Positions 1 to 64,000 of a stretch of DNA of 64,000 nucleotides are shown here, piece after piece (positions within the stretch are counted from its first letter, which is position 1; each line of letters opens with the position of its first letter). This stretch comes from an uncultured Clostridia bacterium (GTDB taxonomy: Bacteria; Bacillota; Clostridia; TANB77; CAG-508): positions 18,469 through 82,468 of the forward strand of contig CALXXZ010000007.1 in NCBI GenBank assembly GCA_944392805.1. Direction: 5' to 3'. Under the pieces are notes generated by a model that was not told the origin of the DNA, did no database searches, and was given only the letters and a program-made list of their open reading frames with translations. A program made the translations under genes and the position numbers.

Positions 1-2
1 TA

Positions 3-1376
3 TTATTCACTGAAGGAGAAGCATTTGCGCCACAAAGAGCAAAAGATAATTATAATTTTGCTAAAGAAGGACCAGAAACATATGAAACTAAAAGAGCGTT
101 AAAAGAAGAAGCAAAAAGTTTAACAATAGGAATTGAAAAAGTTTATGTAGAACTAAGAAAATTATTCGAAATAAGAAAACATTATTTAAGAAACCCAATA
201 AAAGAAACTCAAGAGAAAATAATGGATATAATGGAATATGAGTTATATGACATAATGACAATACAAGAAGTAGATGACGCAATAGAGCAAATAACTGTCA
301 CACAAAAGTTCAAAAGAGGAGTATTAAGTAATAATGTAACAGATTTCTTAATATTAGGAGAAAATAATTTAACATCAGGACTAGAATTACCATTTCCAAT
401 ATTAAGTAGTGTATTTAAAGGAATACGTAAAGGAGAGACAATGGCATATGCAATGCCATCAAACTCAGGAAAAAGTAGATTTACAATAAATTTAGCTGCT
501 AATATAGCTTTTATACACAAGAAAAAAGTATTAATAATTTCAAATGAAATGTCAGAAGAAAAAATGAGGTTATGTTTAATAACAACAGTATTAAATAATA
601 AAAAAATCCAAGAACTACATGGTCAAAAAATAGAAAAAACAGAAGGAGAAATATTAGAATTCAAATTTAGACCAGATAAAGGTGTAAAAGCAAAACTAGA
701 TGAAGATGGATTTATATTAAAAGAAGAAAAAGAAACTCAAAGAGAATTTGCAAAAAGATTATCAAAAATATCAGAAGAATTTAGAAAAACAATTGAAGTT
801 ACAAAATGGTTAGAAAAGCAAATAAAAAATTCAATAGAATTTGTAAATATAACAAATCATACAAATGACGAACTAGAAAAAGTAATATTAAATTATTATT
901 ACAAAGAAAAAATTGAATATGTATTTTATGATACATTAAAAACTGATACAGATAATATAGGAAATGGAGAGGAACTAAAGAAAACTGCTACAATACTTTC
1001 AAATTTAGCGCAAAATTTAGATATATTTATAGCATCATCACTACAATTAATGGAAAGTAATACATTACCGATAAACTTAAATATAAACGATTTAGCTGTA
1101 AGTAGAACTGTAAAAGAAGTTTTAGATACATTATGTTTAATAAAACAGATACATGCTGAAGATTATAGTAAATATGAATATTCATTAGAAGAAGTAGACA
1201 CAAAATTTTATGATTTAGAAAAATCAAAAGATCCAGATGTAAGATATTATGCATGTGTTGTAGATAAAAACAGAGCAGGTGCAAAACCAAAAGTTCTATT
1301 TAGACTAAATTTAGCATATAACATGTGGGAAGAACTAGGATATTTACGTTTAAAGTCAAACGATGAGGAGGAATAG
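3..1376 (+). CDS. DnaB-like RecA-fold ATPase (5' partial)
   Basis: The reading frame is open to the left edge of the window, so the gene starts outside it; the ATG at 222 is internal and has no convincing ribosome binding site. The core resembles the C-terminal domain of replicative helicase DnaB: a P-loop region AMPSNSGKSRFTINLAANIA, a hydrophobic strand ending in Asp (YVFYD), an ASSLQL strand, and a terminal KNRAG block that matches the K-x-R-x-G element of DnaB. The first Gly of the Walker A motif is replaced by Met, and there is a long charged, probably coiled insertion between P-loop and Walker B. It ends one base before the ATG of rdgB, so the two are probably co-transcribed. It is likely a non-replicative DnaB paralog; its specific role is unknown. 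Confidence 0.7.
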   Translation, partial: LFTEGEAFAPQRAKDNYNFAKEGPETYETKRALKEEAKSLTIGIEKVYVELRKLFEIRKHYLRNPIKETQEKIMDIMEYELYDIMTIQEVDDAIEQITVTQKFKRGVLSNNVTDFLILGENNLTSGLELPFPILSSVFKGIRKGETMAYAMPSNSGKSRFTINLAANIAFIHKKKVLIISNEMSEEKMRLCLITTVLNNKKIQELHGQKIEKTEGEILEFKFRPDKGVKAKLDEDGFILKEEKETQREFAKRLSKISEEFRKTIEVTKWLEKQIKNSIEFVNITNHTNDELEKVILNYYYKEKIEYVFYDTLKTDTDNIGNGEELKKTATILSNLAQNLDIFIASSLQLMESNTLPINLNINDLAVSRTVKEVLDTLCLIKQIHAEDYSKYEYSLEEVDTKFYDLEKSKDPDVRYYACVVDKNRAGAKPKVLFRLNLAYNMWEELGYLRLKSNDEEE

Positions 1377-1949
1377 ATGAAAAACGAAATAGTAATGGCT
1401 TCAGGAAATCAAGGAAAAATAAAAGAAGCACAGGAAATATTAAATCAATATAAAATAATTCCTATGAAAGAACTTGGAATAGAAATAGATGTTGAAGAAG
1501 ATCAAGATACTTTTGTAGGAAATGCAACTAAAAAAGCAGAGACAATTGCAAAACAATTAAAAGGAAAAAAATGTTTAGCAGATGATTCTGGAATTGAGAT
1601 AGAATATCTAAATGGATTTCCTGGGGTATATACTAAAAGATGGCATGAAGGAACAGATAGAGAAAGAAATTTAGCAATTATAAAAAAAATGGAAGGAGTA
1701 CCAAAAGAAAATAGAAAAATTAAATTTGTAACAGCAATGGCAATTTCTGATGGCAAAAATACTATTTCAGTTGAAGCATCTATAAATGGATATGTTTCAG
1801 AAAATGTTAGAGGAGAAAATGGATTTGGATTTGATGAAATATTTGAATTAGATAATGGAAAAACACTTGCAGAGTTGACACAAAATGAGAAAAATCAAAT
1901 TAGTGCAAGAAAAAAAGCATTGGAAATGCTAAAAGAAAAAATGATTTAA
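1377..1949 (+). CDS. rdgB: XTP/dITP diphosphatase (RdgB/HAM1)
   Basis: A 190-residue protein of normal family length that hydrolyses non-canonical purine nucleoside triphosphates (ITP, dITP, XTP) to monophosphates, cleaning the nucleotide pool in the cytoplasm. The N-terminal SGNQGKIKEA phosphate-binding motif, the central DDSGIEIEYLNGFPGVYTKRW signature and the GFGFDEIF block are all present. The ATG follows directly on the TAG stop of the upstream ATPase gene, with GAGGAGG just before it, so translation is probably coupled. The gene is followed by a strong hairpin (1964-2009) that could end this transcript. Confidence 0.95.
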   Translation: MKNEIVMASGNQGKIKEAQEILNQYKIIPMKELGIEIDVEEDQDTFVGNATKKAETIAKQLKGKKCLADDSGIEIEYLNGFPGVYTKRWHEGTDRERNLAIIKKMEGVPKENRKIKFVTAMAISDGKNTISVEASINGYVSENVRGENGFGFDEIFELDNGKTLAELTQNEKNQISARKKALEMLKEKMI

Positions 1950-1963
1950 TATCGTTCTAATAC

Positions 1964-2009
1964 AACCCTTATATGAATACAATTAAACAAAAGTATTCGT
2001 ATGGGGGTT
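1964..2009 (+). promoter_or_regulatory. Hairpin covering the spoIIID ribosome binding site
   Basis: Positions 1964-1980 pair with 1993-2009 in a 17-bp stem that includes three G-U pairs; the loop is 12 nt. The 3' arm contains the run of five G at 2003-2007 that is the only Shine-Dalgarno-like sequence before the spoIIID ATG at 2014. A folded transcript would hide the ribosome binding site. Because four T follow the stem, it could instead be a weak intrinsic terminator for rdgB. Both readings fit the sequence. Confidence 0.55.
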
Positions 2010-2013
2010 TTAC

Positions 2014-2268
2014 ATGATGAAAGATAGATTAATTGAAGAGCGTGCTATAAGTTTAGCGCAATATATTATAGATTCTAAGGATACAGTTAGGGGAGCTGCA
2101 AAAAAATTTTGTATTAGCAAAAGTACGGTACATAAAGATATAACCGAGCGACTAGAAAAAATAAATCCAAGATTAGCAGGAAAAGTAAGAGAGATACTAG
2201 ACGAAAACAAAGCAGAAAGGCATATAAGAGGTGGAATGGCAACAAAATTAAAATATTTAAACAAATAA
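2014..2268 (+). CDS. spoIIID: Sporulation transcriptional regulator SpoIIID
   Basis: An 84-residue DNA-binding protein that acts in the mother cell during sporulation, activating or repressing sigma-E and sigma-K dependent genes. The helix-turn-helix block KFCISKSTVHKDITERL and the C-terminal HIRGGMATKLKY are hallmarks of SpoIIID, and the length is normal. Two ATG codons lie in tandem (2014 and 2017); the first is used here. The only G-rich ribosome binding sequence lies in the stem of a 17-bp hairpin, suggesting translational control. The gene appears monocistronic because a terminator follows immediately. Its presence is strong evidence that the organism forms endospores. Confidence 0.97.
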   Translation: MMKDRLIEERAISLAQYIIDSKDTVRGAAKKFCISKSTVHKDITERLEKINPRLAGKVREILDENKAERHIRGGMATKLKYLNK

Positions 2269-2302
2269 AAAAGTTACATTAATAAGTGTAACTTTTATTT
2301 TT
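2269..2302 (+). terminator. Intrinsic terminator after spoIIID
   Basis: A perfect 10-bp stem (2269-2278 with 2287-2296, AAAAGTTACA and its complement) with an 8-nt loop is followed by a T-rich tract. It begins just after the spoIIID stop codon. Confidence 0.85.
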
Positions 2303-2363
2303 GCGTCAAACTCTTGAAATTATATAAAAAAAATATTACAATATAATTGTTGGAGGTAAAAAA

Positions 2364-3218
2364 ATGAAAGATTTAATGAATGATAATAATGAAGTAATGA
2401 ACAAAAAATTAAAAATATTTTATATAGTAATAATTGCTATATGTATAATAGCAATAATAGTAGCAATAGTTATACAAATACAAAAGAGTAATGAACAAAA
2501 AGAAATTAGCCAAGTACCAGTAATAGATGAAGGAAATATAGGTGGATATCAAGAAGAATTTGATGATATGTTTGAAAATAAAGTTAACTATTTAGAAAAT
2601 AATAGTTATAAAATAGAAAAATTAAAAGAAGACCAAGAAATAATATATTCTGGATATCAAATACAAGAAAAGAAATTAAATGCATATGAATTAGATGTAA
2701 ATATTCCATATATAAATATAAAAAATAGTGTAACAGAAGAATTTAATCAGCAAATAGTAGAAGTATTTGAGAAAAAAGCAAAAAGTGTATTAAATAGTAC
2801 TTCAGGAGATGTTGTATACACAGTAAAATATTGTGCATATATATCAAATAATATATTGTCATTAGTAATACGCTCAACATTAAAAGAAGGAGTAAATCCA
2901 CAAAGAGATATAATCCAAACATATAATTATGACTTAACAAATCAAAAAGAATACACTGTTGATGAAATATTAGAAGCAAAAGGAATAACAAAAAGAGAAG
3001 CGAACCAAAGAATACAAGAAGAAATACAAAAAGTTCAAAAAAATGTAGAAGAACTACAAAAATTGGGTTACAATATATATTCAAGAGATCCAGAAGATGA
3101 TATGTATAGTATAAATAATGTTACAGAATATTTTATTGGAAAAGATAATGCATTTTATATAATATATGCATATGGTAATCAAAATCTTACAGATGAAATG
3201 GACATAGTAGTCATGTAA
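2364..3218 (+). CDS. Membrane-anchored protein, DUF4163/DUF3298-like
   Basis: A 284-residue protein with a short cytoplasmic N-terminus, one hydrophobic helix (about residues 17-41) and an extracellular part. The extracellular part resembles the DUF4163-DUF3298 (PdaC N-terminal, RsiV-like) arrangement: a VNIPYINIKNSVTEEFNQQI strand-helix block and LSLVIRSTLKEG. No catalytic polysaccharide deacetylase domain follows, so it is not PdaC itself. Proteins of this type are anti-sigma factors or wall-associated proteins, but nothing nearby indicates a sigma factor. A good GGAGG precedes the ATG. It is flanked by terminators on both sides, so it is a single-gene unit. Confidence 0.6.
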   Translation: MKDLMNDNNEVMNKKLKIFYIVIIAICIIAIIVAIVIQIQKSNEQKEISQVPVIDEGNIGGYQEEFDDMFENKVNYLENNSYKIEKLKEDQEIIYSGYQIQEKKLNAYELDVNIPYINIKNSVTEEFNQQIVEVFEKKAKSVLNSTSGDVVYTVKYCAYISNNILSLVIRSTLKEGVNPQRDIIQTYNYDLTNQKEYTVDEILEAKGITKREANQRIQEEIQKVQKNVEELQKLGYNIYSRDPEDDMYSINNVTEYFIGKDNAFYIIYAYGNQNLTDEMDIVVM

Positions 3219-3242
3219 AACAATAAAGTTAATAATCATAAT

Positions 3243-3276
3243 AAAAAGAACCTTGATTTTATTCAAGGTTCTTTTT
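3243..3276 (+). terminator. Bidirectional terminator between convergent genes
   Basis: A perfect 14-bp stem (3243-3256 with 3263-3276) has a 6-nt loop and A/T tracts on both flanks. It can serve the + strand gene ending at 3218 and the - strand htrA gene ending at 3376. Confidence 0.9.
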
Positions 3277-3375
3277 GAAAATAAAAGGGGATGTTTGTTT
3301 AATCAGCTTCTTTACTGACTGTACCTATATATTACCAATCAAATTTGTTCATTTTGTGAACTGAAGGTGAAAACT

Positions 3376-4632
3376 TTAAGGAGTTTCTTCAAGTTTTACA
3401 CTTAATTCTTTTTCTTCTCCATTTCTATTAACAGTAATTGTTATAGTATCACCAACTTTATGAGAATTTTTAATTTCATTTAATTCATCCATATTTTTAA
3501 TATCTTTTCCATCAGCTTTTATGATAACATCACCAATTTTAATACCAGCTTTTTCAGCAGGAGAAAATGTTTGAACATCTTTTACATAAATACCAACAAC
3601 TAAATTATTCTTTTTAGCAGTTTCTTCATCTAAATCTAGTCCTGTAATACCGATATAAGGTCTAATAACTTTATTATGTTCAATTAATTCATCAATAATG
3701 TCAAGAGTAGAATTGATTGGAATAGCAAATCCAATACCTTCGACACCTGAACCTGATAATTTTAAAGTATTAATACCAATAACTTTACCTTCGCTATTAA
3801 CAAGAGCTCCACCACTATTACCAGAATTTATAGCTGCATCAGTTTGAATGCAAACAAATTTATTTCCATCAGATACTACTTCTCTATTAACAGCACTTAT
3901 AATACCTGTTGTAACAGTAGTATCAAGACCTAGAGGGCTACCAACAGCCATAGCAAATTCTCCAACAACAGCTTGGTCAGAATCAGCAAATTCTGCAGCA
4001 GTTAAGCCTGATTTTTCGATTTTTAAAACTGCTAAATCAGTTTGAGAATCTTTACCAACAATTTTGGCATCAAAAACTGAATCACTACCATAAACATCAC
4101 TATTTAATTTTACTTTTACTGAAGTTGCCTCAGAAAGTTCATAATAAGAATATGAAGATGAAGAACTACTACTATCTACAACATGATTATTTGTTAAAAT
4201 ATATCCATCCTCACTTATAATAATTCCTGAACCTGTAGCAGTTGCAGTCGAAGTCATAGGTTGACCAAACCCAAAAAATGAGTTTGAAGTAGCTGTATAA
4301 GTAACTTCAATTCCTACAATTGAAGGTAAAATCTTATTAGCTGCAAAAACAGCAGTATTTGAATAATTTGAAAGTGATATTAAATTAGAAGTTGTACCAC
4401 TACCACCAGTAGTATTTATTGATGTTTCAACAGTAGTATCTCCTATTAATTTTTCTCTAATAGAAGGAACACCAAAACAAGTACCTATAACAACTGAACA
4501 TCCTACAATTCCACTTACAAATGGTAATAAAATAGTTTTACCAAATCCGTTTCCGTTTCCATTATTTTTTTTGAAGTTTGCATTTGAAACTTTGCTAGAA
4601 ATTACTTCAAATTTATTTTCATTATCGTCCAT
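3376..4632 (-). CDS. htrA: HtrA/DegP-like membrane serine protease
   Basis: A 418-residue quality-control protease anchored in the membrane and acting on misfolded or surface proteins. A cytoplasmic Asn/Gly-rich tail is followed by a transmembrane helix (about 33-55), a trypsin-like domain with the triad His150 (NNHVVD), Asp199 (TDLAVL) and Ser273 (GNSGGAL), and one C-terminal PDZ domain (about 320-415). A serine-rich loop follows the catalytic His. A strong AGGAGGC lies before the start. Upstream, three TGTNAA half-sites spaced by 11 bp suggest control by an OmpR-family response regulator, as expected for an envelope stress gene. It is divergent from the pilin-like gene at 4789. Confidence 0.95.
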   Translation of the reverse strand: MDDNENKFEVISSKVSNANFKKNNGNGNGFGKTILLPFVSGIVGCSVVIGTCFGVPSIREKLIGDTTVETSINTTGGSGTTSNLISLSNYSNTAVFAANKILPSIVGIEVTYTATSNSFFGFGQPMTSTATATGSGIIISEDGYILTNNHVVDSSSSSSSYSYYELSEATSVKVKLNSDVYGSDSVFDAKIVGKDSQTDLAVLKIEKSGLTAAEFADSDQAVVGEFAMAVGSPLGLDTTVTTGIISAVNREVVSDGNKFVCIQTDAAINSGNSGGALVNSEGKVIGINTLKLSGSGVEGIGFAIPINSTLDIIDELIEHNKVIRPYIGITGLDLDEETAKKNNLVVGIYVKDVQTFSPAEKAGIKIGDVIIKADGKDIKNMDELNEIKNSHKVGDTITITVNRNGEEKELSVKLEETP

Positions 4633-4685
4633 AATGAATGCCTCCTTATACTTATCTTTTTACTGTAATTAGGATACACCAAATT

Positions 4686-4713
4686 TGTGAAGAAAATGTG
4701 AAAAAGATGTAAA
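4686..4713 (-). promoter_or_regulatory. Triple direct repeat, OmpR-family type operator
   Basis: On the + strand TGTGAA (4686-4691), TGTGAA (4697-4702) and TGTAAA (4708-4713) are each separated by exactly 5 bp, giving an 11-bp period. On the htrA strand this reads as TTTACA-N5-TTCACA-N5-TTCACA. The spacing and sequence resemble boxes of WalR/PhoP-type regulators. It lies in the divergent region between htrA and the pilin-like gene. Confidence 0.5.
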
Positions 4714-4739
4714 AAACTATAATATTTTTTTGAATTTAC

Positions 4740-4768
4740 TTGAAAATAAAGAGTACAAAATATATAAT
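4740..4768 (+). promoter_or_regulatory. Sigma-A type promoter for the pilin-like/rnhB unit
   Basis: TTGAAA at 4740-4745 and TATAAT at 4763-4768 are separated by 17 bp, about 20 bp before the start codon at 4789, so the leader would be very short. Confidence 0.6.
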
Positions 4769-4788
4769 ATAAATATGGAGGAGATCAA

Positions 4789-5292
4789 ATGAAGAAACAA
4801 AGAGGAATAACACTGATTGCACTAACTATAACAATTGTTGTAATGATGATTATAGCCGGAATTACAATAAATATAGGATTAGATTTAATAAGAGAAGTAA
4901 AATTACAAGATTTAAGGACAAATATGTTATTAATGCAAGCAAAAGGAAAAGAATGTGTAGAAGAAGTTAGCTTCCAAAAAGCAAATGTAAAAGATGAAAA
5001 TGAAATTCAAACAATAAAAGATGAAAACTTAAAAGGAACAAAAGTTGAAGAAAATCCAGAAGTTTCAGAAGCTTTACAGAAAACAGGACAAATACAAGAA
5101 GGATATGAGTATTATTATTTAACTGAACAAGATTTAGCTGATATGGGAATACAGGAATTAAAGGTAGAAGATTATGAATACTTTGTTGTTGGTTATAATA
5201 TAGATGAAATAAAAGTAGAAGTAATAAATACAAAAGGATATCAAGGAAATTACACATTAACACAATTAAATGAACTATCAGGAGAAGAATAA
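4789..5292 (+). CDS. Type IV pilin-like protein (orphan)
   Basis: A 167-residue protein with a class III prepilin signal: a short basic leader (MKKQRG) before the cleavage site, then ITLIALTITIVVMMIIAG as the hydrophobic assembly helix. Residue 5 of the mature protein is Ala instead of the usual Glu. The C-terminal part is acidic and Gln-rich with no recognisable fold. It lies about 44 kb from the pilus operon but could be processed by the peptidase at 51943. The stop codon overlaps the start of rnhB by one base (TAATG), so they are translationally coupled. Whether it enters a pilus or acts as a pseudopilin is unknown. Confidence 0.75.
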   Translation: MKKQRGITLIALTITIVVMMIIAGITINIGLDLIREVKLQDLRTNMLLMQAKGKECVEEVSFQKANVKDENEIQTIKDENLKGTKVEENPEVSEALQKTGQIQEGYEYYYLTEQDLADMGIQELKVEDYEYFVVGYNIDEIKVEVINTKGYQGNYTLTQLNELSGEE

Positions 5293-5918
5293 TGAAAGAA
5301 AAAGAAGAAGAAAGATTAAAAGCATTAAAGCAACAAGAAAATGAACTAAGAAAAAAAGGATTTAACACAATTTGTGGAATAGATGAAGCAGGAAGAGGAC
5401 CACTAGCTGGTCCTGTTGTTATTGCAAGTGTAATAATGCCTGCAGACTCAATGATAGAAGGAGTAAATGACTCTAAAAAGGTTTCAGAAAAAAAGAGAGA
5501 AGCTTTATATGACAAAATAATTGAAGAAGCAATAAGTTATGGAGTAGCAATAATAGGACAAGATGAAATTGATGAAATAAATATATTAAATGCAACAAAA
5601 AAAGGACTAACAATATCACTACAAGAATTAACAGTTAAACCAGACTTAATATTAGTAGATGCATTAGAACATATAGACACAATGGGAATTCCATATGAAT
5701 CAATAATAAAAGGAGATGCAAAATGTTACTCAATATCAGCAGCATCAATAATTGCTAAAGTAACAAGGGACAGAATAATGAGAGAATGGGATAAAGTATA
5801 TCCAGAATATAATTTTGCACAACATAAAGGATATGGAACAGCAAAACACATAGAAGCAATAAAACAATATGGATTATCTCCAATACATAGAAGAAGCTTT
5901 ACAAAAAATATAATTTAA
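5292..5918 (+). CDS. rnhB: Ribonuclease HII
   Basis: A 208-residue enzyme that cuts the RNA strand of RNA-DNA hybrids and removes misincorporated ribonucleotides in the cytoplasm. The catalytic IDEAGRGPLAGP motif (first Asp and Glu), the VDALEH strand with the third acidic residue and the SIIAKVTRDR motif are intact. An N-terminal Lys/Glu-rich helix of about 25 residues precedes the catalytic core, as is common in Bacillota. It shares one base with the stop of the pilin-like gene and is followed 21 bp later by pdp. Confidence 0.96.
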   Translation: MKEKEEERLKALKQQENELRKKGFNTICGIDEAGRGPLAGPVVIASVIMPADSMIEGVNDSKKVSEKKREALYDKIIEEAISYGVAIIGQDEIDEINILNATKKGLTISLQELTVKPDLILVDALEHIDTMGIPYESIIKGDAKCYSISAASIIAKVTRDRIMREWDKVYPEYNFAQHKGYGTAKHIEAIKQYGLSPIHRRSFTKNII

Positions 5919-5939
5919 AAAAGTAAAAGGAGAATACAA

Positions 5940-7241
5940 ATGAATATATTAGAAATAATCTCTAAAAAAAGAGATAAAAAAGAATTAACAAAAGAAGAAA
6001 TCGAATATTTTGTAAAAGGATATACAAAAGGAGAAATAACTGATTATCAAGCTTCAGCACTAGTTATGGCAATATATATAAATGGAATGAATGATAGAGA
6101 AATAACAGATTTAAGTATAGCAATGGCACACTCGGGAGAAGTATTAGATTTGTCAAGATTTGGAGAAAACGTAGTAGATAAACACAGTACAGGAGGAGTA
6201 GGAGATAAAGTTTCAATAATACTACTTCCAATAATAGCATCAATGGGAATACCTGTCGCAAAAATGTCAGGTAGAGGATTAGGATTTACTGGAGGAACTG
6301 TTGACAAAATGGAAACAATACCTGGATATAGAACAAAAGTAGATGTAAATGAATTTATACAAAATGTAGAAAAAGTTGGAATAAGTATGATAGGTCAAAC
6401 TATGAACTTAGCTCCAGCAGACAAAAAAATATATGAATTAAGAGATGCAATATCATGTGTAGAAAATATACCACTAATTGCATCAAGTATAATGAGTAAA
6501 AAAATAGCAAGTGGAGCAAATAAAATTGTTTTAGATGTTACTGTAGGAAAAGGAGCATTTATGAAAAACAAAGAAGATGCAGAAAAACTTGCAAATCAAA
6601 TGATAAAAATTGGAAAACTAGCAGGAAGAGAAGTAAAATGTGTATTAACTTCTATGGATGAGCCATTAGGATATGCCATAGGAAATTCATTAGAAGTGAT
6701 AGAAGCAATTAATTTTCTTAAAGGTGATATGTTAGAAGATGTAAAACAAGTTGTTCTTGAACTTGGTGCTTATATGATAAAGCTAGCAGGAAAAGGAGAT
6801 AATTTAGAAGAGAATAAACAAAAAATGCTTCAAAATATAGAAAATGGACAAGCATATAAAAAGTTAGTTGAAATGGTACAAAATCAAGGAGGAGACATTT
6901 CATATTTAGAAGATACAACTAAATTTGAAAAATCAAAATATATATCAGCAGTAGTTACTGAAAAAACAGGTTATGTGCAAGAAATTAATGCAGAAGAAAT
7001 CGGAAAATTATCATGTTATTTAGGAGCGGGCAGAATCAGTAAAGAAGATGAAATTTTAAAAAATGTTGGAATAATTCTAAATAAGAAAGTTGGAGATAAA
7101 GTAGAAGAACAAGAATTTTTAGCATATATATGTGCAGATGACGAGAATAAATTAAGAGAAGCGGAGAAAAGAATATTAGAAATTTATAAAATAGAAGATA
7201 AAGAAGTAGAAAAACAGCCTATAATACTAGGTATTATTTAA
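5940..7241 (+). CDS. pdp: Pyrimidine-nucleoside phosphorylase
   Basis: A 433-residue enzyme that cleaves thymidine, deoxyuridine and uridine with phosphate to the free base and (deoxy)ribose-1-phosphate in nucleoside salvage. The family signature around VDKHSTGGVGDKVS (phosphate binding) and KMSGRGLGFTGGTVDKME is intact, and the length is typical. The Bacillota homologs are usually broad-specificity Pdp rather than strict thymidine phosphorylase (DeoA), so pdp is preferred, although deoA cannot be excluded. A good AAAAGGAG precedes the ATG. It is the last gene of the unit starting at 4789; a promoter follows it. Confidence 0.93.
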   Translation: MNILEIISKKRDKKELTKEEIEYFVKGYTKGEITDYQASALVMAIYINGMNDREITDLSIAMAHSGEVLDLSRFGENVVDKHSTGGVGDKVSIILLPIIASMGIPVAKMSGRGLGFTGGTVDKMETIPGYRTKVDVNEFIQNVEKVGISMIGQTMNLAPADKKIYELRDAISCVENIPLIASSIMSKKIASGANKIVLDVTVGKGAFMKNKEDAEKLANQMIKIGKLAGREVKCVLTSMDEPLGYAIGNSLEVIEAINFLKGDMLEDVKQVVLELGAYMIKLAGKGDNLEENKQKMLQNIENGQAYKKLVEMVQNQGGDISYLEDTTKFEKSKYISAVVTEKTGYVQEINAEEIGKLSCYLGAGRISKEDEILKNVGIILNKKVGDKVEEQEFLAYICADDENKLREAEKRILEIYKIEDKEVEKQPIILGII

Positions 7242-7247
7242 AAAATA

Positions 7248-7275
7248 TTGAAAAAATCTATAAATATGTTATAAT
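7248..7275 (+). promoter_or_regulatory. Sigma-A type promoter for the cdaA unit
   Basis: TTGAAA at 7248-7253 and TATAAT at 7270-7275 are separated by 16 bp, 37 bp before the small ORF at 7312. Confidence 0.65.
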
Positions 7276-7311
7276 ATAAAGGTAGACTTAAAAAAGAAAG
7301 GATGTAAAATA

Positions 7312-7443
7312 ATGAAAAAAGAAGCAAAAGTAAAAAATAAAATAGATAAAAGACAATTAGCTATAAAAATAATGGCAGGATTTTTAGCAGCAGTTATGGT
7401 ATTAGCAGCATGCTCAACACTAATATATTATATAATGAGATAA
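7312..7443 (+). CDS. Small single-helix membrane protein (43 aa)
   Basis: The ATG follows GAAAGGA by about 7 bp. The product has a basic N-terminus of about 15 residues, a hydrophobic helix (residues 19-40) and a final Arg. Inside the helix LAACS matches a lipobox, so Cys could be lipid-modified, but only about ten residues would remain after cleavage. More simply it is a small membrane protein. It resembles in size the very short DUF4044-type proteins of Bacillota, an uncertain match. It sits 17 bp before cdaA under the same promoter, so a link to c-di-AMP synthesis is possible but unproven. Confidence 0.6.
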   Translation: MKKEAKVKNKIDKRQLAIKIMAGFLAAVMVLAACSTLIYYIMR

Positions 7444-7460
7444 AAGGGGAGATGTATTAG

Positions 7461-8390
7461 ATGGACAACATAGGAAACATGTTTAATAGTTTTTATGAGA
7501 ATAATATCTTGTCATATATACGAGTATGGCAAGAACAGCCATTTAAACTAGTAACATTAATAATAGATATAACATTAGTAATATTTTTAGCATATGAACT
7601 ATTAAGAATAGTAAAAGATTCAAGAGCATGGCAATTAGTAAAAGGAATAGCATTATTAATAGTAGCAACAGCATTAAGTGGATTATTAAATTTAAATATA
7701 TTAAATTATATATTATCAGCAATAATGGATTGGGGAGTAATACTTATAATAATAATATTCCAACCAGAAATAAGGAGAACACTAGAACAATTAGGTGGAA
7801 CAAATAGATTTTCAAGATTTTTCGGATTTGATAAAGACATAATTACGAAAACTAAAGAAGATATCTATAAAATAGTAATTGCAGTTTATGAATTAGCTAA
7901 AAATAAAACAGGAGCATTAATAGTAATAGAAAGAGATATTCAAATAAAAGATATAATAGCAACAGGAATTCCTATGGATGCAGAAGTATCACCACAGTTA
8001 TTAGTAAACATATTTGTCCCAAACACACCATTACATGATGGAGCAGTAGTAATAAGTAATAATAAAATTGCAGCTGCAGCTTGTATGTTGCCATTAGCAA
8101 GTGATAGAGATATAGCAAAAGAATTAGGAACAAGACATAGAGCAGGAATTGGAATATCAAAAGAATCAGATAGCATTGCAATAATAGTTTCAGAAGAAAC
8201 AGGAAAAGTATCAGTTGCAAAAGATGGTACATTAATTGCAGATGTAAGAGAAGATGTTTTGAAAAAAATCTTAATTAGTAATGTAGTAACAAAAAGATTG
8301 AATGAAGCAAAAGAGAAAAAAGAAAGAAAAATAAAAAGTTTTAAAGATATAAAAAATATTTTTAAGAAAAAAGAAGAAACAGAAAAATAA
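7461..8390 (+). CDS. cdaA: Diadenylate cyclase CdaA
   Basis: A 309-residue membrane enzyme that makes the second messenger c-di-AMP from two ATP; c-di-AMP controls potassium and osmolyte transport and wall homeostasis. Three N-terminal membrane helices (within about residues 25-95) precede the DAC domain, which has the catalytic DGA (PLHDGAVV) and RHR (TRHRAGIG) motifs. A Lys-rich C-terminal tail of about 35 residues extends beyond the usual domain. The usual partner cdaR (YbbR) is not next to it here; instead truA follows after a short hairpin. Confidence 0.95.
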   Translation: MDNIGNMFNSFYENNILSYIRVWQEQPFKLVTLIIDITLVIFLAYELLRIVKDSRAWQLVKGIALLIVATALSGLLNLNILNYILSAIMDWGVILIIIIFQPEIRRTLEQLGGTNRFSRFFGFDKDIITKTKEDIYKIVIAVYELAKNKTGALIVIERDIQIKDIIATGIPMDAEVSPQLLVNIFVPNTPLHDGAVVISNNKIAAAACMLPLASDRDIAKELGTRHRAGIGISKESDSIAIIVSEETGKVSVAKDGTLIADVREDVLKKILISNVVTKRLNEAKEKKERKIKSFKDIKNIFKKKEETEK

Positions 8391-8411
8391 GAGTTGCAAA
8401 AGCAACTCTTA
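8388..8411 (+). terminator. Short hairpin between cdaA and truA
   Basis: A perfect 10-bp stem (8388-8397 with 8402-8411) and AAAA loop begins at the cdaA stop codon. It lacks a real T tract, so it is a weak terminator or mRNA-end stabiliser, allowing some read-through into truA. Confidence 0.5.
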
Positions 8412-8428
8412 TTAATTAAAGGAGAATT

Positions 8429-9166
8429 ATGAGAAATATAAAATTAACTATTGAATATGATGGTAAAGATTTTAATGGATGGCAAAAACAACCGAATAAA
8501 TTAAATATTCAAGGAACTATAGAACAAGCAATAAAATGCATAACAGGAGAAGATGTTGAATTAAATGCATCAGGAAGAACAGATGCAGGTGTTCATGCTA
8601 TTGGTCAAGTTGCTAATTTTAAAACAGATTCTAAAATTCCAATAGAAAAATTTGCAATCGCAATAAATTCAAGATTAAAAAAATCTATTGTGATAAAAAA
8701 AGCAGAAGAAGTTGATGAAAGATTTCATAGTAGATTAAGTTGTAAGAAAAAAACATATAGATATATTATAAATAATTCAGAAGAAGGAAGTGCGATTTAT
8801 AGAAATTTAGAGACACATATACCTCAAAAATTAGATGTATCTAAAATGGAACAAGCTGTAAAATATTTTGAAGGAGAGCATGATTTTAAGGCATTTAAAG
8901 CAAGCGGAACAAGTAGTAAAAGTAGTGTAAGAACAATTTATGAGGCTAAAGTATATCAAAAAGATGAGAAAATATTTATTGAACTAACAGGTAATGGATT
9001 TTTATATAATATGGTTAGAATTATTGCTGGAACATTAGTTGATGTAGGAATGGGAAAAATTGAACCAGAAGAAATAACACAAATTATAAATGAAGGAAAA
9101 AGAGAGAATGCAGGAAAGACTCTTCCACCAAATGGTTTATATTTATTAAAAGTAATGTATGAGTAA
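8429..9166 (+). CDS. truA: tRNA pseudouridine synthase A
   Basis: A 245-residue enzyme that isomerises uridines 38-40 in the anticodon arm of tRNAs to pseudouridine. The catalytic Asp lies in the conserved GRTDAGVHA motif, and the KTYRY and NGFLYNMVR blocks are present; the length is normal. An AAAGGAG precedes the ATG. It follows cdaA by 38 bp and may depend on read-through from that unit. Confidence 0.96.
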   Translation: MRNIKLTIEYDGKDFNGWQKQPNKLNIQGTIEQAIKCITGEDVELNASGRTDAGVHAIGQVANFKTDSKIPIEKFAIAINSRLKKSIVIKKAEEVDERFHSRLSCKKKTYRYIINNSEEGSAIYRNLETHIPQKLDVSKMEQAVKYFEGEHDFKAFKASGTSSKSSVRTIYEAKVYQKDEKIFIELTGNGFLYNMVRIIAGTLVDVGMGKIEPEEITQIINEGKRENAGKTLPPNGLYLLKVMYE

Positions 9167-9223
9167 CAAAAATATAAATAAATTCATAAAATATATCAAA
9201 AACATAAAAGGAGATATAAAATT

Positions 9224-9757
9224 ATGACTTTATTTATATTTTTTGCATTAGTGTTTGCAACAATAGTTTTAGCAATACTTATAAACAGAATAGTAAGATG
9301 CCCAATATTAGTCGCACTTACATTTTTCTCTGTTATATTATTAATTGCAGCAATTATTGGAAGTACGACTTTGGTAGTATTAGCAGTTATACTAGGAATA
9401 ATAGCTTTTCTATCAGCCTTTTTCGATTGTGTTTTTAAGAGTTCAGGATTTTTTAGAAATAGCAATTGTTTAACTTGCCATAATCCATATGATGATAATG
9501 ATAATGACTGCTGTTGTAATAATGATGATGATAATAATCTTGCTATTGTTAATAGTAATGGGCGAGTGGTTGCTAGAATAAATGGAAATACAGTTTCTTG
9601 TCGAAATAACAATAATAATGGAGGTTGTGGTTGTGGCAATTCTAATTCTTTAATTGCAGAGTTGGTAGAAAATAATTTGATTAATACGGCATCTTCAAAT
9701 GGAAATAATAATTCATCTTCATGCGGTTGCTGTGGAAGAACAACAAGAAGAAGATAA
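9224..9757 (+). CDS. Membrane protein with Cys/Asn/Asp-rich tail
   Basis: A 177-residue protein of unknown function. The first 70 residues form two to three membrane helices. The rest is polar and low in complexity: acidic and Asn-rich runs, 11 cysteines clustered as CLTC, CCC, CGC and CGCC, and an Arg-rich end (RTTRRR). A short folded-looking segment, NSNGRVVARINGN, lies between the clusters. Cys pairs of this sort could bind metal or form disulfides, but no known metal-binding fold is recognised. A ribosome binding site (AAAAGGAG) is present and a terminator follows, so it is expressed alone. Confidence 0.6.
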   Translation: MTLFIFFALVFATIVLAILINRIVRCPILVALTFFSVILLIAAIIGSTTLVVLAVILGIIAFLSAFFDCVFKSSGFFRNSNCLTCHNPYDDNDNDCCCNNDDDNNLAIVNSNGRVVARINGNTVSCRNNNNNGGCGCGNSNSLIAELVENNLINTASSNGNNNSSSCGCCGRTTRRR

Positions 9758-9761
9758 ATAA

Positions 9762-9799
9762 AAAACCTTGTATAATAATTTTATATAAGGTTTTGTTTT
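9762..9799 (+). terminator. Bidirectional terminator
   Basis: AAAACCTTGTAT (from 9762) pairs with ATATAAGGTTTT (ending 9794) with one G-U pair, followed by a T-rich tract; the A run on the other side suits the - strand tRNA-Met transcript. Confidence 0.8.
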
Positions 9800-9819
9800 T
9801 TATATATTTTTAATAGTTT

Positions 9820-9896
9820 TGGTAGCGAAGGGTGGATTCGAACCGCCGACCTGTCGGGTATGAACCGAATGCTCTAGCCAACTGAGCTACTTCGCC
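9820..9896 (-). tRNA. tRNA-Met (CAT), elongator type
   Basis: A 77-nt cloverleaf with encoded CCA. The 7-bp acceptor stem starts GGCGAAG, the D arm is GCTC/GAGC and the anticodon loop is TTCATAC. The loop and the GGTTCATACCC context match elongator tRNA-Met of Bacillus rather than initiator or lysidine-type Ile. Two stem mismatches are visible: U27-C43 in the anticodon stem and C51-A63 in the T stem. A perfect promoter lies upstream on the - strand. Confidence 0.93.
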
Positions 9897-9916
9897 ATGA
9901 ACTCTGAACAGTAATT

Positions 9917-9945
9917 ATTATAATAGGTATTTCCATATTTGTCAA
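9917..9945 (-). promoter_or_regulatory. Consensus sigma-A promoter for tRNA-Met
   Basis: Read on the - strand, TTGACA (9940-9945) and TATAAT (9917-9922) are separated by 17 bp, both perfect consensus, 20 bp before the tRNA. Confidence 0.9.
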
Positions 9946-10036
9946 GCATTATTCAGATTTTTTTATAAAAACTTTACAACTTAAGAAATTAGAATAAAAA
10001 ATAATTAGGCTAATATATTTAAATGGGTGAAAAAAA

Positions 10037-10981
10037 TTGACACAGGCAATATTAATAATAATTGGATTTATACTACTGATAAAAGGGGCAGATATATTAG
10101 TAGATGGGTCAAGTGCAATTGCAAAAAAGCTACATATACCAGAAATAATAATAGGATTAACAATTGTTTCAATTGGAACATCTATGCCAGAGTTATTTGT
10201 AAGTACAACATCAGCAATAGAAGGATATTCAGACATATCAATAGGAAATATAATAGGAAGTAATATATGTAACTTATTATTGATATTAGGGCTATCAGCA
10301 ATAATAAGACCAGTAACCTTTCAAAAGCAGACAAAAATAATAGAAAATCCGATGTCAATAATATTAACAATAATATTTTTAATAATTTGTAATACAGGAC
10401 GATATATAACTAGAACAGAAGGTTTAATATTAATAATACTTTTTATATTATTTTTGATATATACAATAATAATTGGAATAAGAACACAAAAAAAGGCAGT
10501 ATTACTTGAGATAGAAGAAACTGAAAACATAAGTTTAATAAAAAACATATCATTAATAATATTAGGAATATGTATATTAAAAATAGGTGGAGAATTAGTT
10601 GTAGATAAAGCTCAAGAAATAGCAAGAATGTTAAATGTAAGTGAAAAAATAATAGGACTTACAATAGTTGCAATAGGAACAAGTTTACCAGAATTAGTAA
10701 CAAGTGTAACAGCAGCCATAAAAGGCGAAAGTGATATTGCAATAGGAAATATTGTTGGTTCAAACATATTTAATATGTTACTTATAATAGGACTATCGGC
10801 AATAATACAACCAATAAATTATAATATTACATATAATTATCAAATGGTAGTATTATTTATCGGAATGATTTTAATAACAATATTTCCATTTATTAAACCT
10901 AAAAATGTATTATCAAGAACTGAAGGGATAGTATTTGTAATTTTATATATAATGAATTTAATAGTATTGATTATAAAATAA
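10037..10981 (+). CDS. CaCA-family Na+(or H+)/Ca2+ antiporter
   Basis: A 314-residue membrane protein exchanging calcium against sodium or protons. It shows the internal duplication of the CaCA (YrbG-like) family: each half carries an alpha repeat, first GTSMPELFVSTTSA with GNIIGSNICN, then GTSLPELVTSVTAA with GNIVGSNIFN, embedded in about ten membrane helices. The start is a TTG with GGGTGA 7 bp upstream; the nearest ATG (10023) is in another frame. It is flanked by terminators and appears monocistronic. Ion specificity cannot be read from the sequence. Confidence 0.92.
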   Translation: MTQAILIIIGFILLIKGADILVDGSSAIAKKLHIPEIIIGLTIVSIGTSMPELFVSTTSAIEGYSDISIGNIIGSNICNLLLILGLSAIIRPVTFQKQTKIIENPMSIILTIIFLIICNTGRYITRTEGLILIILFILFLIYTIIIGIRTQKKAVLLEIEETENISLIKNISLIILGICILKIGGELVVDKAQEIARMLNVSEKIIGLTIVAIGTSLPELVTSVTAAIKGESDIAIGNIVGSNIFNMLLIIGLSAIIQPINYNITYNYQMVVLFIGMILITIFPFIKPKNVLSRTEGIVFVILYIMNLIVLIIK

Positions 10982-11002
10982 TAAAAAACAGGAAAAAAAT
11001 TC

Positions 11003-11033
11003 AAAAATAGCAAGGAAAAGCCTTGCTATTTTT
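11003..11033 (+). terminator. Intrinsic terminator after the antiporter gene
   Basis: A perfect 13-bp stem (11003-11015 with 11021-11033), a 5-nt loop and a T tract. Confidence 0.9.
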
Positions 11034-11086
11034 AAATTTGCATAGTAAAATATACTAAGAAAAAGTGGGGGAAGGGAGAGACTATT

Positions 11087-13390
11087 TTGAAAAAAGTAAA
11101 CAAAGAACAAGAAATAGCAAAAAAATTAGAATATATAGGACTAAACTTAAAAGAAATACCAGAAACACTAAAGCTAGTAGAAAATTTACAATTCAAACCA
11201 AATGTAGGGATTGACGAAAAAAAATATAGACAATACAGATTTGTATCACCAAAAGAAATAGAGATACTACTATCTCCAACTAATAGATTAGAAGATGTAA
11301 AAGAAAAATATTCAAAAGCAAGTCCATTAATAAATTACCTAGACTCAAGTAGTGAAGAAAACCAAGAAAGACATGAAACCTTTCTAAGAATGTTAGAAGA
11401 AATAAGAGTAGAAGATATAGAAAAAATAGAACAAGACCAACAAAATTTAAACAAAAAAATACCATTTAAAGTAAGATATCCAGGAAATTATTTATGGCAA
11501 ATATATTATTCACAAGCAAGTGATAAGTATTTCATGATAGTACCAACAGAAGACAAAGACTATTCAACATTTTTCTATGTGCTAAAAAAGCAGATTGAAA
11601 AGAAAAAAGCAGGAAAAGTTTTTGTACCAATAAGCAACGCAGACTATACAAAAGAATTATTAAACAAAACAGAAATTCAAAGTTTAGAAAACTATTTATG
11701 GTTATTCACAAAAGACTGGCCATCAATATATGAAGTATATGACAAAACTGAAAAAGTAAGTTTACAAATAGTAGGACAAACAGAAGTATATGGAAAAATA
11801 AAATCAGAATATAAAGTAAAATTATCAAACAAAATAGAAGCAACAAAATTTTTCAAACTAGTAAAAGCCCTATTTATATTACAATCAGAATTATCAACAT
11901 TTTATAAATTTGATACACAAATAGATAAACAAGGAAGTTTAGAATTTTATTACCAAGACAAATTATTAGAATATGATGAACTAAGTGATTGGGTAAATGA
12001 GCAATATAACATATTACTAGAAAAAGAAAAAAATGCAGTAAAAGAAATTTCAGGATTAAGAGAAAAATTAGACAAATTAAAAAATCAAACAGAAGAATTA
12101 GAAATAGAATATCTAAGCAAAGAAAAACAGATATCAACATTTCTAGAATGTAAAAAAACTTTTTTTGGAAAAGTTAAATATTTCTTCAAATATAGCGGAA
12201 AAAAGACAAAGAAAAAACAAGAAAAAGTAGTAGAAGAAAAAATAATAAAAAAAGAAGAAATCAAAGAAGATGTTGTTGAAGAATTAAATAAAAGACAATA
12301 TACACTAGATGAAATTTTAGAAAAAGGTAAAAATGCAAATGAAAGAGAAACAGAACTAAAAAACATGAAAATGGACATAAATGCAATCAAACTAAAAAAT
12401 GTAAATCTAGTTAAAAAAATAGAAAACGCAACAGCATTTATAGACGAAATAGACAGTCACAAAAAGAGCATATTCGAATTCTGGAAATATAGCAATAAAG
12501 ATGAAATACAAGCATTAGAAGAAGGAGAAGAAGAACCAGTAAATGTAAAACCACATTCAAAAGTATTTGATTATGAAGAAGATTTCGAAGAATTCGGCGA
12601 AACAATAGATAAAATACAAAGAGAAATCTTCAAGAAAGAAGAACTAGACAGTATTTATTTAGCAACAACAAATCAATTAGAAATAATGAATAAATTAAAG
12701 ACAAATACTTTAGAACCAAAAGAATTAGATAAATGGTTAAAACAGATAAAAACAGACTTAAAAAATGAAAAAGATATGTCAGAAGAAGAGGTCATAGACA
12801 TATTCGGAGGATTATCAGAAGATACAAGAAAAGTAAAAAAATTGGCAAATAAATCACATAGGGAACAACCAAAAAATAAATATTCAATATTAAGAATATC
12901 AAAAGAAACAAAAGTAGTGGATTATAAAGTGGCATTAAATAATGCAATAAGAATAATAAATGATGCAATTGATAAAAATAAATTAGAACAAGATGTATCA
13001 GCATATATGTGGACTCAAGAAGAAAAAAATATAGTGCCAGGAGAAATAAATGTATTTAATCTAAGCGCAGAAAAAGAAATAGAAGAAGCATTAAAAACAA
13101 CAGAAAATACAAAAATCAATTTATACAAAATGAATTTATGCAAAGGAGTAAAAGCAATAGCATTTTCAAATTGTGTATATTATGATAATCAAAATAAAAC
13201 ATTACCAACTGGTATGGATAAAGATACAAGAATTATTGCAAAAATATTAGATACAGATTTACATTTAGACAGTAAAAAAGCAATAAAAGTTGGAATGTTA
13301 GAAGATGAGAATGATGAAACATCAAAATTTATAATTAAAACATTAAATGTTTTAGAATATACAGTAAAAGAATTAGAAAATGAGAAATGA
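11087..13390 (+). CDS. Large charged coiled-coil protein, unknown function
   Basis: A 767-residue soluble, Lys/Glu-rich protein that I do not recognise. There is no signal peptide or membrane helix. Roughly, residues 1-310 look globular (aromatic-rich segments such as GNYLWQIYYSQASDKYFMIV), residues 310-460 are predicted coiled coil interrupted by a basic patch (KYSGKKTKKKQEK), and residues 570-767 look globular again. The start is TTG after GGGAGAG. It ends directly at a palindromic repeat array and precedes era. A structural or complex-forming role is possible, but nothing in the context defines it. Confidence 0.6.
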   Translation: MKKVNKEQEIAKKLEYIGLNLKEIPETLKLVENLQFKPNVGIDEKKYRQYRFVSPKEIEILLSPTNRLEDVKEKYSKASPLINYLDSSSEENQERHETFLRMLEEIRVEDIEKIEQDQQNLNKKIPFKVRYPGNYLWQIYYSQASDKYFMIVPTEDKDYSTFFYVLKKQIEKKKAGKVFVPISNADYTKELLNKTEIQSLENYLWLFTKDWPSIYEVYDKTEKVSLQIVGQTEVYGKIKSEYKVKLSNKIEATKFFKLVKALFILQSELSTFYKFDTQIDKQGSLEFYYQDKLLEYDELSDWVNEQYNILLEKEKNAVKEISGLREKLDKLKNQTEELEIEYLSKEKQISTFLECKKTFFGKVKYFFKYSGKKTKKKQEKVVEEKIIKKEEIKEDVVEELNKRQYTLDEILEKGKNANERETELKNMKMDINAIKLKNVNLVKKIENATAFIDEIDSHKKSIFEFWKYSNKDEIQALEEGEEEPVNVKPHSKVFDYEEDFEEFGETIDKIQREIFKKEELDSIYLATTNQLEIMNKLKTNTLEPKELDKWLKQIKTDLKNEKDMSEEEVIDIFGGLSEDTRKVKKLANKSHREQPKNKYSILRISKETKVVDYKVALNNAIRIINDAIDKNKLEQDVSAYMWTQEEKNIVPGEINVFNLSAEKEIEEALKTTENTKINLYKMNLCKGVKAIAFSNCVYYDNQNKTLPTGMDKDTRIIAKILDTDLHLDSKKAIKVGMLEDENDETSKFIIKTLNVLEYTVKELENEK

Positions 13391-13484
13391 GGTCTGTCCC
13401 AAAATTGCCAAAAGGGAAAAAAGGGGACAGTCCCCAAATTACCAAAAAGGAAAAAAGCGGACTGTCCCCAAATTTCCCAGAATG
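13391..13484 (+). repeat. Palindromic GGGACNGTCCC repeat array, 34-bp period
   Basis: Three units with the core CTGTCCC or CAGTCCCC recur every 34 bp, joined by AAATTNCCAAAAGGGAAAAAA-type spacers that are themselves conserved. It begins immediately after the TGA stop of the 767-residue gene and ends just before the era ribosome binding site. The unit is related to arrays at 35372 and 47725. Confidence 0.85.
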
Positions 13485-13492
13485 GAGAAAAA

Positions 13493-14395
13493 ATGGAAGA
13501 ATTTAAATCAGGATTTGTAGCAATACTAGGAAGAACAAATGTAGGAAAATCAACATTACTAAATTTATTAGTAGGAGAGAAAGTTGCTGCAACAGCAAAT
13601 AAAGTACAAACAACAAGAACAGCAATAAGAGGAATAGTAAATAGAGAAAATTCACAAATAATATTTATTGACACACCAGGTATTCACAAACCAAAAACAA
13701 AATTAAATGAAACAATGATAGAAACATCATTTGGAGTAATAAATGATATAGATATAATATTATTTGTGATAGAAGCAACAAGTGAAGAAATTGGCAGAGG
13801 AGATATGAAAATTCTTGAAAAAATAAAAGAATCACATAAAAAAGCTATTCTAATAATAAACAAAATAGATTTAGTAAAAAGAGAAAAATTATTACAGTTG
13901 ATAGATATATATCAAAAAGAATATAATTTTGAAGCAGTAATACCAGTATCATCACTAAAAGAAAAATATAAAGATGTCATATTAGATGAAATAGAAAAGA
14001 ACTTAAAACCAGGTCCTGCATACTATAATGTAGAAGAATATACAGATCAAACAATGAGACAATTAGCAGAAGAAACAATTAGAGAAAAAGCATTAAAATA
14101 TTTACAAGATGAAGTACCACATGGAATATATGTTGAAGTTGAAAAAATGAAATTTAGAAAAAATCAAAAAAATGAGGAAATGTATGATATTGAAGCAACA
14201 ATATATTGTTTGAGAAATTCTCATAAAGGAATAATAATTGGTAAAAATGGAGAAATGCTTAAAAAAATTGGTAGAGCTGCTAGAATTGATATGGAAGAAA
14301 ATTTTGGAGTTAAAGTAAATTTAAAAACTTGGGTCAAAGTTAAAGAAGATTGGCAAGAAGACTCTTCAATAGTTAAAAAATTTGAACTTAAATAG
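13493..14395 (+). CDS. era: GTPase Era
   Basis: A 300-residue essential GTPase that binds 16S rRNA near the anti-Shine-Dalgarno end and assists 30S assembly. GTPase motifs are intact: G1 GRTNVGKST, G3 DTPGIHKP, G4 NKID; the C-terminal KH RNA-binding domain contains GKNGEMLKKIGRAAR. The ribosome binding sequence TGGAG directly follows the palindromic repeat array, so the array forms part of its 5' leader. The order era-yqzL-recO is conserved in many Bacillota. Confidence 0.97.
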   Translation: MEEFKSGFVAILGRTNVGKSTLLNLLVGEKVAATANKVQTTRTAIRGIVNRENSQIIFIDTPGIHKPKTKLNETMIETSFGVINDIDIILFVIEATSEEIGRGDMKILEKIKESHKKAILIINKIDLVKREKLLQLIDIYQKEYNFEAVIPVSSLKEKYKDVILDEIEKNLKPGPAYYNVEEYTDQTMRQLAEETIREKALKYLQDEVPHGIYVEVEKMKFRKNQKNEEMYDIEATIYCLRNSHKGIIIGKNGEMLKKIGRAARIDMEENFGVKVNLKTWVKVKEDWQEDSSIVKKFELK

Positions 14396-14479
14396 TATAT
14401 AAAAAGTCAAAAACTAAATTTGAAATTTTTGAATAAAAATAAAGAAATCGCAAAAGATATAATTAAAGGAAGTGAGCTT

Positions 14480-14650
14480 ATGATTAAAAAAATTGCATGG
14501 GATACCTTTAAAAATACAGGTGATGTAAACACATTTTTAGAATTAAAACAAATACAAAATATAGAAGAACAAATACAAAAGGCGGAACAAAATGGGAACA
14601 ATAAAAATGAGTGGAATAATAATATCGGAGAACAATTTAGGGGACTATGA
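14480..14650 (+). CDS. yqzL: YqzL-like small protein
   Basis: A 56-residue protein starting MIKKIAWDTFKNTGDVNTFL, which matches the short YqzL family found between era and recO in Bacillota. The ATG at 14480 is chosen over an upstream TTG (14420) because GGAAGTGAG precedes it and the family begins here. The C-terminal Asn/Gln-rich tail overlaps recO by 59 bp in another frame, which is unusual, so the tail may be a recent extension. Its function is unknown. Confidence 0.75.
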   Translation: MIKKIAWDTFKNTGDVNTFLELKQIQNIEEQIQKAEQNGNNKNEWNNNIGEQFRGL

Positions 14651-15293
14651 TAAAATGTTAACAATGTTAACACCAGGATTAGGCAAAATATCGTGTGTTG
14701 CAAAAGGTGCTAGAAGACAGAGAAGTGCCTTGCTTGCAGGCACACAATTTTTATGCTTTGGAGAATACCTGATGTATAAAGGTGCAAATACATATAACAT
14801 AAACTCATGTGAAACAATAGAAGTATTTTACAATTTAAGGACAGACTTAGATAAATTAAATTATGCAGTAGAAATGACTAAAATAATAAGAGATGTAACA
14901 GATGAAAATGAAAACTGCTATAGAATACTTCAATTATTTTTAAATACATTATATACACTTTCTGAAACTGATAAAAATCCAGAATTAATACTTAGTACAT
15001 TTAAAATGAAATTATTGTGTATTTTAGGATTTACCCCAAGAATAACAGAATGTACAAACTGTAGACAAAAAGAAAATTTACAATATTTTAGTTTAAAAGA
15101 TAATGGCTTCAAGTGTGAAAATTGTGGAAGACAAGATAAAAGCTGTTTATCAATGTCAGAAAGTACAGCGAATGCAATAAGATACATAATAATGGCTCCT
15201 CCAAAAAAATTATATTCTTTTAATTTAAAAGATGAATCTTTAAATGAATTAAAATTGATAGCAAAGTTGTATTTTGAAGAAAAAATGCACTAA
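14592..15293 (+). CDS. recO: DNA repair protein RecO
   Basis: A 233-residue protein that helps RecR load RecA on SSB-coated single-stranded DNA and anneals strands. The N-terminal OB-fold segment (DYDKMLTMLTPGLGKISCVAKGARR) is followed by a helical domain and a zinc finger with CTNC and CENC pairs. The start MGTIKMSGII fits the family; GGCGG precedes the ATG. The first 59 bp overlap yqzL, and the TAA stop directly abuts a palindromic repeat. Confidence 0.94.
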   Translation: MGTIKMSGIIISENNLGDYDKMLTMLTPGLGKISCVAKGARRQRSALLAGTQFLCFGEYLMYKGANTYNINSCETIEVFYNLRTDLDKLNYAVEMTKIIRDVTDENENCYRILQLFLNTLYTLSETDKNPELILSTFKMKLLCILGFTPRITECTNCRQKENLQYFSLKDNGFKCENCGRQDKSCLSMSESTANAIRYIIMAPPKKLYSFNLKDESLNELKLIAKLYFEEKMH

Positions 15294-15333
15294 AGAGGAC
15301 CGTCCCCTTCAAAACAGGACCGTCCCCTTTGGA
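15294..15333 (+). repeat. Palindromic repeat array, 20-bp variant
   Basis: Two copies of AGGACCGTCCCCTT, 20 bp apart, start at the base after the recO TAA. The unit shares the GGACNGTCC core with the 34-bp arrays and matches the longer array at 42476. Confidence 0.8.
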
Positions 15334-15351
15334 CTTGGAAAGGGAGTATAA

Positions 15352-16347
15352 ATGGAAGAATTAGTTGATATATTAGTTACAACATACAACACAGAAGAAA
15401 AATATTTAAAAAAACAGATAGATAGCATATTAAAACAGACACATACTAATATAAAAATATACATAAGTGATGATAGGTCAACAAACCCTAATATAGAAAA
15501 AATATTAAGGGAATACGAGAAGAAAGATGAGAGAGTAAAAATATTTATTCAACCAATAAATTTAGGATATAACAAAAATTTTGAATTCTTATTAAAAAAA
15601 TCAAAAGCAAAATATATTATGTTTTCTGACCATGATGATGTATGGCATAAAGATAAAGTGGAAAAATGTTTAAAAAAGATGCAAGAAGAAAATGTGGACA
15701 TGGTATATTGTAATTGTAGGCAGATAGATGAAAATGGAATTGTATTACAAGACGATTATTTTAGATATAAAAATGTACCATTAATAAAAGGAAAAAGTCA
15801 TCTAGCAATATCAAGATGTGTTGGAATTGGATGTTCACAAATGATAACAAAAGAAGTAAGAAATCTTATGATACCATTCAAAAAAAGAGTAATGGCACAT
15901 GATTGGTTAGCAGCATTTATAGCAAATCAAAGAAAGGGAATGACATATATAGAAGAACCATTATTTGATTACAGATTACATACAAACAATGTCTTTGGAG
16001 GAAGAAGCTTAAGTAATAATATATCAAGATGGAAAGAAAAAAATGGAGAAGGATATGAATCATATTTAAAATATAGACAAGATGCAATAAAAAGGGCATA
16101 TTTAGATGGAATTGTAATGTGCAATCAATACGCTAAGACAGAAGAAGAAAAAAACTTTATAAATTTATCAAAAGAATATTATAACAAAATAATGTCAGCT
16201 AAAAAGGTAAGCTTTAATATAAAACAATATTTTAAAATATTAGCAGGAAAAAATCAGTTCAAAAAAAGTATAAGAGAAATAGTATTATTTCATTTTCCTA
16301 TAATTGGTTATGTAACATTTTCTAAAATAAAAATGTATAAAAAATGA
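15352..16347 (+). CDS. Family 2 glycosyltransferase
   Basis: A 331-residue cytoplasmic or membrane-associated GT-A glycosyltransferase. The nucleotide-binding strand VDILVTTYNTEEKYL, the acidic DDRST segment and the metal-binding SDHDDVWHKDKV (DxD-type) motif lie in the first 110 residues; the C-terminal part is basic. The closest relatives by pattern are rhamnosyltransferase-like GT2 enzymes of cell-wall polysaccharides, and it resembles the enzyme at 23139. It lies between recO and a secreted peptidase, upstream of the main glycan locus. Donor and acceptor are unknown. Confidence 0.88.
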   Translation: MEELVDILVTTYNTEEKYLKKQIDSILKQTHTNIKIYISDDRSTNPNIEKILREYEKKDERVKIFIQPINLGYNKNFEFLLKKSKAKYIMFSDHDDVWHKDKVEKCLKKMQEENVDMVYCNCRQIDENGIVLQDDYFRYKNVPLIKGKSHLAISRCVGIGCSQMITKEVRNLMIPFKKRVMAHDWLAAFIANQRKGMTYIEEPLFDYRLHTNNVFGGRSLSNNISRWKEKNGEGYESYLKYRQDAIKRAYLDGIVMCNQYAKTEEEKNFINLSKEYYNKIMSAKKVSFNIKQYFKILAGKNQFKKSIREIVLFHFPIIGYVTFSKIKMYKK

Positions 16348-16413
16348 AACTAAAATTTATGTTAGAAATATCTAATATTTGGATATTGATTTTAAAAAGA
16401 AAGGAAGAAAAAT

Positions 16414-19296
16414 ATGAAAAAAACAAAAGCAATATTATTAATATTATCAATAATTGCATTCATATTAATAATATCACAAATTACAGTAAATGCTGAAAGT
16501 ACATATACAGGAAGAACCTATATAGACTCTCCTGCAGATACCACAGTAGAAGGGAAAATGAGAGTAAATGGTTGGTATATGACAAGTGACGAAGAAGCGG
16601 AAGTAAGAATATACATAGATGGACAAGAAGTGAAAAAGACATTAGAAAAAAGAGAGGAAAGACAAGATGTATTAGAAAGTGTGACAGGATGTGGAACTCC
16701 TGAACAAAATTCAAAACCAGGATTTAGTTACATAATAGAAGATGATATCCAAATAGGAGAACATGACGTAGAAATAAAAATATATTCACGTGATGGAGAA
16801 GTTTTAGCGACACATTCACAACATTTTTATTATGCAGGATATAAAGCAACAACATATATAGAAAATCCCGCATCACAAGGAGAAATAATAACAGCAAATA
16901 ATAAAATGTGGGGCTGGTTCATGTCAAATGATGAAAAAGCAGAAATAAAAATATTAGTTGATAATGTAGAACAAGAAGTAAGTATAAAAAGAAATATCAG
17001 AACAGATGTAACATCAGCCATAACAGAATATGGAACTGAACAAGAAAATCCAAAACCAGGATATGAGTTTTGTTTAAATGTAGAAAATATTTCAGATGGT
17101 GAACATACATTAACTGTACAGATAAAATCTCATAATGGGGAACTTCTATCACAAGATACTAGAACAATAGTTGTAAATAAATATATTGCCAAAGCATATA
17201 TAGATCATCCAACAGGAGGAGAAAAATTAGCAGGAAAAATAGAGATGAATGGATGGATAATGACAACTGATGAACAAGCAACAACTAAAGTATTTATAGA
17301 TAATAAAGAAGTTCAGAAATTATCAGAAAATAGAGAAGATAGAACAGATGTAATAAATGCAATAGATGGATATGGAGATGAAAAAATAAATCCACAACCA
17401 GGAATTAAATATGTAATAGATAGTACTGGAATTGAAGAAGGAGAACATACAATAACATTACAAGTAATTTCAAGAGAAGGAAATGTAATAGAAGAACAAA
17501 AAGAAACATTTAATTATGAAAATTACAAAGCAAAAATGTATTTAGAAAATCCAGCAAAAGATGGTGAAGTAATAACAGCTAATAATAGAATGTGGGGCTG
17601 GGTAATGACAAATGACAAAAATGCAAAAGTAAAAATATTAATTGATGATGTAGAACAAGAAATAGAAATAAAAAGAACTGTAAGAAATGATGTAATATCA
17701 GCAGTAACAGGATATGGGTACATAAAAACAAATCCTACACCTGGATATGAATTTAAATTAGATGTAGAAAAGATTACAGATGGAGAACATATTTTAAAAG
17801 TACAAACTATATCAGAAAATGGACAAATACTTGCTGAAGATACTAGAACAATTATAGTGAATAAATATGTTGCAAAAGCATATATTGATTATCCTGCAAA
17901 AGAGATATTAACAAATCAGATAGAACTAAGTGGTTGGGTAATGACAACAGATGCTAAAGCACAAATAAAAATATATATTGATGGAATAGAATCAAATATA
18001 ATATCAGAAAAAAGAGAAGAAAGACCAGATGTATTAAATGCAATAAAAGGATATGGAGATGAAACAATAAATTCAAAACCAGGTATAAGCTATGTAATAG
18101 ATAGAACAGGAATTGAACCTGGAGAACATGAAATAACACTTAAAGTAATATCAAGAGAAGGAAAAGTAATAGAAGAACAAACTGAAACATTTAAAATTTA
18201 TAAAACAGAAATGGTAATAGAGTCACCAAGAACTACACAAATAACAAGTAATCAGTTAACAGTTGGTGGATGGGTGTTATCAGAATTAGAAGATAAAAAG
18301 TTAGTTATAAAATTTGATAATGATGTAATTCAAAATGTAGAATTAAAAACAAGAGAAGATCTTGAAAGTTTATTGCCAGAATATGGAGGAAAAGAAATTA
18401 ACCCAACTCCATGGTTTGAAGCAGTAATAGATTTATCATATTATACAGGAATTCAACATCAAATAACAGTTCAATTATGTTCGGAAACGACAGGAGAGGT
18501 AATAAAACAAGAAGTTCTAAATATAGACTTAGTAAATAACTTCAAAAGAGAAGTAATAACATATGGATATTCAGGAGCATATTTACGAGGTGTAAGTGGT
18601 GGAACAGAATTAATATGTTATAAATATGGAGAAGGACCAAATGTAATGTTTGCAACATTTTGTTTACATGGATTTGAAGATTCATGGAGAGCAGATGGAG
18701 AAGTGTTAGTAAATGCAGGAAAACAATTTTACGAAAGATTATTGGCAGATAAAGATGTAGATTTAGCTAAGAAATGGACAATATATATATTCCCTGAAGT
18801 AAATCCAGATGGTAGAAGATTAGGATATACAAATGATGGGCCTGGAAGAACAACACTATATAGTGAAGTTGGACAAGGAATAGATATAAATAGAAGTTGG
18901 CAAACAGGAAGTTCATATGTAACATATACAGATAGCAGAAACTATAATGGAACTCAAGGATTCCAAGCATATGAAGCAAAATATTTAAGAGATTTCTTAT
19001 TACAACATAAATCTAAAGATGGTCAAACAGTTTTAGTAGATTTACATGGTTGGCAAGATCAATTAATTGGTGATGAAGAAATTTGTAAATATTACAAAAC
19101 ACAATATCCAAGTTGTAGAACTACAGGATATGGAAGATATGGAACACAATATTTAATAACATGGGCAAGACAAAATTTAGGTGCAAAGGTATCTTTAGTA
19201 GAATTACCTTTAGCAAAAGATTATTCAGAAGTAATTAATATGAGATTGATAGAAAAATATATTGAAGGAACATTACAGATGTTAAGAGGAATTTAA
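16414..19296 (+). CDS. Secreted M14 carboxypeptidase with six N-terminal repeats
   Basis: A 960-residue exported protein. A signal peptide (about residues 1-28) is followed by six beta-rich repeats of roughly 110 residues (about 31-710), each with a [NGS]GW[VIFY]M-type motif and an ending such as GEHxxxxxxxSxxGxxL. The C-terminal domain is a zinc carboxypeptidase: His752 and Glu755 (HGFEDS) plus His878 (DLHG) for zinc, Asn826-Arg827 (DINRSW) for the substrate carboxylate and Glu930 (VELP) as general base. M14 enzymes of this kind often cut peptidoglycan stem peptides, so a wall-remodelling role is likely. The repeats probably bind the wall or glycan. The following gene starts one base after its stop. 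Confidence 0.88.
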   Translation: MKKTKAILLILSIIAFILIISQITVNAESTYTGRTYIDSPADTTVEGKMRVNGWYMTSDEEAEVRIYIDGQEVKKTLEKREERQDVLESVTGCGTPEQNSKPGFSYIIEDDIQIGEHDVEIKIYSRDGEVLATHSQHFYYAGYKATTYIENPASQGEIITANNKMWGWFMSNDEKAEIKILVDNVEQEVSIKRNIRTDVTSAITEYGTEQENPKPGYEFCLNVENISDGEHTLTVQIKSHNGELLSQDTRTIVVNKYIAKAYIDHPTGGEKLAGKIEMNGWIMTTDEQATTKVFIDNKEVQKLSENREDRTDVINAIDGYGDEKINPQPGIKYVIDSTGIEEGEHTITLQVISREGNVIEEQKETFNYENYKAKMYLENPAKDGEVITANNRMWGWVMTNDKNAKVKILIDDVEQEIEIKRTVRNDVISAVTGYGYIKTNPTPGYEFKLDVEKITDGEHILKVQTISENGQILAEDTRTIIVNKYVAKAYIDYPAKEILTNQIELSGWVMTTDAKAQIKIYIDGIESNIISEKREERPDVLNAIKGYGDETINSKPGISYVIDRTGIEPGEHEITLKVISREGKVIEEQTETFKIYKTEMVIESPRTTQITSNQLTVGGWVLSELEDKKLVIKFDNDVIQNVELKTREDLESLLPEYGGKEINPTPWFEAVIDLSYYTGIQHQITVQLCSETTGEVIKQEVLNIDLVNNFKREVITYGYSGAYLRGVSGGTELICYKYGEGPNVMFATFCLHGFEDSWRADGEVLVNAGKQFYERLLADKDVDLAKKWTIYIFPEVNPDGRRLGYTNDGPGRTTLYSEVGQGIDINRSWQTGSSYVTYTDSRNYNGTQGFQAYEAKYLRDFLLQHKSKDGQTVLVDLHGWQDQLIGDEEICKYYKTQYPSCRTTGYGRYGTQYLITWARQNLGAKVSLVELPLAKDYSEVINMRLIEKYIEGTLQMLRGI

Positions 19297-19297
19297 A

Positions 19298-20035
19298 ATG
19301 AACAAAAAAATATTAATATCAATATGTATTATAATATTAATAATTGTTGGAGTGGTTGTTTTCTTATTTACAAGGAAACAACCGGTTCCAACTAAAGAAA
19401 ATGAAGAAAATAGTAATGAAATGAAACAATCTTCAACAATGTATGATGAAAATGCAAATTTAGAAGATTTAAAACAAGAATATAAAATGACTGGCTCTGA
19501 TGAATTATATGAAGTTCAAACTGAAGGTGATGGAAGAAAAGTTCTTAATATAAAACCTGATATAAATTATAAAGTTGCTTTTGCAGGTTTAATGAAATCT
19601 TCTATTCCAGATTTTAAAGAGATAGATTCAATTTATGAAACAAATTACCCTACAGAAAATGGTATATGGGTAGAAGAAAACAGTAGAGAACAGATAGTGA
19701 ATCTTTTTAATAAATACTTAAGTTCAGAATATGAAATAATTGATGGCTATTTAAAAATAAAAAATGAAAATACACCAAGTCAAAATGATAAAAAACTAAA
19801 AGAAGTTATTAATGGCGATAAACAATTTATACTTTCAATTTCAGGTGTTAGCTATCTTGTTGATACTGTTTCGGGAAATATTTTAGATAATCCGTTTGAA
19901 GAGTTTGATAAATATCAAATTTATGAATATGTTGAATATGAAGATAATAAAATTATTTTTATTACAGAAAATAATAAAAAAGCTTTAACTGATGAAGAAA
20001 TTTTTGATAGTGTTTTGAAGTTAATCTTAAAATAA
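19298..20035 (+). CDS. Membrane-anchored protein of unknown function
   Basis: A 245-residue protein with one N-terminal helix (about 4-24) and a polar outer part. The first 30 outer residues are Glu/Asn-rich linker; the rest looks folded, with no motif that I recognise. It starts one base after the M14 peptidase stop without a strong ribosome binding site, so translation is coupled and the two proteins probably act together at the cell surface. A terminator follows and closes the unit. Confidence 0.65.
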   Translation: MNKKILISICIIILIIVGVVVFLFTRKQPVPTKENEENSNEMKQSSTMYDENANLEDLKQEYKMTGSDELYEVQTEGDGRKVLNIKPDINYKVAFAGLMKSSIPDFKEIDSIYETNYPTENGIWVEENSREQIVNLFNKYLSSEYEIIDGYLKIKNENTPSQNDKKLKEVINGDKQFILSISGVSYLVDTVSGNILDNPFEEFDKYQIYEYVEYEDNKIIFITENNKKALTDEEIFDSVLKLILK

Positions 20036-20041
20036 AATAAG

Positions 20042-20077
20042 AAATAGTTTTGTTTAGTAAACAAGGCTATTTTTTTA
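20042..20077 (+). terminator. Intrinsic terminator
   Basis: A 14-bp stem with two G-U pairs (20042-20055 with 20059-20072), a 3-nt loop and a run of T. It separates the peptidase unit from the glycan locus. Confidence 0.85.
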
Positions 20078-20100
20078 TATAATTAAAAACCCAAAAACAA

Positions 20101-20129
20101 TTGACAAATAAGTGAAAAATATATAAAAT
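20101..20129 (+). promoter_or_regulatory. Sigma-A promoter of the surface glycan locus
   Basis: TTGACA at 20101-20106 and TAAAAT at 20124-20129 are separated by 17 bp, 37 bp upstream of the first transporter gene. Confidence 0.7.
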
Positions 20130-20165
20130 ATATGTGACTTTTAAACAAAAAAATAGGAGAGAAAA

Positions 20166-20957
20166 ATGGAATTTATAAAAACAATAATAAAAAACAAAAA
20201 ATTAATATGGCAATTAGGAAGAAATGACTTCAAAAACAGATTTGCAAATACAAGCTTAGGAGCAATATGGGGATTTTTGCAACCATTTGTATTTATGATA
20301 ACATATGCGATAGTATTTCAATTTATATTAAAAACAGGAAGTAGTGGACAATATCCATATGCAGTATGGTTTTTTCCAGGAATGGCAATGTGGCAATGGA
20401 TGAATGACAGTATATTAACAGCAAGTAATTCAATAAGAACATACAGTTATCTAGTAAAAAAAGTAGTATTTCCAGTAGATATAATACCAACAATATCAAT
20501 AGTAGCATCAAGTTTTGTAGGACTATTTTTAATAGCACTAGCAGTAATAATATGTTTAGTATATGGATATTTGCCAAATGTATTAACATTAATATATGTA
20601 ATAATAGCAGCATATTGCTTTATAATAGCATTCACAAGATTCACATCAGCAGTAACAACAGTAGTACCTGACTTTGGAAACTTATTAGGAATATTAATGC
20701 AACTATTTTTCTGGTTCACACCAGTAATTTGGAATTTAAACATGCTTGCAGAACATGAAACAATATTAACAGTAATGAAATGTACACCATTTACATATTT
20801 AATAACATCATTTAGACAAGTATTCATGTCAGAAGATATAATATTTGCAAATCATGGAATGTTCACAATAGCATTCTGGGTAATAACAATATTAATGTTT
20901 GTATGGGGAAACTCTGTATTCAAAAGAACCAAAAAAGACTTTGCAGATGTATTATAA
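20166..20957 (+). CDS. Polysaccharide ABC exporter permease (Wzm/TagG type)
   Basis: A 263-residue membrane protein with six predicted helices, the ABC-2 permease that moves undecaprenyl-linked polysaccharide across the membrane. The amphipathic N-terminus (LIWQLGRNDFKNRFANTSLGAIWGFLQP) is the hallmark of the Wzm/TagG/RgpC family, and length is normal. It is the first gene of a unit with a consensus promoter and lies 15 bp before the matching ATPase gene. The product could be wall teichoic acid, O-antigen-like or rhamnan polysaccharide; the sequence does not decide this. Confidence 0.93.
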   Translation: MEFIKTIIKNKKLIWQLGRNDFKNRFANTSLGAIWGFLQPFVFMITYAIVFQFILKTGSSGQYPYAVWFFPGMAMWQWMNDSILTASNSIRTYSYLVKKVVFPVDIIPTISIVASSFVGLFLIALAVIICLVYGYLPNVLTLIYVIIAAYCFIIAFTRFTSAVTTVVPDFGNLLGILMQLFFWFTPVIWNLNMLAEHETILTVMKCTPFTYLITSFRQVFMSEDIIFANHGMFTIAFWVITILMFVWGNSVFKRTKKDFADVL

Positions 20958-20972
20958 AAATGGAGGAAAATA

Positions 20973-22271
20973 ATGAGTAAAAATAACCAAGAAGAGAATG
21001 TAGTAGAAATTAAAGACTTAGTAAAAAAATATAAAATGTATAACAGAAAAAAAGATAGGTTAGTAGAAACTATATTCCCAAAAATAAATAGGCATAAAGA
21101 TTTTACTGCAATTGACCATTTGGATTTAACAATAAAAAAAGGAGAAGTACTAGGAATATTAGGAAAAAATGGAGCAGGAAAATCAACATTATTAAAAATG
21201 ATAACAGGAGTTGTAGTACCAACATCAGGAACTCTAGAAATAAAAGGAAAAATAAGTTCATTACTAGAATTAGGAGCAGCATTTAATTCAGAATTAACAG
21301 GAGAGGAAAATATATATCAACATGGGCAAGTAATGGGATTAACACAAGAAGAAATAGAAAACACTAAACAACAAGTAATAGATTTTGCAGATATAGGGGA
21401 CCATTTATATCAACCAGTTAAAACATATTCATCAGGAATGTTTGCAAGACTAGCTTTTGCTTGTGCAATAAATGTAGATCCAGATATTTTAATAGTAGAT
21501 GAAGTATTATCAGTAGGAGATATGGCGTTCCAATTAAAATGTTTCAAAAAATTCCAAGAATTTAAAGAAAAAGGAAAAACAATATTATTTGTAACACATA
21601 GTGTAGCAGATATATTGAAAAATTGTACAAGAGTAATAATACTAGAAAATGGCTCAAAAACTTTTGAGGGAGAAGTAAAAGAAGGTGTAGAACTATACAA
21701 AAAAATAATAACAGGAAATGCACCAAAAAAAGGAGCAACACAAGCAAAAGACTTTGTAAAAAATGAAGAAAAAGATACATGGAAATCTCATTTTAATGAA
21801 AACCCAAATATAATTGAATATGGAAACTTAAAAGCAGAAGTAATAGATTATGGAATATTTGATGAAAATCACAATTTCTTAAACATAATAGATAATGAAA
21901 AACCAGTAATACTAAAATCTAAAATAAAATTTAATGAAGAAGTAGATAATCCAATTTTTACAATGACAATAAAAGATTTTAATGGAATAGAAGTAGCTGG
22001 AACAAATACAATGATAGAAAAAATATATCCAGGAAAATTCAAAAAAGGTGATGTAGTAGAAGTTGAATTTAATCAAAAATTACCACTTGCGCCAAATAAA
22101 TATACTTTATCATTTAGCTGTACACATATAAACGCAAATGGAGATTTAGAAGTATTAAACAGAAAATATGAAGCATTATTAATAGAAATAATATCAAATA
22201 AAGAATGTGTAGGACTAGCAAAATTAGATACAAAAATTACAATAAAAAAAGAGGAAAAAAATGAAAAGTAA
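20973..22271 (+). CDS. Polysaccharide ABC exporter ATPase with Wzt C-domain
   Basis: A 432-residue protein. The N-terminal ATPase has Walker A (GKNGAGKST), the signature motif (YSSGMFARLAF) and Walker B (ILIVDEVLSVGD). Beyond residue 265 there is a beta-rich C-terminal domain like the carbohydrate-binding domain of Wzt, which in Gram-negative O-antigen exporters recognises the terminated end of the chain. This pairs well with the chain-terminator-like gene at 24125. Its last 11 bases overlap the next gene. Confidence 0.92.
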   Translation: MSKNNQEENVVEIKDLVKKYKMYNRKKDRLVETIFPKINRHKDFTAIDHLDLTIKKGEVLGILGKNGAGKSTLLKMITGVVVPTSGTLEIKGKISSLLELGAAFNSELTGEENIYQHGQVMGLTQEEIENTKQQVIDFADIGDHLYQPVKTYSSGMFARLAFACAINVDPDILIVDEVLSVGDMAFQLKCFKKFQEFKEKGKTILFVTHSVADILKNCTRVIILENGSKTFEGEVKEGVELYKKIITGNAPKKGATQAKDFVKNEEKDTWKSHFNENPNIIEYGNLKAEVIDYGIFDENHNFLNIIDNEKPVILKSKIKFNEEVDNPIFTMTIKDFNGIEVAGTNTMIEKIYPGKFKKGDVVEVEFNQKLPLAPNKYTLSFSCTHINANGDLEVLNRKYEALLIEIISNKECVGLAKLDTKITIKKEEKNEK

Positions 22272-23127
22272 AATAATGATATCTTTGCTAACAATATTAA
22301 TAATAGTAGTAATAATATTATTAATCAAGACAACACAAATTGAATTAACACAAATTTCTGCAAGAAGTAATGATAGTATGATGAGTTATATAATTAGAAC
22401 AAGTGACAATAAAACTATTGTAATAGATGGAGGATTAAAGATAGAAGTAGAAACATTAAAACAATATATTCAAGAATATGGAAACAAAGTAGATTATTGG
22501 TTTATAACTCATCCGCATAAAGACCATGTGGGAGCATTTATAGATATAGTAGAAAATACTGATATTGAAATAAAAAATATATATTATAGTGCAAACACAC
22601 AAGAGTGGTATAATACAAATGAACCTAAAAGAGCAAATGAAGCAGAAGAATTTTATAAAACTTTACAAAATGAAAGAATCAAATCAGTAATAAAAACACC
22701 ACAAATCGGTGATGTAATAAAAATAGGCAAAAATATTAATGTAGAAATACTACAAACTGCAAGCCCAGAAATCACACAAAATGCAATGAATAATTCAAGC
22801 ATGGTATTTAAGATACATGTAAATGATAAATCTATATTAATATTAGGAGATGTAGGAACAGAAGCATCAGAAAAACTGATAAATAAATATGGAAAAAATT
22901 TAAAAAGTGATATAGTACAGATGTCACATCATGGACAATCAGGTGCAAATGAAGAACTATATAAATTAGTAAATCCAGAAATTTGTTTATGGCCATGTCC
23001 ACAATGGCTATGGGATAATGAACCAGGAACACTAAAAACTTTAGAAACAAGAAAATGGATAGAAAATCTAGGAGTAAAAACAAACTATGTGGCAAAAGAT
23101 GGAGACATAACAATAACTGTAAAATAA
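22261..23127 (+). CDS. Membrane-anchored metallo-beta-lactamase-fold hydrolase
   Basis: A 288-residue protein with an N-terminal helix (about 5-23) and an extracellular MBL-fold domain of the ComEC/Rec2-like type. The metal-binding THPHKDHVGAF (HxHxDH) motif, a GDVGTEA acidic strand and a MSHHGQSG block are present, so it is probably catalytic. Relatives are ComEC C-terminal domains and secreted hydrolases; the substrate is unknown. It overlaps the ABC ATPase gene by 11 bp and is followed by a GT2 gene, so it belongs to the glycan operon and could trim or modify exported material. Confidence 0.85.
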   Translation: MKSKIMISLLTILIIVVIILLIKTTQIELTQISARSNDSMMSYIIRTSDNKTIVIDGGLKIEVETLKQYIQEYGNKVDYWFITHPHKDHVGAFIDIVENTDIEIKNIYYSANTQEWYNTNEPKRANEAEEFYKTLQNERIKSVIKTPQIGDVIKIGKNINVEILQTASPEITQNAMNNSSMVFKIHVNDKSILILGDVGTEASEKLINKYGKNLKSDIVQMSHHGQSGANEELYKLVNPEICLWPCPQWLWDNEPGTLKTLETRKWIENLGVKTNYVAKDGDITITVK

Positions 23128-23138
23128 AGAGGTAAAGT

Positions 23139-24119
23139 ATGGAACAGATAGATATATTACTTGCAACATATAATGGCGAAAAATATCTAAAAGAACAGAT
23201 TGATAGTATATTAAATCAGACATATACAAACTTTAGACTAATCATATCAGATGACTGTTCAAGAGATGCAACTAGAGAAATATTAAAACAATATAATGAT
23301 AAAAGAATAATAACATATTTTCAGGAAAACAATTTAGGATATGTAAAAAATTTTGAATTTTTATTATCAAAAGTTGAAAATCCAATATATATGTTATCAG
23401 ACCAAGATGATTATTGGTTACCAACAAAAGTAGAACATACATATAACAAGTTAAAAGAAACTAATGCAGATTTAGTATTTACAGACTTAGAAGTAGTAAA
23501 TGAAAAACTTGAACAGATATACCCATCATTTAATGATTATATGTTACTATCAAGAAAAATAAAAAAGTATAATGATTATAGATTACAATATTTATATAAT
23601 TGTGTAACAGGTTGTACACTAATGGCAAAAAATAAATATTTTGAATATATATTACCTTTACCAACAGATTCGAAATATGTAATACATGATACATGGATAG
23701 CATGTGTTATGGCAAATAAAGGAAAAGTTGAATATTTAGATGAAAAAACTATAAAATATAGACAACATGGGAATAATCAAGTAGGAACTGATAAAATATC
23801 ACATAAATTTACTAAATTAGAAGATGTAAGAAATTTATTTATAGAAGTAAAATTAGGACTATTTAAAACATATGTAAAACATGACAAAATATTTACAGAT
23901 GAACTAAAAGAACAAAATAAAAAAGCATTAGAATATTTTGAAATGTTACAGACTAAAAAATACTTAAATTTTAAAGGTTGGACAATATTTCATAAATTAT
24001 ATAAAACTGAAAAATTCAGTTATTATATAGAAAATTTTATGATATTAAACTTACCACTAATTACAAACATACCATTTAAAATTAGACATCTAATATTAAA
24101 ATTATTAGGAAAAAGATAG
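23139..24119 (+). CDS. Family 2 glycosyltransferase
   Basis: A 326-residue GT-A enzyme. The IDILLATYNGEKYLKEQIDS start, the SDDCSRDATREIL acidic segment and the DQDDYWLPTKV metal-binding motif identify it. It is very similar in organisation to the enzyme at 15352 and to rhamnosyltransferase-type GT2 proteins. No membrane helix is evident, so it would act on lipid-linked acceptors at the inner membrane face. The methyltransferase gene follows 5 bp later. Confidence 0.9.
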   Translation: MEQIDILLATYNGEKYLKEQIDSILNQTYTNFRLIISDDCSRDATREILKQYNDKRIITYFQENNLGYVKNFEFLLSKVENPIYMLSDQDDYWLPTKVEHTYNKLKETNADLVFTDLEVVNEKLEQIYPSFNDYMLLSRKIKKYNDYRLQYLYNCVTGCTLMAKNKYFEYILPLPTDSKYVIHDTWIACVMANKGKVEYLDEKTIKYRQHGNNQVGTDKISHKFTKLEDVRNLFIEVKLGLFKTYVKHDKIFTDELKEQNKKALEYFEMLQTKKYLNFKGWTIFHKLYKTEKFSYYIENFMILNLPLITNIPFKIRHLILKLLGKR

Positions 24120-24124
24120 AAGGG

Positions 24125-25780
24125 ATGAAAATGATAGATTATAATAAAGATATATATGGTGATTATGAAAAAGACATAAAAAACTATATAGAAAAATATA
24201 AACCAGAACAATATGAAAAAATAATTGAAAAAGACACCAGAACAAATATAGTAAATATATTTTCAGAAATGAGAACTAATATTATAAAATGGTATCCTTT
24301 TGAGCCTAATAAAAAAATATTAGAAATTGGAGCAAACTATGGAGAAATAACACAAGAATTAGTAAAAATCACACCAGAAGTAACTTCTGTAGAATTTACA
24401 AAAGAAAAAATAGAATGTATACAAAAAAGAATAAAAGAAAATATAAAATTAATTTTATGTGAAAATTTAAAACAATTAAACTTACCAGAAAAATATGATT
24501 ATATAATAATAATAGGAACAGGAGAATATGCAAAAAAGCTAGGATTTAAAAATTTAAAAGAGATGTTAGAATGGTCATATATGCAATTATCAGAAGAAGG
24601 AAAAATGTTAGTTGCAATAGACAATAAATTTGGAGTAAAATATCTAGCAGGCTCAACAAGAAATAATAAAGAAGTACCTTTTGCAAATTATAAAAACTAT
24701 ATTGAAAAAGATTATAAAATGTATGGAAAAACAGAATTAGAGAATATGCTAAAACAATTTCCAAAATATAAGTTTTATTATCCTGTACCAAATTATAATT
24801 TGACAAACATGATTTATACTGATGAGTACTTGCCAAAAAGAAGCAGATATAATATATATTATAGAGAAGATGAAGAAATACTATTTAATGAAACAGATTT
24901 TATGGAATATGCTATAAAAAATTCAAAATTTGACTTTTTTACAAATAGTTACCTTATAGAAATTTCAAAAACTAATACATCAGATGTTTGGTATGTAAAT
25001 TTTAGTAATATGAGGAAAAAACAGTATAAAATAATAACAAAAATCACATCAGAAAAAGTAACTAAAGAAGCATATGGAGAAGATGGAAAAAAACATATAG
25101 AGAACATTCAAAAAAATATAGAAAAATTAGAACAATTAGGATATACTACATGTGAAAAATTTCAAGATGGTAAAATATTAAGCCAATATATAAATAAGCC
25201 TACAATGGACGAATATTTAGCACAGCTATTAGAACAAGATAAAAAAGAAGAATTTATACAAGAATTGGACAAGTGGTATAAACAATTAAAAGAAGGTTTT
25301 ATAGACTTAGTATTTCAAAATGTATTTTATGATGGAAGTGAATATATTGTATTTGACCAAGAATGGTATGAAAAAAACGCACCAATTGAACAGATAATGT
25401 ATAGGTCAATAAAAAGTTTATTTTTCCAACATAATTATTTAGAAAATAAGATAGACGTAAATGAGTTATATAAAAGATTTAATATACAAGATAAAATAGA
25501 ACGATTTGAAAAACAAGAAAATAAATTACAAGACCAGATTGTAGATTCGCAAATACTGAAATTTTATTCAGAAAAATGGAATGCAATGACAAGTATAGAA
25601 GATATAAAAATGAAATATCAAAAACAATTAGAGCAAGCATATTTGCAAAACCAGCAATTATACAATGAAAAAGAAAAAATATTAGAAGAAAACAAAAGAT
25701 TAGAAAATGAAATTAAAGTTTTAAAAAATAGTAGATTTTATAAATGGACAAAGTTTTTAAGGAGAAAGAATAATGGATAA
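24125..25780 (+). CDS. Methyltransferase-kinase-coiled-coil protein, WbdD-like architecture
   Basis: A 551-residue three-part protein. Residues 40-220 are a class I SAM methyltransferase (motif I LEIGANYGE at 66-74). Residues 295-430 look like a protein-kinase-fold phosphotransferase: a candidate nucleotide-binding Lys in VTKEAYGEDGKKHIENI, a catalytic-loop pattern D394-L-V-F-Q-N399, and a metal-binding Asp411 in FDQEW. Residues 465-540 form a heptad-rich coiled coil with a basic amphipathic end (FYKWTKFLRR) suited to membranes. This order matches WbdD of E. coli O8/O9a, which caps O-antigen with methyl-phosphate and sets chain length. Function by analogy is inference. Confidence 0.75.
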   Translation: MKMIDYNKDIYGDYEKDIKNYIEKYKPEQYEKIIEKDTRTNIVNIFSEMRTNIIKWYPFEPNKKILEIGANYGEITQELVKITPEVTSVEFTKEKIECIQKRIKENIKLILCENLKQLNLPEKYDYIIIIGTGEYAKKLGFKNLKEMLEWSYMQLSEEGKMLVAIDNKFGVKYLAGSTRNNKEVPFANYKNYIEKDYKMYGKTELENMLKQFPKYKFYYPVPNYNLTNMIYTDEYLPKRSRYNIYYREDEEILFNETDFMEYAIKNSKFDFFTNSYLIEISKTNTSDVWYVNFSNMRKKQYKIITKITSEKVTKEAYGEDGKKHIENIQKNIEKLEQLGYTTCEKFQDGKILSQYINKPTMDEYLAQLLEQDKKEEFIQELDKWYKQLKEGFIDLVFQNVFYDGSEYIVFDQEWYEKNAPIEQIMYRSIKSLFFQHNYLENKIDVNELYKRFNIQDKIERFEKQENKLQDQIVDSQILKFYSEKWNAMTSIEDIKMKYQKQLEQAYLQNQQLYNEKEKILEENKRLENEIKVLKNSRFYKWTKFLRRKNNG

Positions 25781-27731
25781 ATTAATAACAGTAATAATAC
25801 CATGTTACAATATAGAAAAATATATAGAAAGATGTATAGAATCAATAGAAAAACAGACATATAAAAATATTGAAATAATTGCAGTAGATGATGGATCAAA
25901 AGATAATACTGTATCAATATTAGAAAAATTACAAAATAAATATTCTAATCTAAAAGTTTTCAAAAATGATAAAAATAAAGGTGCAGCTTATGCAAGAAAC
26001 TTAGCAATAAGAAAGGCTAAAGGAGAATTTATAGGATTTATAGATTCTGATGACTACATTGTAGAAGACTATTATGAAAAACTTATGCAAAAAGCACAAG
26101 AAGAAGATGCTGATTTAGTAGCAACAGATATAGAGATAACATATGAAAAAAATGCACACCCAGCAATACTTTCAAAAGCTTGTATAGGAGAAGTTAACAA
26201 GTTCAATTTAGTAAATAATGGACTTGCTGCTTCACCATGTAATAAAATATTTAAAAAAGAGTTACTAAAAAAATATCCGTTTTTGGAAGGAAAAATTAAT
26301 GAAGATGTTGCATCAATATTACCTGCAATAATAAATGCTAAAAAAGTAGCATATGTAGATGGGATTAAATATTTCTATATGCAAAGAGAAAATTCAGTAC
26401 AAAATGAAGAAGTATCAATAAAAAGGCTAGAAATGTTTGATTCTATTGCAACATGTTTTCAAAGAATTGAATATGACAAAAAATATATAGATGCAATATT
26501 ATATCAACAAGTATTATTATTGTATTTAGTAGTAATTCCAAAACAAAAAAACTACAAAAAAAGACAAAAATTATTAACTAGATTTATGGAAAAACAAAAA
26601 AAATATGAACTATATAAAAATCCATATATCAAACAATTTATAAAAGAGCAACCAAAACAAGAAAGAAAATTTTATAAAGATATGGTATCATGCTTAAAAA
26701 GAGCAAATGCAACACTTGCAAATGAAACTATTGAATATAGATATGGAATGGACAAAACAAAAGAAAAACTAAAAGATATTATCAGAAAGATTACAAAAAG
26801 AACAGTAATAAGAAGATATATCGAAATAAAAGACCTAGAAAAATTAGCTAAAAAACAAGCTAAGAAAAAAGAAGATATAAAAGTTTCAGTAGTAATACCA
26901 AATTACAATTACGAAAACTTCATGTTACCTCGTATATATAGTATATTAGCACAAACAGAAAAAGTACATGAATTAATAATATTAGATGATTGTTCAAAAG
27001 ATAATAGTAGAAATCTAATAGATCAGATAGTAGAAAGACTATCACCATATATAAAGATTCAAAAAGTATATAATGAAGAAAATTCAGGATGTGCATTTAA
27101 ACAATGGAAAAAAGGATTTGCATTAGCTGAAGGAGATTATGTATGGATAGCTGAAGCGGACGATTGCTGTGACAAGACTCTATTAGAAAATATAATAAGA
27201 CCAATTAAACAAAACAAAAATATATACATATCATACGCAGATACAGCATTTATAAATGCGTGGGATAAAATAATATTACCAACAATAAAACCAGAAATAG
27301 ATATAAGAAAAACTGGTCATTGGGATAGTGACTTTGTAGATAATGGAATGGAAGAAATCAAAAATTATACATTTTTAAATTGTATAATTGCAAATGTATC
27401 ATCATGTATAATCAAAAAAGATAATTATGACGATATTTTTGAAAAAATAATTGAATATAAACAAGCAGGAGATTGGTTATTCTATGTAAGTGTAATGGCA
27501 AAAGGAGATATTGCATTTTGTAATAAACCATTAAATTATTACAGATTACATGGAAATAATGTAACAAGTGTAACTAAGAAACAAAAACACTTTGATGAAA
27601 TTGTAAGAATTCACGGAGAAATAAGAAAAATGTTTGAAATGACAGAATGGCATGAGGAAGAAATTCAAAAAAGATATGAATTCTTAAAAAGAGTATGGAA
27701 CTTAGGAGAAAAAGAGAATGAAAAAGATTAA
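25773..27731 (+). CDS. Double-domain family 2 glycosyltransferase
   Basis: A 652-residue protein with two GT-A domains. The first (about 4-225) has VIIPCYNIEKYIERCI, VDDGSKDNT and DSDDYI; the second (about 365-600) has VSVVIPNYNYENFM, LDDCSKDNS and AEADDCC. A basic helical stretch joins them. Two active sites suggest transfer of two different residues or formation of two linkages in a repeat unit. It overlaps the upstream gene by 8 bp and the downstream gene by 14 bp. Confidence 0.9.
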   Translation: MDKLITVIIPCYNIEKYIERCIESIEKQTYKNIEIIAVDDGSKDNTVSILEKLQNKYSNLKVFKNDKNKGAAYARNLAIRKAKGEFIGFIDSDDYIVEDYYEKLMQKAQEEDADLVATDIEITYEKNAHPAILSKACIGEVNKFNLVNNGLAASPCNKIFKKELLKKYPFLEGKINEDVASILPAIINAKKVAYVDGIKYFYMQRENSVQNEEVSIKRLEMFDSIATCFQRIEYDKKYIDAILYQQVLLLYLVVIPKQKNYKKRQKLLTRFMEKQKKYELYKNPYIKQFIKEQPKQERKFYKDMVSCLKRANATLANETIEYRYGMDKTKEKLKDIIRKITKRTVIRRYIEIKDLEKLAKKQAKKKEDIKVSVVIPNYNYENFMLPRIYSILAQTEKVHELIILDDCSKDNSRNLIDQIVERLSPYIKIQKVYNEENSGCAFKQWKKGFALAEGDYVWIAEADDCCDKTLLENIIRPIKQNKNIYISYADTAFINAWDKIILPTIKPEIDIRKTGHWDSDFVDNGMEEIKNYTFLNCIIANVSSCIIKKDNYDDIFEKIIEYKQAGDWLFYVSVMAKGDIAFCNKPLNYYRLHGNNVTSVTKKQKHFDEIVRIHGEIRKMFEMTEWHEEEIQKRYEFLKRVWNLGEKENEKD

Positions 27732-29826
27732 CTTATGCTTATTAATATTAATACTATTATTAACACAAGTAGTAATATGTGACAATTTAATATATTTCTT
27801 TAAAGCAAATTATATTATAGGAAACATAATAGCATTAATTATAAATGCAACAATTACAACACTATTAATAAAAAAGAAAAAAATAAAAGTTGAAACTAAC
27901 TTTCATAAATTTGATTTAGTATTTTTAGCAATAATAATTGTAATAATGGGATTAACAATAATATATCCAGATACATTTTGGGATACATATAGTTATCATT
28001 TATATTTACAAGAAAATCCATTTGCAGATAAAATAAATGATGATTTCTTTCCAGGAAGAACATTAACATCATTTGTTTATCCTATTGCAGATAGAGTATT
28101 TTATATGTTTAGAGCATTACTAGGATTTAGATTGGGAACTTTACCTGGATATTTTCTAATTGTTGTAATTTATTATCAAATCAAAAAATATTTAACAAAA
28201 ATATTAGAAAATAAAATTGATGAAAAATATATTTCACTACTATCAATTTTACCACTAGGTGTATTTATAATATTAGAGCAAATGGGAACATATTATATAG
28301 ATAATTTTTCTGTTGCATTATTACTTGAAATTATGTATGTAATATTTTTTGAAGGAAAAGATATTTTCAAAGAAAAAACTAGATTGTATATTTTAGCATA
28401 TGTGGTAGGTTTGGCTGTATGTACCAAAATAACAAATGCAATATATATTTTAGGACCATTGGTATATTTACTAGTGATAAATATAAAAGATATAAAAAAT
28501 ATCAAAATATATGATTATTTATTATTAGTTGTAACATTTGTGATACCATTATTACCATATGTACTAGATGCATTTATACAGACAGGAAGTCCAGTATTCC
28601 CATATTATAATGGAATATTCAAATCAGAATATTTTATGCAAGAAAATTGGGTTGATGATAGATATGGACCAAAAAATATATTAGAATTTTTATTATGGCC
28701 ATTGTATATTATAAAAAGACCTAGAAATGCTTATGAAACAGGAAACACAGACTTAATGTTTGCAGTTGGATATATAATAGCTATAATTGGTATAATATAT
28801 GAAGTTGTATATAAAAAACTAATAAAAAAACAACAAATTAATAAAAAATTCTTAACATATTATATTGCACTAATGTATTTGTATTTAGTTTGGGCACAAT
28901 TTATAATAGGTTATACAAGATATGCAGGAATAATACCAATATTTGCAAGCATAGCATGTATTTATATATTAATAAATGCATTTAAAAATAGTAAATTAAT
29001 AATAACTGTATTGATGTCAGCAATAATATGTGGAAGTTCATTTGCAGGATTATATAAATATGTAGTATATGGTAGAAGCGGAGGAAACTATATACAAATA
29101 TTTTTCAATAATTCACAATCAGCAATAGCAAACTGGAAACAAAATGTAAAGAAAACAGTATTATTAAAAGATAGAACAAATGAAAAATATGATATTGATG
29201 GAATTTGGGGAGTTTTAGCAGATGACAGTGGTGTAACATCATTACTTAATGTTGATGATAGACTAGTTGAATTACAAACAGGAACTAAAATGGGTAAAAC
29301 TGAAAAAACTTATCAAATGTATTGGGATTTAATACTAAATAATGAAATCTATATGCCAATATATGAATTTAAATTAAAAGATACATTAGATTACTTAAAT
29401 AGATATCATTTCCAAATTACCGAAGTAGTAGATACTCTTACAAATGTTAGCTTTTTAGATAATGCTGATTATATTTATATAGTAAAAGTAAAATATGATG
29501 AAAATGCACAAAATACTTTGGATATGTTAACATATGATGAAAATGAATTAATTTTAACACCTGAGAATGGAAAAATAAGTTTTATAACTACAATGAATGG
29601 AAGACATTTAAATAAAGATATACAAAATACTATTACAGTTAATATAGTAGCTTCTAAAGATGGACAAGAACAAATAATTGATACATTAAAATTAAAATCA
29701 GATGGAAAATCAATTAATTATGAGAAAAAACTAGATGGAATAGATTATGATACAATAAAAGTTAAATTAGTACCAGAAGAGTTAAAACTAAGCACACAAA
29801 ATCATAGCATTACAATTTTTAAGTAG
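27718..29826 (+). CDS. GT-C-like integral membrane glycosyltransferase
   Basis: A 702-residue protein with about 11 membrane helices in the first 450 residues and a soluble C-terminal part of about 240 residues outside the membrane. The first long loop carries Asp-rich TFWDTYSYHLYLQENPF, the position of the catalytic Asp in GT-C enzymes that use polyprenyl-phosphate sugars. This would place its chemistry on the outer membrane face. The polyprenyl-phosphate sugar synthase-like gene at 29846 could supply the donor. It could instead be a polymerase; no definite family is recognised. Confidence 0.7.
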   Translation: MKKINLCLLILILLLTQVVICDNLIYFFKANYIIGNIIALIINATITTLLIKKKKIKVETNFHKFDLVFLAIIIVIMGLTIIYPDTFWDTYSYHLYLQENPFADKINDDFFPGRTLTSFVYPIADRVFYMFRALLGFRLGTLPGYFLIVVIYYQIKKYLTKILENKIDEKYISLLSILPLGVFIILEQMGTYYIDNFSVALLLEIMYVIFFEGKDIFKEKTRLYILAYVVGLAVCTKITNAIYILGPLVYLLVINIKDIKNIKIYDYLLLVVTFVIPLLPYVLDAFIQTGSPVFPYYNGIFKSEYFMQENWVDDRYGPKNILEFLLWPLYIIKRPRNAYETGNTDLMFAVGYIIAIIGIIYEVVYKKLIKKQQINKKFLTYYIALMYLYLVWAQFIIGYTRYAGIIPIFASIACIYILINAFKNSKLIITVLMSAIICGSSFAGLYKYVVYGRSGGNYIQIFFNNSQSAIANWKQNVKKTVLLKDRTNEKYDIDGIWGVLADDSGVTSLLNVDDRLVELQTGTKMGKTEKTYQMYWDLILNNEIYMPIYEFKLKDTLDYLNRYHFQITEVVDTLTNVSFLDNADYIYIVKVKYDENAQNTLDMLTYDENELILTPENGKISFITTMNGRHLNKDIQNTITVNIVASKDGQEQIIDTLKLKSDGKSINYEKKLDGIDYDTIKVKLVPEELKLSTQNHSITIFK

Positions 29827-29845
29827 ATTTATTAAGGAGGAAAAA

Positions 29846-30772
29846 ATGTCAAAAATAGCAGTATTAATACCATGTTATAATGAAAGCAAAACAATAGAAA
29901 AAGTAGTAAAAGATTTCAAAAGAGAATTACCAGAAGCAGACATATATGTTTATGACAATAACTCAACAGATGGAACAGATGAAATAGCAAGAAATGCAGG
30001 AGCAATAGTAAGATATGAATATAGGCAAGGAAAAGGAAATGTAATTCGCAGTATGTTTAGACAAATAGATGCAGACTGCTATTTAATGGTAGATGGAGAT
30101 GACACATATCCAGCAGAAGATGCAAGAAAAATGTGTGATTTAGTATTAGAAGGAAAAGCAGATATGGTAGTAGGAGATAGATTATCTTCAACATATTTTA
30201 CTGAAAATAAAAGACCATTTCATAATTTCGGAAATAGAATAGTAAGATTTTTGATAAATACATTATTTAAGAACAAAATAAAAGATATAATGACAGGATA
30301 TAGAGCATTTAGTTATGAATTTGTAAAAACATATCCAGTATTATCAAAAGGATTTGAAATAGAAACAGAAATGACGATACACGCAGTAGACAAAAACTTT
30401 TTAATACAAGAAATACCAGTAACATATCGTGACAGACCAGAAGGAAGTGTATCAAAATTAAACACATATAAAGATGGATTTAAAGTATTAAAAATGATAG
30501 CGACATTATTTAAAGAATATAAGCCATTCTTTTTCTTCAATATTGTAGCAATAATACTTGCAATAATTTCACTTATATTTGTAATACCAGTATTTCACGA
30601 ATATTTTGAGACAGGACTTGTATTAAGATTTCCAACTTTAATAGTTGGAGGCTTCATAATGGTAGCTGCAATATTATCATTTATATGTGGAGTAATATTA
30701 GATGTAATTGTAAAAAAACACAAACAACAATATGAATTAATGTTAAATCAATTCAAGAGAAATGAGGATTAA
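29846..30772 (+). CDS. Polyprenyl-phosphate glycosyltransferase (DPM1/GtrB-like)
   Basis: A 308-residue GT2 enzyme. The soluble domain shows VLIPCYNESKTIEKVV, YDNNSTDGTDEIA and MVDGDDTYP (DxD), together with the GYRAF and RPEGSVSKL motifs typical of DPM1/GtrB. Two C-terminal membrane helices (about 230-255 and 265-290) anchor it. Such enzymes transfer a sugar from a nucleotide to undecaprenyl phosphate, feeding GT-C enzymes on the outside. Candidate users in this operon are the products of 27718 and 30774. A strong AAGGAGG precedes the ATG. Confidence 0.92.
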   Translation: MSKIAVLIPCYNESKTIEKVVKDFKRELPEADIYVYDNNSTDGTDEIARNAGAIVRYEYRQGKGNVIRSMFRQIDADCYLMVDGDDTYPAEDARKMCDLVLEGKADMVVGDRLSSTYFTENKRPFHNFGNRIVRFLINTLFKNKIKDIMTGYRAFSYEFVKTYPVLSKGFEIETEMTIHAVDKNFLIQEIPVTYRDRPEGSVSKLNTYKDGFKVLKMIATLFKEYKPFFFFNIVAIILAIISLIFVIPVFHEYFETGLVLRFPTLIVGGFIMVAAILSFICGVILDVIVKKHKQQYELMLNQFKRNED

Positions 30773-30773
30773 A

Positions 30774-32300
30774 ATGGAAAAAGTATTAAAGAAAATAGTA
30801 AGTTGTAGAATATTATATTATACTGCAGCAATAGTACTATTAATGGGAACATATTATCTTGATCTAAAAGTAGACTTAGAAAGTCAAAATGCATTAGGAG
30901 GAAACCATTTAAAATATTTCTTAATAGCTGCAGTATTAATTGGAATAGTAATAATAGCACTAACAATAATTTCAAAAAAATTATATAAAAAAGTAGAAAT
31001 GCATATTGCATATATTATACTTGCACTTATACTTGGTGGAATATACATATTTGTAATTCCACTATTTGCTCAAAGTGATGAACCTGCACATTTTTATAGA
31101 ACATATCAAGTAGCAAAAGGTGAAATAATTTCTCCAGTAATAGACAATGCATATGCGACAGAAATACCACAATCATTTGTAGATATGGTGCAATATAATA
31201 GTGAAACAAAAAGAAGAGAATATAAAAAATATTATGATGTAAAAGAAATGATGCAAATTGAGCTAAAACCAGAAGAAACAACAATAATAGATACAGTTGG
31301 TAATTATCATGGTACAAGCTATTTACCACAAGCACTTGGAATAAAAATCGGAATGATATTTCAATTAAGACCATATTTGACAGCAATGTTAGGACGTCTT
31401 ACTGGTTTAGTGATTACAGTATTATTATTAGGTTGGGGAATTAAAAAATTACCAAATCATAAATTATTTGCAACAATAGTATTGTTATCACCAGTTGCAA
31501 TATCATATGCAGCAAGTTATTCAGCAGACAATGTACTACTTACATGTATATTCTTAATGTTAAGTTATGTAATGCATTATAGATATACAAAAGAAAAAAT
31601 TAAAAAAATAGATTATGTCATATTTGCAATTCTTACATTTATAATTGCAATATCAAAAATGGCATATTTACCAGTAATAGGATTATTACTATTAATACCT
31701 AAAGAATGTTTTAATAATACAAAAAGAAAATGGGGATTTTCTGCAATATTCATAATATTAGGTATAATATCAGCAATATGGTGGATGAAAACTGCAAATA
31801 TCAATGTAAATGTAGGAGAAGCAACAAATACAAATACATGGATTTATACAAATCCAATAGGATATCTATTTGTACTATTTAGAACAACAATAGATTCATG
31901 TTTTGATTATGTAGCAAATATGTTTGCAGGACATTTCTTATGTCATAATCAAGTATCACCATATACAATAATACCACTTGCATATATTATCATTACAATA
32001 ATTGCATTATTAAGTGATGAAAATAAAGAAAAAACAACATTTATGCAAAAATTTATTCCAGTTGGAATAATAGTATTATCATATGTATTAGTAAGTACAG
32101 CAATGTATGTATATAATACAAGTTTCAAAAATGGAGTAATTATAGGAGTACAAGGAAGGTATTTTGTACCATTACTATTACTTGCAATGTTATTTATAAA
32201 TAAAAAACGAATTAATATAGAAGGACATGAATTAACAAATGTATCACTAATTGCAAACTTCGGTGTATATTTAGCAATGATGGCAACATTCTTTATATAA
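30774..32300 (+). CDS. DUF2142 membrane protein
   Basis: A 508-residue protein with about 11 membrane helices. The outer loop FAQSDEPAHFYRTYQVAKGEI is the DUF2142 signature; it resembles GT-C catalytic loops, and DUF2142 proteins are common in surface-polysaccharide loci. The start is placed at 30774 rather than the in-frame ATG at 30762, because ATGAGGATT supplies the GAGG ribosome binding site for 30774; the stop of the upstream gene is at 30770-30772. It is likely a glycosyltransferase or polymerase using lipid-linked sugars. Confidence 0.8.
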   Translation: MEKVLKKIVSCRILYYTAAIVLLMGTYYLDLKVDLESQNALGGNHLKYFLIAAVLIGIVIIALTIISKKLYKKVEMHIAYIILALILGGIYIFVIPLFAQSDEPAHFYRTYQVAKGEIISPVIDNAYATEIPQSFVDMVQYNSETKRREYKKYYDVKEMMQIELKPEETTIIDTVGNYHGTSYLPQALGIKIGMIFQLRPYLTAMLGRLTGLVITVLLLGWGIKKLPNHKLFATIVLLSPVAISYAASYSADNVLLTCIFLMLSYVMHYRYTKEKIKKIDYVIFAILTFIIAISKMAYLPVIGLLLLIPKECFNNTKRKWGFSAIFIILGIISAIWWMKTANINVNVGEATNTNTWIYTNPIGYLFVLFRTTIDSCFDYVANMFAGHFLCHNQVSPYTIIPLAYIIITIIALLSDENKEKTTFMQKFIPVGIIVLSYVLVSTAMYVYNTSFKNGVIIGVQGRYFVPLLLLAMLFINKKRINIEGHELTNVSLIANFGVYLAMMATFFI

Positions 32301-32327
32301 TTTATTTGTAGCGAGAGAAGGGATAAA

Positions 32328-34181
32328 ATGAAATTAACAAACATAAAAAATTCTATCATAAATTTTTTAGCACCAATTGGAAGTATTAGAAGAAAATCAA
32401 TTCAATATATTTACAGAATGTTAAAAAATAAAGAAAATAGAAAAATGTTTAGCAAAAAAGTAAAAGAAATAGGATTTTTTAATGGGTTTAAATATTCATT
32501 TTATAAATTAGTAGTACCAGAAAGTAAAGAATATCAAGAAGAAAGATATAATAACTGGATTTCTAAGAAATCTAAAATAGAGGAAAATGCAAAATTCGAG
32601 TATAATCCATTAATAAGTATAATAACACCATTATATAATACTCCTAAAGAGTTTTTCTTAGAATATATAAAAAGCATGAATAGGCAAACCTATGAAAATT
32701 GGGAGGTTTGCCTTGTGGATGCAAGTGACTCACAATTAGAATATATAAAAGAAATACAAGATGAGAGGATAAAATATAAAAGATTAGAAGAAAATAGAGG
32801 AATATCAGAAAACTCAAATGAAGCAATTCAAATGGCTACAGGAGAATTTATAGCATTAGTTGACCATGATGATATAATTTCGCCAAATGCACTTTATGAA
32901 GTTGTAAAAAGATTAAATGAAAAACCTGAAACAGATTTTATATATAGTGATGAAGATAAATTTGAAGAAGATGTTGGAAATAGATTTTATCCATTTTTCA
33001 AACCAGATTTTTCACCAGACTTTTTAAGAAGTAATAATTATATATGTCATTTAAGTGTAATAAGAAAATCTTTAGTTGAAAAAATAGGAGGATTTAGAAA
33101 AGAATTTGATGGTGCACAAGATTATGACTTAATATTAAGGGTTACAGAAAATACAAAAAAAATAGAACACATCCCAGAAATATTATATCATTGGAGAATT
33201 CATTCAGCTTCAACTGCTCAAAATATGGAAACTAAAAATTATGCAATAGAAGCGGGAAGAAAAGCCATTGAAGAACATTGTAAAAGACTAGAACTTCCTA
33301 TTGAAAAAGTAGAAAGCATAGAACCATTGGGATTATATAGAACTAAATATAGTGTAGTAGGAGAACCTTTGGTATCAATAATAATACCAAATAAAGACTC
33401 TGTAAAATACTTAAAAAGAGCAATAAATTCAATTTTAAAATCTACATATAAAAATTATGAAATTATAATTATAGAAAATAATAGTACTAAAAAAAGTACA
33501 TTCAAATATTATGATGAAATAAAATCATTTGCTAAAATTATAAAATATGAAGGAGAATTTAATTATTCAAAAATAAATAATTTTGGAGTTAAATATGCAA
33601 ATGGAGAATATTTGTTATTACTTAATAATGATATAAAAGTAATAACAAATGATTGGCTTGAAGAAATGCTATCAATATGTCAAAGAGAAGATGTTGGAAT
33701 AGTTGGAGCAAAATTACTTTATAGTGATAAAACAGTTCAACATGCAGGTGTTGTAGTTGGAATGGGCGGAATTGCAGGACATGTAAACAGATTAATTGCT
33801 GATAAAAATCCAGGTTATTTCGGAAGAGTTGCTGTAATTAATAATTATTCAGCAGTAACTGCTGCTTGTCTTATGACCAAAAAAGACTTATATGAAAAAG
33901 TAGAAGGACTTGACGAAAAATTCAAAGTAGCATTTAATGATGTAGATTTTTGTATGAAAATACGTCAGCTTCAAAAATTAATTGTTTATACACCTTTTGC
34001 TAGATTATTTCATTATGAATCTAAATCAAGAGGTTATGAAGATACACCAGAAAAATTAGAGAGATTTAATGGAGAAATTAAATTGTTTGAAAGTAAATGG
34101 AAAGATGAATTGGAAAAAGGAGATCCTTATTTTAATCCAAATTTAGATTTATATTCAGAACAATGTGAGGTGAAGATATGA
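32328..34181 (+). CDS. Double-domain family 2 glycosyltransferase (RgpF/rhamnan type)
   Basis: A 617-residue protein. A basic N-terminal helix region of about 80 residues is followed by GT-A domain 1 (about 90-310; IITPLYNTP, DHDDIISP, IYSDEDK) and GT-A domain 2 (about 345-600; IIIPNKDS, LLNNDIKV, HYESKSRG). The tandem layout with a LNNDI motif is typical of GT2 enzymes in rhamnan and O-antigen assembly. The stop overlaps the next start as ATGA. Confidence 0.9.
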   Translation: MKLTNIKNSIINFLAPIGSIRRKSIQYIYRMLKNKENRKMFSKKVKEIGFFNGFKYSFYKLVVPESKEYQEERYNNWISKKSKIEENAKFEYNPLISIITPLYNTPKEFFLEYIKSMNRQTYENWEVCLVDASDSQLEYIKEIQDERIKYKRLEENRGISENSNEAIQMATGEFIALVDHDDIISPNALYEVVKRLNEKPETDFIYSDEDKFEEDVGNRFYPFFKPDFSPDFLRSNNYICHLSVIRKSLVEKIGGFRKEFDGAQDYDLILRVTENTKKIEHIPEILYHWRIHSASTAQNMETKNYAIEAGRKAIEEHCKRLELPIEKVESIEPLGLYRTKYSVVGEPLVSIIIPNKDSVKYLKRAINSILKSTYKNYEIIIIENNSTKKSTFKYYDEIKSFAKIIKYEGEFNYSKINNFGVKYANGEYLLLLNNDIKVITNDWLEEMLSICQREDVGIVGAKLLYSDKTVQHAGVVVGMGGIAGHVNRLIADKNPGYFGRVAVINNYSAVTAACLMTKKDLYEKVEGLDEKFKVAFNDVDFCMKIRQLQKLIVYTPFARLFHYESKSRGYEDTPEKLERFNGEIKLFESKWKDELEKGDPYFNPNLDLYSEQCEVKI

Positions 34182-36181
34182 AAGTTTTACAAATAAATGC
34201 AGTATGTGGAAATTGTAGTACAGGAAAAATAGCAGTAGATTTATATAATGTATTAGAAGAAAATGGACATGAAGGAATAATAGCATATGGAAGAAGAGGG
34301 GCACCAGAAGGAGTAAAAACAATCAAAATATGTGGAAAAATAAACAATCTATTTCATATAGGAATATCTATGATATTTGATAATAGTGCATTTTTATCAA
34401 CACAAGCAACAAAAAGACTAATCAAAAAAATAGATGAATATAATCCAGATATTATACAATTACATAGTCTATTAGGTTATTACATAGATATAAAAGTATT
34501 ATTAGAATATTTAGCCAAAATAAACAAACCAGTAGTATATACAATGCATAATTGTTGGGCAATAACAGGACATTGTACATATTTTGATTATGCAAAATGT
34601 GATAAATGGAAAACTGGATGTGAAAAATGTCCACAAAAAACAACATATCCACCAAGCCTAATATTTGATAATTCAAAAATAAATTATGAAAAGAAAAAAC
34701 AATTATTTAATAATATAAAAAATTTAACATTAGTAACACCATCACAATGGCTTGCAGATTTAGTAAAACAATCATATTTAAAAGAAAAAGAAGTAGTGGT
34801 AATAAACAATGGAATAAATCTTCAAAACTTCAAACCAACAAAAGGTGATTTCAGAAAAAAACATAATATTGAAAATAAATTTATAATACTTGGAGTTGCA
34901 AGTGTTTGGGAGAAAAGAAAAGGATTAGAATCATTTATAAGATTATCAGAAAAGTTAAGTGATGATTTTCAGATTGTATTAGTTGGGTTAAATAAAAGAC
35001 AATTAAAAAAATTGCCTAAAAACATAATAGGAATTTCAAGAACAGAAAATATAGAGCAATTGGCAGAACTTTATACAACAGCTGACATATTTTTTAATCC
35101 TACATATGAAGAAAACTTCCCAACAACAAACTTAGAATCAATAGCATGTGGAACACCAATAATTACATATAAAACTGGTGGAAGTGTAGAAAGTGTTGAT
35201 AAAGAATGGGGATTTGTTGTAGAACAAGGAGATGTAGAATCTGTATTAAAAATTCTTCAAGACTTAAAAGGCAAACCTAAAAAATCAGAACAATGCTTAC
35301 AAGCTTCAAAAAAATATGATAAAAGATTAAAATTTCAAGAATATGTAGAATTATATGAAAAATTATTAAAAGGGAAAAAAGGGGACAGTCCCCAAATTTC
35401 CCAAAAGGAAAAAAGGGGACAGTCCCCAAATTTCCCAAATTCCCAAATTTATGTGGTATCACACAAAGAAGCAGAATTCCCAAAAGAAGAAATATATACA
35501 CCAATACAAGTAGGAAAAAAAGAAAGTTTCACAAAAGTGCGTGATAACACAGGGGACAATATAGCAGAAAAAAATCCTAATTTTTGCGAGCTAACAGCAG
35601 CATATTGGATATGGAAAAATGATAAATCAGATATAACAGGACTTACTCATTATAGAAGATATTTCTTTAAAAAGAAAAATAATAATAGTAAAGAAAACAT
35701 ATTAAATAAGCAAGAAATAGAAGAAATATTAAAAGAATATGATATAATACTACCAGAAAAAGAAAGAATTGTGCAATATACTGTAAAAAGTGCATATGGA
35801 AAATTTCATCATATAGAAGATTTTGAAAAATGTAGAGAAATAATACAAGAAAAATATCCAGAATATGTAGAAGCATTTGATAAAATTGCAAATGGAAAAA
35901 AATTATATTTATATAATATGTTTATTTCTCACAAAAAAATATTTGATGAATATTATAAATGGTTATTTGACATTTTATTCGAATTAGAAAAAAGAGTAGA
36001 TATTTCAAATTATACAGATTATGATAAAAGAATATTTGGATTTTTATCAGAAAGATTATTAAGTGTATGGCTTGAAAAAAATAACCATCTAAAAATAAAA
36101 GAAATGCCAGTATATAATACAGAACAAAAAGTATTACCACAGATAGCAATTAGAACAATACAAAAAATACTTGTCAGATAA
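34178..36181 (+). CDS. GT4 glycosyltransferase fused to DUF4422 through a repeat-derived linker
   Basis: A 667-residue fusion. Residues 1-397 are a GT-B enzyme of family 4: VLQINAVCGNCSTGKIAVDL at the start, a Cys-rich loop CDKWKTGCEKCP, and the donor-site PTYEENFPTTNLESIACG. Residues 424-660 are a DUF4422 domain (IYVVSHKEAEFP, ELTAAYWIWKN, GLTHYRRYFF), itself found as a stand-alone putative glycosyltransferase. The linker, about residues 399-423, is encoded by two copies of the 34-bp palindromic repeat that are read in two different frames. The fusion may have arisen when a repeat array joined two adjacent genes. It overlaps the upstream gene by 4 bp. Confidence 0.85.
   Translation: MKVLQINAVCGNCSTGKIAVDLYNVLEENGHEGIIAYGRRGAPEGVKTIKICGKINNLFHIGISMIFDNSAFLSTQATKRLIKKIDEYNPDIIQLHSLLGYYIDIKVLLEYLAKINKPVVYTMHNCWAITGHCTYFDYAKCDKWKTGCEKCPQKTTYPPSLIFDNSKINYEKKKQLFNNIKNLTLVTPSQWLADLVKQSYLKEKEVVVINNGINLQNFKPTKGDFRKKHNIENKFIILGVASVWEKRKGLESFIRLSEKLSDDFQIVLVGLNKRQLKKLPKNIIGISRTENIEQLAELYTTADIFFNPTYEENFPTTNLESIACGTPIITYKTGGSVESVDKEWGFVVEQGDVESVLKILQDLKGKPKKSEQCLQASKKYDKRLKFQEYVELYEKLLKGKKGDSPQISQKEKRGQSPNFPNSQIYVVSHKEAEFPKEEIYTPIQVGKKESFTKVRDNTGDNIAEKNPNFCELTAAYWIWKNDKSDITGLTHYRRYFFKKKNNNSKENILNKQEIEEILKEYDIILPEKERIVQYTVKSAYGKFHHIEDFEKCREIIQEKYPEYVEAFDKIANGKKLYLYNMFISHKKIFDEYYKWLFDILFELEKRVDISNYTDYDKRIFGFLSERLLSVWLEKNNHLKIKEMPVYNTEQKVLPQIAIRTIQKILVR
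35372..35448 (+). repeat. 34-bp palindromic repeat array inside a coding region
   Basis: Two units with the core GGGGACAGTCCCC (35381 and 35415) and spacer AAATTTCCCAAAAGG lie in tandem, with a partial third spacer (AAATTCCCAAATTT). Because 34 is not a multiple of three, the same DNA encodes KGKKGDSPQISQ in the first unit and KEKRGQSPNFPN in the second, both open. Confidence 0.88.
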
Positions 36182-36202
36182 ATCAGAAAGGATGTAACAA
36201 AG

Positions 36203-37666
36203 GTGAAAAAAAGCATAGCTAAAAATTACATATACAACTTAATATACCAGATGTTAACTATTGTATTACCATTAATAACAACTCCATATTTATCAAGAGT
36301 ATTAGGAGCAGAAAATATTGGAATATATGGTTATACATTATCAATAGTAACATATTTTGTTTTATTTGGAACTTTAGGAATTGCAATGTATGGACAAAGA
36401 GAAATTGCATATGTTCAAAATGATAAAACAAAACAAAGTAAAACTTTTTGGGAAATAGTGATAATAAGATTTATTACATTATCAATAGCATCACTAACAT
36501 TTTATATTACATTTTGTACAGGAGGAGAATATACAACATATTATACAATCTTATTATTAGAATTATTAGCAAATGCATTAGATATAAGTTGGTATTATCA
36601 AGGAATCGAAGATTTTGGAAAAACTGTAGTAAGAAACCTAATAGTAAAAAGTCTAAGTTTAGTATGTATATTTGTATTTGTAAAAACACAATCAGATTTA
36701 TGGAAATATATGTTGATATATGTATTAGCGAATGTTTTAGGAAATGCAACAATGTGGTTTTATTTACCAAAAATGTTGCAAAAAATATCATTAAAAACAT
36801 TAGAATTTAAAAAACATATAAAACCTGTATTATCTTTATTTGTACCACAAATTGCAACACAAGTATATGTTGTATTAGATAAAACTATGATTGGAAATAT
36901 TACAAATAATATGTCAGAAGTAGGATTTTATGAACAAGCCCAAAAAATAGTAAAAACATTAATGTTAGTAGTAACAGCATTAGGAACAGTAATGAATTCT
37001 AGAATAGCAAGTGCATTTGCAGAAAATAAAAAAGAAGATGTAAAAAAATATTTAATGCAAACATTTAATATTGTATGGTTTTTAGGAATTCCTGCAATGT
37101 TTGGAACAATGGCTGTATCAAGTAAATTAGTACCATGGTTTTATGGGGAAGGATATGAACCAGTTATACAATTATTAATTGCGACAAGTCCAATATTATT
37201 AGCAATAGGATTAAATAATGTAACAGGAATACAATATTTAATTCAAACAAAACAACAAAAAAATTATACTATATCAGTAACAATAGGAGCAATTGTAAAT
37301 GTAATTTTTAATTTAATATTAATAAATTTGATAGGAACAGTTGGAGCAGCAATTTCATCAGTAATAGCAGAATTCACAATATTAGGTGTACATTTTATAT
37401 ATATGAGAAAAGATATAAAGATTTTGGATGTACTAAAATTATCAATAAAATATTTAATAAGTGGACTAATAATGTTTGTAATTGTATGGTATATTACAAA
37501 ATTAATGCCAGTAAGTATATTAAATACAATGATTGAAGGTGCTATAGGAGCTATAATATATTTTGCAATATTATTAATATTAAAAGACAAATTTTTAAAA
37601 GACATAATTAATCAAATAGTTGTAACAGTAAAAAATAAACTAGGAAAGGGAACTGTGAATGAATAA
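36203..37666 (+). CDS. Wzx-type oligosaccharide flippase
   Basis: A 487-residue membrane protein with 12-14 predicted helices of the MOP superfamily. The N-terminus NYIYNLIYQMLTIVLPLITT and PYLSRVLGAENIGIYGY are characteristic of Wzx flippases that turn undecaprenyl-diphosphate-linked repeat units across the membrane. The start is GTG, with GAAAGGA about 12 bp upstream. It overlaps the glycyl radical enzyme gene by 8 bp. Its presence next to an ABC exporter implies two export routes or two polymers. Confidence 0.93.
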   Translation: MKKSIAKNYIYNLIYQMLTIVLPLITTPYLSRVLGAENIGIYGYTLSIVTYFVLFGTLGIAMYGQREIAYVQNDKTKQSKTFWEIVIIRFITLSIASLTFYITFCTGGEYTTYYTILLLELLANALDISWYYQGIEDFGKTVVRNLIVKSLSLVCIFVFVKTQSDLWKYMLIYVLANVLGNATMWFYLPKMLQKISLKTLEFKKHIKPVLSLFVPQIATQVYVVLDKTMIGNITNNMSEVGFYEQAQKIVKTLMLVVTALGTVMNSRIASAFAENKKEDVKKYLMQTFNIVWFLGIPAMFGTMAVSSKLVPWFYGEGYEPVIQLLIATSPILLAIGLNNVTGIQYLIQTKQQKNYTISVTIGAIVNVIFNLILINLIGTVGAAISSVIAEFTILGVHFIYMRKDIKILDVLKLSIKYLISGLIMFVIVWYITKLMPVSILNTMIEGAIGAIIYFAILLILKDKFLKDIINQIVVTVKNKLGKGTVNE

Positions 37667-39680
37667 AATTATAGAACTAATAAAAAAGATAATTAATAAA
37701 AGTGATAAATTATCAAATTTTACAGTAATAGTTTATAAATATAATAGAAAATATAGAAATATGCCAAAAACTCTTTTATTTGCATTAAAAGGAATATTCA
37801 AATTTTATATGCCAAGTACAAAATTATCAAAAGGAATGCAGATAAGAAAATTATTAGAAAAGCTAAAAGTAAAAGGAAATAATGACAAATTTGTATATTA
37901 TATTGACCCATTAAAAATGCTTAATATTAAAAATTTTGCAATTGAGAATACAACAATTGATTATGAAATTGGACTAGAAAAAAGTTTAGAAGATATGCAA
38001 AAAGAAAATGAAAAAATGAAAGATGGAGAATATAAAGAAAACCAAAAACAACTATTATTAGGAATAGCAGAATTAATAGAAAAAGAGAAAAAAGTAGCTC
38101 CAAATGAGGACGTTGCTAAAAATATAGAAAATATTAAAAGTAAAAAAGCTGAAGGATTTCAAGAAGCATTGCAAAGAATATTGTTTTATAATCAAATTGT
38201 ATGGCAGACTGGACATCATTTAAATGGATTAGGAAGACTTGACAAAATTTTAGATAAATATTATAAAAAAGATATAAAAGAAAATAAGATTACAAAAGAA
38301 GATGCACGAAGTTTAATAAATGAATTTATGAAATTGTTACATGAAAACTTTTGGTTTAAAAGTAACGCATTATTAGGTGATACTGGGCAAGTAATAATAT
38401 TAGGGGGAAAAGAGCCTAATGGAGAATACTTTTGCAATGATTTGACATATATGTTTATAGAAGAAATAGAAAAACTTCAATTGCCTGACCCAAAAGTATT
38501 GTTAAGAGTAGCAAAAAATATGCCAAGAGAATTGATGGAAACATCAGTAAAATGTATAAAAACAGGAATAGGATGTCCACTATTTTCAAATGACGAAGTA
38601 GTAATTCCACAATTAATAAATTTCGGATATGATGAAAAAGATACATATAATTATGTTACAGCAGCATGTTGGGAACCATTAATTACAGGAAAATCATTTG
38701 ACCAAAACAATATGAAAACAATAGTATTTTTAAAACCATTTACTGAAATGCTGAATAAAGAAAACTTAGAAGAGATTCATAATCAAGAACAATTAATGGA
38801 AAAATACAAAACTTATTTAGAAAAATATATAAATGAATTTTTTGCTGAATTAGATGGAAGAAAATTTGAAACAGATCCAGTAATGTCTTTATTTATACCA
38901 CATTGTAATAAGGTAGGAATAGATGTTACAGAAGGTGGAGCAATATATAATAATTATGGTGCTACTTCTGTATCACTTGCAAACACAGTAAATGCAATTA
39001 TAAATATAAACAAATTTGTATTTCAGGAGAAAAAATACACATTAAGTGAATTAAATGAACTGCGAAAAAATAATTTTGAAAACAATGAAAATATTCAACT
39101 AAAAGACCAAGGAATCAGATATGGAAAAGATGATGATAATGTATTAGAGATAACAAATACAATTACTAAATGGGTAGATGAAATTTTAAAAGACAAGACA
39201 AATAGAATGGGTGGAAAGTTAAAATTTGGACTAAGTGCACCATCATATATAGATGAATCAAAAGATTTTGAAGCTTCATTAGATGGAAGAAAAAAAGGAG
39301 ATGCATTTATTGTACACATTTCATCAGATATAACATCAAACCCATATACTGAGTTAATTCAATTTGCATCAAAAATAGACTATAGTGGAAATAGATTTAA
39401 TGGAAATGTAATAGATTTCATGGTAACACCAAGTTTTATGGAAAATAATTTTGAAAAATTCACAGACTTTCTAATATTAAGTATAGATATTGGATTTTTC
39501 CAGATGCAGATGAATGTAGTTAGTAGTGAAACATTAATAAAAGCAAAAGAACATCCAGAAGAATTTCCTAATTTAATAGTAAGAGTTTGGGGATTTAGTG
39601 CATATTTTAATGACTTACCAGAAGAATATAAAAATGTGTTAATAGAAAGGGCTTTAAAAAATGAAGGTAAGAGTTACTAA
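37659..39680 (+). CDS. Glycyl radical enzyme of unknown substrate
   Basis: A 673-residue enzyme of the pyruvate formate-lyase superfamily, shorter than most members (about 750-850). The catalytic thiyl Cys337 lies in AACWEPL, and the C-x-E spacing (Glu339) resembles eliminases and dehydratases such as glycerol dehydratase or choline lyase rather than the Cys-Cys of pyruvate formate-lyase. The C-terminal radical loop is RVWGFSAYF with Gly645 as the radical site. A SLDGRKKGD block is also typical. The first 65 residues are basic and atypical. It overlaps wzx by 8 bp and its activase by 20 bp. Its place in a glycan operon suggests radical dehydration or C-X cleavage of a polymer precursor. Confidence 0.88.
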   Translation: MNKIIELIKKIINKSDKLSNFTVIVYKYNRKYRNMPKTLLFALKGIFKFYMPSTKLSKGMQIRKLLEKLKVKGNNDKFVYYIDPLKMLNIKNFAIENTTIDYEIGLEKSLEDMQKENEKMKDGEYKENQKQLLLGIAELIEKEKKVAPNEDVAKNIENIKSKKAEGFQEALQRILFYNQIVWQTGHHLNGLGRLDKILDKYYKKDIKENKITKEDARSLINEFMKLLHENFWFKSNALLGDTGQVIILGGKEPNGEYFCNDLTYMFIEEIEKLQLPDPKVLLRVAKNMPRELMETSVKCIKTGIGCPLFSNDEVVIPQLINFGYDEKDTYNYVTAACWEPLITGKSFDQNNMKTIVFLKPFTEMLNKENLEEIHNQEQLMEKYKTYLEKYINEFFAELDGRKFETDPVMSLFIPHCNKVGIDVTEGGAIYNNYGATSVSLANTVNAIININKFVFQEKKYTLSELNELRKNNFENNENIQLKDQGIRYGKDDDNVLEITNTITKWVDEILKDKTNRMGGKLKFGLSAPSYIDESKDFEASLDGRKKGDAFIVHISSDITSNPYTELIQFASKIDYSGNRFNGNVIDFMVTPSFMENNFEKFTDFLILSIDIGFFQMQMNVVSSETLIKAKEHPEEFPNLIVRVWGFSAYFNDLPEEYKNVLIERALKNEGKSY

Positions 39681-40398
39681 TATTCAAAGATTTTCGCTTC
39701 AAGATGGTCCTGGGATTAGGACTACTGTGTTTTTAAAAGGTTGTAGTATTTGTTGCCCATGGTGTGCAAATCCTGAAAATATAAAATATGAAACTCAAGG
39801 ACAATTTGGATATGATATAGAGTTAGATGAACTAGAAAAAGAAATTCTAAAAGACGAAAAATTTTATAAATTAGGAGGAGGAGTTACATTTTCTGGTGGA
39901 GAACCTTTATTACAATTTGACAGATTAGAACCATTGCTACAAGGACTTAATCAACAAAATATAAATATTTGTATAGAAACAGCCTTATTTGTGCCAACTA
40001 GTTTGTTGGAAATAGCTTTAAAATATGTTGATGAATTTATAGTTGATATTAAAATTTTAGATAATACTGAAGCGAGAAAGGTATTAAATGCTGATATTGA
40101 ATTGTATTATAAAAATATTCAAAAACTTTTTCAGCAAAAACATAATATCACTTTTAGAATACCAGTTACAAAAGAATATACTTTGCAAGAACACAATAAG
40201 ACAAAGATATTAGAGTTACTTGAGAAGTACAAGCCTAAACAAGTTGAAATATTCAAGTTACATAGACTTGCAAAAAACAAATATGAAACTTTGAAAAAAG
40301 AAATGGCTGAATTTCAAGAAGTTACAGATGACGAAATGGAAAATTTCCTAAAAGAAATAAAAAATGTAAAAATAAATGCAAGAATTTGCAAGATATGA
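39661..40398 (+). CDS. Glycyl radical enzyme activase (radical SAM)
   Basis: A 245-residue radical SAM protein that uses a 4Fe-4S cluster and S-adenosylmethionine to place the glycyl radical on the neighbouring enzyme. The cluster motif Cys28-x3-Cys32-x2-Cys35 lies in GCSICCPWC (with an extra Cys31), preceded by FSLQDGPGIRTTVFLKG and followed by FSGGEPLLQ. The ferredoxin-like insert with extra clusters found in many dehydratase activases is absent, so the size matches pyruvate formate-lyase activase. The start is inside the end of the partner gene, so the two are translationally coupled. Function requires anaerobic conditions. Confidence 0.92.
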   Translation: MKVRVTNIQRFSLQDGPGIRTTVFLKGCSICCPWCANPENIKYETQGQFGYDIELDELEKEILKDEKFYKLGGGVTFSGGEPLLQFDRLEPLLQGLNQQNINICIETALFVPTSLLEIALKYVDEFIVDIKILDNTEARKVLNADIELYYKNIQKLFQQKHNITFRIPVTKEYTLQEHNKTKILELLEKYKPKQVEIFKLHRLAKNKYETLKKEMAEFQEVTDDEMENFLKEIKNVKINARICKI

Positions 40399-40408
40399 GA
40401 GGTAAAAT

Positions 40409-41371
40409 ATGGACATATTTGTGAAATTAGAAAAAAACAAAAAATTCATGGAAAAGTATAACAAGTTTAAAAAGAAGAAACAACAAAAAGAAACAAAAAG
40501 AAGAGTAAAAGGAACATACAAATTTGTTGATAGAAAAAAGGATAAGAAAAACTTATGTATCATAATAGCAGGATACAAAAAAATCTTATGGGATGATATA
40601 TTTGGTAGACTTGAAAAATTTATGCCAAAAGATATGGATGTATGTATAGTATCATCAGGGCTATATAATGAAGAACTAGATAAAATAGCAGAAAAAAATA
40701 AATGGTCATACTTAAGTTTAAAACAAAACAAAGTAACATTAGTACAAAATATTGCAATAAATTTACATCCAAAAGCTAAAATGATATATAAGATTGATGA
40801 AGACATATTTATAACAAAAAACTTTTTCTCTAAATTGATGGAAACATATAAAAAAGTCGAAGAAGAAAGTAATTATAGAGTTGGATTTGTAGCACCATTA
40901 TTACCTATAAATGGATATTCAAATGTAAATGTATTAAAAAAGACTAGAACAATAGCTAAATTTGAAAAGAAATTTGGAAAAGCATATCATGATGGTGGAG
41001 GAGAAGAAAAAATAATCAAAAATCCAGAAATAGCAAAATTCATGTGGAAAGAAATAGGACAACTAGATGAACTATCTAAAAGATTTGACCAAGAAGAATT
41101 TGCATATTCAATATGTCCAATAAGATTTAGTATAGGAGCAATATTATTCTCAAGAGACTTATGGGAAGCAATGGGAAGATTTGTAGTTGAAAAAGGAACT
41201 AATATGGGAAGAGATGAAGCACAAATATGTGAATATTGCATGATAGAAAGTAGAGCAATAGTGGTTTCAGAAAATACAATTGCAGGACATTTCTCATATG
41301 GACCACAAACAAAAGCAATGGAAGAATTCTACAATAAAAATAGAAAAATATTTGAATTAAAAGAGGTATAA
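40409..41371 (+). CDS. GT-A-like glycosyltransferase, glycan locus
   Basis: A 320-residue protein. A basic coiled N-terminus of about 45 residues precedes a GT-A-like fold: a LCIIIAGYKKILWDDIF strand-helix, a KIDEDIFITKNFF segment that fits a DxD metal-binding site, and a C-terminal GRDEAQICEYC block. It is less typical than the other GT2 enzymes of the cluster, so the family assignment is tentative. It lies 10 bp after the activase and 3 bp before glf, which places it in the same operon. Confidence 0.7.
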   Translation: MDIFVKLEKNKKFMEKYNKFKKKKQQKETKRRVKGTYKFVDRKKDKKNLCIIIAGYKKILWDDIFGRLEKFMPKDMDVCIVSSGLYNEELDKIAEKNKWSYLSLKQNKVTLVQNIAINLHPKAKMIYKIDEDIFITKNFFSKLMETYKKVEEESNYRVGFVAPLLPINGYSNVNVLKKTRTIAKFEKKFGKAYHDGGGEEKIIKNPEIAKFMWKEIGQLDELSKRFDQEEFAYSICPIRFSIGAILFSRDLWEAMGRFVVEKGTNMGRDEAQICEYCMIESRAIVVSENTIAGHFSYGPQTKAMEEFYNKNRKIFELKEV

Positions 41372-41374
41372 GTT

Positions 41375-42475
41375 ATGAAAAAATATGATTATTTAATAGT
41401 AGGTGCAGGTTTATTTGGAGCAGTATTTGCACATGAAATGAATAAAAAAGGAAAAAAATGTCTTGTAATAGATAGAAGAAATCATATAGGTGGAAATATC
41501 TATTGTGAAAAAATAAATGGAATCAATGTTCACAAATATGGAGCACATATATTCCATACAAGTGATAAAGAAGTATGGGAATATGTAAATCAATTTGCAG
41601 AATTTAATAATTACATAAACTCTCCAATTGCAAATTATAAAGGAGAAATCTACAATTTACCATTTAATATGAATACATTTTCAAAATTATGGGGAATTGC
41701 AACACCAGCACAGGCAAAAGAAATTATTGAAAAACAAAAAGCCGAATATAATATCACAGAACCTAAAAACTTAGAAGAACAAGCAATTTCTCTAGTTGGA
41801 AAAGATATTTATATGAAACTAGTAAAAGAATATACAGAAAAACAATGGGGAAGAGATTGTAAAGATCTACCATCATTTATTATAAAAAGATTACCAGTTA
41901 GATTTGTATATGACAATAACTATTTCAATGATAGATATCAAGGAATTCCAGAAGGTGGATATAATGTTATAATTGAAAAATTATTAGCAGATGCTGATGT
42001 AGAACTTGGTGTTGACTATCTAAAAGAAAAGGATAAATATAATAGCCTAGCTGATAAAATTCTATATACTGGTATGATAGATGAATATTTTGGATATAAA
42101 TTTGGAAACTTAGAATGGCGTTCATTAAAATTTGAAAATGAAGTATATGAAGATATTGATGATTATCAAGGTAATGCAGTTGTTAATTATACAAGCCATG
42201 ATGAAAAATATACTAGAATTATTGAACATAAACATTTTGAATTTAATAAGTGTAAAGGTACAATAATTACTAAAGAATATCCAATGGACTGGAAAATGGG
42301 AGATGAAGCTTATTATCCAGTTAATGATGAAAAAAATAATTCTTTATTTGAAAAATATAGAGAATTAGCTGATAAAGAAACTAATGTTATTTTTGGTGGC
42401 AGACTTGGAAATTATAAATATTATGATATGGATAAAGTTATCAGAGCTGCATTAGATTTAACAAAAACACTTTAA
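41375..42475 (+). CDS. glf: UDP-galactopyranose mutase
   Basis: A 366-residue flavoenzyme that converts UDP-galactopyranose to UDP-galactofuranose, the donor for Galf residues. The FAD-binding YLIVGAGLFGAVFAHE motif, RRNHIGGNIY, and the conserved YGAHIFHTS and GGRLGNYKYYDMD segments are intact. Its presence implies that the surface glycan contains galactofuranose. It is the last gene of the 22-kb locus; a palindromic repeat array begins at the base after its stop codon and may act as terminator. Confidence 0.96.
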   Translation: MKKYDYLIVGAGLFGAVFAHEMNKKGKKCLVIDRRNHIGGNIYCEKINGINVHKYGAHIFHTSDKEVWEYVNQFAEFNNYINSPIANYKGEIYNLPFNMNTFSKLWGIATPAQAKEIIEKQKAEYNITEPKNLEEQAISLVGKDIYMKLVKEYTEKQWGRDCKDLPSFIIKRLPVRFVYDNNYFNDRYQGIPEGGYNVIIEKLLADADVELGVDYLKEKDKYNSLADKILYTGMIDEYFGYKFGNLEWRSLKFENEVYEDIDDYQGNAVVNYTSHDEKYTRIIEHKHFEFNKCKGTIITKEYPMDWKMGDEAYYPVNDEKNNSLFEKYRELADKETNVIFGGRLGNYKYYDMDKVIRAALDLTKTL

Positions 42476-42535
42476 AGGGGACGGTCCTGTTTTGAAGGGG
42501 ACAGTCCCCTTTAAAACAGGACCGTCCCCTTTTAG
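42476..42535 (+). repeat. Palindromic repeat array, 20-bp variant, inverted arms
   Basis: Three GGGACNGTCC-type cores at 20-bp intervals start right after the glf stop. The left unit (AAAGGGGACGGTCCTGTTTT) and the right unit are exact inverted copies around a central GGGGACAGTCCCC, so the whole can fold into a long cruciform. A T run follows, so it could end the glycan transcript. Confidence 0.85.
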
Positions 42536-42555
42536 AAAAAATTTTCCAAAATGTA

Positions 42556-42584
42556 TTGACAAAATAAACCAAAAATTGTATAAT
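42556..42584 (+). promoter_or_regulatory. Consensus sigma-A promoter of infC-rpmI-rplT
   Basis: TTGACA at 42556-42561 and TATAAT at 42579-42584, separated by 17 bp, both perfect. Confidence 0.9.
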
Positions 42585-42591
42585 AGTTACT

Positions 42592-42756
42592 GTTACAAGA
42601 AGAAGTTATCCACTTCTCACCTTATCTATGTGGAAAAAGGTTAGAAAATTTTAGATTTATATGAATAAATGTATATCTATAATTGTGTGGAATTGACTTG
42701 TAACAAAGTCAATTTTTTTCGTTAAAAGCGAAGCAAAAAATCAGGAGGTGTTTTAT
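42592..42756 (+). promoter_or_regulatory. infC operon leader with attenuator hairpin
   Basis: A leader of about 165 nt. It contains a terminator-like hairpin (AATTGACTT at 42691-42699 with 42706-42714) followed by a run of T (to 42719), placed before the infC ribosome binding site. Upstream, TTATCCACTTCTCACCTTATC and GTGGAAAAAGGTTAG could form the alternative structure. In Bacillota this position holds the L20 leader, where ribosomal protein L20 or IF3 stalling controls read-through; assignment to that family is by position and layout. Confidence 0.65.
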
Positions 42757-43266
42757 ATAAAACAAGAATTACCTATAAATGGTCAAATAAGAGCCAAAGA
42801 AGTTCAATTAATAAGTGATGATGGACAAAAAATGGGAATAGTACCACTATCAAGAGCATTAGAATTAGCAGGTGACAAAAAATTAGACTTAGTATTAGTA
42901 TCTCCAAATTCAGAAATACCAGTATGTAAAATAATGAATTATGGAAAATACAAATTTGAACAATCTAAAAAAGAAAAAGAAGCTAAAAAGAAACAAAAAG
43001 TTCAAGAAACAAAAGAACTAAGAATAACACCTAATATTGAAGAACATGACTTTGGTTTTAAAGCAAAAAATGCAAGAAAATTTCTAGAAGATGGAAATAA
43101 AGTAAAAATTACTGTAAGATTTAGAGGAAGAGAATTAAATAATACAAAAATGGGAGAAGAAGTATTAAATCAATTTATAAAAACTCTAGAAGATATATCA
43201 GTAGTTGAGAAAAAGCCAAAACTAGAAGGTAAGAATATGTTTATTATACTAGCTAAAAAAGCTTAA
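42757..43266 (+). CDS. infC: Translation initiation factor IF-3 (ATA start)
   Basis: A 170-residue factor that binds the 30S subunit and checks start codon and initiator tRNA. The sequence KQELPINGQIRAKEVQLI, the linker rich in Lys/Glu and the C-terminal VRFRGRELNN block are typical. The GTG at 42748 overlaps the AGGAGG ribosome binding site (42743-42748) and cannot be the start; the ATA at 42757 lies at ideal spacing (8 nt) and begins the conserved region. infC genes are known for rare start codons such as ATT or ATA, which give autoregulation because IF3 rejects them. Followed by rpmI and rplT. Confidence 0.93.
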   Translation: MKQELPINGQIRAKEVQLISDDGQKMGIVPLSRALELAGDKKLDLVLVSPNSEIPVCKIMNYGKYKFEQSKKEKEAKKKQKVQETKELRITPNIEEHDFGFKAKNARKFLEDGNKVKITVRFRGRELNNTKMGEEVLNQFIKTLEDISVVEKKPKLEGKNMFIILAKKA

Positions 43267-43304
43267 TAATATAAAATCTAAACAATTGAAAGGAGCGAAA
43301 AGCT

Positions 43305-43508
43305 ATGCCAAAACTAAAAACAAACAAAGCAGCTAAAAAAAGATATTCATTAACAGCAACAGGAAAAGTAAAAAGAACAACAGCTAATAGAAGACACTTA
43401 TTAGCAAACAAAACAAAAAGACAAAAATTATCAAGCAGACGCCCAGGAGCATATGCAGATAAATCATGTGAAAATACAATTAAAAAATTATTACCATATG
43501 GTAACTAA
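43305..43508 (+). CDS. rpmI: 50S ribosomal protein L35
   Basis: A 67-residue basic protein, [17 protein letters not shown] at the start with the conserved [18 protein letters not shown] stretch; normal length. A GAAAGGAG ribosome binding site precedes the ATG. Second gene of infC-rpmI-rplT. Confidence 0.97.
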
Positions 43509-43533
43509 AAAGTAGAATGAGGAGGGAAAATAA

Positions 43534-43884
43534 ATGGCAAGAGTAAAATCAGCAATGACAACAAGAAGAAGACATAAAAAAGTATTAAAACAAGCAAAAG
43601 GATATTATGGAGCAAAACATTATAGATTTAGAAACGCAAATCAAGCTGTATTAAAATCATTATCATATGCATATGTTGGAAGAAAAGATAGAAAAAGCAA
43701 TTTCAGAAAATTATGGATAGCAAGAATAAATGCAGCAGCAAGAATGAATGGAACAACATACAGCAAATTAATAGCAGGATTAAAGAAAGCTAATGTAACA
43801 ATAAATAGAAAAATGTTAGCTGAAATAGCTGTAAATGATCCAAAAGCATTTACAGAAATAGCAACAGTTGCAAAAAATGCATAG
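43534..43884 (+). CDS. rplT: 50S ribosomal protein L20
   Basis: A 116-residue basic protein needed for early 50S assembly, starting [20 protein letters not shown] and containing [21 protein letters not shown]20 is the usual repressor of its own operon through the leader upstream of infC. A strong GAGGAGGG precedes the start. A terminator follows its stop codon. Confidence 0.97.
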
Positions 43885-43896
43885 TAAAAGAAAAGG

Positions 43897-43935
43897 AGGT
43901 CTTTATTTTAATAAAATTAAAATAAGACCTTTTTG
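43897..43935 (+). terminator. Intrinsic terminator after rplT
   Basis: AGGTCTTTATTTTAA pairs with TTAAAATAAGACCT across an AATAAAA-type loop with one bulge, followed by five T. It overlaps the leader of the next gene, so some read-through may occur. Confidence 0.8.
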
Positions 43936-43957
43936 CGTTATAAAATTGGAGGAATAT

Positions 43958-44554
43958 ATGAACATAGGAATAGATATAGATGGAGTATTATTAGATTTAG
44001 AAAGATTTGCATTAGACTATGGTACGAAATTTTGTATAGAAGAAAATATAGATATAAAAATAAATGTACAAGAATATTATGAAGCATTAAAATTTAATTG
44101 GACAGAAGAACAAGAAAACAAATTTTGGAACAAATATATAGTAAAATATTTTTCAGAATCACAACCAAGAGAATTTGCATCACAAATAATAAAAAAATTA
44201 AGAGAAGAAGGAAATAAAATATATATAATAACAGCAAGAGATGAAGAAGGGTTACCTAAAGAACAATATGGTAAATCACAAGAAATAACAAAGAAATGGT
44301 TAAATGAAAATAATATAGAATATGACAAATTAATATTTGTATCAGATTCAGAAAAATTAAATCAATGTATAGAAAATGATGTAAAAATAATGATAGAAGA
44401 TAGTCCTACTAATATAAAAAACATATCAACACAGATTCCTGTTATAAAATTTAATTGTGGTTATAATGAAAATATTTCAGGAAGTAATATTATAACAGCA
44501 TATGGTTGGTATCAAATATATGAAATAATAAATAAAAAAATGAAAGGAGAATAA
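43958..44554 (+). CDS. HAD-superfamily phosphatase, 5'-nucleotidase-like
   Basis: A 198-residue cytoplasmic hydrolase. Motif I is IGIDIDGVLLDLE (nucleophile and acid-base Asp), motif II lies around IYIITARDE and motif IV is IMIEDSP, which fits the NT5C/YqfW-like nucleotidase group. The start at 43958 is chosen because TTGGAGGA precedes it and the DxD motif follows at residue 5-7; a longer frame from 43868 overlaps rplT and lacks support. The substrate is unknown, but its position 3 bp before an IMP dehydrogenase gene is compatible with nucleotide metabolism. Confidence 0.8.
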   Translation: MNIGIDIDGVLLDLERFALDYGTKFCIEENIDIKINVQEYYEALKFNWTEEQENKFWNKYIVKYFSESQPREFASQIIKKLREEGNKIYIITARDEEGLPKEQYGKSQEITKKWLNENNIEYDKLIFVSDSEKLNQCIENDVKIMIEDSPTNIKNISTQIPVIKFNCGYNENISGSNIITAYGWYQIYEIINKKMKGE

Positions 44555-44557
44555 AAT

Positions 44558-46042
44558 ATGGCCCAAATTTTAGATGATTTATCAAGAACATTTAATGAGT
44601 TCTTGTTATTACCAAACTTAACAGATGAAAGATGTATACCATCAAATGTATCATTAAAAACACCATTAGTAAAATATAAAAAAGGAGAAGAACCAAAATA
44701 TTCAGCAAATGTTCCAATGGTTTCAGCAATAATGCAATCAGTATCAGGAGAAGAAATGGGAATTGCACTTGCAAGAGAAGGTGGAGTTGCATTTATATAT
44801 GGTTCACAATCAATAGAATCACAAGCAAAAATGGTACATAATGTAAAAAAACATAAAGCAGGTTTTGTAATAAGTGACTCAAATGTAAAAAGTGGAACTA
44901 CATTAAGAGAAGTTAGAGAACTAATACAAGAAACAGGACATTCAACAGTAATGATAACTGAAGATGGAACAGCAAATGGAAAATTATTAGGGCTAGTAAC
45001 TGATAAAGATTACAGAGTATCAAGAGATGATATGAATGCACCAATAGATAATTTTATGACACCAATAGAAAAAATAGTATGGGCACCAGAAGGAACAACC
45101 TTATCAGAAGCAAATGATATAATATGGGAACATAAAAAAGAATGTTTACCAATATTGACTCCAGAAGGAAATTTAAAATATTTAGTATTTAGAAAAGATT
45201 ACGAAGATAGAAAACATAATCCAAATTCATTATTAGATGATAATAAAAGTTATATAGTTGGTGCAGGTGTAAATACAAGAGATTATGAACAAAGAATTCC
45301 TGCATTAGTAGATGCTGGAGTTGATATATTATGTATAGATTCATCAGATGGATTTTCAGTATGGCAAAAAAACACAATTCAATTTGTTAGAGAAAAATAT
45401 GGTGATAGTGTAAAAATAGGTGCAGGAAATGTTGTAGATAAAGAAGGATTTAGATATCTAGCAGAAGCAGGAGCAGACTTCATCAAAGTTGGTGTAGGTG
45501 GAGGATCTATATGTATAACTAGAGAAACTAAAGGAATAGGTAGAGGACAAGCAAGTGCATTAATAGATGTAGTTGAAGCACGTGATGAATATTTTAAAGA
45601 AACAGGAATATATATACCAGTATGTTCAGATGGAGGAATAGTTCATGACCACCATATTACAATTGCTTTAGCATTAGGTGCAGATTTTGTAATGATGGGT
45701 CGTTATTTTGCTAGATTTGATGAAAGTCCTACAAGAATTGTTAAAATAGATAATACATATGTAAAAGAATATTGGGGAGAAGGTTCAAATAGAGCAAGAA
45801 ACTGGCAAAGATATGATATGGGGGGAGATAAAAAACTTTCTTTTGAAGAAGGTGTAGATTCATATATCCCATATGCAGGATCTCTAAGAGATAACTTACA
45901 ACTAACAGTTGCTAAAATAAAATCTACAATGTGTAATTGTGGTGCAATAACAATCCCAGAATTACATGAGAAAGCAAGATTAACATATGTATCAAGTGTT
46001 AGCATCACAGAAGGTGGAGCACATGATGTTATTTTAAAATAG
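44558..46042 (+). CDS. guaB: IMP dehydrogenase, divergent type
   Basis: A 494-residue enzyme converting IMP to XMP with NAD+, the committed step of GMP synthesis. A TIM barrel is interrupted by a CBS-domain pair (about residues 95-230). The catalytic Cys319 sits in [19 protein letters not shown]; classical GuaB has GPGSICTTR with VAGVGVPQ, so this is a divergent subgroup. SDGGI, MMGRYFA and GSNRARNW blocks match the phosphate site and flap. GMP reductase is unlikely given the CBS domains and length, but the divergence leaves some doubt. A TTGCC-GGGGAC remnant of the palindromic repeat lies right after its stop. Confidence 0.85.
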
Positions 46043-46060
46043 TTGCCAAGGGGACACTCT
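46043..46060 (+). repeat. Degenerate palindromic repeat remnant after guaB
   Basis: TTGCCAAGGGGACACTCT directly follows the guaB TAG. It resembles the TTGCC...GGGGACAGTC portion of the 34-bp unit, shortened and decayed. Confidence 0.4.
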
Positions 46061-46088
46061 TTAACTTGCTATAATTTTATATAAATAT

Positions 46089-46250
46089 AATTAAAATAAA
46101 TAAAAGCATTTTGTATATCTAAACTTGAAGTTAGAAATTAAAGAAAAAACGATGAGGAATGTTCAATTTTATATTGAAGGAGGCTCATTGTTTTTTCTTA
46201 TAATTTCTTCGAAAGTTTAGCTTATCCAAAATACTGTAAAGCTTTTAATT
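46089..46250. repeat. Long imperfect inverted repeat between convergent genes
   Basis: Arms of about 67 bp (46089-46156 and 46184-46250) pair with scattered mismatches; the best section is AAGAAAAAACGATGAG with CTCATTGTTTTTTCTT, giving A and T tracts on both sides. The core can be a bidirectional terminator for guaB (+) and spoVAE (-), but the arms are much longer than terminators need. The rest of the 247-bp gap shows nothing else. Confidence 0.65.
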
Positions 46251-46289
46251 ACTATTTTTATAAATTATTTTTTTAGAAGATTTTTTTCT

Positions 46290-46676
46290 TTATTCTTTCT
46301 TCATTTTTGGCTTTGAAATTAAAGAAGCAATATAACCAAAGAAAATAGCAGCAGAGATACCACCAGCGGCAGCAGTAACACCACCAGTAAAAGCACCAAG
46401 TATACCAATTTCTTTAACAGCCTTAATAGCACCTTTTGCTAGATTATATCCAAAACCAGTAAGAGGAACTGTAGCACCTGCACCTGCAAAATCAACAATG
46501 TATTGATATATTCCAAGACCACCTAAAATAGCACCAGTAGTAACAAAAATAACTAAAATTCTAGCAGGAGTAAGTTTTGTTTTATCAATCAAAATTTGAC
46601 CAATTACACAAATTAGACCACCTGTAACAAAACATTTTAATAAAGCCATCCATTCTATACTTTGTAACCAATCCAT
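46290..46676 (-). CDS. spoVAE: Stage V sporulation protein AE (SpoVAEb type)
   Basis: A 128-residue membrane protein with four helices, part of the SpoVA channel that moves Ca-dipicolinic acid into the forespore and releases it at germination. FVTGGLICVIGQILIDKTKLTPARILV and the GAGATVPLTGFG motif are typical and mirror those of SpoVAC. Last gene of the - strand operon spoVAC-spoVAD-spoVAE, 18 bp after spoVAD. Confidence 0.93.
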   Translation of the reverse strand: MDWLQSIEWMALLKCFVTGGLICVIGQILIDKTKLTPARILVIFVTTGAILGGLGIYQYIVDFAGAGATVPLTGFGYNLAKGAIKAVKEIGILGAFTGGVTAAAGGISAAIFFGYIASLISKPKMKKE

Positions 46677-46694
46677 AAATACACCTCCTAAAAT

Positions 46695-47696
46695 TTAAAT
46701 TTCAATACTAACTGCATGTGCAATGCCAGGAATAGATTCACCCTGTTGAGTTGAAGTAGAATTGGTTAATGCACCAGTTGCAATTAATAATAATCTTTTA
46801 ATTTTTTTATCTTTTAATTGTTTAAAGAAATATCCAGAAAAAACTGTAGCACAGCATCCACAACCACTACCACCAGAATGAGTATCCTGTTTTTCTTTGT
46901 CAAAAATTAATACACCACAATCATTATAATTAGATTTAATGTTATAACCTTTATCTTGGGCAAGTTCAATTAAAATTTCTTTTCCAACATGACCAAGATC
47001 TCCAGTAATAATTGCATCATAATAATTAGGGCTTCGACCAGTATCTTTAAAATGACAAATAAGAGTATCTAAAGCTGCTGGAGCCATGGCAGCTCCCATA
47101 TTATTAGCATCCTTAATTCCCATATCAACAATTTTTCCACTAGTAATATGAGTTATATATGGCCCTGAACCAGTTTTTGATAAAACTGCACTACCTGCAC
47201 CAGTAACAGTCCATTGAGATGTTTGTGGACGTTGATTTCCTAATTCAAGAGGAAATCTAAATTGTTTCTCAGCACTGCAGAAATGGCTAGATGCGGCACA
47301 TAAAACATTTTGTGCACAAGCTTCTATCATAATTGCTCCTAGACTTAGACCTTCTACAAAAGTAGAACATGCACCAAATATACCTAAAAATGGCATATTA
47401 AGTTCTCTTAGTCCAAAACTTGAAGAAATACATTGATTTAATAAATCACCTGCAAAACAATATTCAATGTCGGTTGAGGAAATTCCAGATTTTGCAATTG
47501 CCATATTAACAGTTTCTTTTATAATTTTACTTTCAGATTTTTCCCATGTTTTTTCACCCCAAAACTCATCTTCTAAACATTGGTCAAAATATTTTGCAAG
47601 AGGACCATCAGCCTCTTTGGGTCCAACAATAGAAGCAACTTCAGTTATACATGGAGGATTATCAAATTTAATAGTTTGTTTTCCTAACTTTTTCAT
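46695..47696 (-). CDS. spoVAD: Stage V sporulation protein AD
   Basis: A 333-residue soluble protein with a thiolase-like fold that binds dipicolinic acid on the outer face of the spore inner membrane. The blocks EDEFWGEKTWEKSESKI, FGACSTFVEGLSLG and GGSGCGCCATVFSGY are characteristic. Its start is preceded by AGGTAGG. The 112-bp gap to spoVAC is filled largely by a palindromic repeat array, so the repeat sits inside the operon message. Confidence 0.95.
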   Translation of the reverse strand: MKKLGKQTIKFDNPPCITEVASIVGPKEADGPLAKYFDQCLEDEFWGEKTWEKSESKIIKETVNMAIAKSGISSTDIEYCFAGDLLNQCISSSFGLRELNMPFLGIFGACSTFVEGLSLGAIMIEACAQNVLCAASSHFCSAEKQFRFPLELGNQRPQTSQWTVTGAGSAVLSKTGSGPYITHITSGKIVDMGIKDANNMGAAMAPAALDTLICHFKDTGRSPNYYDAIITGDLGHVGKEILIELAQDKGYNIKSNYNDCGVLIFDKEKQDTHSGGSGCGCCATVFSGYFFKQLKDKKIKRLLLIATGALTNSTSTQQGESIPGIAHAVSIEI

Positions 47697-47724
47697 AAAT
47701 TACCTACCTTTCTATTTTTTATGT

Positions 47725-47808
47725 CTGTCCCAATTTTTCCTTTTGGGAAAAAAGGGGACTGTCCCAAAATTGCCAAAAGGGAAAAAAGGGGACTGTCCCA
47801 AAATTGCC
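47725..47808 (-). repeat. 34-bp palindromic repeat array inside the spoVA operon
   Basis: CTGTCCC cores at 47725, 47759 and 47793 are exactly 34 bp apart, with AAAATTGCCAAAAGGGAAAAAAGGGG spacers in two parts. The array ends at the last base before the spoVAC stop codon (complement CTA, 47809-47811). Confidence 0.88.
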
Positions 47809-48252
47809 CTAGATAAATATAAAATAAATAAGTCCGACGATAATCGAAGCAGAAATACCGAAAACAAGAACAGGACCTGCTACAGTGAACATCTTTCCTC
47901 CAACACCCATAACATAACCTTCAGATTTGTATTCCATGGCAGGGGAAACAATTGAATTTGCAAAACCTGTTATAGGAATTAGAGAACCAGCACCAGCGAA
48001 TTTTCCAACTTTATTGAAAAGATTAAGTCCAGTAAGAAAGGCACTAAGTGCAATCAAAACTATAGAAACAATGGTTCCTGAAATTTCTGTAGATAAACCT
48101 CGAGATTTGCAGATACTCATTATGATTTGACCTATAGAACAAATCAGACCTCCAACCCAAAAAGCATTAAGACAATTCTTCCAAATAGGAGAATTTGGAG
48201 ATTTTTTGTCTACATAATTTTGATAATCTTTTTTTGAATCTAATGGTTTCAT
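47809..48252 (-). CDS. spoVAC: Stage V sporulation protein AC
   Basis: A 147-residue membrane protein with about four helices, the mechanosensitive channel component of the SpoVA dipicolinic acid system in the spore inner membrane. FWVGGLICSIGQII, the GKFAGAGSLIPITGFANSIVSPAMEYKSEG block and length match the family. First gene of its operon with AGGAGG upstream; spoVAA and spoVAB are absent here, as in many Clostridia. Expression would be expected in the forespore (sigma-G), although I could not define the promoter. Confidence 0.95.
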   Translation of the reverse strand: MKPLDSKKDYQNYVDKKSPNSPIWKNCLNAFWVGGLICSIGQIIMSICKSRGLSTEISGTIVSIVLIALSAFLTGLNLFNKVGKFAGAGSLIPITGFANSIVSPAMEYKSEGYVMGVGGKMFTVAGPVLVFGISASIIVGLIYFIFI

Positions 48253-48272
48253 AATAACCTCCTAAAGATTTA

Positions 48273-48366
48273 TATTACAAACAGTATTTCCCAAAAAATC
48301 AATAAATATACAGTTTGTATTACAAAAATATTACAAAAATATTACAAAAAATACAATTAGATTACA
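48273..48366 (-). promoter_or_regulatory. Cluster of TGTAAT direct repeats between spoVAC and the pilus operon
   Basis: On the - strand TGTAAT occurs at 48342-48347, 48331-48336 and 48320-48325 with exact N5 spacers (11-bp period), with further copies at 48274-48279 and 48361-48366. The arrangement fits TGTWAH-N5-TGTWAH boxes of WalR-type regulators. It lies upstream of both divergent operons. Confidence 0.5.
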
Positions 48367-48381
48367 TTTTATTCAAAACTA

Positions 48382-48409
48382 TTGACTTTTTGTCTAAAAA
48401 AGATAAAAT
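48382..48409 (+). promoter_or_regulatory. Probable promoter of the type IV pilus operon
   Basis: TTGACT at 48382-48387 and TAAAAT at 48404-48409, separated by 16 bp, 40 bp before the first pilus gene and just downstream of the TGTAAT cluster. Confidence 0.55.
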
Positions 48410-48449
48410 AAAAGTAAGTGTAATTATTTTTTAGAACGAGGGGGACAAA

Positions 48450-50063
48450 ATGCCAAGTTATTTAGGATTGTTTATAGAAGACAATTTAATTAAATACGCA
48501 AAAGTTTCAAAAGAAAAAGAAAACATAAAAATTGATTCTTTTGGTGTTAAATTTTATTCTAATATATCTCAAGCAATAAAGCAGATTGTAGAAGAAACAT
48601 ATAGTTATAGAACACCTATAAGTGTTAATTTAACAGAAGAAGCTTATCAGTATTTTAACATGTTTTCATTACTAAACAAAAAAGACCTAGAAAAAGCAAT
48701 TAAGTTGGAATTTGAGTCATATTGTAATGAAAAAGGATATAATCCAAATTCATTAGAAACAAGATATGCAATAGTAAACAATGCAGATGATAAAGAAAAA
48801 CTAAAAGTCATAAATATTAGTGAAAATAAAATCGAATTGAATAAGATTCAACAAAGGCTAGAAGGATATAGAGTTGGAACAATTGCACCAGTATCAATGT
48901 CTATACCTAATTTGATAAATTTCCCTCCTAAAGAAAATGCATTGATTGTTAATATAGAAGGAAAAACAACAATTACAACAGTTATAGACGGAAATGTATA
49001 TAATATTACAACATTAGATGAAGGAAGTAAGGAAATACTTGAAAAGATAAATTTAAAAGAAAATTCTTATTCAAAAGCATATGAAATTTGTCAAAATACA
49101 ACTATATATACAGCTGATACACAGGACTTCGTTGAAGAACAAAGTAGATATCTAGAAGATATAATGCCAACATTATACAATATAGTAGGTCAAGTACAAA
49201 AAATAATAAATGAAAGTGTAGAAACAATTAACAAAGTATACATAACAGGAACACTTTCATGTGTAAATAATATAGACTTATATTTCCAAGAATATTTAGG
49301 AAAAGTTAAATGTGAGATATTAAAACCATATTTTGTACAAAATTTAGTAAAAGAAGTTAACATTAAAGAATATGTTGAAGTAAATTCAGCAATATCATTA
49401 GCTCTATTAGGGCTAGGTGACGGAATAAAAGGAATAAACTTCAAAAAAGGTTCAATAGGAGAAGGTTTTTTAAGTAAAAGCTCAAAAGATAAAGGAAAAT
49501 CAGGCAAGAAAATATTAAATACAAATTTCAATTTTAATGATTTTGGAGAAAAATTCTCTAAAAGTGAAATGGGAATATTAAGAAGTATAATATCATTAAT
49601 TATATTTATAGTAGTTTTTAGTGGATTTTCAATATTATTAACAAATCAAATTGAAGCTAAAACAGAAGAAGTAAATAATGTAATAACTAAAATAAATGCA
49701 CAGATTTCTAGAGTACAAAAAGATACAACTACATTAAACAATAAAACAGATGAATATTCTACATTAATTTCAGACTTAGAAGAAGTAAATAGCAAAATTA
49801 GTGATATGAATGCTAGTAAAAATTTGATTCCAAATTTATTGAATCAAATAATGAATGAAATAGATAAAGATGTACAAATAACATCAATTGAAAATACAAC
49901 AGGAAAACATATTGTAATAGTGGCACAATCTCCAGAATATCCAGCATTAGGATATTTTAAAGCAAAATTAAAAACTAAAAATATACTTCAAAATGTTGTT
50001 TCAGGAAGTAGTATGAAACAAGATGGAATGATAATTGTTACGATAGAAGGTGATTTACCATGA
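48450..50063 (+). CDS. PilM-PilN fusion protein of the type IV pilus
   Basis: A 537-residue protein that joins two inner-membrane platform components usually encoded separately. Residues 1-325 resemble PilM, an actin-like ATPase (LGLFIEDNLIKYAKV start, VNIEGKTTITTVIDG phosphate-type loop, KVYITGTLSCVNN). After a Lys/Ser-rich linker, one membrane helix (about 376-396) and a coiled coil plus small beta domain (400-537) resemble PilN. In separate systems the cytoplasmic PilN tail binds PilM, so the fusion makes sense mechanically. First gene of the operon; its stop overlaps the next start by 4 bp (ATGA). Confidence 0.85.
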   Translation: MPSYLGLFIEDNLIKYAKVSKEKENIKIDSFGVKFYSNISQAIKQIVEETYSYRTPISVNLTEEAYQYFNMFSLLNKKDLEKAIKLEFESYCNEKGYNPNSLETRYAIVNNADDKEKLKVINISENKIELNKIQQRLEGYRVGTIAPVSMSIPNLINFPPKENALIVNIEGKTTITTVIDGNVYNITTLDEGSKEILEKINLKENSYSKAYEICQNTTIYTADTQDFVEEQSRYLEDIMPTLYNIVGQVQKIINESVETINKVYITGTLSCVNNIDLYFQEYLGKVKCEILKPYFVQNLVKEVNIKEYVEVNSAISLALLGLGDGIKGINFKKGSIGEGFLSKSSKDKGKSGKKILNTNFNFNDFGEKFSKSEMGILRSIISLIIFIVVFSGFSILLTNQIEAKTEEVNNVITKINAQISRVQKDTTTLNNKTDEYSTLISDLEEVNSKISDMNASKNLIPNLLNQIMNEIDKDVQITSIENTTGKHIVIVAQSPEYPALGYFKAKLKTKNILQNVVSGSSMKQDGMIIVTIEGDLP

Positions 50064-50785
50064 GAAAAATATTATTAGGATTATTAGCAGTAATGTTATT
50101 AGCACTTTCAATTTATATAGCAGTATATGGAATTGAATTAGGAGGACTAAAAATTAATAGTATTCTAGCAATTAAAGAAGAAAATGAAGTTTTAGAAACA
50201 AAGATTAAAAAAGCTTCACAATTAAGAACTACTCAATATCCTCAAGAAATTACAGTTTTAGAAAGTGCATATAAAAAATTAATGGCAGAAAAAGATAATT
50301 ATGAGCAAATACTTGCTTTAGGAGTAGATGAAAATGGACAACCTATAAATAAAATACAAGAATATGAAATTGAAAAAATATGGGTAGCAATGGGAAATCA
50401 CGCTAAAGCACAAGGTGTAGACTTAAAAATGGATATTACTTCAAATAACTCAATAAGCGGAACATATGATTTGAAGTTTACAGTTACAGGTGGATATATA
50501 CAAATAATAGATTTCTTATATGATGTTGAAAGAGATGATACTTTAGTATTTAAAATAGAAAACTTTAAACTAGTAGCTGGAGAAACAACAGACGTGTTAG
50601 TTGGAACATTCACATGTAAAGACATAAAAATAAACATAAAAGATATAACAGGCAGCAATTCTTCAACAGGAAATTCAGGTAATAATTCAAGTTCTAACAC
50701 GAATTCAAATACAAATACAAATACAACGAATTCAAACACAACAAATTCAAATACAACTAACACAAATACAACAAATACAAGATAG
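50060..50785 (+). CDS. PilO-like type IV pilus protein with Asn/Thr-rich tail
   Basis: A 241-residue protein: an N-terminal membrane helix (about 5-24), a coiled coil (about 45-80) and a ferredoxin-like domain (about 100-190), the PilO layout that aligns the pilus machine. It follows PilM-PilN as in other systems. The last 45 residues are almost only Ser, Asn and Thr in TNTN/TTNSN repeats, encoded by a short DNA tandem repeat, and are unusual for PilO; they may extend into the wall. Confidence 0.8.
   Translation: MRKILLGLLAVMLLALSIYIAVYGIELGGLKINSILAIKEENEVLETKIKKASQLRTTQYPQEITVLESAYKKLMAEKDNYEQILALGVDENGQPINKIQEYEIEKIWVAMGNHAKAQGVDLKMDITSNNSISGTYDLKFTVTGGYIQIIDFLYDVERDDTLVFKIENFKLVAGETTDVLVGTFTCKDIKINIKDITGSNSSTGNSGNNSSSNTNSNTNTNTTNSNTTNSNTTNTNTTNTR
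50690..50782 (+). repeat. Low-complexity tandem repeat encoding Asn/Thr tail
   Basis: Degenerate repeats of AATTCAAATACAA and ACAAATACAAC type encode the Asn/Thr/Ser tail of the PilO-like protein. Such tracts can change in length by slippage. Confidence 0.7.
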
Positions 50786-50802
50786 AAAGGAGTAATGATA
50801 GT

Positions 50803-51219
50803 ATGGCAAAAGTAATAATTAGAGAAACAATAATATCACTTTTAGTATGTTTAGCGATATTATTAATATTGAGTATAGCATTATATAATTACATTCCAGC
50901 TAATAAAGTAGTGCCAGAAACTGTAGAATACACTCCAAGTGCAGATATAAAAGCACAATTAAATTCAGAAGTAGAAGATAATTCTTCAGAAATACTAATG
51001 ACATATGAAATAACAGCATCAGACTTAGATAATTTTGAAAAAACAAATGAATACAACCCAGGAAAAGCAAATCCATTTTCTATAGTTTCATCAGATCCAA
51101 GTGATACAGGAAATGGAAATAATGGAGAAACAGGAAATCCAGGTAATGGCAGTTCAAATGGAGGATCAACTAACAATGGTTCAGGAGGTTCAATATTTGA
51201 AGATCCATCAAGTAAATAA
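50803..51219 (+). CDS. Small pilus-operon membrane protein with Gly/Asn-rich tail
   Basis: A 138-residue protein with one N-terminal helix (about 9-28), a short polar domain ending near residue 95 and a Gly/Asn/Ser-rich tail. The KANPFS segment before the tail recalls the YNPFGKRDPF-type segment of PilP, and its place after PilN and PilO fits a PilP-like role, but similarity is too weak to assign. Expected to sit on the outer face of the membrane. Followed by a 174-bp leader before the major pilin. Confidence 0.55.
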   Translation: MAKVIIRETIISLLVCLAILLILSIALYNYIPANKVVPETVEYTPSADIKAQLNSEVEDNSSEILMTYEITASDLDNFEKTNEYNPGKANPFSIVSSDPSDTGNGNNGETGNPGNGSSNGGSTNNGSGGSIFEDPSSK

Positions 51220-51393
51220 GGTTATATTTAAAATTTAAATATATACAAAAGAAATTCAAAAGAAGAAAGGGGGAAACTTTTTTAAGATACACAAGATAAA
51301 TATATAATTTATCTTACTAAATTTTTAGTTATTAAAATTTTTAAATAAAAATATTCTGCAAAAGCAGAGAAAAAAGAAGGGAGATATTTTATT

Positions 51394-51867
51394 ATGAAAA
51401 ATCAAAAAGGTATAACACTAATCGCGTTAGTTGTTACAATCGTAGTTTTATTAATCTTAGCAGGAACATCAATTGCAATGTTAACAGGAGATAATGGAAT
51501 TATAACAAATGCACAAAAAGCAAGTTATGCAAATACAGAAGGAGAAGTTATTGATAAAATGCAATTAGCATATAGTACAGTTAGTACAGAAGTTAGAGTA
51601 AAATCAGCAACAGAAACAAATTATGATGCATCATCAGAAGAAAATATAACAGCATTTGTAGCTTTAATAAAAAAAGATTTAGAAATAGCAAGTGATGGAG
51701 ATAAAGGATATACAGTTACTCCTGATACATCAGGAAAAACAATTAAAATAACATATTCTGATTCAATATTTAAAACAAGTGGAAAATTCCAGCCAATTGA
51801 ATGTACAATCACATTAACAGCAGATAAAGCTACATTAACAGGACCTAACAGACAAGTTAACAAATAA
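51394..51867 (+). CDS. Major type IV pilin candidate
   Basis: A 157-residue prepilin: leader MKNQKG, cleavage before ITLIALVVTIVVLLILAGTS, then a helix and a small acidic globular domain. Position 5 of the mature protein is Ala, not Glu. It has its own long leader (51220-51393) with short hairpins and a strong GAAGGGAG, and it is followed by a stable hairpin lacking a T tract, as expected for a gene expressed above its neighbours. Substrate of the peptidase at 51943. Confidence 0.85.
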   Translation: MKNQKGITLIALVVTIVVLLILAGTSIAMLTGDNGIITNAQKASYANTEGEVIDKMQLAYSTVSTEVRVKSATETNYDASSEENITAFVALIKKDLEIASDGDKGYTVTPDTSGKTIKITYSDSIFKTSGKFQPIECTITLTADKATLTGPNRQVNK

Positions 51868-51878
51868 TAAAACTACAG

Positions 51879-51906
51879 CAGGCATATACAATAAAGTATA
51901 TGCCTG
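51879..51906 (+). terminator. Hairpin after the pilin gene, no T tract
   Basis: A perfect 11-bp stem (CAGGCATATAC at 51879-51889 with 51896-51906) and a 6-nt loop. No run of T follows, so it is more likely an mRNA 3' stabiliser or partial terminator than a full stop. Confidence 0.6.
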
Positions 51907-51942
51907 TAATAATATAAAACAAAACTAAAGAAAGGCAAGGAA

Positions 51943-52752
51943 ATGAACATATTTTTATATGCAATAATATTTATAATTGGAACATTATTTGGAAGCTTTT
52001 ATACATTAGCAGTATATAGAATTCCAAGAAATATAGATATAATAAAAAAACACTCATATTGCCCTAATTGTAATCATAAATTAGGTTTTTTTGAACTGAT
52101 TCCAGTATTAAGTTATATATTTTTAGGTGGAAAATGTAAAAATTGTAAACAAAAAATAAGAATAAGATATTTAGTGCTAGAATTACTAGGAGGAATAACA
52201 TTCGTAGTATTGGCATTAGCATTAAGAATAAATATAGAAAACTTAAATATACAAGTTTTAATACTATTTGCTTTAACAATATTATATGTAACAGCAGTAA
52301 TATTAATATCAGGAATAGATAAAGAATATATAAAAATAAATAAATCAGTCCTTGCATATGGAATAATCATATCAATATTATATATGATATATCTATATAC
52401 AATAGGAGAAACTAGTATATATAGATATGCTATATATTTAGTAATATATGTAGCATTATTATCAATAGATACAATTCTTTTAAGAAACTACGCTAAAGAC
52501 AGTTATATAATAGATTTATTAATGTTCTTAAACATTATATTTGTATTTACAGAAGCAGAAATATTTATATTAACAATAATAATGGCAGTAATTGCAATAT
52601 TGATATATATATTAATTAGAAAAATAAATCAAAAGAAAAATGGAAATAAGAAAATAAAAATTTCAGAAATACCAATAGGATTTTATATAGGGGCAAGCAA
52701 TATCATAATACTTTTTATAAAAACAGCCCTAACATATTACTTTACACTTTAG
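51943..52752 (+). CDS. pilD: Prepilin peptidase (PilD type)
   Basis: A 269-residue membrane aspartyl protease that removes prepilin leaders and methylates the new N-terminus. The N-terminal GSFYTLAVYRIPRN and the CPNC...CKNC zinc motif (about residues 41-66) are classic. The first catalytic Asp is in SGIDKEYIKI. The second, normally GxGD, is reduced to YAKD near residue 186, an unusual change in an otherwise intact protein. About eight helices. It lies directly after the pilin gene in the pilus operon. Confidence 0.9.
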   Translation: MNIFLYAIIFIIGTLFGSFYTLAVYRIPRNIDIIKKHSYCPNCNHKLGFFELIPVLSYIFLGGKCKNCKQKIRIRYLVLELLGGITFVVLALALRINIENLNIQVLILFALTILYVTAVILISGIDKEYIKINKSVLAYGIIISILYMIYLYTIGETSIYRYAIYLVIYVALLSIDTILLRNYAKDSYIIDLLMFLNIIFVFTEAEIFILTIIMAVIAILIYILIRKINQKKNGNKKIKISEIPIGFYIGASNIIILFIKTALTYYFTL

Positions 52753-52765
52753 AAAGGATACTAAT

Positions 52766-53176
52766 ATGAAAATAAAAGATAATAGAGGTTTTACAGGAGT
52801 AGATGTAGCTATAGCAACAGTAATAATAGTAGTATTTGTGGGATTTATAGCAGGATTATTTGCTAATCTAGCAGTTACATCAGCAAATGTAGAAAGAAAA
52901 ACTAGAGCAACAAATCTAGCAATAGAAATAATAGAAGCATTAAAAGTAACAAACTTTAATGATTTAGTATCAACAGAAGATGACCAGATGACAATAGAAG
53001 AATTAAATAGTTTGTCATTAAAAGAAATAAGCATTCCAAATGGATATTCTTATAAAATATTAATTGAAGATTATCTAAATGGAGGAGTTGTAAAAACACT
53101 AAAAGTAGAAATAACATATAAACAAGGAAAAAATAATGAAAATGTATCAATAGAGACACTAGTAAAAAATATATAG
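52766..53176 (+). CDS. Minor prepilin (PilV-like)
   Basis: A 136-residue protein with a prepilin leader MKIKDNRG followed by FTGVDVAIATVIIVVFVGFIAG. Residue 5 of the mature form is Asp instead of Glu, which may still neutralise the preceding subunit. The segment ERKTRATNLAIEIIEALK is typical of PilV/GspI-type minor pilins, which form the pilus tip. It follows pilD by 13 bp. Confidence 0.8.
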   Translation: MKIKDNRGFTGVDVAIATVIIVVFVGFIAGLFANLAVTSANVERKTRATNLAIEIIEALKVTNFNDLVSTEDDQMTIEELNSLSLKEISIPNGYSYKILIEDYLNGGVVKTLKVEITYKQGKNNENVSIETLVKNI

Positions 53177-53190
53177 CGTGGAGGAACAAT

Positions 53191-53601
53191 ATGAAATCAG
53201 AAAAAGGTGTAACTATAACATCTATAATGATATATGTAATAGCATTAACAGTTGTAGTACTTCTTATAGGAAGAATAATAACTTATTTTTATAAAAATAT
53301 AAATACAGTTGAAGAAAATACAGCAGCAAATGCAGAATATTTGAAATTTAATAGTTATTTTACAGATGAGATAAATATAGAAGGAAATGAAGTACAAGAA
53401 TGTCAAAATAATTATATAATATTTTCAGAAACACAAAACCAATATACTTATCAAAATGGAAGTATTTATAGAGAAAAAACAAAAATAGCTAAAGACATAG
53501 AAAGTTGTGAATTTTATTATAATGAAGACACAAAAGAAATATATGTTAATATGAAAATACAAGATAAATATTATAGTTCTACATTTACTGTAGCTAAATA
53601 A
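53191..53601 (+). CDS. Minor prepilin-like protein (PilW/GspJ position)
   Basis: A 136-residue protein with a short basic leader (MKSEKG) before VTITSIMIYVIALTVVVLLIG, an assembly helix, and a small beta-rich domain with two Cys (ECQNN and SCEFY) that could form a disulfide. Position 5 is Ser. Homologs in this position are PilW or GspJ-type minor pilins; the assignment rests on operon position and the N-terminal pattern. Confidence 0.7.
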   Translation: MKSEKGVTITSIMIYVIALTVVVLLIGRIITYFYKNINTVEENTAANAEYLKFNSYFTDEINIEGNEVQECQNNYIIFSETQNQYTYQNGSIYREKTKIAKDIESCEFYYNEDTKEIYVNMKIQDKYYSSTFTVAK

Positions 53602-53617
53602 GATTGGAGGAATTAAA

Positions 53618-55255
53618 ATGGATGTAAGAAAGCGTCAACCAATAGGAATTGAACTAGTAAAAAGAGGAATAGTTACAGAAACAGATATTGAAATGGCTTT
53701 ACAAGAACAAAGAAGAGATTCAAGCAAAAAATTAGGAGAAATATTAAATGAACTAAATGTATGTGATTCTAATGTATTAATAGAAGCAATTGGAGAAATT
53801 ATAGGAGTAAAAGGAATAATATTAACACCAGAAAAAATAAAGCTAGATGTACTTAGTTATATTTCATTAGAGATAGCAAGAAAAAATAAAGCTATACCAT
53901 TTGATATAGAAAATGGAAAAATAAAAGTATGTTTTGCAGATACCACAAATGCAAGAAATATAGACACAATCAGATTATTAATGTTAAATAAAGGATTAAT
54001 CATAGAACCATATATAACATTTGGAAACATAATAGAAGTAGCTTTAAGAAATCTTGGTGGAACAGCTGATAAAGACATGAAAAGACTTGGACAAGATGAT
54101 AATATTACACAAATAGTAGATTCTGTAATAAAAACAGCTATGGAAAAAAGAGCAAGTGATATACATATTGAGCCAGAAAAAGATGATGTAAGAGTAAGAT
54201 ATAGAATAGATGGTGAATTATTTACAGCAACATCATTACCAAAAGAAAAACAACCTCAAATAATAGGAAGATTAAAAGCAATATCAAATATGCACCAAGA
54301 AAAACAAGAATCACAAGATGGTAGAATATTATTATATGATGACTATAATATTCGTGTATCTTCACAAAAAAATGTATATGGAGAAAAATTTGTATTAAGA
54401 TTATTAAAGAAAAATTCAAATATAAGAAATATATTTGAATTAGGATATCCAGGAACAGAAACAGAATTAAATAAAAGTATTAATAAGAAAAATAGTATAA
54501 CAGTAATAGCTGCACCAACTGGAGAAGGTAAAACAACTACATTATATAGTTTTATAGATTACCTAAATAGACCAGAAATAAATATAACAACAATAGAAGA
54601 TCCAGTAGAACTTCGTATAGATGGATTAAACCAGATAGAAGTTGATGTAAAAACAACATTTTCTGATGCATTAAGAACAGTATTAAGACAAGACCCTGAC
54701 ATAATACTAGTAGGAGAAATTCGTGATAAGGAAACAGCAGAAATAGCAATACAATCAGGACAAACAGGACATTATGTATTGTCAACAATACATACAATAG
54801 ATGCAGTAGAAGTAATAACAAGATTAAGAAAAATAGGATTACCAGATTATGATATAGCAAGTACACTAGCAACAAGTATATCACAAAGACTAGTAAGAAA
54901 ATTATGTCCAAAATGTAGAGTAGCAAGAGAGTTTACACAAGAAGAAAAAGACATAATACAAAAAATAGGGAAAAGATATAATACTGAATTTGATTTAAAA
55001 GGTGTAAAAACATATGATGCAATAGGATGTGAGCATTGCAATAATACTGGATATTATGACAGAATAGGAATATTTGAAATATTAGACATAGATGATGACA
55101 TAAAAGAACTAATAATGAGTGGAGCATCAAGTATTGAAATAAAGAAACATGCATTATTAGGAAAATATAAACCATTGTGTATAGATGGAATAAACAAGGT
55201 TATTGAAGGAATAACAAATCTAGAAGAATTAAATAGAAAAATATTAATGTTTTAG
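53618..55255 (+). CDS. pilB: Type IV pilus extension ATPase PilB
   Basis: A 545-residue hexameric motor. The N-terminal MSHA-E/GspE-N domain (about 1-145) binds the platform; the ATPase domain has Walker A APTGEGKTTT, the Asp-box DPDIILVGEIRD and the His-box TGHYVLSTIHT. A four-Cys zinc site (CPKC and CEHC, about residues 430-475) is typical of PilB/GspE and separates it from PilT. Expected at the cytoplasmic membrane face, powering pilus assembly. Confidence 0.95.
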   Translation: MDVRKRQPIGIELVKRGIVTETDIEMALQEQRRDSSKKLGEILNELNVCDSNVLIEAIGEIIGVKGIILTPEKIKLDVLSYISLEIARKNKAIPFDIENGKIKVCFADTTNARNIDTIRLLMLNKGLIIEPYITFGNIIEVALRNLGGTADKDMKRLGQDDNITQIVDSVIKTAMEKRASDIHIEPEKDDVRVRYRIDGELFTATSLPKEKQPQIIGRLKAISNMHQEKQESQDGRILLYDDYNIRVSSQKNVYGEKFVLRLLKKNSNIRNIFELGYPGTETELNKSINKKNSITVIAAPTGEGKTTTLYSFIDYLNRPEINITTIEDPVELRIDGLNQIEVDVKTTFSDALRTVLRQDPDIILVGEIRDKETAEIAIQSGQTGHYVLSTIHTIDAVEVITRLRKIGLPDYDIASTLATSISQRLVRKLCPKCRVAREFTQEEKDIIQKIGKRYNTEFDLKGVKTYDAIGCEHCNNTGYYDRIGIFEILDIDDDIKELIMSGASSIEIKKHALLGKYKPLCIDGINKVIEGITNLEELNRKILMF

Positions 55256-55276
55256 CTTTTAAGGGGGAAGAAAAAT

Positions 55277-56389
55277 ATGATTGATATGGATAAAGTCATT
55301 GAAAAAGCAATAGAAAAAGAAGCATCAGACATACATTTACTATCAGGATTAAAACCAATGCTTAGGATTACTAGATCTTTAGTAGAGCTAGAAGGTTCAT
55401 CAGTATTAAAAGATGAAGATATGTATGAAATATATGACTATATAATAAAAGGAAATGTGGATAAAGACCATGTATTTACAGAAACTAAAAAACTAGATAC
55501 TTCTTATGAATATAATGGAATTCGTTTAAGAGTAAATATATCAAGTTCAGGGGGAATACCTACATGCACGATGAGAATTATAAAAAACGAATTACCAAGA
55601 TATGAAGACTTAGGTGTTCCTGATATAGTAAGAAGAATGACTTATCAACCACAAGGACTAATATTAGTTACAGGAAAAACAAACTCTGGTAAATCAACAA
55701 CATTAAATGCATTGGTAAATCACATAAATGAAACACAAAACAAAAAAATATTATCATTAGAGAGCCCAATAGAATATAAACATACTTCACATAACTCAAT
55801 AATAGTACAAAAAGAAGTAGGAGAAGGAATGGACTGTTTGACATATCATGATGGTGTAAAAAATGCATTAAGAGAAGACTGCGACATACTAGTAATAGGA
55901 GAGATTAGAGACAAAGTTACAATGGAAGCTGCAATCGAAATGGCAGAATCAGGACATTTAGTAATAGGAACTTTACATACAAAATCATGTGCAGAAACAA
56001 TAGACAGAATGATAAACTTCTATGATGTAAGAGACCAAATGCAAATAAAATATTTATTATCAGCATTATTAAAACTTGTAATATCACAAAGATTATTAGT
56101 TGGAACATCAGGAAAGCTAGAATTAGTACCAGAAGTAATGGTAGTTGATAATGTAGTAGCAGGTGTTATGAGAAAAGAAAAAATAAGTGTATCAGAGATT
56201 GAAGATGCTATACAAAGTGGACAAGATAAAGGAAGTATAAGTTTAATAAATTCAATTGCAAAATTATTTGTAGAAAATAAAATAACACTTGAACAAGCAA
56301 AAATACAAGTAGAAGAAAAAAATATAGAGACATTAAATAGAACAATAATGCAATTACGTATAAAAATGGGAAATGAGCAAAAGAATTAA
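55277..56389 (+). CDS. pilT: Type IV pilus retraction ATPase PilT
   Basis: A 370-residue motor of normal PilT length, without zinc site. N-terminal ASDIHLLSGLKPMLRI, Walker A VTGKTNSGKSTT, Asp-box DILVIGEIRD and His-box SGHLVIGTLHT are intact; the C-terminal half has the SLINSIAKLFVENKIT segment. Its presence implies retractile pili and possible twitching motility or DNA uptake. Lies between pilB and pilC. Confidence 0.93.
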   Translation: MIDMDKVIEKAIEKEASDIHLLSGLKPMLRITRSLVELEGSSVLKDEDMYEIYDYIIKGNVDKDHVFTETKKLDTSYEYNGIRLRVNISSSGGIPTCTMRIIKNELPRYEDLGVPDIVRRMTYQPQGLILVTGKTNSGKSTTLNALVNHINETQNKKILSLESPIEYKHTSHNSIIVQKEVGEGMDCLTYHDGVKNALREDCDILVIGEIRDKVTMEAAIEMAESGHLVIGTLHTKSCAETIDRMINFYDVRDQMQIKYLLSALLKLVISQRLLVGTSGKLELVPEVMVVDNVVAGVMRKEKISVSEIEDAIQSGQDKGSISLINSIAKLFVENKITLEQAKIQVEEKNIETLNRTIMQLRIKMGNEQKN

Positions 56390-56413
56390 AAAACAGAATG
56401 AAAGGAGAAAAAA

Positions 56414-57757
56414 ATGCCAGTATATGTTTATAGAGCAGTAACTGATAAGGGCTTGATTGTAAAAAATAAAGTAGAAGAAGCTAATAAACAGACACTAGTA
56501 AAAAAACTAAAAAATAATGGAATAACTCCAATAGAAGTAATTCAGGTTGCATATAAAGGACAAGTAAAAAAGAAGAAAAATATTACAAATATACAAGATG
56601 TATTAAAAAATGTAAATACAACACAAGTAAATACAAGACAGAATGTAAAGCAATTATCAGGAATAGAAAAAATTAATTTATATTTAGCAGCAACCGAGAA
56701 AGTAAAAGTTAGAGATATAATAATATTTACAGAAAATTTCTATTTACTAAAAAAGGCAAATTTCAATAATATTCATGCATTAAGTACAATCATACAAAGC
56801 ACTGAAAATATTACACTAAAAGGAGTTTTAGAAGATATACTAGCAGGAGTTGAAGCCGGAGAATATATGTATACAACAATGGAATATTATGCTGATATAT
56901 TTCCATATATATACATAAATATGATAAAAGTAGGAGAATTATCAGGTTCTTTAACAAATGCATTAGGCCAAGCAGTAACATATCTTGAAGATAATGATAA
57001 AATAACTAAAAGAATAAAAGGTATTATTATACCAAATGTTTTGCAATTTGTAATAATATTTATATTATTAATAGGAGGAACATTATTTGCAATACCACAA
57101 ATTCAAAATCTATTTGATGAATTAGGTACAGAAACACAGTTACCAGCTATTACACTATGGTTCCAAGAATTTGTAAAATTGGCAATGAAATATTGGTATA
57201 TACCTACATTAGTCATCATTGGAATAGTTGGAGGAATATTATTCTATATTAATACTCCAAAAGGAAAATATAATTTCCATTATTTTAAATATACAATGCC
57301 TATATTTGGAAAATTGATATTTTCACTAGATTTTTCAAGATTAATGAAAGCAATGCATTTAAATATGGAAAATGGTATGAGAATTCAAGATGCTCTTGAA
57401 GTAAGTAAAAATGTTGTAAATAATTATGTTATGCTATCAATAGTAGAAACTTCAATAAATAATATGCTTACAGGTTATTCATGGATTGACCCATTTGAAA
57501 AATCAGGATTATGCTCACCTATGACAACAGAGATGTTAAAAATAGGAATGCAGACAGATTTAACAGAAATGTTAGGAAAATTATTAGAATATATGGATAT
57601 GGATATAGATAATTCAATTCAAAGAATTATGAAAGTAATGCCAGAGATTGCATACTCGATTGTTGGTATAGTATTGATATTCTTCGTATGTGTAGTATTA
57701 GTACCAGTAATTCAAGTATACATGGGAAATTTCTTATTCGATGCATATCTAAATTAA
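56414..57757 (+). CDS. pilC: Type IV pilus platform protein PilC
   Basis: A 447-residue inner-membrane platform protein (GspF family). The N-terminal MPVYVYRAVTDKGLIVKNKVE motif is followed by two GspF domains (about 80-210 and 285-415), each with helical cytoplasmic parts, and three membrane helices around residues 205, 255 and 420. ENGMRIQDALEVSKN and GLCSPMTTEMLKIGMQT are family blocks. Last gene of the pilus operon, closed by a terminator. Confidence 0.94.
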   Translation: MPVYVYRAVTDKGLIVKNKVEEANKQTLVKKLKNNGITPIEVIQVAYKGQVKKKKNITNIQDVLKNVNTTQVNTRQNVKQLSGIEKINLYLAATEKVKVRDIIIFTENFYLLKKANFNNIHALSTIIQSTENITLKGVLEDILAGVEAGEYMYTTMEYYADIFPYIYINMIKVGELSGSLTNALGQAVTYLEDNDKITKRIKGIIIPNVLQFVIIFILLIGGTLFAIPQIQNLFDELGTETQLPAITLWFQEFVKLAMKYWYIPTLVIIGIVGGILFYINTPKGKYNFHYFKYTMPIFGKLIFSLDFSRLMKAMHLNMENGMRIQDALEVSKNVVNNYVMLSIVETSINNMLTGYSWIDPFEKSGLCSPMTTEMLKIGMQTDLTEMLGKLLEYMDMDIDNSIQRIMKVMPEIAYSIVGIVLIFFVCVVLVPVIQVYMGNFLFDAYLN

Positions 57758-57765
57758 TAAAAGCA

Positions 57766-57807
57766 AAAAAGAAGGTATATGACTGCAAGAAAGTTATATA
57801 CCTTTTT
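57766..57807 (+). terminator. Terminator of the pilus operon
   Basis: AAGGTATAT (57772-57780) pairs with ATATACCTT (57796-57804), extended weakly by flanking A and T tracts; a run of T ends at 57807. Confidence 0.75.
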
Positions 57808-57816
57808 GCATAGTAT

Positions 57817-57920
57817 TTTTAAAATATTTTATATATTACTATTCCATGGTCAAAACATATTCTGGGTCTTCGTCGGGGGTCTTGACCTTATTACATAGTA
57901 ATATATAAAATCTTTTAAAA
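57817..57920 (+). promoter_or_regulatory. Large inverted repeat with GC-rich loop upstream of ROK kinase gene
   Basis: Arms 57817-57842 and 57895-57920 form a 26-bp stem with one mismatch, including a perfect 17-bp section (57826-57842 with 57895-57911). Inside, GGTCAA (57848) pairs with TTGACC (57882). The loop is unusually GC-rich and contains a direct repeat GGGTCTT (57864 and 57877). It ends just before the GGAGG of the next gene, so it may be a 5' regulatory RNA structure or a small mobile palindrome. No known riboswitch is recognised. Confidence 0.55.
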
Positions 57921-57934
57921 TTAGGAGGGAAAAA

Positions 57935-58816
57935 ATGAAAATAGGAATTGACTTAGGTGGAAGTCATATAGGAATTGGTGTAGTAGATGAAAAAGGAAAT
58001 ATCATATGTAAAGAAGAAAAATATATAGTAGAAAAAACTAATATAGAAAAACAGATAGAAGAATTTGTAATAGAAAAAGTAATGCAGATGCAATTAACAA
58101 ATGAAGTAGATGAAATTGGAATGGCAGTACCTGGTACAATTTCTAATAATAAAATAATTAAAGCAGTAAATTTAGGAATAGAAAATTATGATATTGTGTC
58201 AAAACTTGAAGGTATTCTTAAATTACCAATGAGATTGAGAAATGATGCCAAATGTGCAGCACTTGCAGAACAAAAATATGGAGAATTGGCAGAATATAAA
58301 AATAGTATATTTTTATGTATAGGAACAGGAATTGGCGGAGCAGTCATATTTAATGGAAAACTATTAGAAGCGGAAAATGTACCTGGATTTGAATTTAGTC
58401 ATACAATAATAAATAAAAATGGAACATTATGTAATTGTGGGAAAAGAGGCTGTTTTGAAACATATGCAAGTTTTAAAAGATTTAAAGAAAAAATTGCAAA
58501 AGAATTCAATCTAGGAACAATAGATGGAGATACTATAAAAAGCTTTTTAAAGGAAAATAGTGAAGAACCAAGATTAAAATATATGATAAATAATTATATA
58601 GAAGATTTAAGTATAGGAATTTCTAATATAATAAATATATTCGAACCAGAAGCAATATGTATAGGAGGAAGTTTTGCAGAATATGAAGATATATTAAAAA
58701 CACCTCTAAAAAAAGCCTTATTAGAAGGAAACTTGCTATTTAATAAAAGAGATGATATAATTATTAAACATGCAAAATTTAAAAATGATGCAGGAATAAT
58801 TGGAGCAACATTATAA
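57935..58816 (+). CDS. ROK-family sugar kinase (glucokinase-like)
   Basis: A 293-residue cytoplasmic kinase. The N-terminal IGIDLGGSHIGIGVVD phosphate motif, the IGTGIGGAVIFNGKL motif, GFEFSHT and the zinc-binding CNCGKRGCFETYAS are intact, so it should be active. Relatives phosphorylate glucose, N-acetylglucosamine or N-acetylmannosamine; no DNA-binding domain is present, so it is not a ROK repressor. A strong TAGGAGGG ribosome binding site follows the large inverted repeat. mtaB begins 13 bp after its stop. Confidence 0.9.
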   Translation: MKIGIDLGGSHIGIGVVDEKGNIICKEEKYIVEKTNIEKQIEEFVIEKVMQMQLTNEVDEIGMAVPGTISNNKIIKAVNLGIENYDIVSKLEGILKLPMRLRNDAKCAALAEQKYGELAEYKNSIFLCIGTGIGGAVIFNGKLLEAENVPGFEFSHTIINKNGTLCNCGKRGCFETYASFKRFKEKIAKEFNLGTIDGDTIKSFLKENSEEPRLKYMINNYIEDLSIGISNIINIFEPEAICIGGSFAEYEDILKTPLKKALLEGNLLFNKRDDIIIKHAKFKNDAGIIGATL

Positions 58817-58829
58817 AGAAGGGATATAA

Positions 58830-60119
58830 ATGAAAAAAGTAAGTTTTTATACATTAGGTTGTAAGGTAAATCAATATGAAACAAATGGAATGATACAAAA
58901 ATTTAAAGAAGCAGGATATGAAATAGTAGATATGAATAATGATGTATCAGATATATGTGTAGTAAATACATGTACAGTAACAAATATATCAGATAGAAAA
59001 TCAAGACATGAATTAAGGAAAGTAAAAGACAAAAATAAAGATGCTATAATTGTAGCAACAGGTTGTTATGCACAAGTATCAAAAACAGAATTAGAAGAAA
59101 TGCCAGAAATAGATATTGTACTGGGTAATACTGAAAAAAGTGATATAGTAAAATATGTGGAGGAATTCATAAACAATAAAGAAAAAATAGTAGAAATAGA
59201 TGATATCGGAGCGCAAAAAGAATTTTCTGAAATGGGACAAATTACTTATACAGAAAAAACTAGAGCAGTAATAAAAGTTCAAGACGGATGTAATCAATTT
59301 TGTTCATATTGTATAATTCCATATGCAAGAGGCAGAGTAAGAAGTAGAAAACCTGAAGAAGTAATAAAAGAAATAGAAAAAATCGCTCAAAAAGGGATTA
59401 AAGAGGTTGTAATAACAGGAATACATATCTCATCATATGGTAGAGATTTTAACAACCCAAATGGCTTAATAGAGCTTTTAGAAAAGATAAATAATATAGA
59501 TGGAATACAAAGAATTAGATTAGGTTCATTAGAGCCTAAAATTATTACAGAAGAATTTGTACAAAGATTGACAAAATTAGACAAAATGTGTCATCATTTT
59601 CATCTATCTTTACAAAGTGGTTGTGATGAAACATTAAAAAGGATGAATAGAAAATATACTACTCAAGAATTTAGAGAAATTGTTAATAGATTACGCAAGT
59701 ACTATGATGATGTTATTCTTACAACAGATATAATTGTCGGATTTCCTGGAGAAACAGACGAAGAATTTAATAAAACTTTTGAATTTTTGAAAGAAATTAA
59801 ATTTTATAAAATGCATGTTTTTCCATATTCAAAAAGAAAAGGTACTAGAGCAGCAGAAATGGAAAATCAAGTTGACGGAAATATCAAAGAAAAACGTAGT
59901 AAGATATTAATTGATTTATCTAATAAAAATCAAAAAGAATATAATTTGAGTTTAATTGGTAAAAAAGTTGAAGTATTATTTGAAGATAAAGATGAAGATT
60001 ATTACAAAGGTCATACACAAAATTATATATTAGTGAAATATAAAACAGATGAAATTTTAGATAATGTAATGCGTGAAGTTGAGATTGTTAATGCTGATAT
60101 TGATTTTGCCCAAGCCTAA
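58830..60119 (+). CDS. mtaB: tRNA t6A37 methylthiotransferase MtaB
   Basis: A 429-residue radical SAM enzyme that adds a methylthio group to t6A37 of tRNAs reading ANN codons. The N-terminal MTTase domain binds a second 4Fe-4S cluster (Cys in TLGCKVNQYET, VNTCTV and ATGCY), the radical SAM motif is CNQFCSYCIIPYARG, and a TRAM RNA-binding domain ends the protein. TLGCKVNQ distinguishes the MtaB group from MiaB and RimO. Confidence 0.93.
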   Translation: MKKVSFYTLGCKVNQYETNGMIQKFKEAGYEIVDMNNDVSDICVVNTCTVTNISDRKSRHELRKVKDKNKDAIIVATGCYAQVSKTELEEMPEIDIVLGNTEKSDIVKYVEEFINNKEKIVEIDDIGAQKEFSEMGQITYTEKTRAVIKVQDGCNQFCSYCIIPYARGRVRSRKPEEVIKEIEKIAQKGIKEVVITGIHISSYGRDFNNPNGLIELLEKINNIDGIQRIRLGSLEPKIITEEFVQRLTKLDKMCHHFHLSLQSGCDETLKRMNRKYTTQEFREIVNRLRKYYDDVILTTDIIVGFPGETDEEFNKTFEFLKEIKFYKMHVFPYSKRKGTRAAEMENQVDGNIKEKRSKILIDLSNKNQKEYNLSLIGKKVEVLFEDKDEDYYKGHTQNYILVKYKTDEILDNVMREVEIVNADIDFAQA

Positions 60120-60120
60120 A

Positions 60121-60147
60121 TATTACAATTGTAATATTATTGTAATA
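60121..60147 (+). promoter_or_regulatory. Palindrome plus TGTAAT direct repeat
   Basis: TATTACAATTGTAATA at 60121-60136 is a perfect 16-bp palindrome. Its right half-site TTGTAATA recurs at 60140, an 11-bp step, giving TGTAAT-N5-TGTAAT as seen upstream of spoVAC. It lies about 30 bp before the -35 box of the next gene. Confidence 0.5.
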
Positions 60148-60177
60148 CAAATTTAATATTAAAATTCAAGAAAATAC

Positions 60178-60206
60178 TTGATAATTTTGGAAGATTATTA
60201 TATAAA
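60178..60206 (+). promoter_or_regulatory. Promoter of the 99-residue orphan
   Basis: TTGATA at 60178-60183 and TATAAA at 60201-60206 are separated by 17 bp, 42 bp before the ATG. Confidence 0.6.
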
Positions 60207-60247
60207 TATGGTAGAAGAGAATTATCACTACAAAGGAGGAATTAATT

Positions 60248-60547
60248 ATGGCAAATATAGAAGAAGTTCCAGGAGTATTTGGAGGAGTAAAAACAGAAGA
60301 TGTTGGAGTAGTAACTGAAAATGCAACAAATGTTGTAAATAATAGTGCAAATTTACCTGCTAAAGTAGGTTTTTGGAACAAATTAAAATCAGTTCTATTC
60401 TACGAAATTAAAGTTGAACTTACACCACATCAACAAAAAATTGAAGATGAAATAAATGATTTCTTATATCAAGATATTACTTGGACTAAAGTTAAAGATT
60501 TCTTATTCCAAGAAGTTACTTTTGGAAAGAAAAAAGAAAATTTATAA
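60248..60547 (+). CDS. Small protein with three aromatic helical repeats, unknown
   Basis: A 99-residue soluble protein that I cannot assign. Residues 1-40 are flexible (Val/Asn/Thr-rich). Residues 41-92 carry three related segments: KSVLFYEIKV (47-56), NDFLYQDITW (70-79) and KDFLFQEVTF (83-92), each of pattern [KN]-x-[VF]-L-[FY]-x-[ED]-[IV]. The gene has a promoter, an excellent AAAGGAGGA, a possible OmpR-type operator and a terminator, so it is a well-defined single-gene unit. The exact operator pattern links it to the region upstream of spoVAC. Confidence 0.7.
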   Translation: MANIEEVPGVFGGVKTEDVGVVTENATNVVNNSANLPAKVGFWNKLKSVLFYEIKVELTPHQQKIEDEINDFLYQDITWTKVKDFLFQEVTFGKKKENL

Positions 60548-60551
60548 AATT

Positions 60552-60578
60552 AAGGGCATAGTAAATATGCTCTTTTTA
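60552..60578 (+). terminator. Intrinsic terminator
   Basis: AAGGGCATA (60552-60560) pairs with TATGCTCTT (60566-60574) with one G-U pair, followed by a T tract. Confidence 0.8.
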
Positions 60579-60627
60579 TTTTATTTACAATTTTATTAAA
60601 AAATTTTAATTTTTTTTAAAAAAACTA

Positions 60628-60656
60628 TTGACAAAGATAAAAAAATAGATTATACT
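60628..60656 (+). promoter_or_regulatory. Promoter of the tRNA pair
   Basis: TTGACA at 60628-60633 and TATACT at 60651-60656, separated by 17 bp, 43 bp before the first tRNA. Confidence 0.8.
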
Positions 60657-60699
60657 TAGTCTTGCGTTAGGCAATAAAGCTTAACACAAAAAATGAAAT

Positions 60700-60776
60700 G
60701 CTCCCGTAGCTCAGTTGGTCAGAGCAACCGGCTCATAACCGGTGGGTCCTAGGTTCAAGTCCTAGCGGGAGCACCA
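60700..60776 (+). tRNA. tRNA with CAT anticodon, probably tRNA-Ile2 (lysidine type)
   Basis: A 77-nt cloverleaf with encoded CCA; acceptor stem GCTCCCG/CGGGAGC is perfect. The anticodon loop is CTCATAA with stem ACCGG/CCGGT. The CGGCTCATAACCG context and TTCAAGT T loop match the Bacillus tRNA-Ile whose C34 becomes lysidine (by TilS) to read AUA, rather than elongator Met, which is the other CAT tRNA at 9820. Confidence 0.85.
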
Positions 60777-60809
60777 TTTTTTTATTATAGTTTTATAATA
60801 AAAAAATTT

Positions 60810-60895
60810 GGACAGGTGGCCGAGTGGCTAAAGGCGGCAGACTGTAAATCTGTTCTCATACGAGTACGATGGTTCGAATCCATCCCTGTCCACCA
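60810..60895 (+). tRNA. tRNA-Tyr (GTA)
   Basis: An 86-nt class II tRNA with encoded CCA, acceptor GGACAGG/CCTGTCC, anticodon loop CTGTAAA (GTA) and a long variable arm (TTCTCATACGAGTACGA region). It is transcribed with the CAT tRNA. Confidence 0.93.
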
Positions 60896-60901
60896 TTTTT
60901 T

Positions 60902-60943
60902 AAACCGTAGAAACGTTGAAAGATCAACAATTCTACGGTTTTT
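60902..60943 (+). terminator. Terminator of the tRNA unit
   Basis: AAACCGTAGAA (60902-60912) pairs with TTCTACGGTTT (60931-60941); an inner GTTGA/TCAAC stem and a T tract complete it. Confidence 0.88.
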
Positions 60944-61018
60944 ATAATGCAATTTTAATGAAACTAGATATTTTAAATGCTAATAAAGAAACATGAAGTT
61001 CACATAAATAAGCAAATA

Positions 61019-61047
61019 TTGACAAATCGAATAAAAATTGGTATAAT
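61019..61047 (+). promoter_or_regulatory. Consensus promoter of rnjA
   Basis: TTGACA at 61019-61024 and TATAAT at 61042-61047, separated by 17 bp, both perfect. The resulting leader of about 200 nt is long. Confidence 0.85.
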
Positions 61048-61075
61048 AATTAACAGATTGCCAAGAGGGCAAAAA

Positions 61076-61153
61076 ATGAGATTTTGTAAAAATGTATTAA
61101 AGAGAGAAAAAAAGTTAATAATAAAAAGAGCGGAAAACGAAATAAAAAAATAA
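61076..61153 (+). CDS. Possible 25-residue leader peptide upstream of rnjA
   Basis: ATG at 61076 follows AGAGGG by about 6 bp and opens a 25-codon frame rich in Lys and Arg that ends at TAA just before a 9-bp hairpin (61155-61163 with 61174-61182). Such a layout could couple leader translation to rnjA expression, but a frame of this size can occur by chance in AT-rich DNA. Nothing else is seen in the 60944-61254 gap apart from the promoter. Confidence 0.25.
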   Translation: MRFCKNVLKREKKLIIKRAENEIKK

Positions 61154-61254
61154 AAAACATGAAAGAGCGGTGGTTCATGTTTATTTAACCTTACAAAAAA
61201 TTATTGCAATATTACATTTTACAAAAAAGAAAGAGAGAGGAGAAAAAAATAGAA

Positions 61255-63117
61255 ATGGCAGAGGAAAACAAAAAACAAGAAGAAATTAAAAAAGAGAAAA
61301 AAACACAAAATAGAAGAAATTATAAAAGAGAAGGAGAAAATCAAGCCAAAAAAAGAAATTACAAAAAAACAGCTGAAAAAGAAACAAGAAGCATAGTAGA
61401 AGAAAATAACATTAAAAAGACAAAAAAAGCAAAAAAATCACAAGGAAGCATATTCAAAAAATCAAATATAAAAATAATTCCATTAGGAGGATTACATGAA
61501 ATAGGAAAAAACATAACAGTATTTGAATATGAAGATGAGATGATAGTAGTAGACTGTGGATTATCATTCCCAGAAGATGATATGTTAGGAATAGACTTAG
61601 TAATACCAGACATAACATATGTACTAAAAAATCAAGAAAAATTAAAAGGATTAGTAATAACACATGGACATGAAGACCATATAGGAGGAATACCATATTT
61701 CTTAAAACAAGTAAATACACCAATATATGCAACAAGATTGGCAGCAGGGTTAATAAGTAATAAACTAGAAGAACACAAAATATTAAGAAGTACAGAAATG
61801 CATATAGTAAGCCAAGGAGAAACAATACAATTAGGAAATAACTTTAAAATTGAATTTATAAGAAGTTCACATAGTATTCCAGATTCAGTAATGTTAGCAA
61901 TAACAACACCAGCAGGAACAATATTACACACAGGAGACTTCAAAGTAGATTATACACCAATAGATGGACAACTAATGGATTTTACAAGAATAGCAGAATT
62001 GGGAAAACAAGGAATAATGGCATTAATGTCAGACAGTACAAACTCTGAAAGAAAAGGTTCTACAATGTCAGAAAGTTCTGTAGGAGAAGTATTTGATAAA
62101 CTATTTTTAAATTGTAAAAAAAGAATAGTAGTTGCAACATTTGCATCAAATGTACACAGAATTCAACAAATAGTAAATTCAGCAGTAAAATATGGAAGAA
62201 AAATAGCGGTATGTGGAAGAAGCATGATAAACATAATTGAAACATCAGTTGAATTAGGATATATAAAATGTCCAGAAAATATATTTATAGACATAGATAT
62301 GATTGGAAGTTATACTGATGAGCAATTAGTAATAATAACAACAGGAAGTCAAGGAGAGCCAATGTCAGCTTTAACAAGAATGGCTGCAGGAGACCATAGA
62401 AAAGTAAAAATAACACCAAATGACTTAATAATAATATCAGCAACACCAATACCAGGAAATGAAAAATATGTATCAAAAGTAATAGATGACTTAATGCAAT
62501 TAGGAGCAGAAGTAGTATATAGTGCATTAGCTGATATACATGTATCAGGACATGCTTGCCAAGAAGACCAAAAATTAATATTAGCATTAGCAAAACCAAA
62601 ATACTTTATACCAGTACATGGTGAATATAGACAATTAAGAGCACATAGTGAAACAGCTCAAGCAATGGGAATGGCTCCAGAAAATATATTTATGCTAACA
62701 AATGGAAGAGTACTAGAAATGAATGAATATGAAGCTAAATTCACATCAACAGTACCAAGTGGAAGAGTATTAGTAGATGGACTTGGAGTAGGAGATGTAG
62801 GAAATATTGTATTAAGAGATAGACAACATTTAGCACAAGATGGATTAATAATAATTGTATTAACAATGGATTCTCAAACAGGAGAAGTAGTAGCAGGACC
62901 TGATGTAATATCAAGAGGTTTTGTATATGTTAGAGAATCAGAAAATTTAATGGATGATGTAAAAAGTGTAGTAAGACATGAAATATCACTTTGTGAAGAA
63001 AGAGGAGTTCGTGATTGGGCAACAATAAAATCATCAGTAAAAGAAAATTTAAGAGATTACTTATTCATAAAAACAAAGAGAAACCCAATGATAATACCAA
63101 TAATAATGGAAGTATAA
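61255..63117 (+). CDS. rnjA: Ribonuclease J
   Basis: A 620-residue MBL-fold RNase with endo- and 5'-3' exonuclease activity, central to mRNA turnover and rRNA maturation in Bacillota. A Lys/Glu/Arg-rich N-terminal extension of about 70 residues precedes the core IIPLGGLHEIGKN; the metal site is HGHEDHIGG, with DSTNSE and the beta-CASP segment SDGHxSGHA-like DIHVSGHACQ and VHGEYRQL. The start at 61255 gives MAEENKK; the upstream in-frame TTG at 61204 has no ribosome binding site, although AGGAG is a rather long 12 nt away from 61255. The gene is followed 26 bp later by gltX. Confidence 0.93.
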   Translation: MAEENKKQEEIKKEKKTQNRRNYKREGENQAKKRNYKKTAEKETRSIVEENNIKKTKKAKKSQGSIFKKSNIKIIPLGGLHEIGKNITVFEYEDEMIVVDCGLSFPEDDMLGIDLVIPDITYVLKNQEKLKGLVITHGHEDHIGGIPYFLKQVNTPIYATRLAAGLISNKLEEHKILRSTEMHIVSQGETIQLGNNFKIEFIRSSHSIPDSVMLAITTPAGTILHTGDFKVDYTPIDGQLMDFTRIAELGKQGIMALMSDSTNSERKGSTMSESSVGEVFDKLFLNCKKRIVVATFASNVHRIQQIVNSAVKYGRKIAVCGRSMINIIETSVELGYIKCPENIFIDIDMIGSYTDEQLVIITTGSQGEPMSALTRMAAGDHRKVKITPNDLIIISATPIPGNEKYVSKVIDDLMQLGAEVVYSALADIHVSGHACQEDQKLILALAKPKYFIPVHGEYRQLRAHSETAQAMGMAPENIFMLTNGRVLEMNEYEAKFTSTVPSGRVLVDGLGVGDVGNIVLRDRQHLAQDGLIIIVLTMDSQTGEVVAGPDVISRGFVYVRESENLMDDVKSVVRHEISLCEERGVRDWATIKSSVKENLRDYLFIKTKRNPMIIPIIMEV

Positions 63118-63143
63118 AATATAAAGATAGTGAGGAATAGAAT

Positions 63144-64000
63144 ATGAATTATAAAGAATTAGCTGATTTAATATTTCCAGATGCAAAGGAAATATCATAT
63201 TATGAAGAAAAATATCCAGAGAGAAACTTACCAGAAGGAGCAATCGTATCAAGATTTGCTCCAAGCCCTACTGGATTTGTACATATAGGAGGTCTATATC
63301 AGGCATTAGTAGCAATAGAAGCTTCAAGAAAAACAGGAGGAGTATTTTTCTTAAGAGTAGAAGATACAGATCAAAAAAGAGAAATTGAAAATGGAGTAAC
63401 AGATATTGTAAACTCATTAAAAGATTTTGATATGGCACCAGATGAAGGAATGACATCAGATACAGAAGAAATAGGAAAATATGGACCATATAAACAATCA
63501 TTAAGAAAAGAAATATATCAAGCATATGCAAAATACTTATTAGAACAAGGAAAAGCATATCCATGTTTCTGTACACCAGAAGATGATGAAGAAAGAAGAG
63601 CAAAACAAGAGAATGCTAAAATTAGACCTGGATATTATGGAGTATGGGCAAAATGTAGAAATTTAACAGTAGAAGAGATGGCAGAAAAAATAAAAAATGG
63701 AGAACACTATATAATTAGATTTAAATCACCAGGTAGAGAAGATAGAAAAATAAAACATAAAGATGTAATAAAAGGAAATGTGGATTTTCCAGAAAATGAC
63801 CAAGATATAGTAATAATAAAAGCAGATGGATTACCAACATATCATTTTGCACATGCTGTTGATGACCATTTAATGAGAACAACACATGTAATAAGAAGTG
63901 ATGAATGGTTATCTTCTGTACCACTACATTTACAATTATTCCATGAATTAGGATTTAAAGCACCAAAATATGCACATATATCACCAATCATGAAAAATGA
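63144..64000 (+). CDS. gltX: Glutamyl-tRNA synthetase (3' partial)
   Basis: The first 285 residues are visible; the gene runs off the window. It charges tRNA-Glu (and probably tRNA-Gln for transamidation). FAPSPTGFVHIGGLYQAL carries the class I HIGH motif as HIGG, followed by RVEDTDQKREIENG, YPCFCTPED and DGLPTYHFAHAVDDHLM. An N-terminal extension of about 38 residues precedes the catalytic core. A GTGAGGA ribosome binding site precedes the ATG at 63144. Confidence 0.95.
   Translation, partial: MNYKELADLIFPDAKEISYYEEKYPERNLPEGAIVSRFAPSPTGFVHIGGLYQALVAIEASRKTGGVFFLRVEDTDQKREIENGVTDIVNSLKDFDMAPDEGMTSDTEEIGKYGPYKQSLRKEIYQAYAKYLLEQGKAYPCFCTPEDDEERRAKQENAKIRPGYYGVWAKCRNLTVEEMAEKIKNGEHYIIRFKSPGREDRKIKHKDVIKGNVDFPENDQDIVIIKADGLPTYHFAHAVDDHLMRTTHVIRSDEWLSSVPLHLQLFHELGFKAPKYAHISPIMKN

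Follow-up and report, generated by a model that had tools for sequence, protein, structure and literature searches.

The window analysed here, a 64,000-nucleotide stretch of contig CALXXZ010000007.1 from an uncultured Clostridia bacterium, contains a glycan locus in which the genes of a glycyl radical enzyme (GRE) and a radical SAM activase lie between a wzx-type flippase gene and a glycosyltransferase-like gene followed by glf. The features, all on the + strand, are listed below.

20166..36181, +, remaining glycan locus: Wzm-like permease, Wzt with a Wzt_C domain, glycosyltransferases, methyltransferase-like protein, DUF2142 membrane protein, and GT4-DUF4422 protein (Pfam)
36203..37666, +, wzx-type flippase, 487 aa (Pfam Polysacc_synt, 5e-26), the conserved partner gene of the GRE
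37659..39680, +, GRE, 673 aa (Pfam PFL-like, 4.5e-73; Gly_radical, 3.5e-12)
37659..37883, +, basic N-terminal extension of the GRE, residues 1–75 (model helices 2–11, 15–32, and 35–48)
37947..37949, +, codon of Asn97, aligned by profile with GDH His164 (1r8w)
38667..38675, +, codons of Cys337-Trp338-Glu339 (putative roles assigned by analogy: thiyl radical for Cys, general base for Glu)
39591..39593, +, codon of Gly645, in VRVWGFSAYF (radical glycine by analogy)
39661..40398, +, radical SAM activase, 245 aa (Pfam Radical_SAM, 8e-14; TIGR02494, 206 bits)
39742..39765, +, CX3CX2C radical-SAM cluster motif, activase residues 28–35
40409..41371, +, glycosyltransferase-like protein (GT320), 320 aa, no Pfam match of its own
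41375..42475, +, glf, UDP-galactopyranose mutase (TIGR00031, 427 bits; cut-off 304)

Both the GRE and the activase reading frames are uninterrupted. The gene order given in an earlier note on this DNA was correct: the end of wzx overlaps the start of the GRE gene by 8 bp, the GRE and activase genes overlap by 20 bp, and a gap of 10 bp separates the activase gene from the glycosyltransferase-like gene, which is followed by glf. Between the window and locus L004, the GRE has a dN/dS ratio of 0.108 and the activase one of 0.117, and values of about 0.11 are as expected under purifying selection.

The GRE carries C337-W-E339 and G645 at the positions noted earlier, and these align with the matching residues of solved GREs. 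C337, the catalytic finger-loop cysteine, and E339 were invariant in 63/63 aligned GREs, as was G645, the glycine of the C-terminal RVxG motif. The structure was judged by model confidence, secondary structure, and Foldseek. The AlphaFold2 model (pLDDT 92.9, pTM 0.93) is consistent with the GRE barrel fold, and all 50 Foldseek matches listed were GRE chains (TMq 0.72–0.80; E 2.1e-36 at rank 1). None of the NCBIfam GRE cut-offs was reached. The score against TIGR01774 (PFL2/glycerol dehydratase-type GRE) was 258 bits compared to a cut-off of 678.2, and the best score among the equivalogs PflD, HypD, CutC, HpfG, HpsG, HPAD, indoleacetate decarboxylase, and PFL was 207 bits compared to 1109. These cut-offs and the position in the tree led us to reject assignment to a characterised subfamily, in agreement with the earlier reading of the protein. 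Our search of the open-access literature found no report of a GRE in glycan assembly; to our knowledge, GREs otherwise serve fermentation, degradation, and nucleotide reduction.

The identification of the activase was also confirmed, its CX3CX2C motif starting at residue 28 and its score of 206 bits exceeding the TIGR02494 (GRE activase) cut-off of 174.35. The ferredoxin-type cluster insert (CxxCxxC) was present in none of the 11 activases of the clade described below and in 26 of the 31 activases that accompany other GREs; the other five also lack it, and thus its absence is not peculiar to the wzx-linked clade.

In a tree of 63 of the 70 GREs longer than 500 residues (L103, L107, and the second GREs of L067, L076, L086, L090, and L097 were left out), the window GRE belongs to a small clade of its own (SH-aLRT 100), of which 13 loci were found. 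The wzx gene adjoins the GRE gene in all 13, two of them out-of-sample loci fetched after the pattern had been noticed, and no wzx or glf homologue was detected in 54 control GRE loci. The separate cluster with conserved glycan-locus neighbours that had been proposed as a check is thus present. L170 and L171, found later, are in none of the trees. The clade is rare, occurring in 7/210 genomes of the genus and 9/385 of the order. In a coevolution test, from which L061 (a short contig with no glf) was omitted, the GRE and Wzx trees had 6/7 splits in common (r 0.92), and the GRE and Glf trees 4/7 (r 0.69). The agreement with Wzx spans genera, and the branching of the GREs does not track genus boundaries. 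Wzx is therefore the tight partner of the clade GRE, and the link is a lasting one. In the Wzx tree, which is biased in that its GRE-less rows were drawn from the best matches to the window Wzx, 10 of the 11 GRE-bearing rows (all except the divergent L061) and four GRE-less rows formed one 14-row group (SH-aLRT 99).

Comparison with 20 GRE-less loci of the same Wzx lineage indicates how specific this link is. Six matches that were better or equal were skipped in choosing them (G114, G107, G108, G110, G126, and a second copy from G044), most of which were near-duplicates or lay at contig ends. The glf gene occurs in all 11 clade loci whose contigs extend far enough (all but L061 and L171), but also in 13 of the 20 GRE-less loci; it is split into two pieces in L154 and L155, and the contig ends soon after wzx in L145 and L159. 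Since the Glf tree also fits worse, galactofuranose, initially favoured as the specific link, was downgraded and its connection to the GRE is weak; unlike Wzx, glf is not a specific partner. GT320 is found in 4/11 clade loci, the window included, and also in the GRE-less L145 and L146; its homologue in L060 resembles Glycos_transf_2, with a score below the cut-off. Choline or phosphonate decoration as the source of the substrate was likewise rejected: LicD homologues are present in L057 and L060 but also in the GRE-less L158, L159, and L161, and hence there is no clade-wide LicD link.

L146 consists of wzx-GT320-glf, whose products are 73, 68, and 87% identical to their L005 counterparts, and the GRE-activase pair is absent. 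Because this near-colinear locus stands without the pair, the pair is an optional tailoring module rather than part of core assembly. The pair is missing from L145, L146, L150, and L156 even though their Wzx proteins group with those of GRE-bearing loci, and therefore flipping does not need the GRE.

The sister group of the clade (SH-aLRT 98) comprises 22 short GREs of Clostridia, 649–700 residues long (L062–L078, L081–L083, L088, and L094), and the two have the signature ACWE plus R(V/I)WG in common. Pfam families of the neighbouring genes were tallied, with up to three genes per side for the 22 sister loci (119 proteins) and up to two per side for 31 other loci (120 proteins); the tallies cover the 25 most frequent of 154 and 157 families, respectively. 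The sister-clade GREs are flanked by glycosidases and by sugar regulators of the AraC/LacI type rather than by wzx, and the clade looks catabolic. Activases were identified in 21 of the 22 sister loci, and 20 of these 21 have the extra CxxCxxC. The window GRE had been described as unusual in being short with a basic N-terminus. The shortness is not unique, given the sister clade, but the basic tail was borne out: the first 75 residues contain 19 K/R and 3 D/E, and all 11 clade members measured have 16–23 K/R and 2–8 D/E, whereas the 11 of 22 sister members listed are near neutral (9–16 K/R and 10–16 D/E).

Asn97 of the window GRE lies in the column of GDH His164, which holds Asn in 32/33 ACWE rows of both clades (21/22 in the sister clade) and His in 29/30 other rows. 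The spacing of C337-W-E339 is that of the C-x-E eliminases and dehydratases, as pointed out in the earlier note, but the window GRE does not have the His that these enzymes carry in the GDH His164 column. Dehydration therefore cannot be read from the motif alone, and a dehydratase mechanism is not simply transferable. Compared with the B12-independent glycerol and propanediol dehydratases (1r8w and 5i2g), the window GRE retains the fold (TMq 0.78), the catalytic Cys, Glu, and Gly, and His186, which the clade keeps and which is aligned with GDH His281, but it has Asn for His164, C-W-E for C-V-E, RVWG for RVAG, a shorter N-terminal part, and an activase without ferredoxin-type motifs. The best-scoring solved relative by profile is 8id0 (281 bits), of the PflD/YbiW type of 1,5-anhydrohexitol-6-phosphate lyases (8id0, 8yjo, and 8id7). 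These proteins resemble the window GRE in fold, C-x-E motif, and a cyclic, sugar-like substrate, but they are 20–23% identical to it, are about 90–140 residues longer, have His at the Asn97 column (8id0 and 8yjo), and serve a catabolic pathway. The cleavage of cyclic sugar derivatives by GREs has precedent in these enzymes: YbiW and PflD convert 1,5-anhydrohexitol 6-phosphates to 1-deoxyfructose 6-phosphate in a pathway that begins with a PTS (PMC12441222).

The GRE probably modifies a polysaccharide building block before export. Drawing on what the computations show (the fold of the model, the conservation of the catalytic residues, the pairing with an activase, the separate clade, the lasting link to Wzx, and the optional presence of the pair), we propose, with a probability of roughly one half, that it is a strictly anaerobic tailoring enzyme. 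It would act on a glycan precursor attached to a lipid or a nucleotide, catalysing a radical elimination on one of its sugars before Wzx flips it. The radical steps would follow those of characterised GREs. The activase would cleave SAM and generate a radical on G645, which would pass to C337; the C337 thiyl would then remove a hydrogen atom from a carbinol carbon of the precursor sugar, the hydroxyl proton would move to E339, and the adjacent carbon would lose its substituent by elimination. For the product we infer a keto-deoxy (or ring-opened) sugar, and C337 would regain its hydrogen. The substrate would most likely be carried on a polyprenyl lipid (or a nucleotide) at the inner face of the membrane. 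The basic N-terminus could attach the enzyme there, although it could also contact another binding partner; Wzx would flip the modified product afterwards. The outcome would resemble that of RmlB-type nucleotide-sugar dehydratases, a deoxy sugar for a surface glycan. Those enzymes are NAD-dependent SDR proteins that work in air and have no sequence relation to GREs.

The same chemistry may act at another stage, on a small free or nucleotide-bound precursor such as a polyol phosphate or a nucleotide sugar, which would be incorporated into the glycan afterwards. Characterised GREs, the solved relatives included, use small soluble molecules as substrates, the nucleotide-sugar gene glf is present in every clade locus of sufficient length, and the sister clade appears catabolic. 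However, it is the flippase, more than glf, that stays with the GRE from genus to genus; glf also occurs in GRE-less loci of the same Wzx lineage, and the basic N-terminus belongs to the wzx-linked clade and not to the sister rows listed; we regard this version as possible but somewhat doubtful. An ordinary catabolic GRE residing in a variable locus by chance seems very improbable. Glycan loci are hot spots of gene exchange, and closely related loci lack the pair, but the constant adjacency to wzx, the gene overlap in the window, and the matching GRE and Wzx trees argue against chance cargo, which was rejected on the 13/13 link. Nor did the 19 window proteins scanned with Pfam include an alcohol dehydrogenase, a kinase, or a microcompartment protein, although L060 does hold an Fe-alcohol dehydrogenase, beside a PEP-mutase fusion.

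The Asn97 column raises a different alternative, namely that the ACWE group does not dehydrate, Asn97 instead serving a glycosyl, ring-ether, or phosphate oxygen so that a glycoside is cleaved or opened with no loss of water. The near-complete separation of Asn and His between ACWE and other rows favours it. In isethionate lyase, Gln193 (IslA) or Gln191 (IseG) lies at or holds the sulfonate leaving group (PMC6386719, PMC6453916), and IslA Gln193 would fall in the Asn97 column by an ungapped four-residue extrapolation from the profile-aligned range. On the other hand, His186 is kept and could act as an acid, and the PflD/YbiW-type 8id0 has His in this column and nevertheless opens a sugar ring, so that the Asn swap is not needed for ring opening. 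We consider this alternative unlikely.

A GRE tied to a flippase, as in our preferred reading, would bring radical chemistry into the surface-polysaccharide assembly of anaerobes and would predict sugars in the glycan beyond those produced by aerobic pathways. It would also open up the sugar-linked GREs as a group, of which the 63-row tree holds 33. As a tentative extension, the ACWE GREs may form a family of carbohydrate-active radical lyases with a distinct chemistry, in which Asn replaces the leaving-group His. One branch would degrade plant-type oligosaccharides; the other, recruited with a simpler activase and a basic tail for docking at the membrane, would remodel lipid-linked sugars before Wzx flips them and would be the first GREs in glycan assembly. 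The existence of GRE-plus and GRE-minus versions of one locus makes the reading testable, since the two glycans can be compared.

The window also contains 96 promoter-like sites, compared to 86.8 expected from shuffles, and six terminator-like sites, compared to 2.1 expected, one of which lies inside the activase gene (39705–39724).

We conclude that the glycyl radical enzyme (GRE) of the window and its relatives encoded beside wzx (the glycan clade) constitute a GRE subfamily that is new and is strongly and reproducibly tied to Wzx-type glycan export. The two genes in the window are as follows.

37659-39680, GRE gene, 673 residues, intact (ORF and Pfam)
39661-40398, radical-SAM activase gene (ORF and Pfam)

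The ATG of the GRE gene falls within the final codons of wzx and that of the activase gene within the GRE 3' end, each with a purine-rich stretch upstream, and the activase gene is followed by a glycosyltransferase-like gene (320 residues, GT320) and glf (Pfam and NCBIfam). The gene order and wzx overlap described in the earlier note are thus borne out, and alignment and a motif check placed Cys337-Trp-Glu339, Gly645, and the activase CX3CX2C motif at the positions it gave. The surrounding locus encodes glycosyltransferases, a Wzm/Wzt-type exporter with a Wzt_C domain, a methyltransferase-like protein, and a DUF2142 membrane protein (Pfam). Between the window and L004, another clade locus, dN/dS is approximately 0.11 for both GRE and activase. 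The window also contains four copies of the REP-like palindrome GGGGACNGTCCCC (0.00 expected; 35381-35427, 13423, and 42497), the pair at 35381-35427 lying inside the linker that joins the GT4 domain to DUF4422 in a single open gene; 16 of the 34 copies genome-wide form eight pairs spaced 34 bases.

The AlphaFold2 model (mean pLDDT 92.9, pTM 0.93; input, 63 aligned GREs) has the predicted fold of a GRE. The first Foldseek matches include propanediol dehydratase, PflD, choline lyase, and glycerol dehydratase (TM-score 0.76-0.80 over the query), and the top-scoring solved relatives by profile are 8id0 (PflD with 1,5-anhydromannitol 6-phosphate), glycerol dehydratase, and propanediol dehydratase. 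As had been surmised, the enzyme lies outside the characterized subfamilies: it scores 258 bits with TIGR01774 (cut-off 678) and 207 with the best equivalog (cut-off 1109), and outside the clade the matches listed for the class sample reach 35% local identity at most. The identity threshold at which isethionate lyases were grouped in one published network is 62% (PMC6386719).

Clade members were found in 7 of 210 genomes in the genus sample, 3 of 195 in the family sample (G000, G120, and G112), 9 of 385 in the order sample, 3 of 391 in the class sample (G000, G665, and G433), and 1 of 299 in the phylum sample, namely the window's own genome. The class sample held 167 further matching genomes, which led to other GREs, and G665 and G433 were the sole carriers among the genomes sampled from their own families (1/48 and 1/22, respectively). 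L004 and L005 came from a search of genome contigs. Some loci recur between samples (the L004 match and the G323 hit share contig coordinates; L005 equals G339, with 100% identical proteins), which leaves 13 distinct clade loci. A 63-GRE tree unites the 11 glycan-locus GREs known at that point (SH-aLRT 100) and places next to them, as sister (98), a group of 22 further short Clostridia GREs (100; the sister clade), with the remaining 30 apart. A-C-W-E at the active-site Cys combined with W before the radical Gly occurs in 33/33 members of both clades, named the ACWE group after this signature, and in 0/30 of the others.

Homologs of wzx were present in all of the first 11 loci and of glf in 10, the exception being L061, on a contig of 4976 bases. 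Single-sequence phmmer searches (E 1e-5) found no wzx or glf homolog in any of 54 control stretches, each about 5-17 kb long, which represent 22 sister loci, 31 other loci, and L006. In L170 and L171, found later, wzx lies directly upstream of the GRE gene, matching a prior prediction; L170 carries glf, and the L171 contig stops within the GRE gene. The cluster with conserved glycan-locus neighbors envisaged in the earlier note does exist, wzx adjoining the GRE gene in 13/13 loci and glf being present in all 11 of sufficient length to show it. The gene order of L060 (GRE, wzx, glf, activase) is unlike the rest. This locus also encodes (933-4892) a 669-residue NTP-transferase/CTP-transferase/PEP-mutase fusion, an Fe-alcohol dehydrogenase, and LicD, and phosphonate decoration of its glycan is likely.

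Among 20 loci whose Wzx is among the best matches and which lack a clade GRE, glf was found in 13, as against 11/11 clade loci (raw counts only). Thus the association of wzx with glf does not depend on the GRE, and the presence of glf is little evidence for action of the GRE on Galf. L146 has wzx, GT320, and glf in the order of the clade locus L005, at 73, 68, and 87% identity, respectively, and lacks GRE and activase; the pair is therefore an optional part of the locus. One 14-row group of the Wzx tree (SH-aLRT 99) contains 10 of the 11 GRE-bearing rows together with four GRE-less rows, and GRE presence requires 6 changes versus 9.2 in shuffles (7 of 500 as low). For 10 loci, the GRE and Wzx trees have 6/7 splits in common (r 0.92), the seventh being weakly supported in both, and the GRE and Glf trees 4/7 (r 0.69). 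The GREs closest to those of L026 and L028 are in L005 and L057, which belong to other genera; joint transfer of wzx and GRE across genera therefore appears to have occurred.

The basic N-terminus noted previously recurred in all 11 clade GREs measured, whose first 75 residues, from protein starts as called by the ORF script, contain 16-23 K/R and 2-8 D/E, whereas the 11 sister rows printed are without so basic a start. Such a tail would be compatible with attachment to an anionic membrane or to lipid pyrophosphate. CxxCxxC occurs in 0/11 glycan-clade activases and in 20 of the 21 activases found in the 22 sister loci (not in L062; no activase was found in L066); since it occurs in 26/31 activases of other GREs, its loss is not unique to the glycan clade.

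Comparison with dehydratase active sites, proposed in the earlier note, showed agreement at one position and a difference at another. In a profile alignment, His281 of B12-independent glycerol dehydratase (1r8w) corresponds to His186 of the window GRE, and His164, the proton donor, to Asn97, a column with N in 32/33 ACWE rows and H in 29/30 other rows. With this replacement, the leaving group or the proton donor may differ. In isethionate lyases, Gln193 of IslA (homology model; PMC6386719) and Gln191 of IseG (crystal structure; PMC6453916) are described as meeting the sulfonate leaving group. The match to 7kq3 starts at profile position 104 (residue 197), and by extrapolation Gln193 would fall in the Asn97 column, provided that no gap intervenes. 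However, 8id0 has a sugar-ring substrate yet His in this column, which counts against such a reading of the replacement.

Our preferred reading is that the GRE would catalyze radical elimination on one of the sugars of the glycan precursor, at either the lipid-linked or the nucleotide-bound stage, and that Wzx would then flip the product. YbiW and PflD, GREs reported to cleave a cyclic sugar derivative to 1-deoxyfructose 6-phosphate (PMC12441222), provide a precedent for such chemistry. Consistent with the earlier statement that GREs have no established role in glycan assembly, no title on this subject was among the matches listed from the open-access literature, a scope outside which most subscription journals lie; this silence is weak evidence of absence. 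By word search, "polysaccharide" and "glycan" are absent from the main text of a 2024 gut metalloenzyme review (PMC11574389).

From the neighboring genes, the ACWE group looks sugar-linked. The 119 proteins neighboring sister-clade GREs include 17 AraC-type regulators, five raffinose-synthase-like GH36 proteins, four LacI, and two each of melibiase, GH127, GH4, and GH43, and a raffinose-synthase-like gene lies directly beside the GRE-activase pair in three sister loci (L064, L065, and L067). The 120 neighbors of other GREs include AraC (12), DeoR (5), alcohol dehydrogenases (5), transaldolase/fructose-6-phosphate aldolase (3), and PTS EIIA (3), with no glycosidase among the 25 most frequent of the 157 neighbor families. 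Proteins of 617 and 627 residues with similar starts are encoded near sister-clade GREs at L066:5262-7115 and L072:2976-4859; a Pfam scan of the former gave no hits. Two GRE genes share a stretch in L067, L076, L086, L090, L097, and L093, one of the two being cut in the last. An AraC-type DNA-binding domain is fused to the GRE N-terminus at L101:6183-8774 and L105:4930-7581, possibly making these proteins radical-enzyme regulators. Moraxella osloensis is regarded as aerobic, and the occurrence of GREs on its plasmids is odd. The matches lie at 11488-13179 of NZ_CP024189.1, 50736-52427 of NZ_CP024178.1, and 37780-39471 of AP031477.1; two of these three records also annotate an activase under the match.
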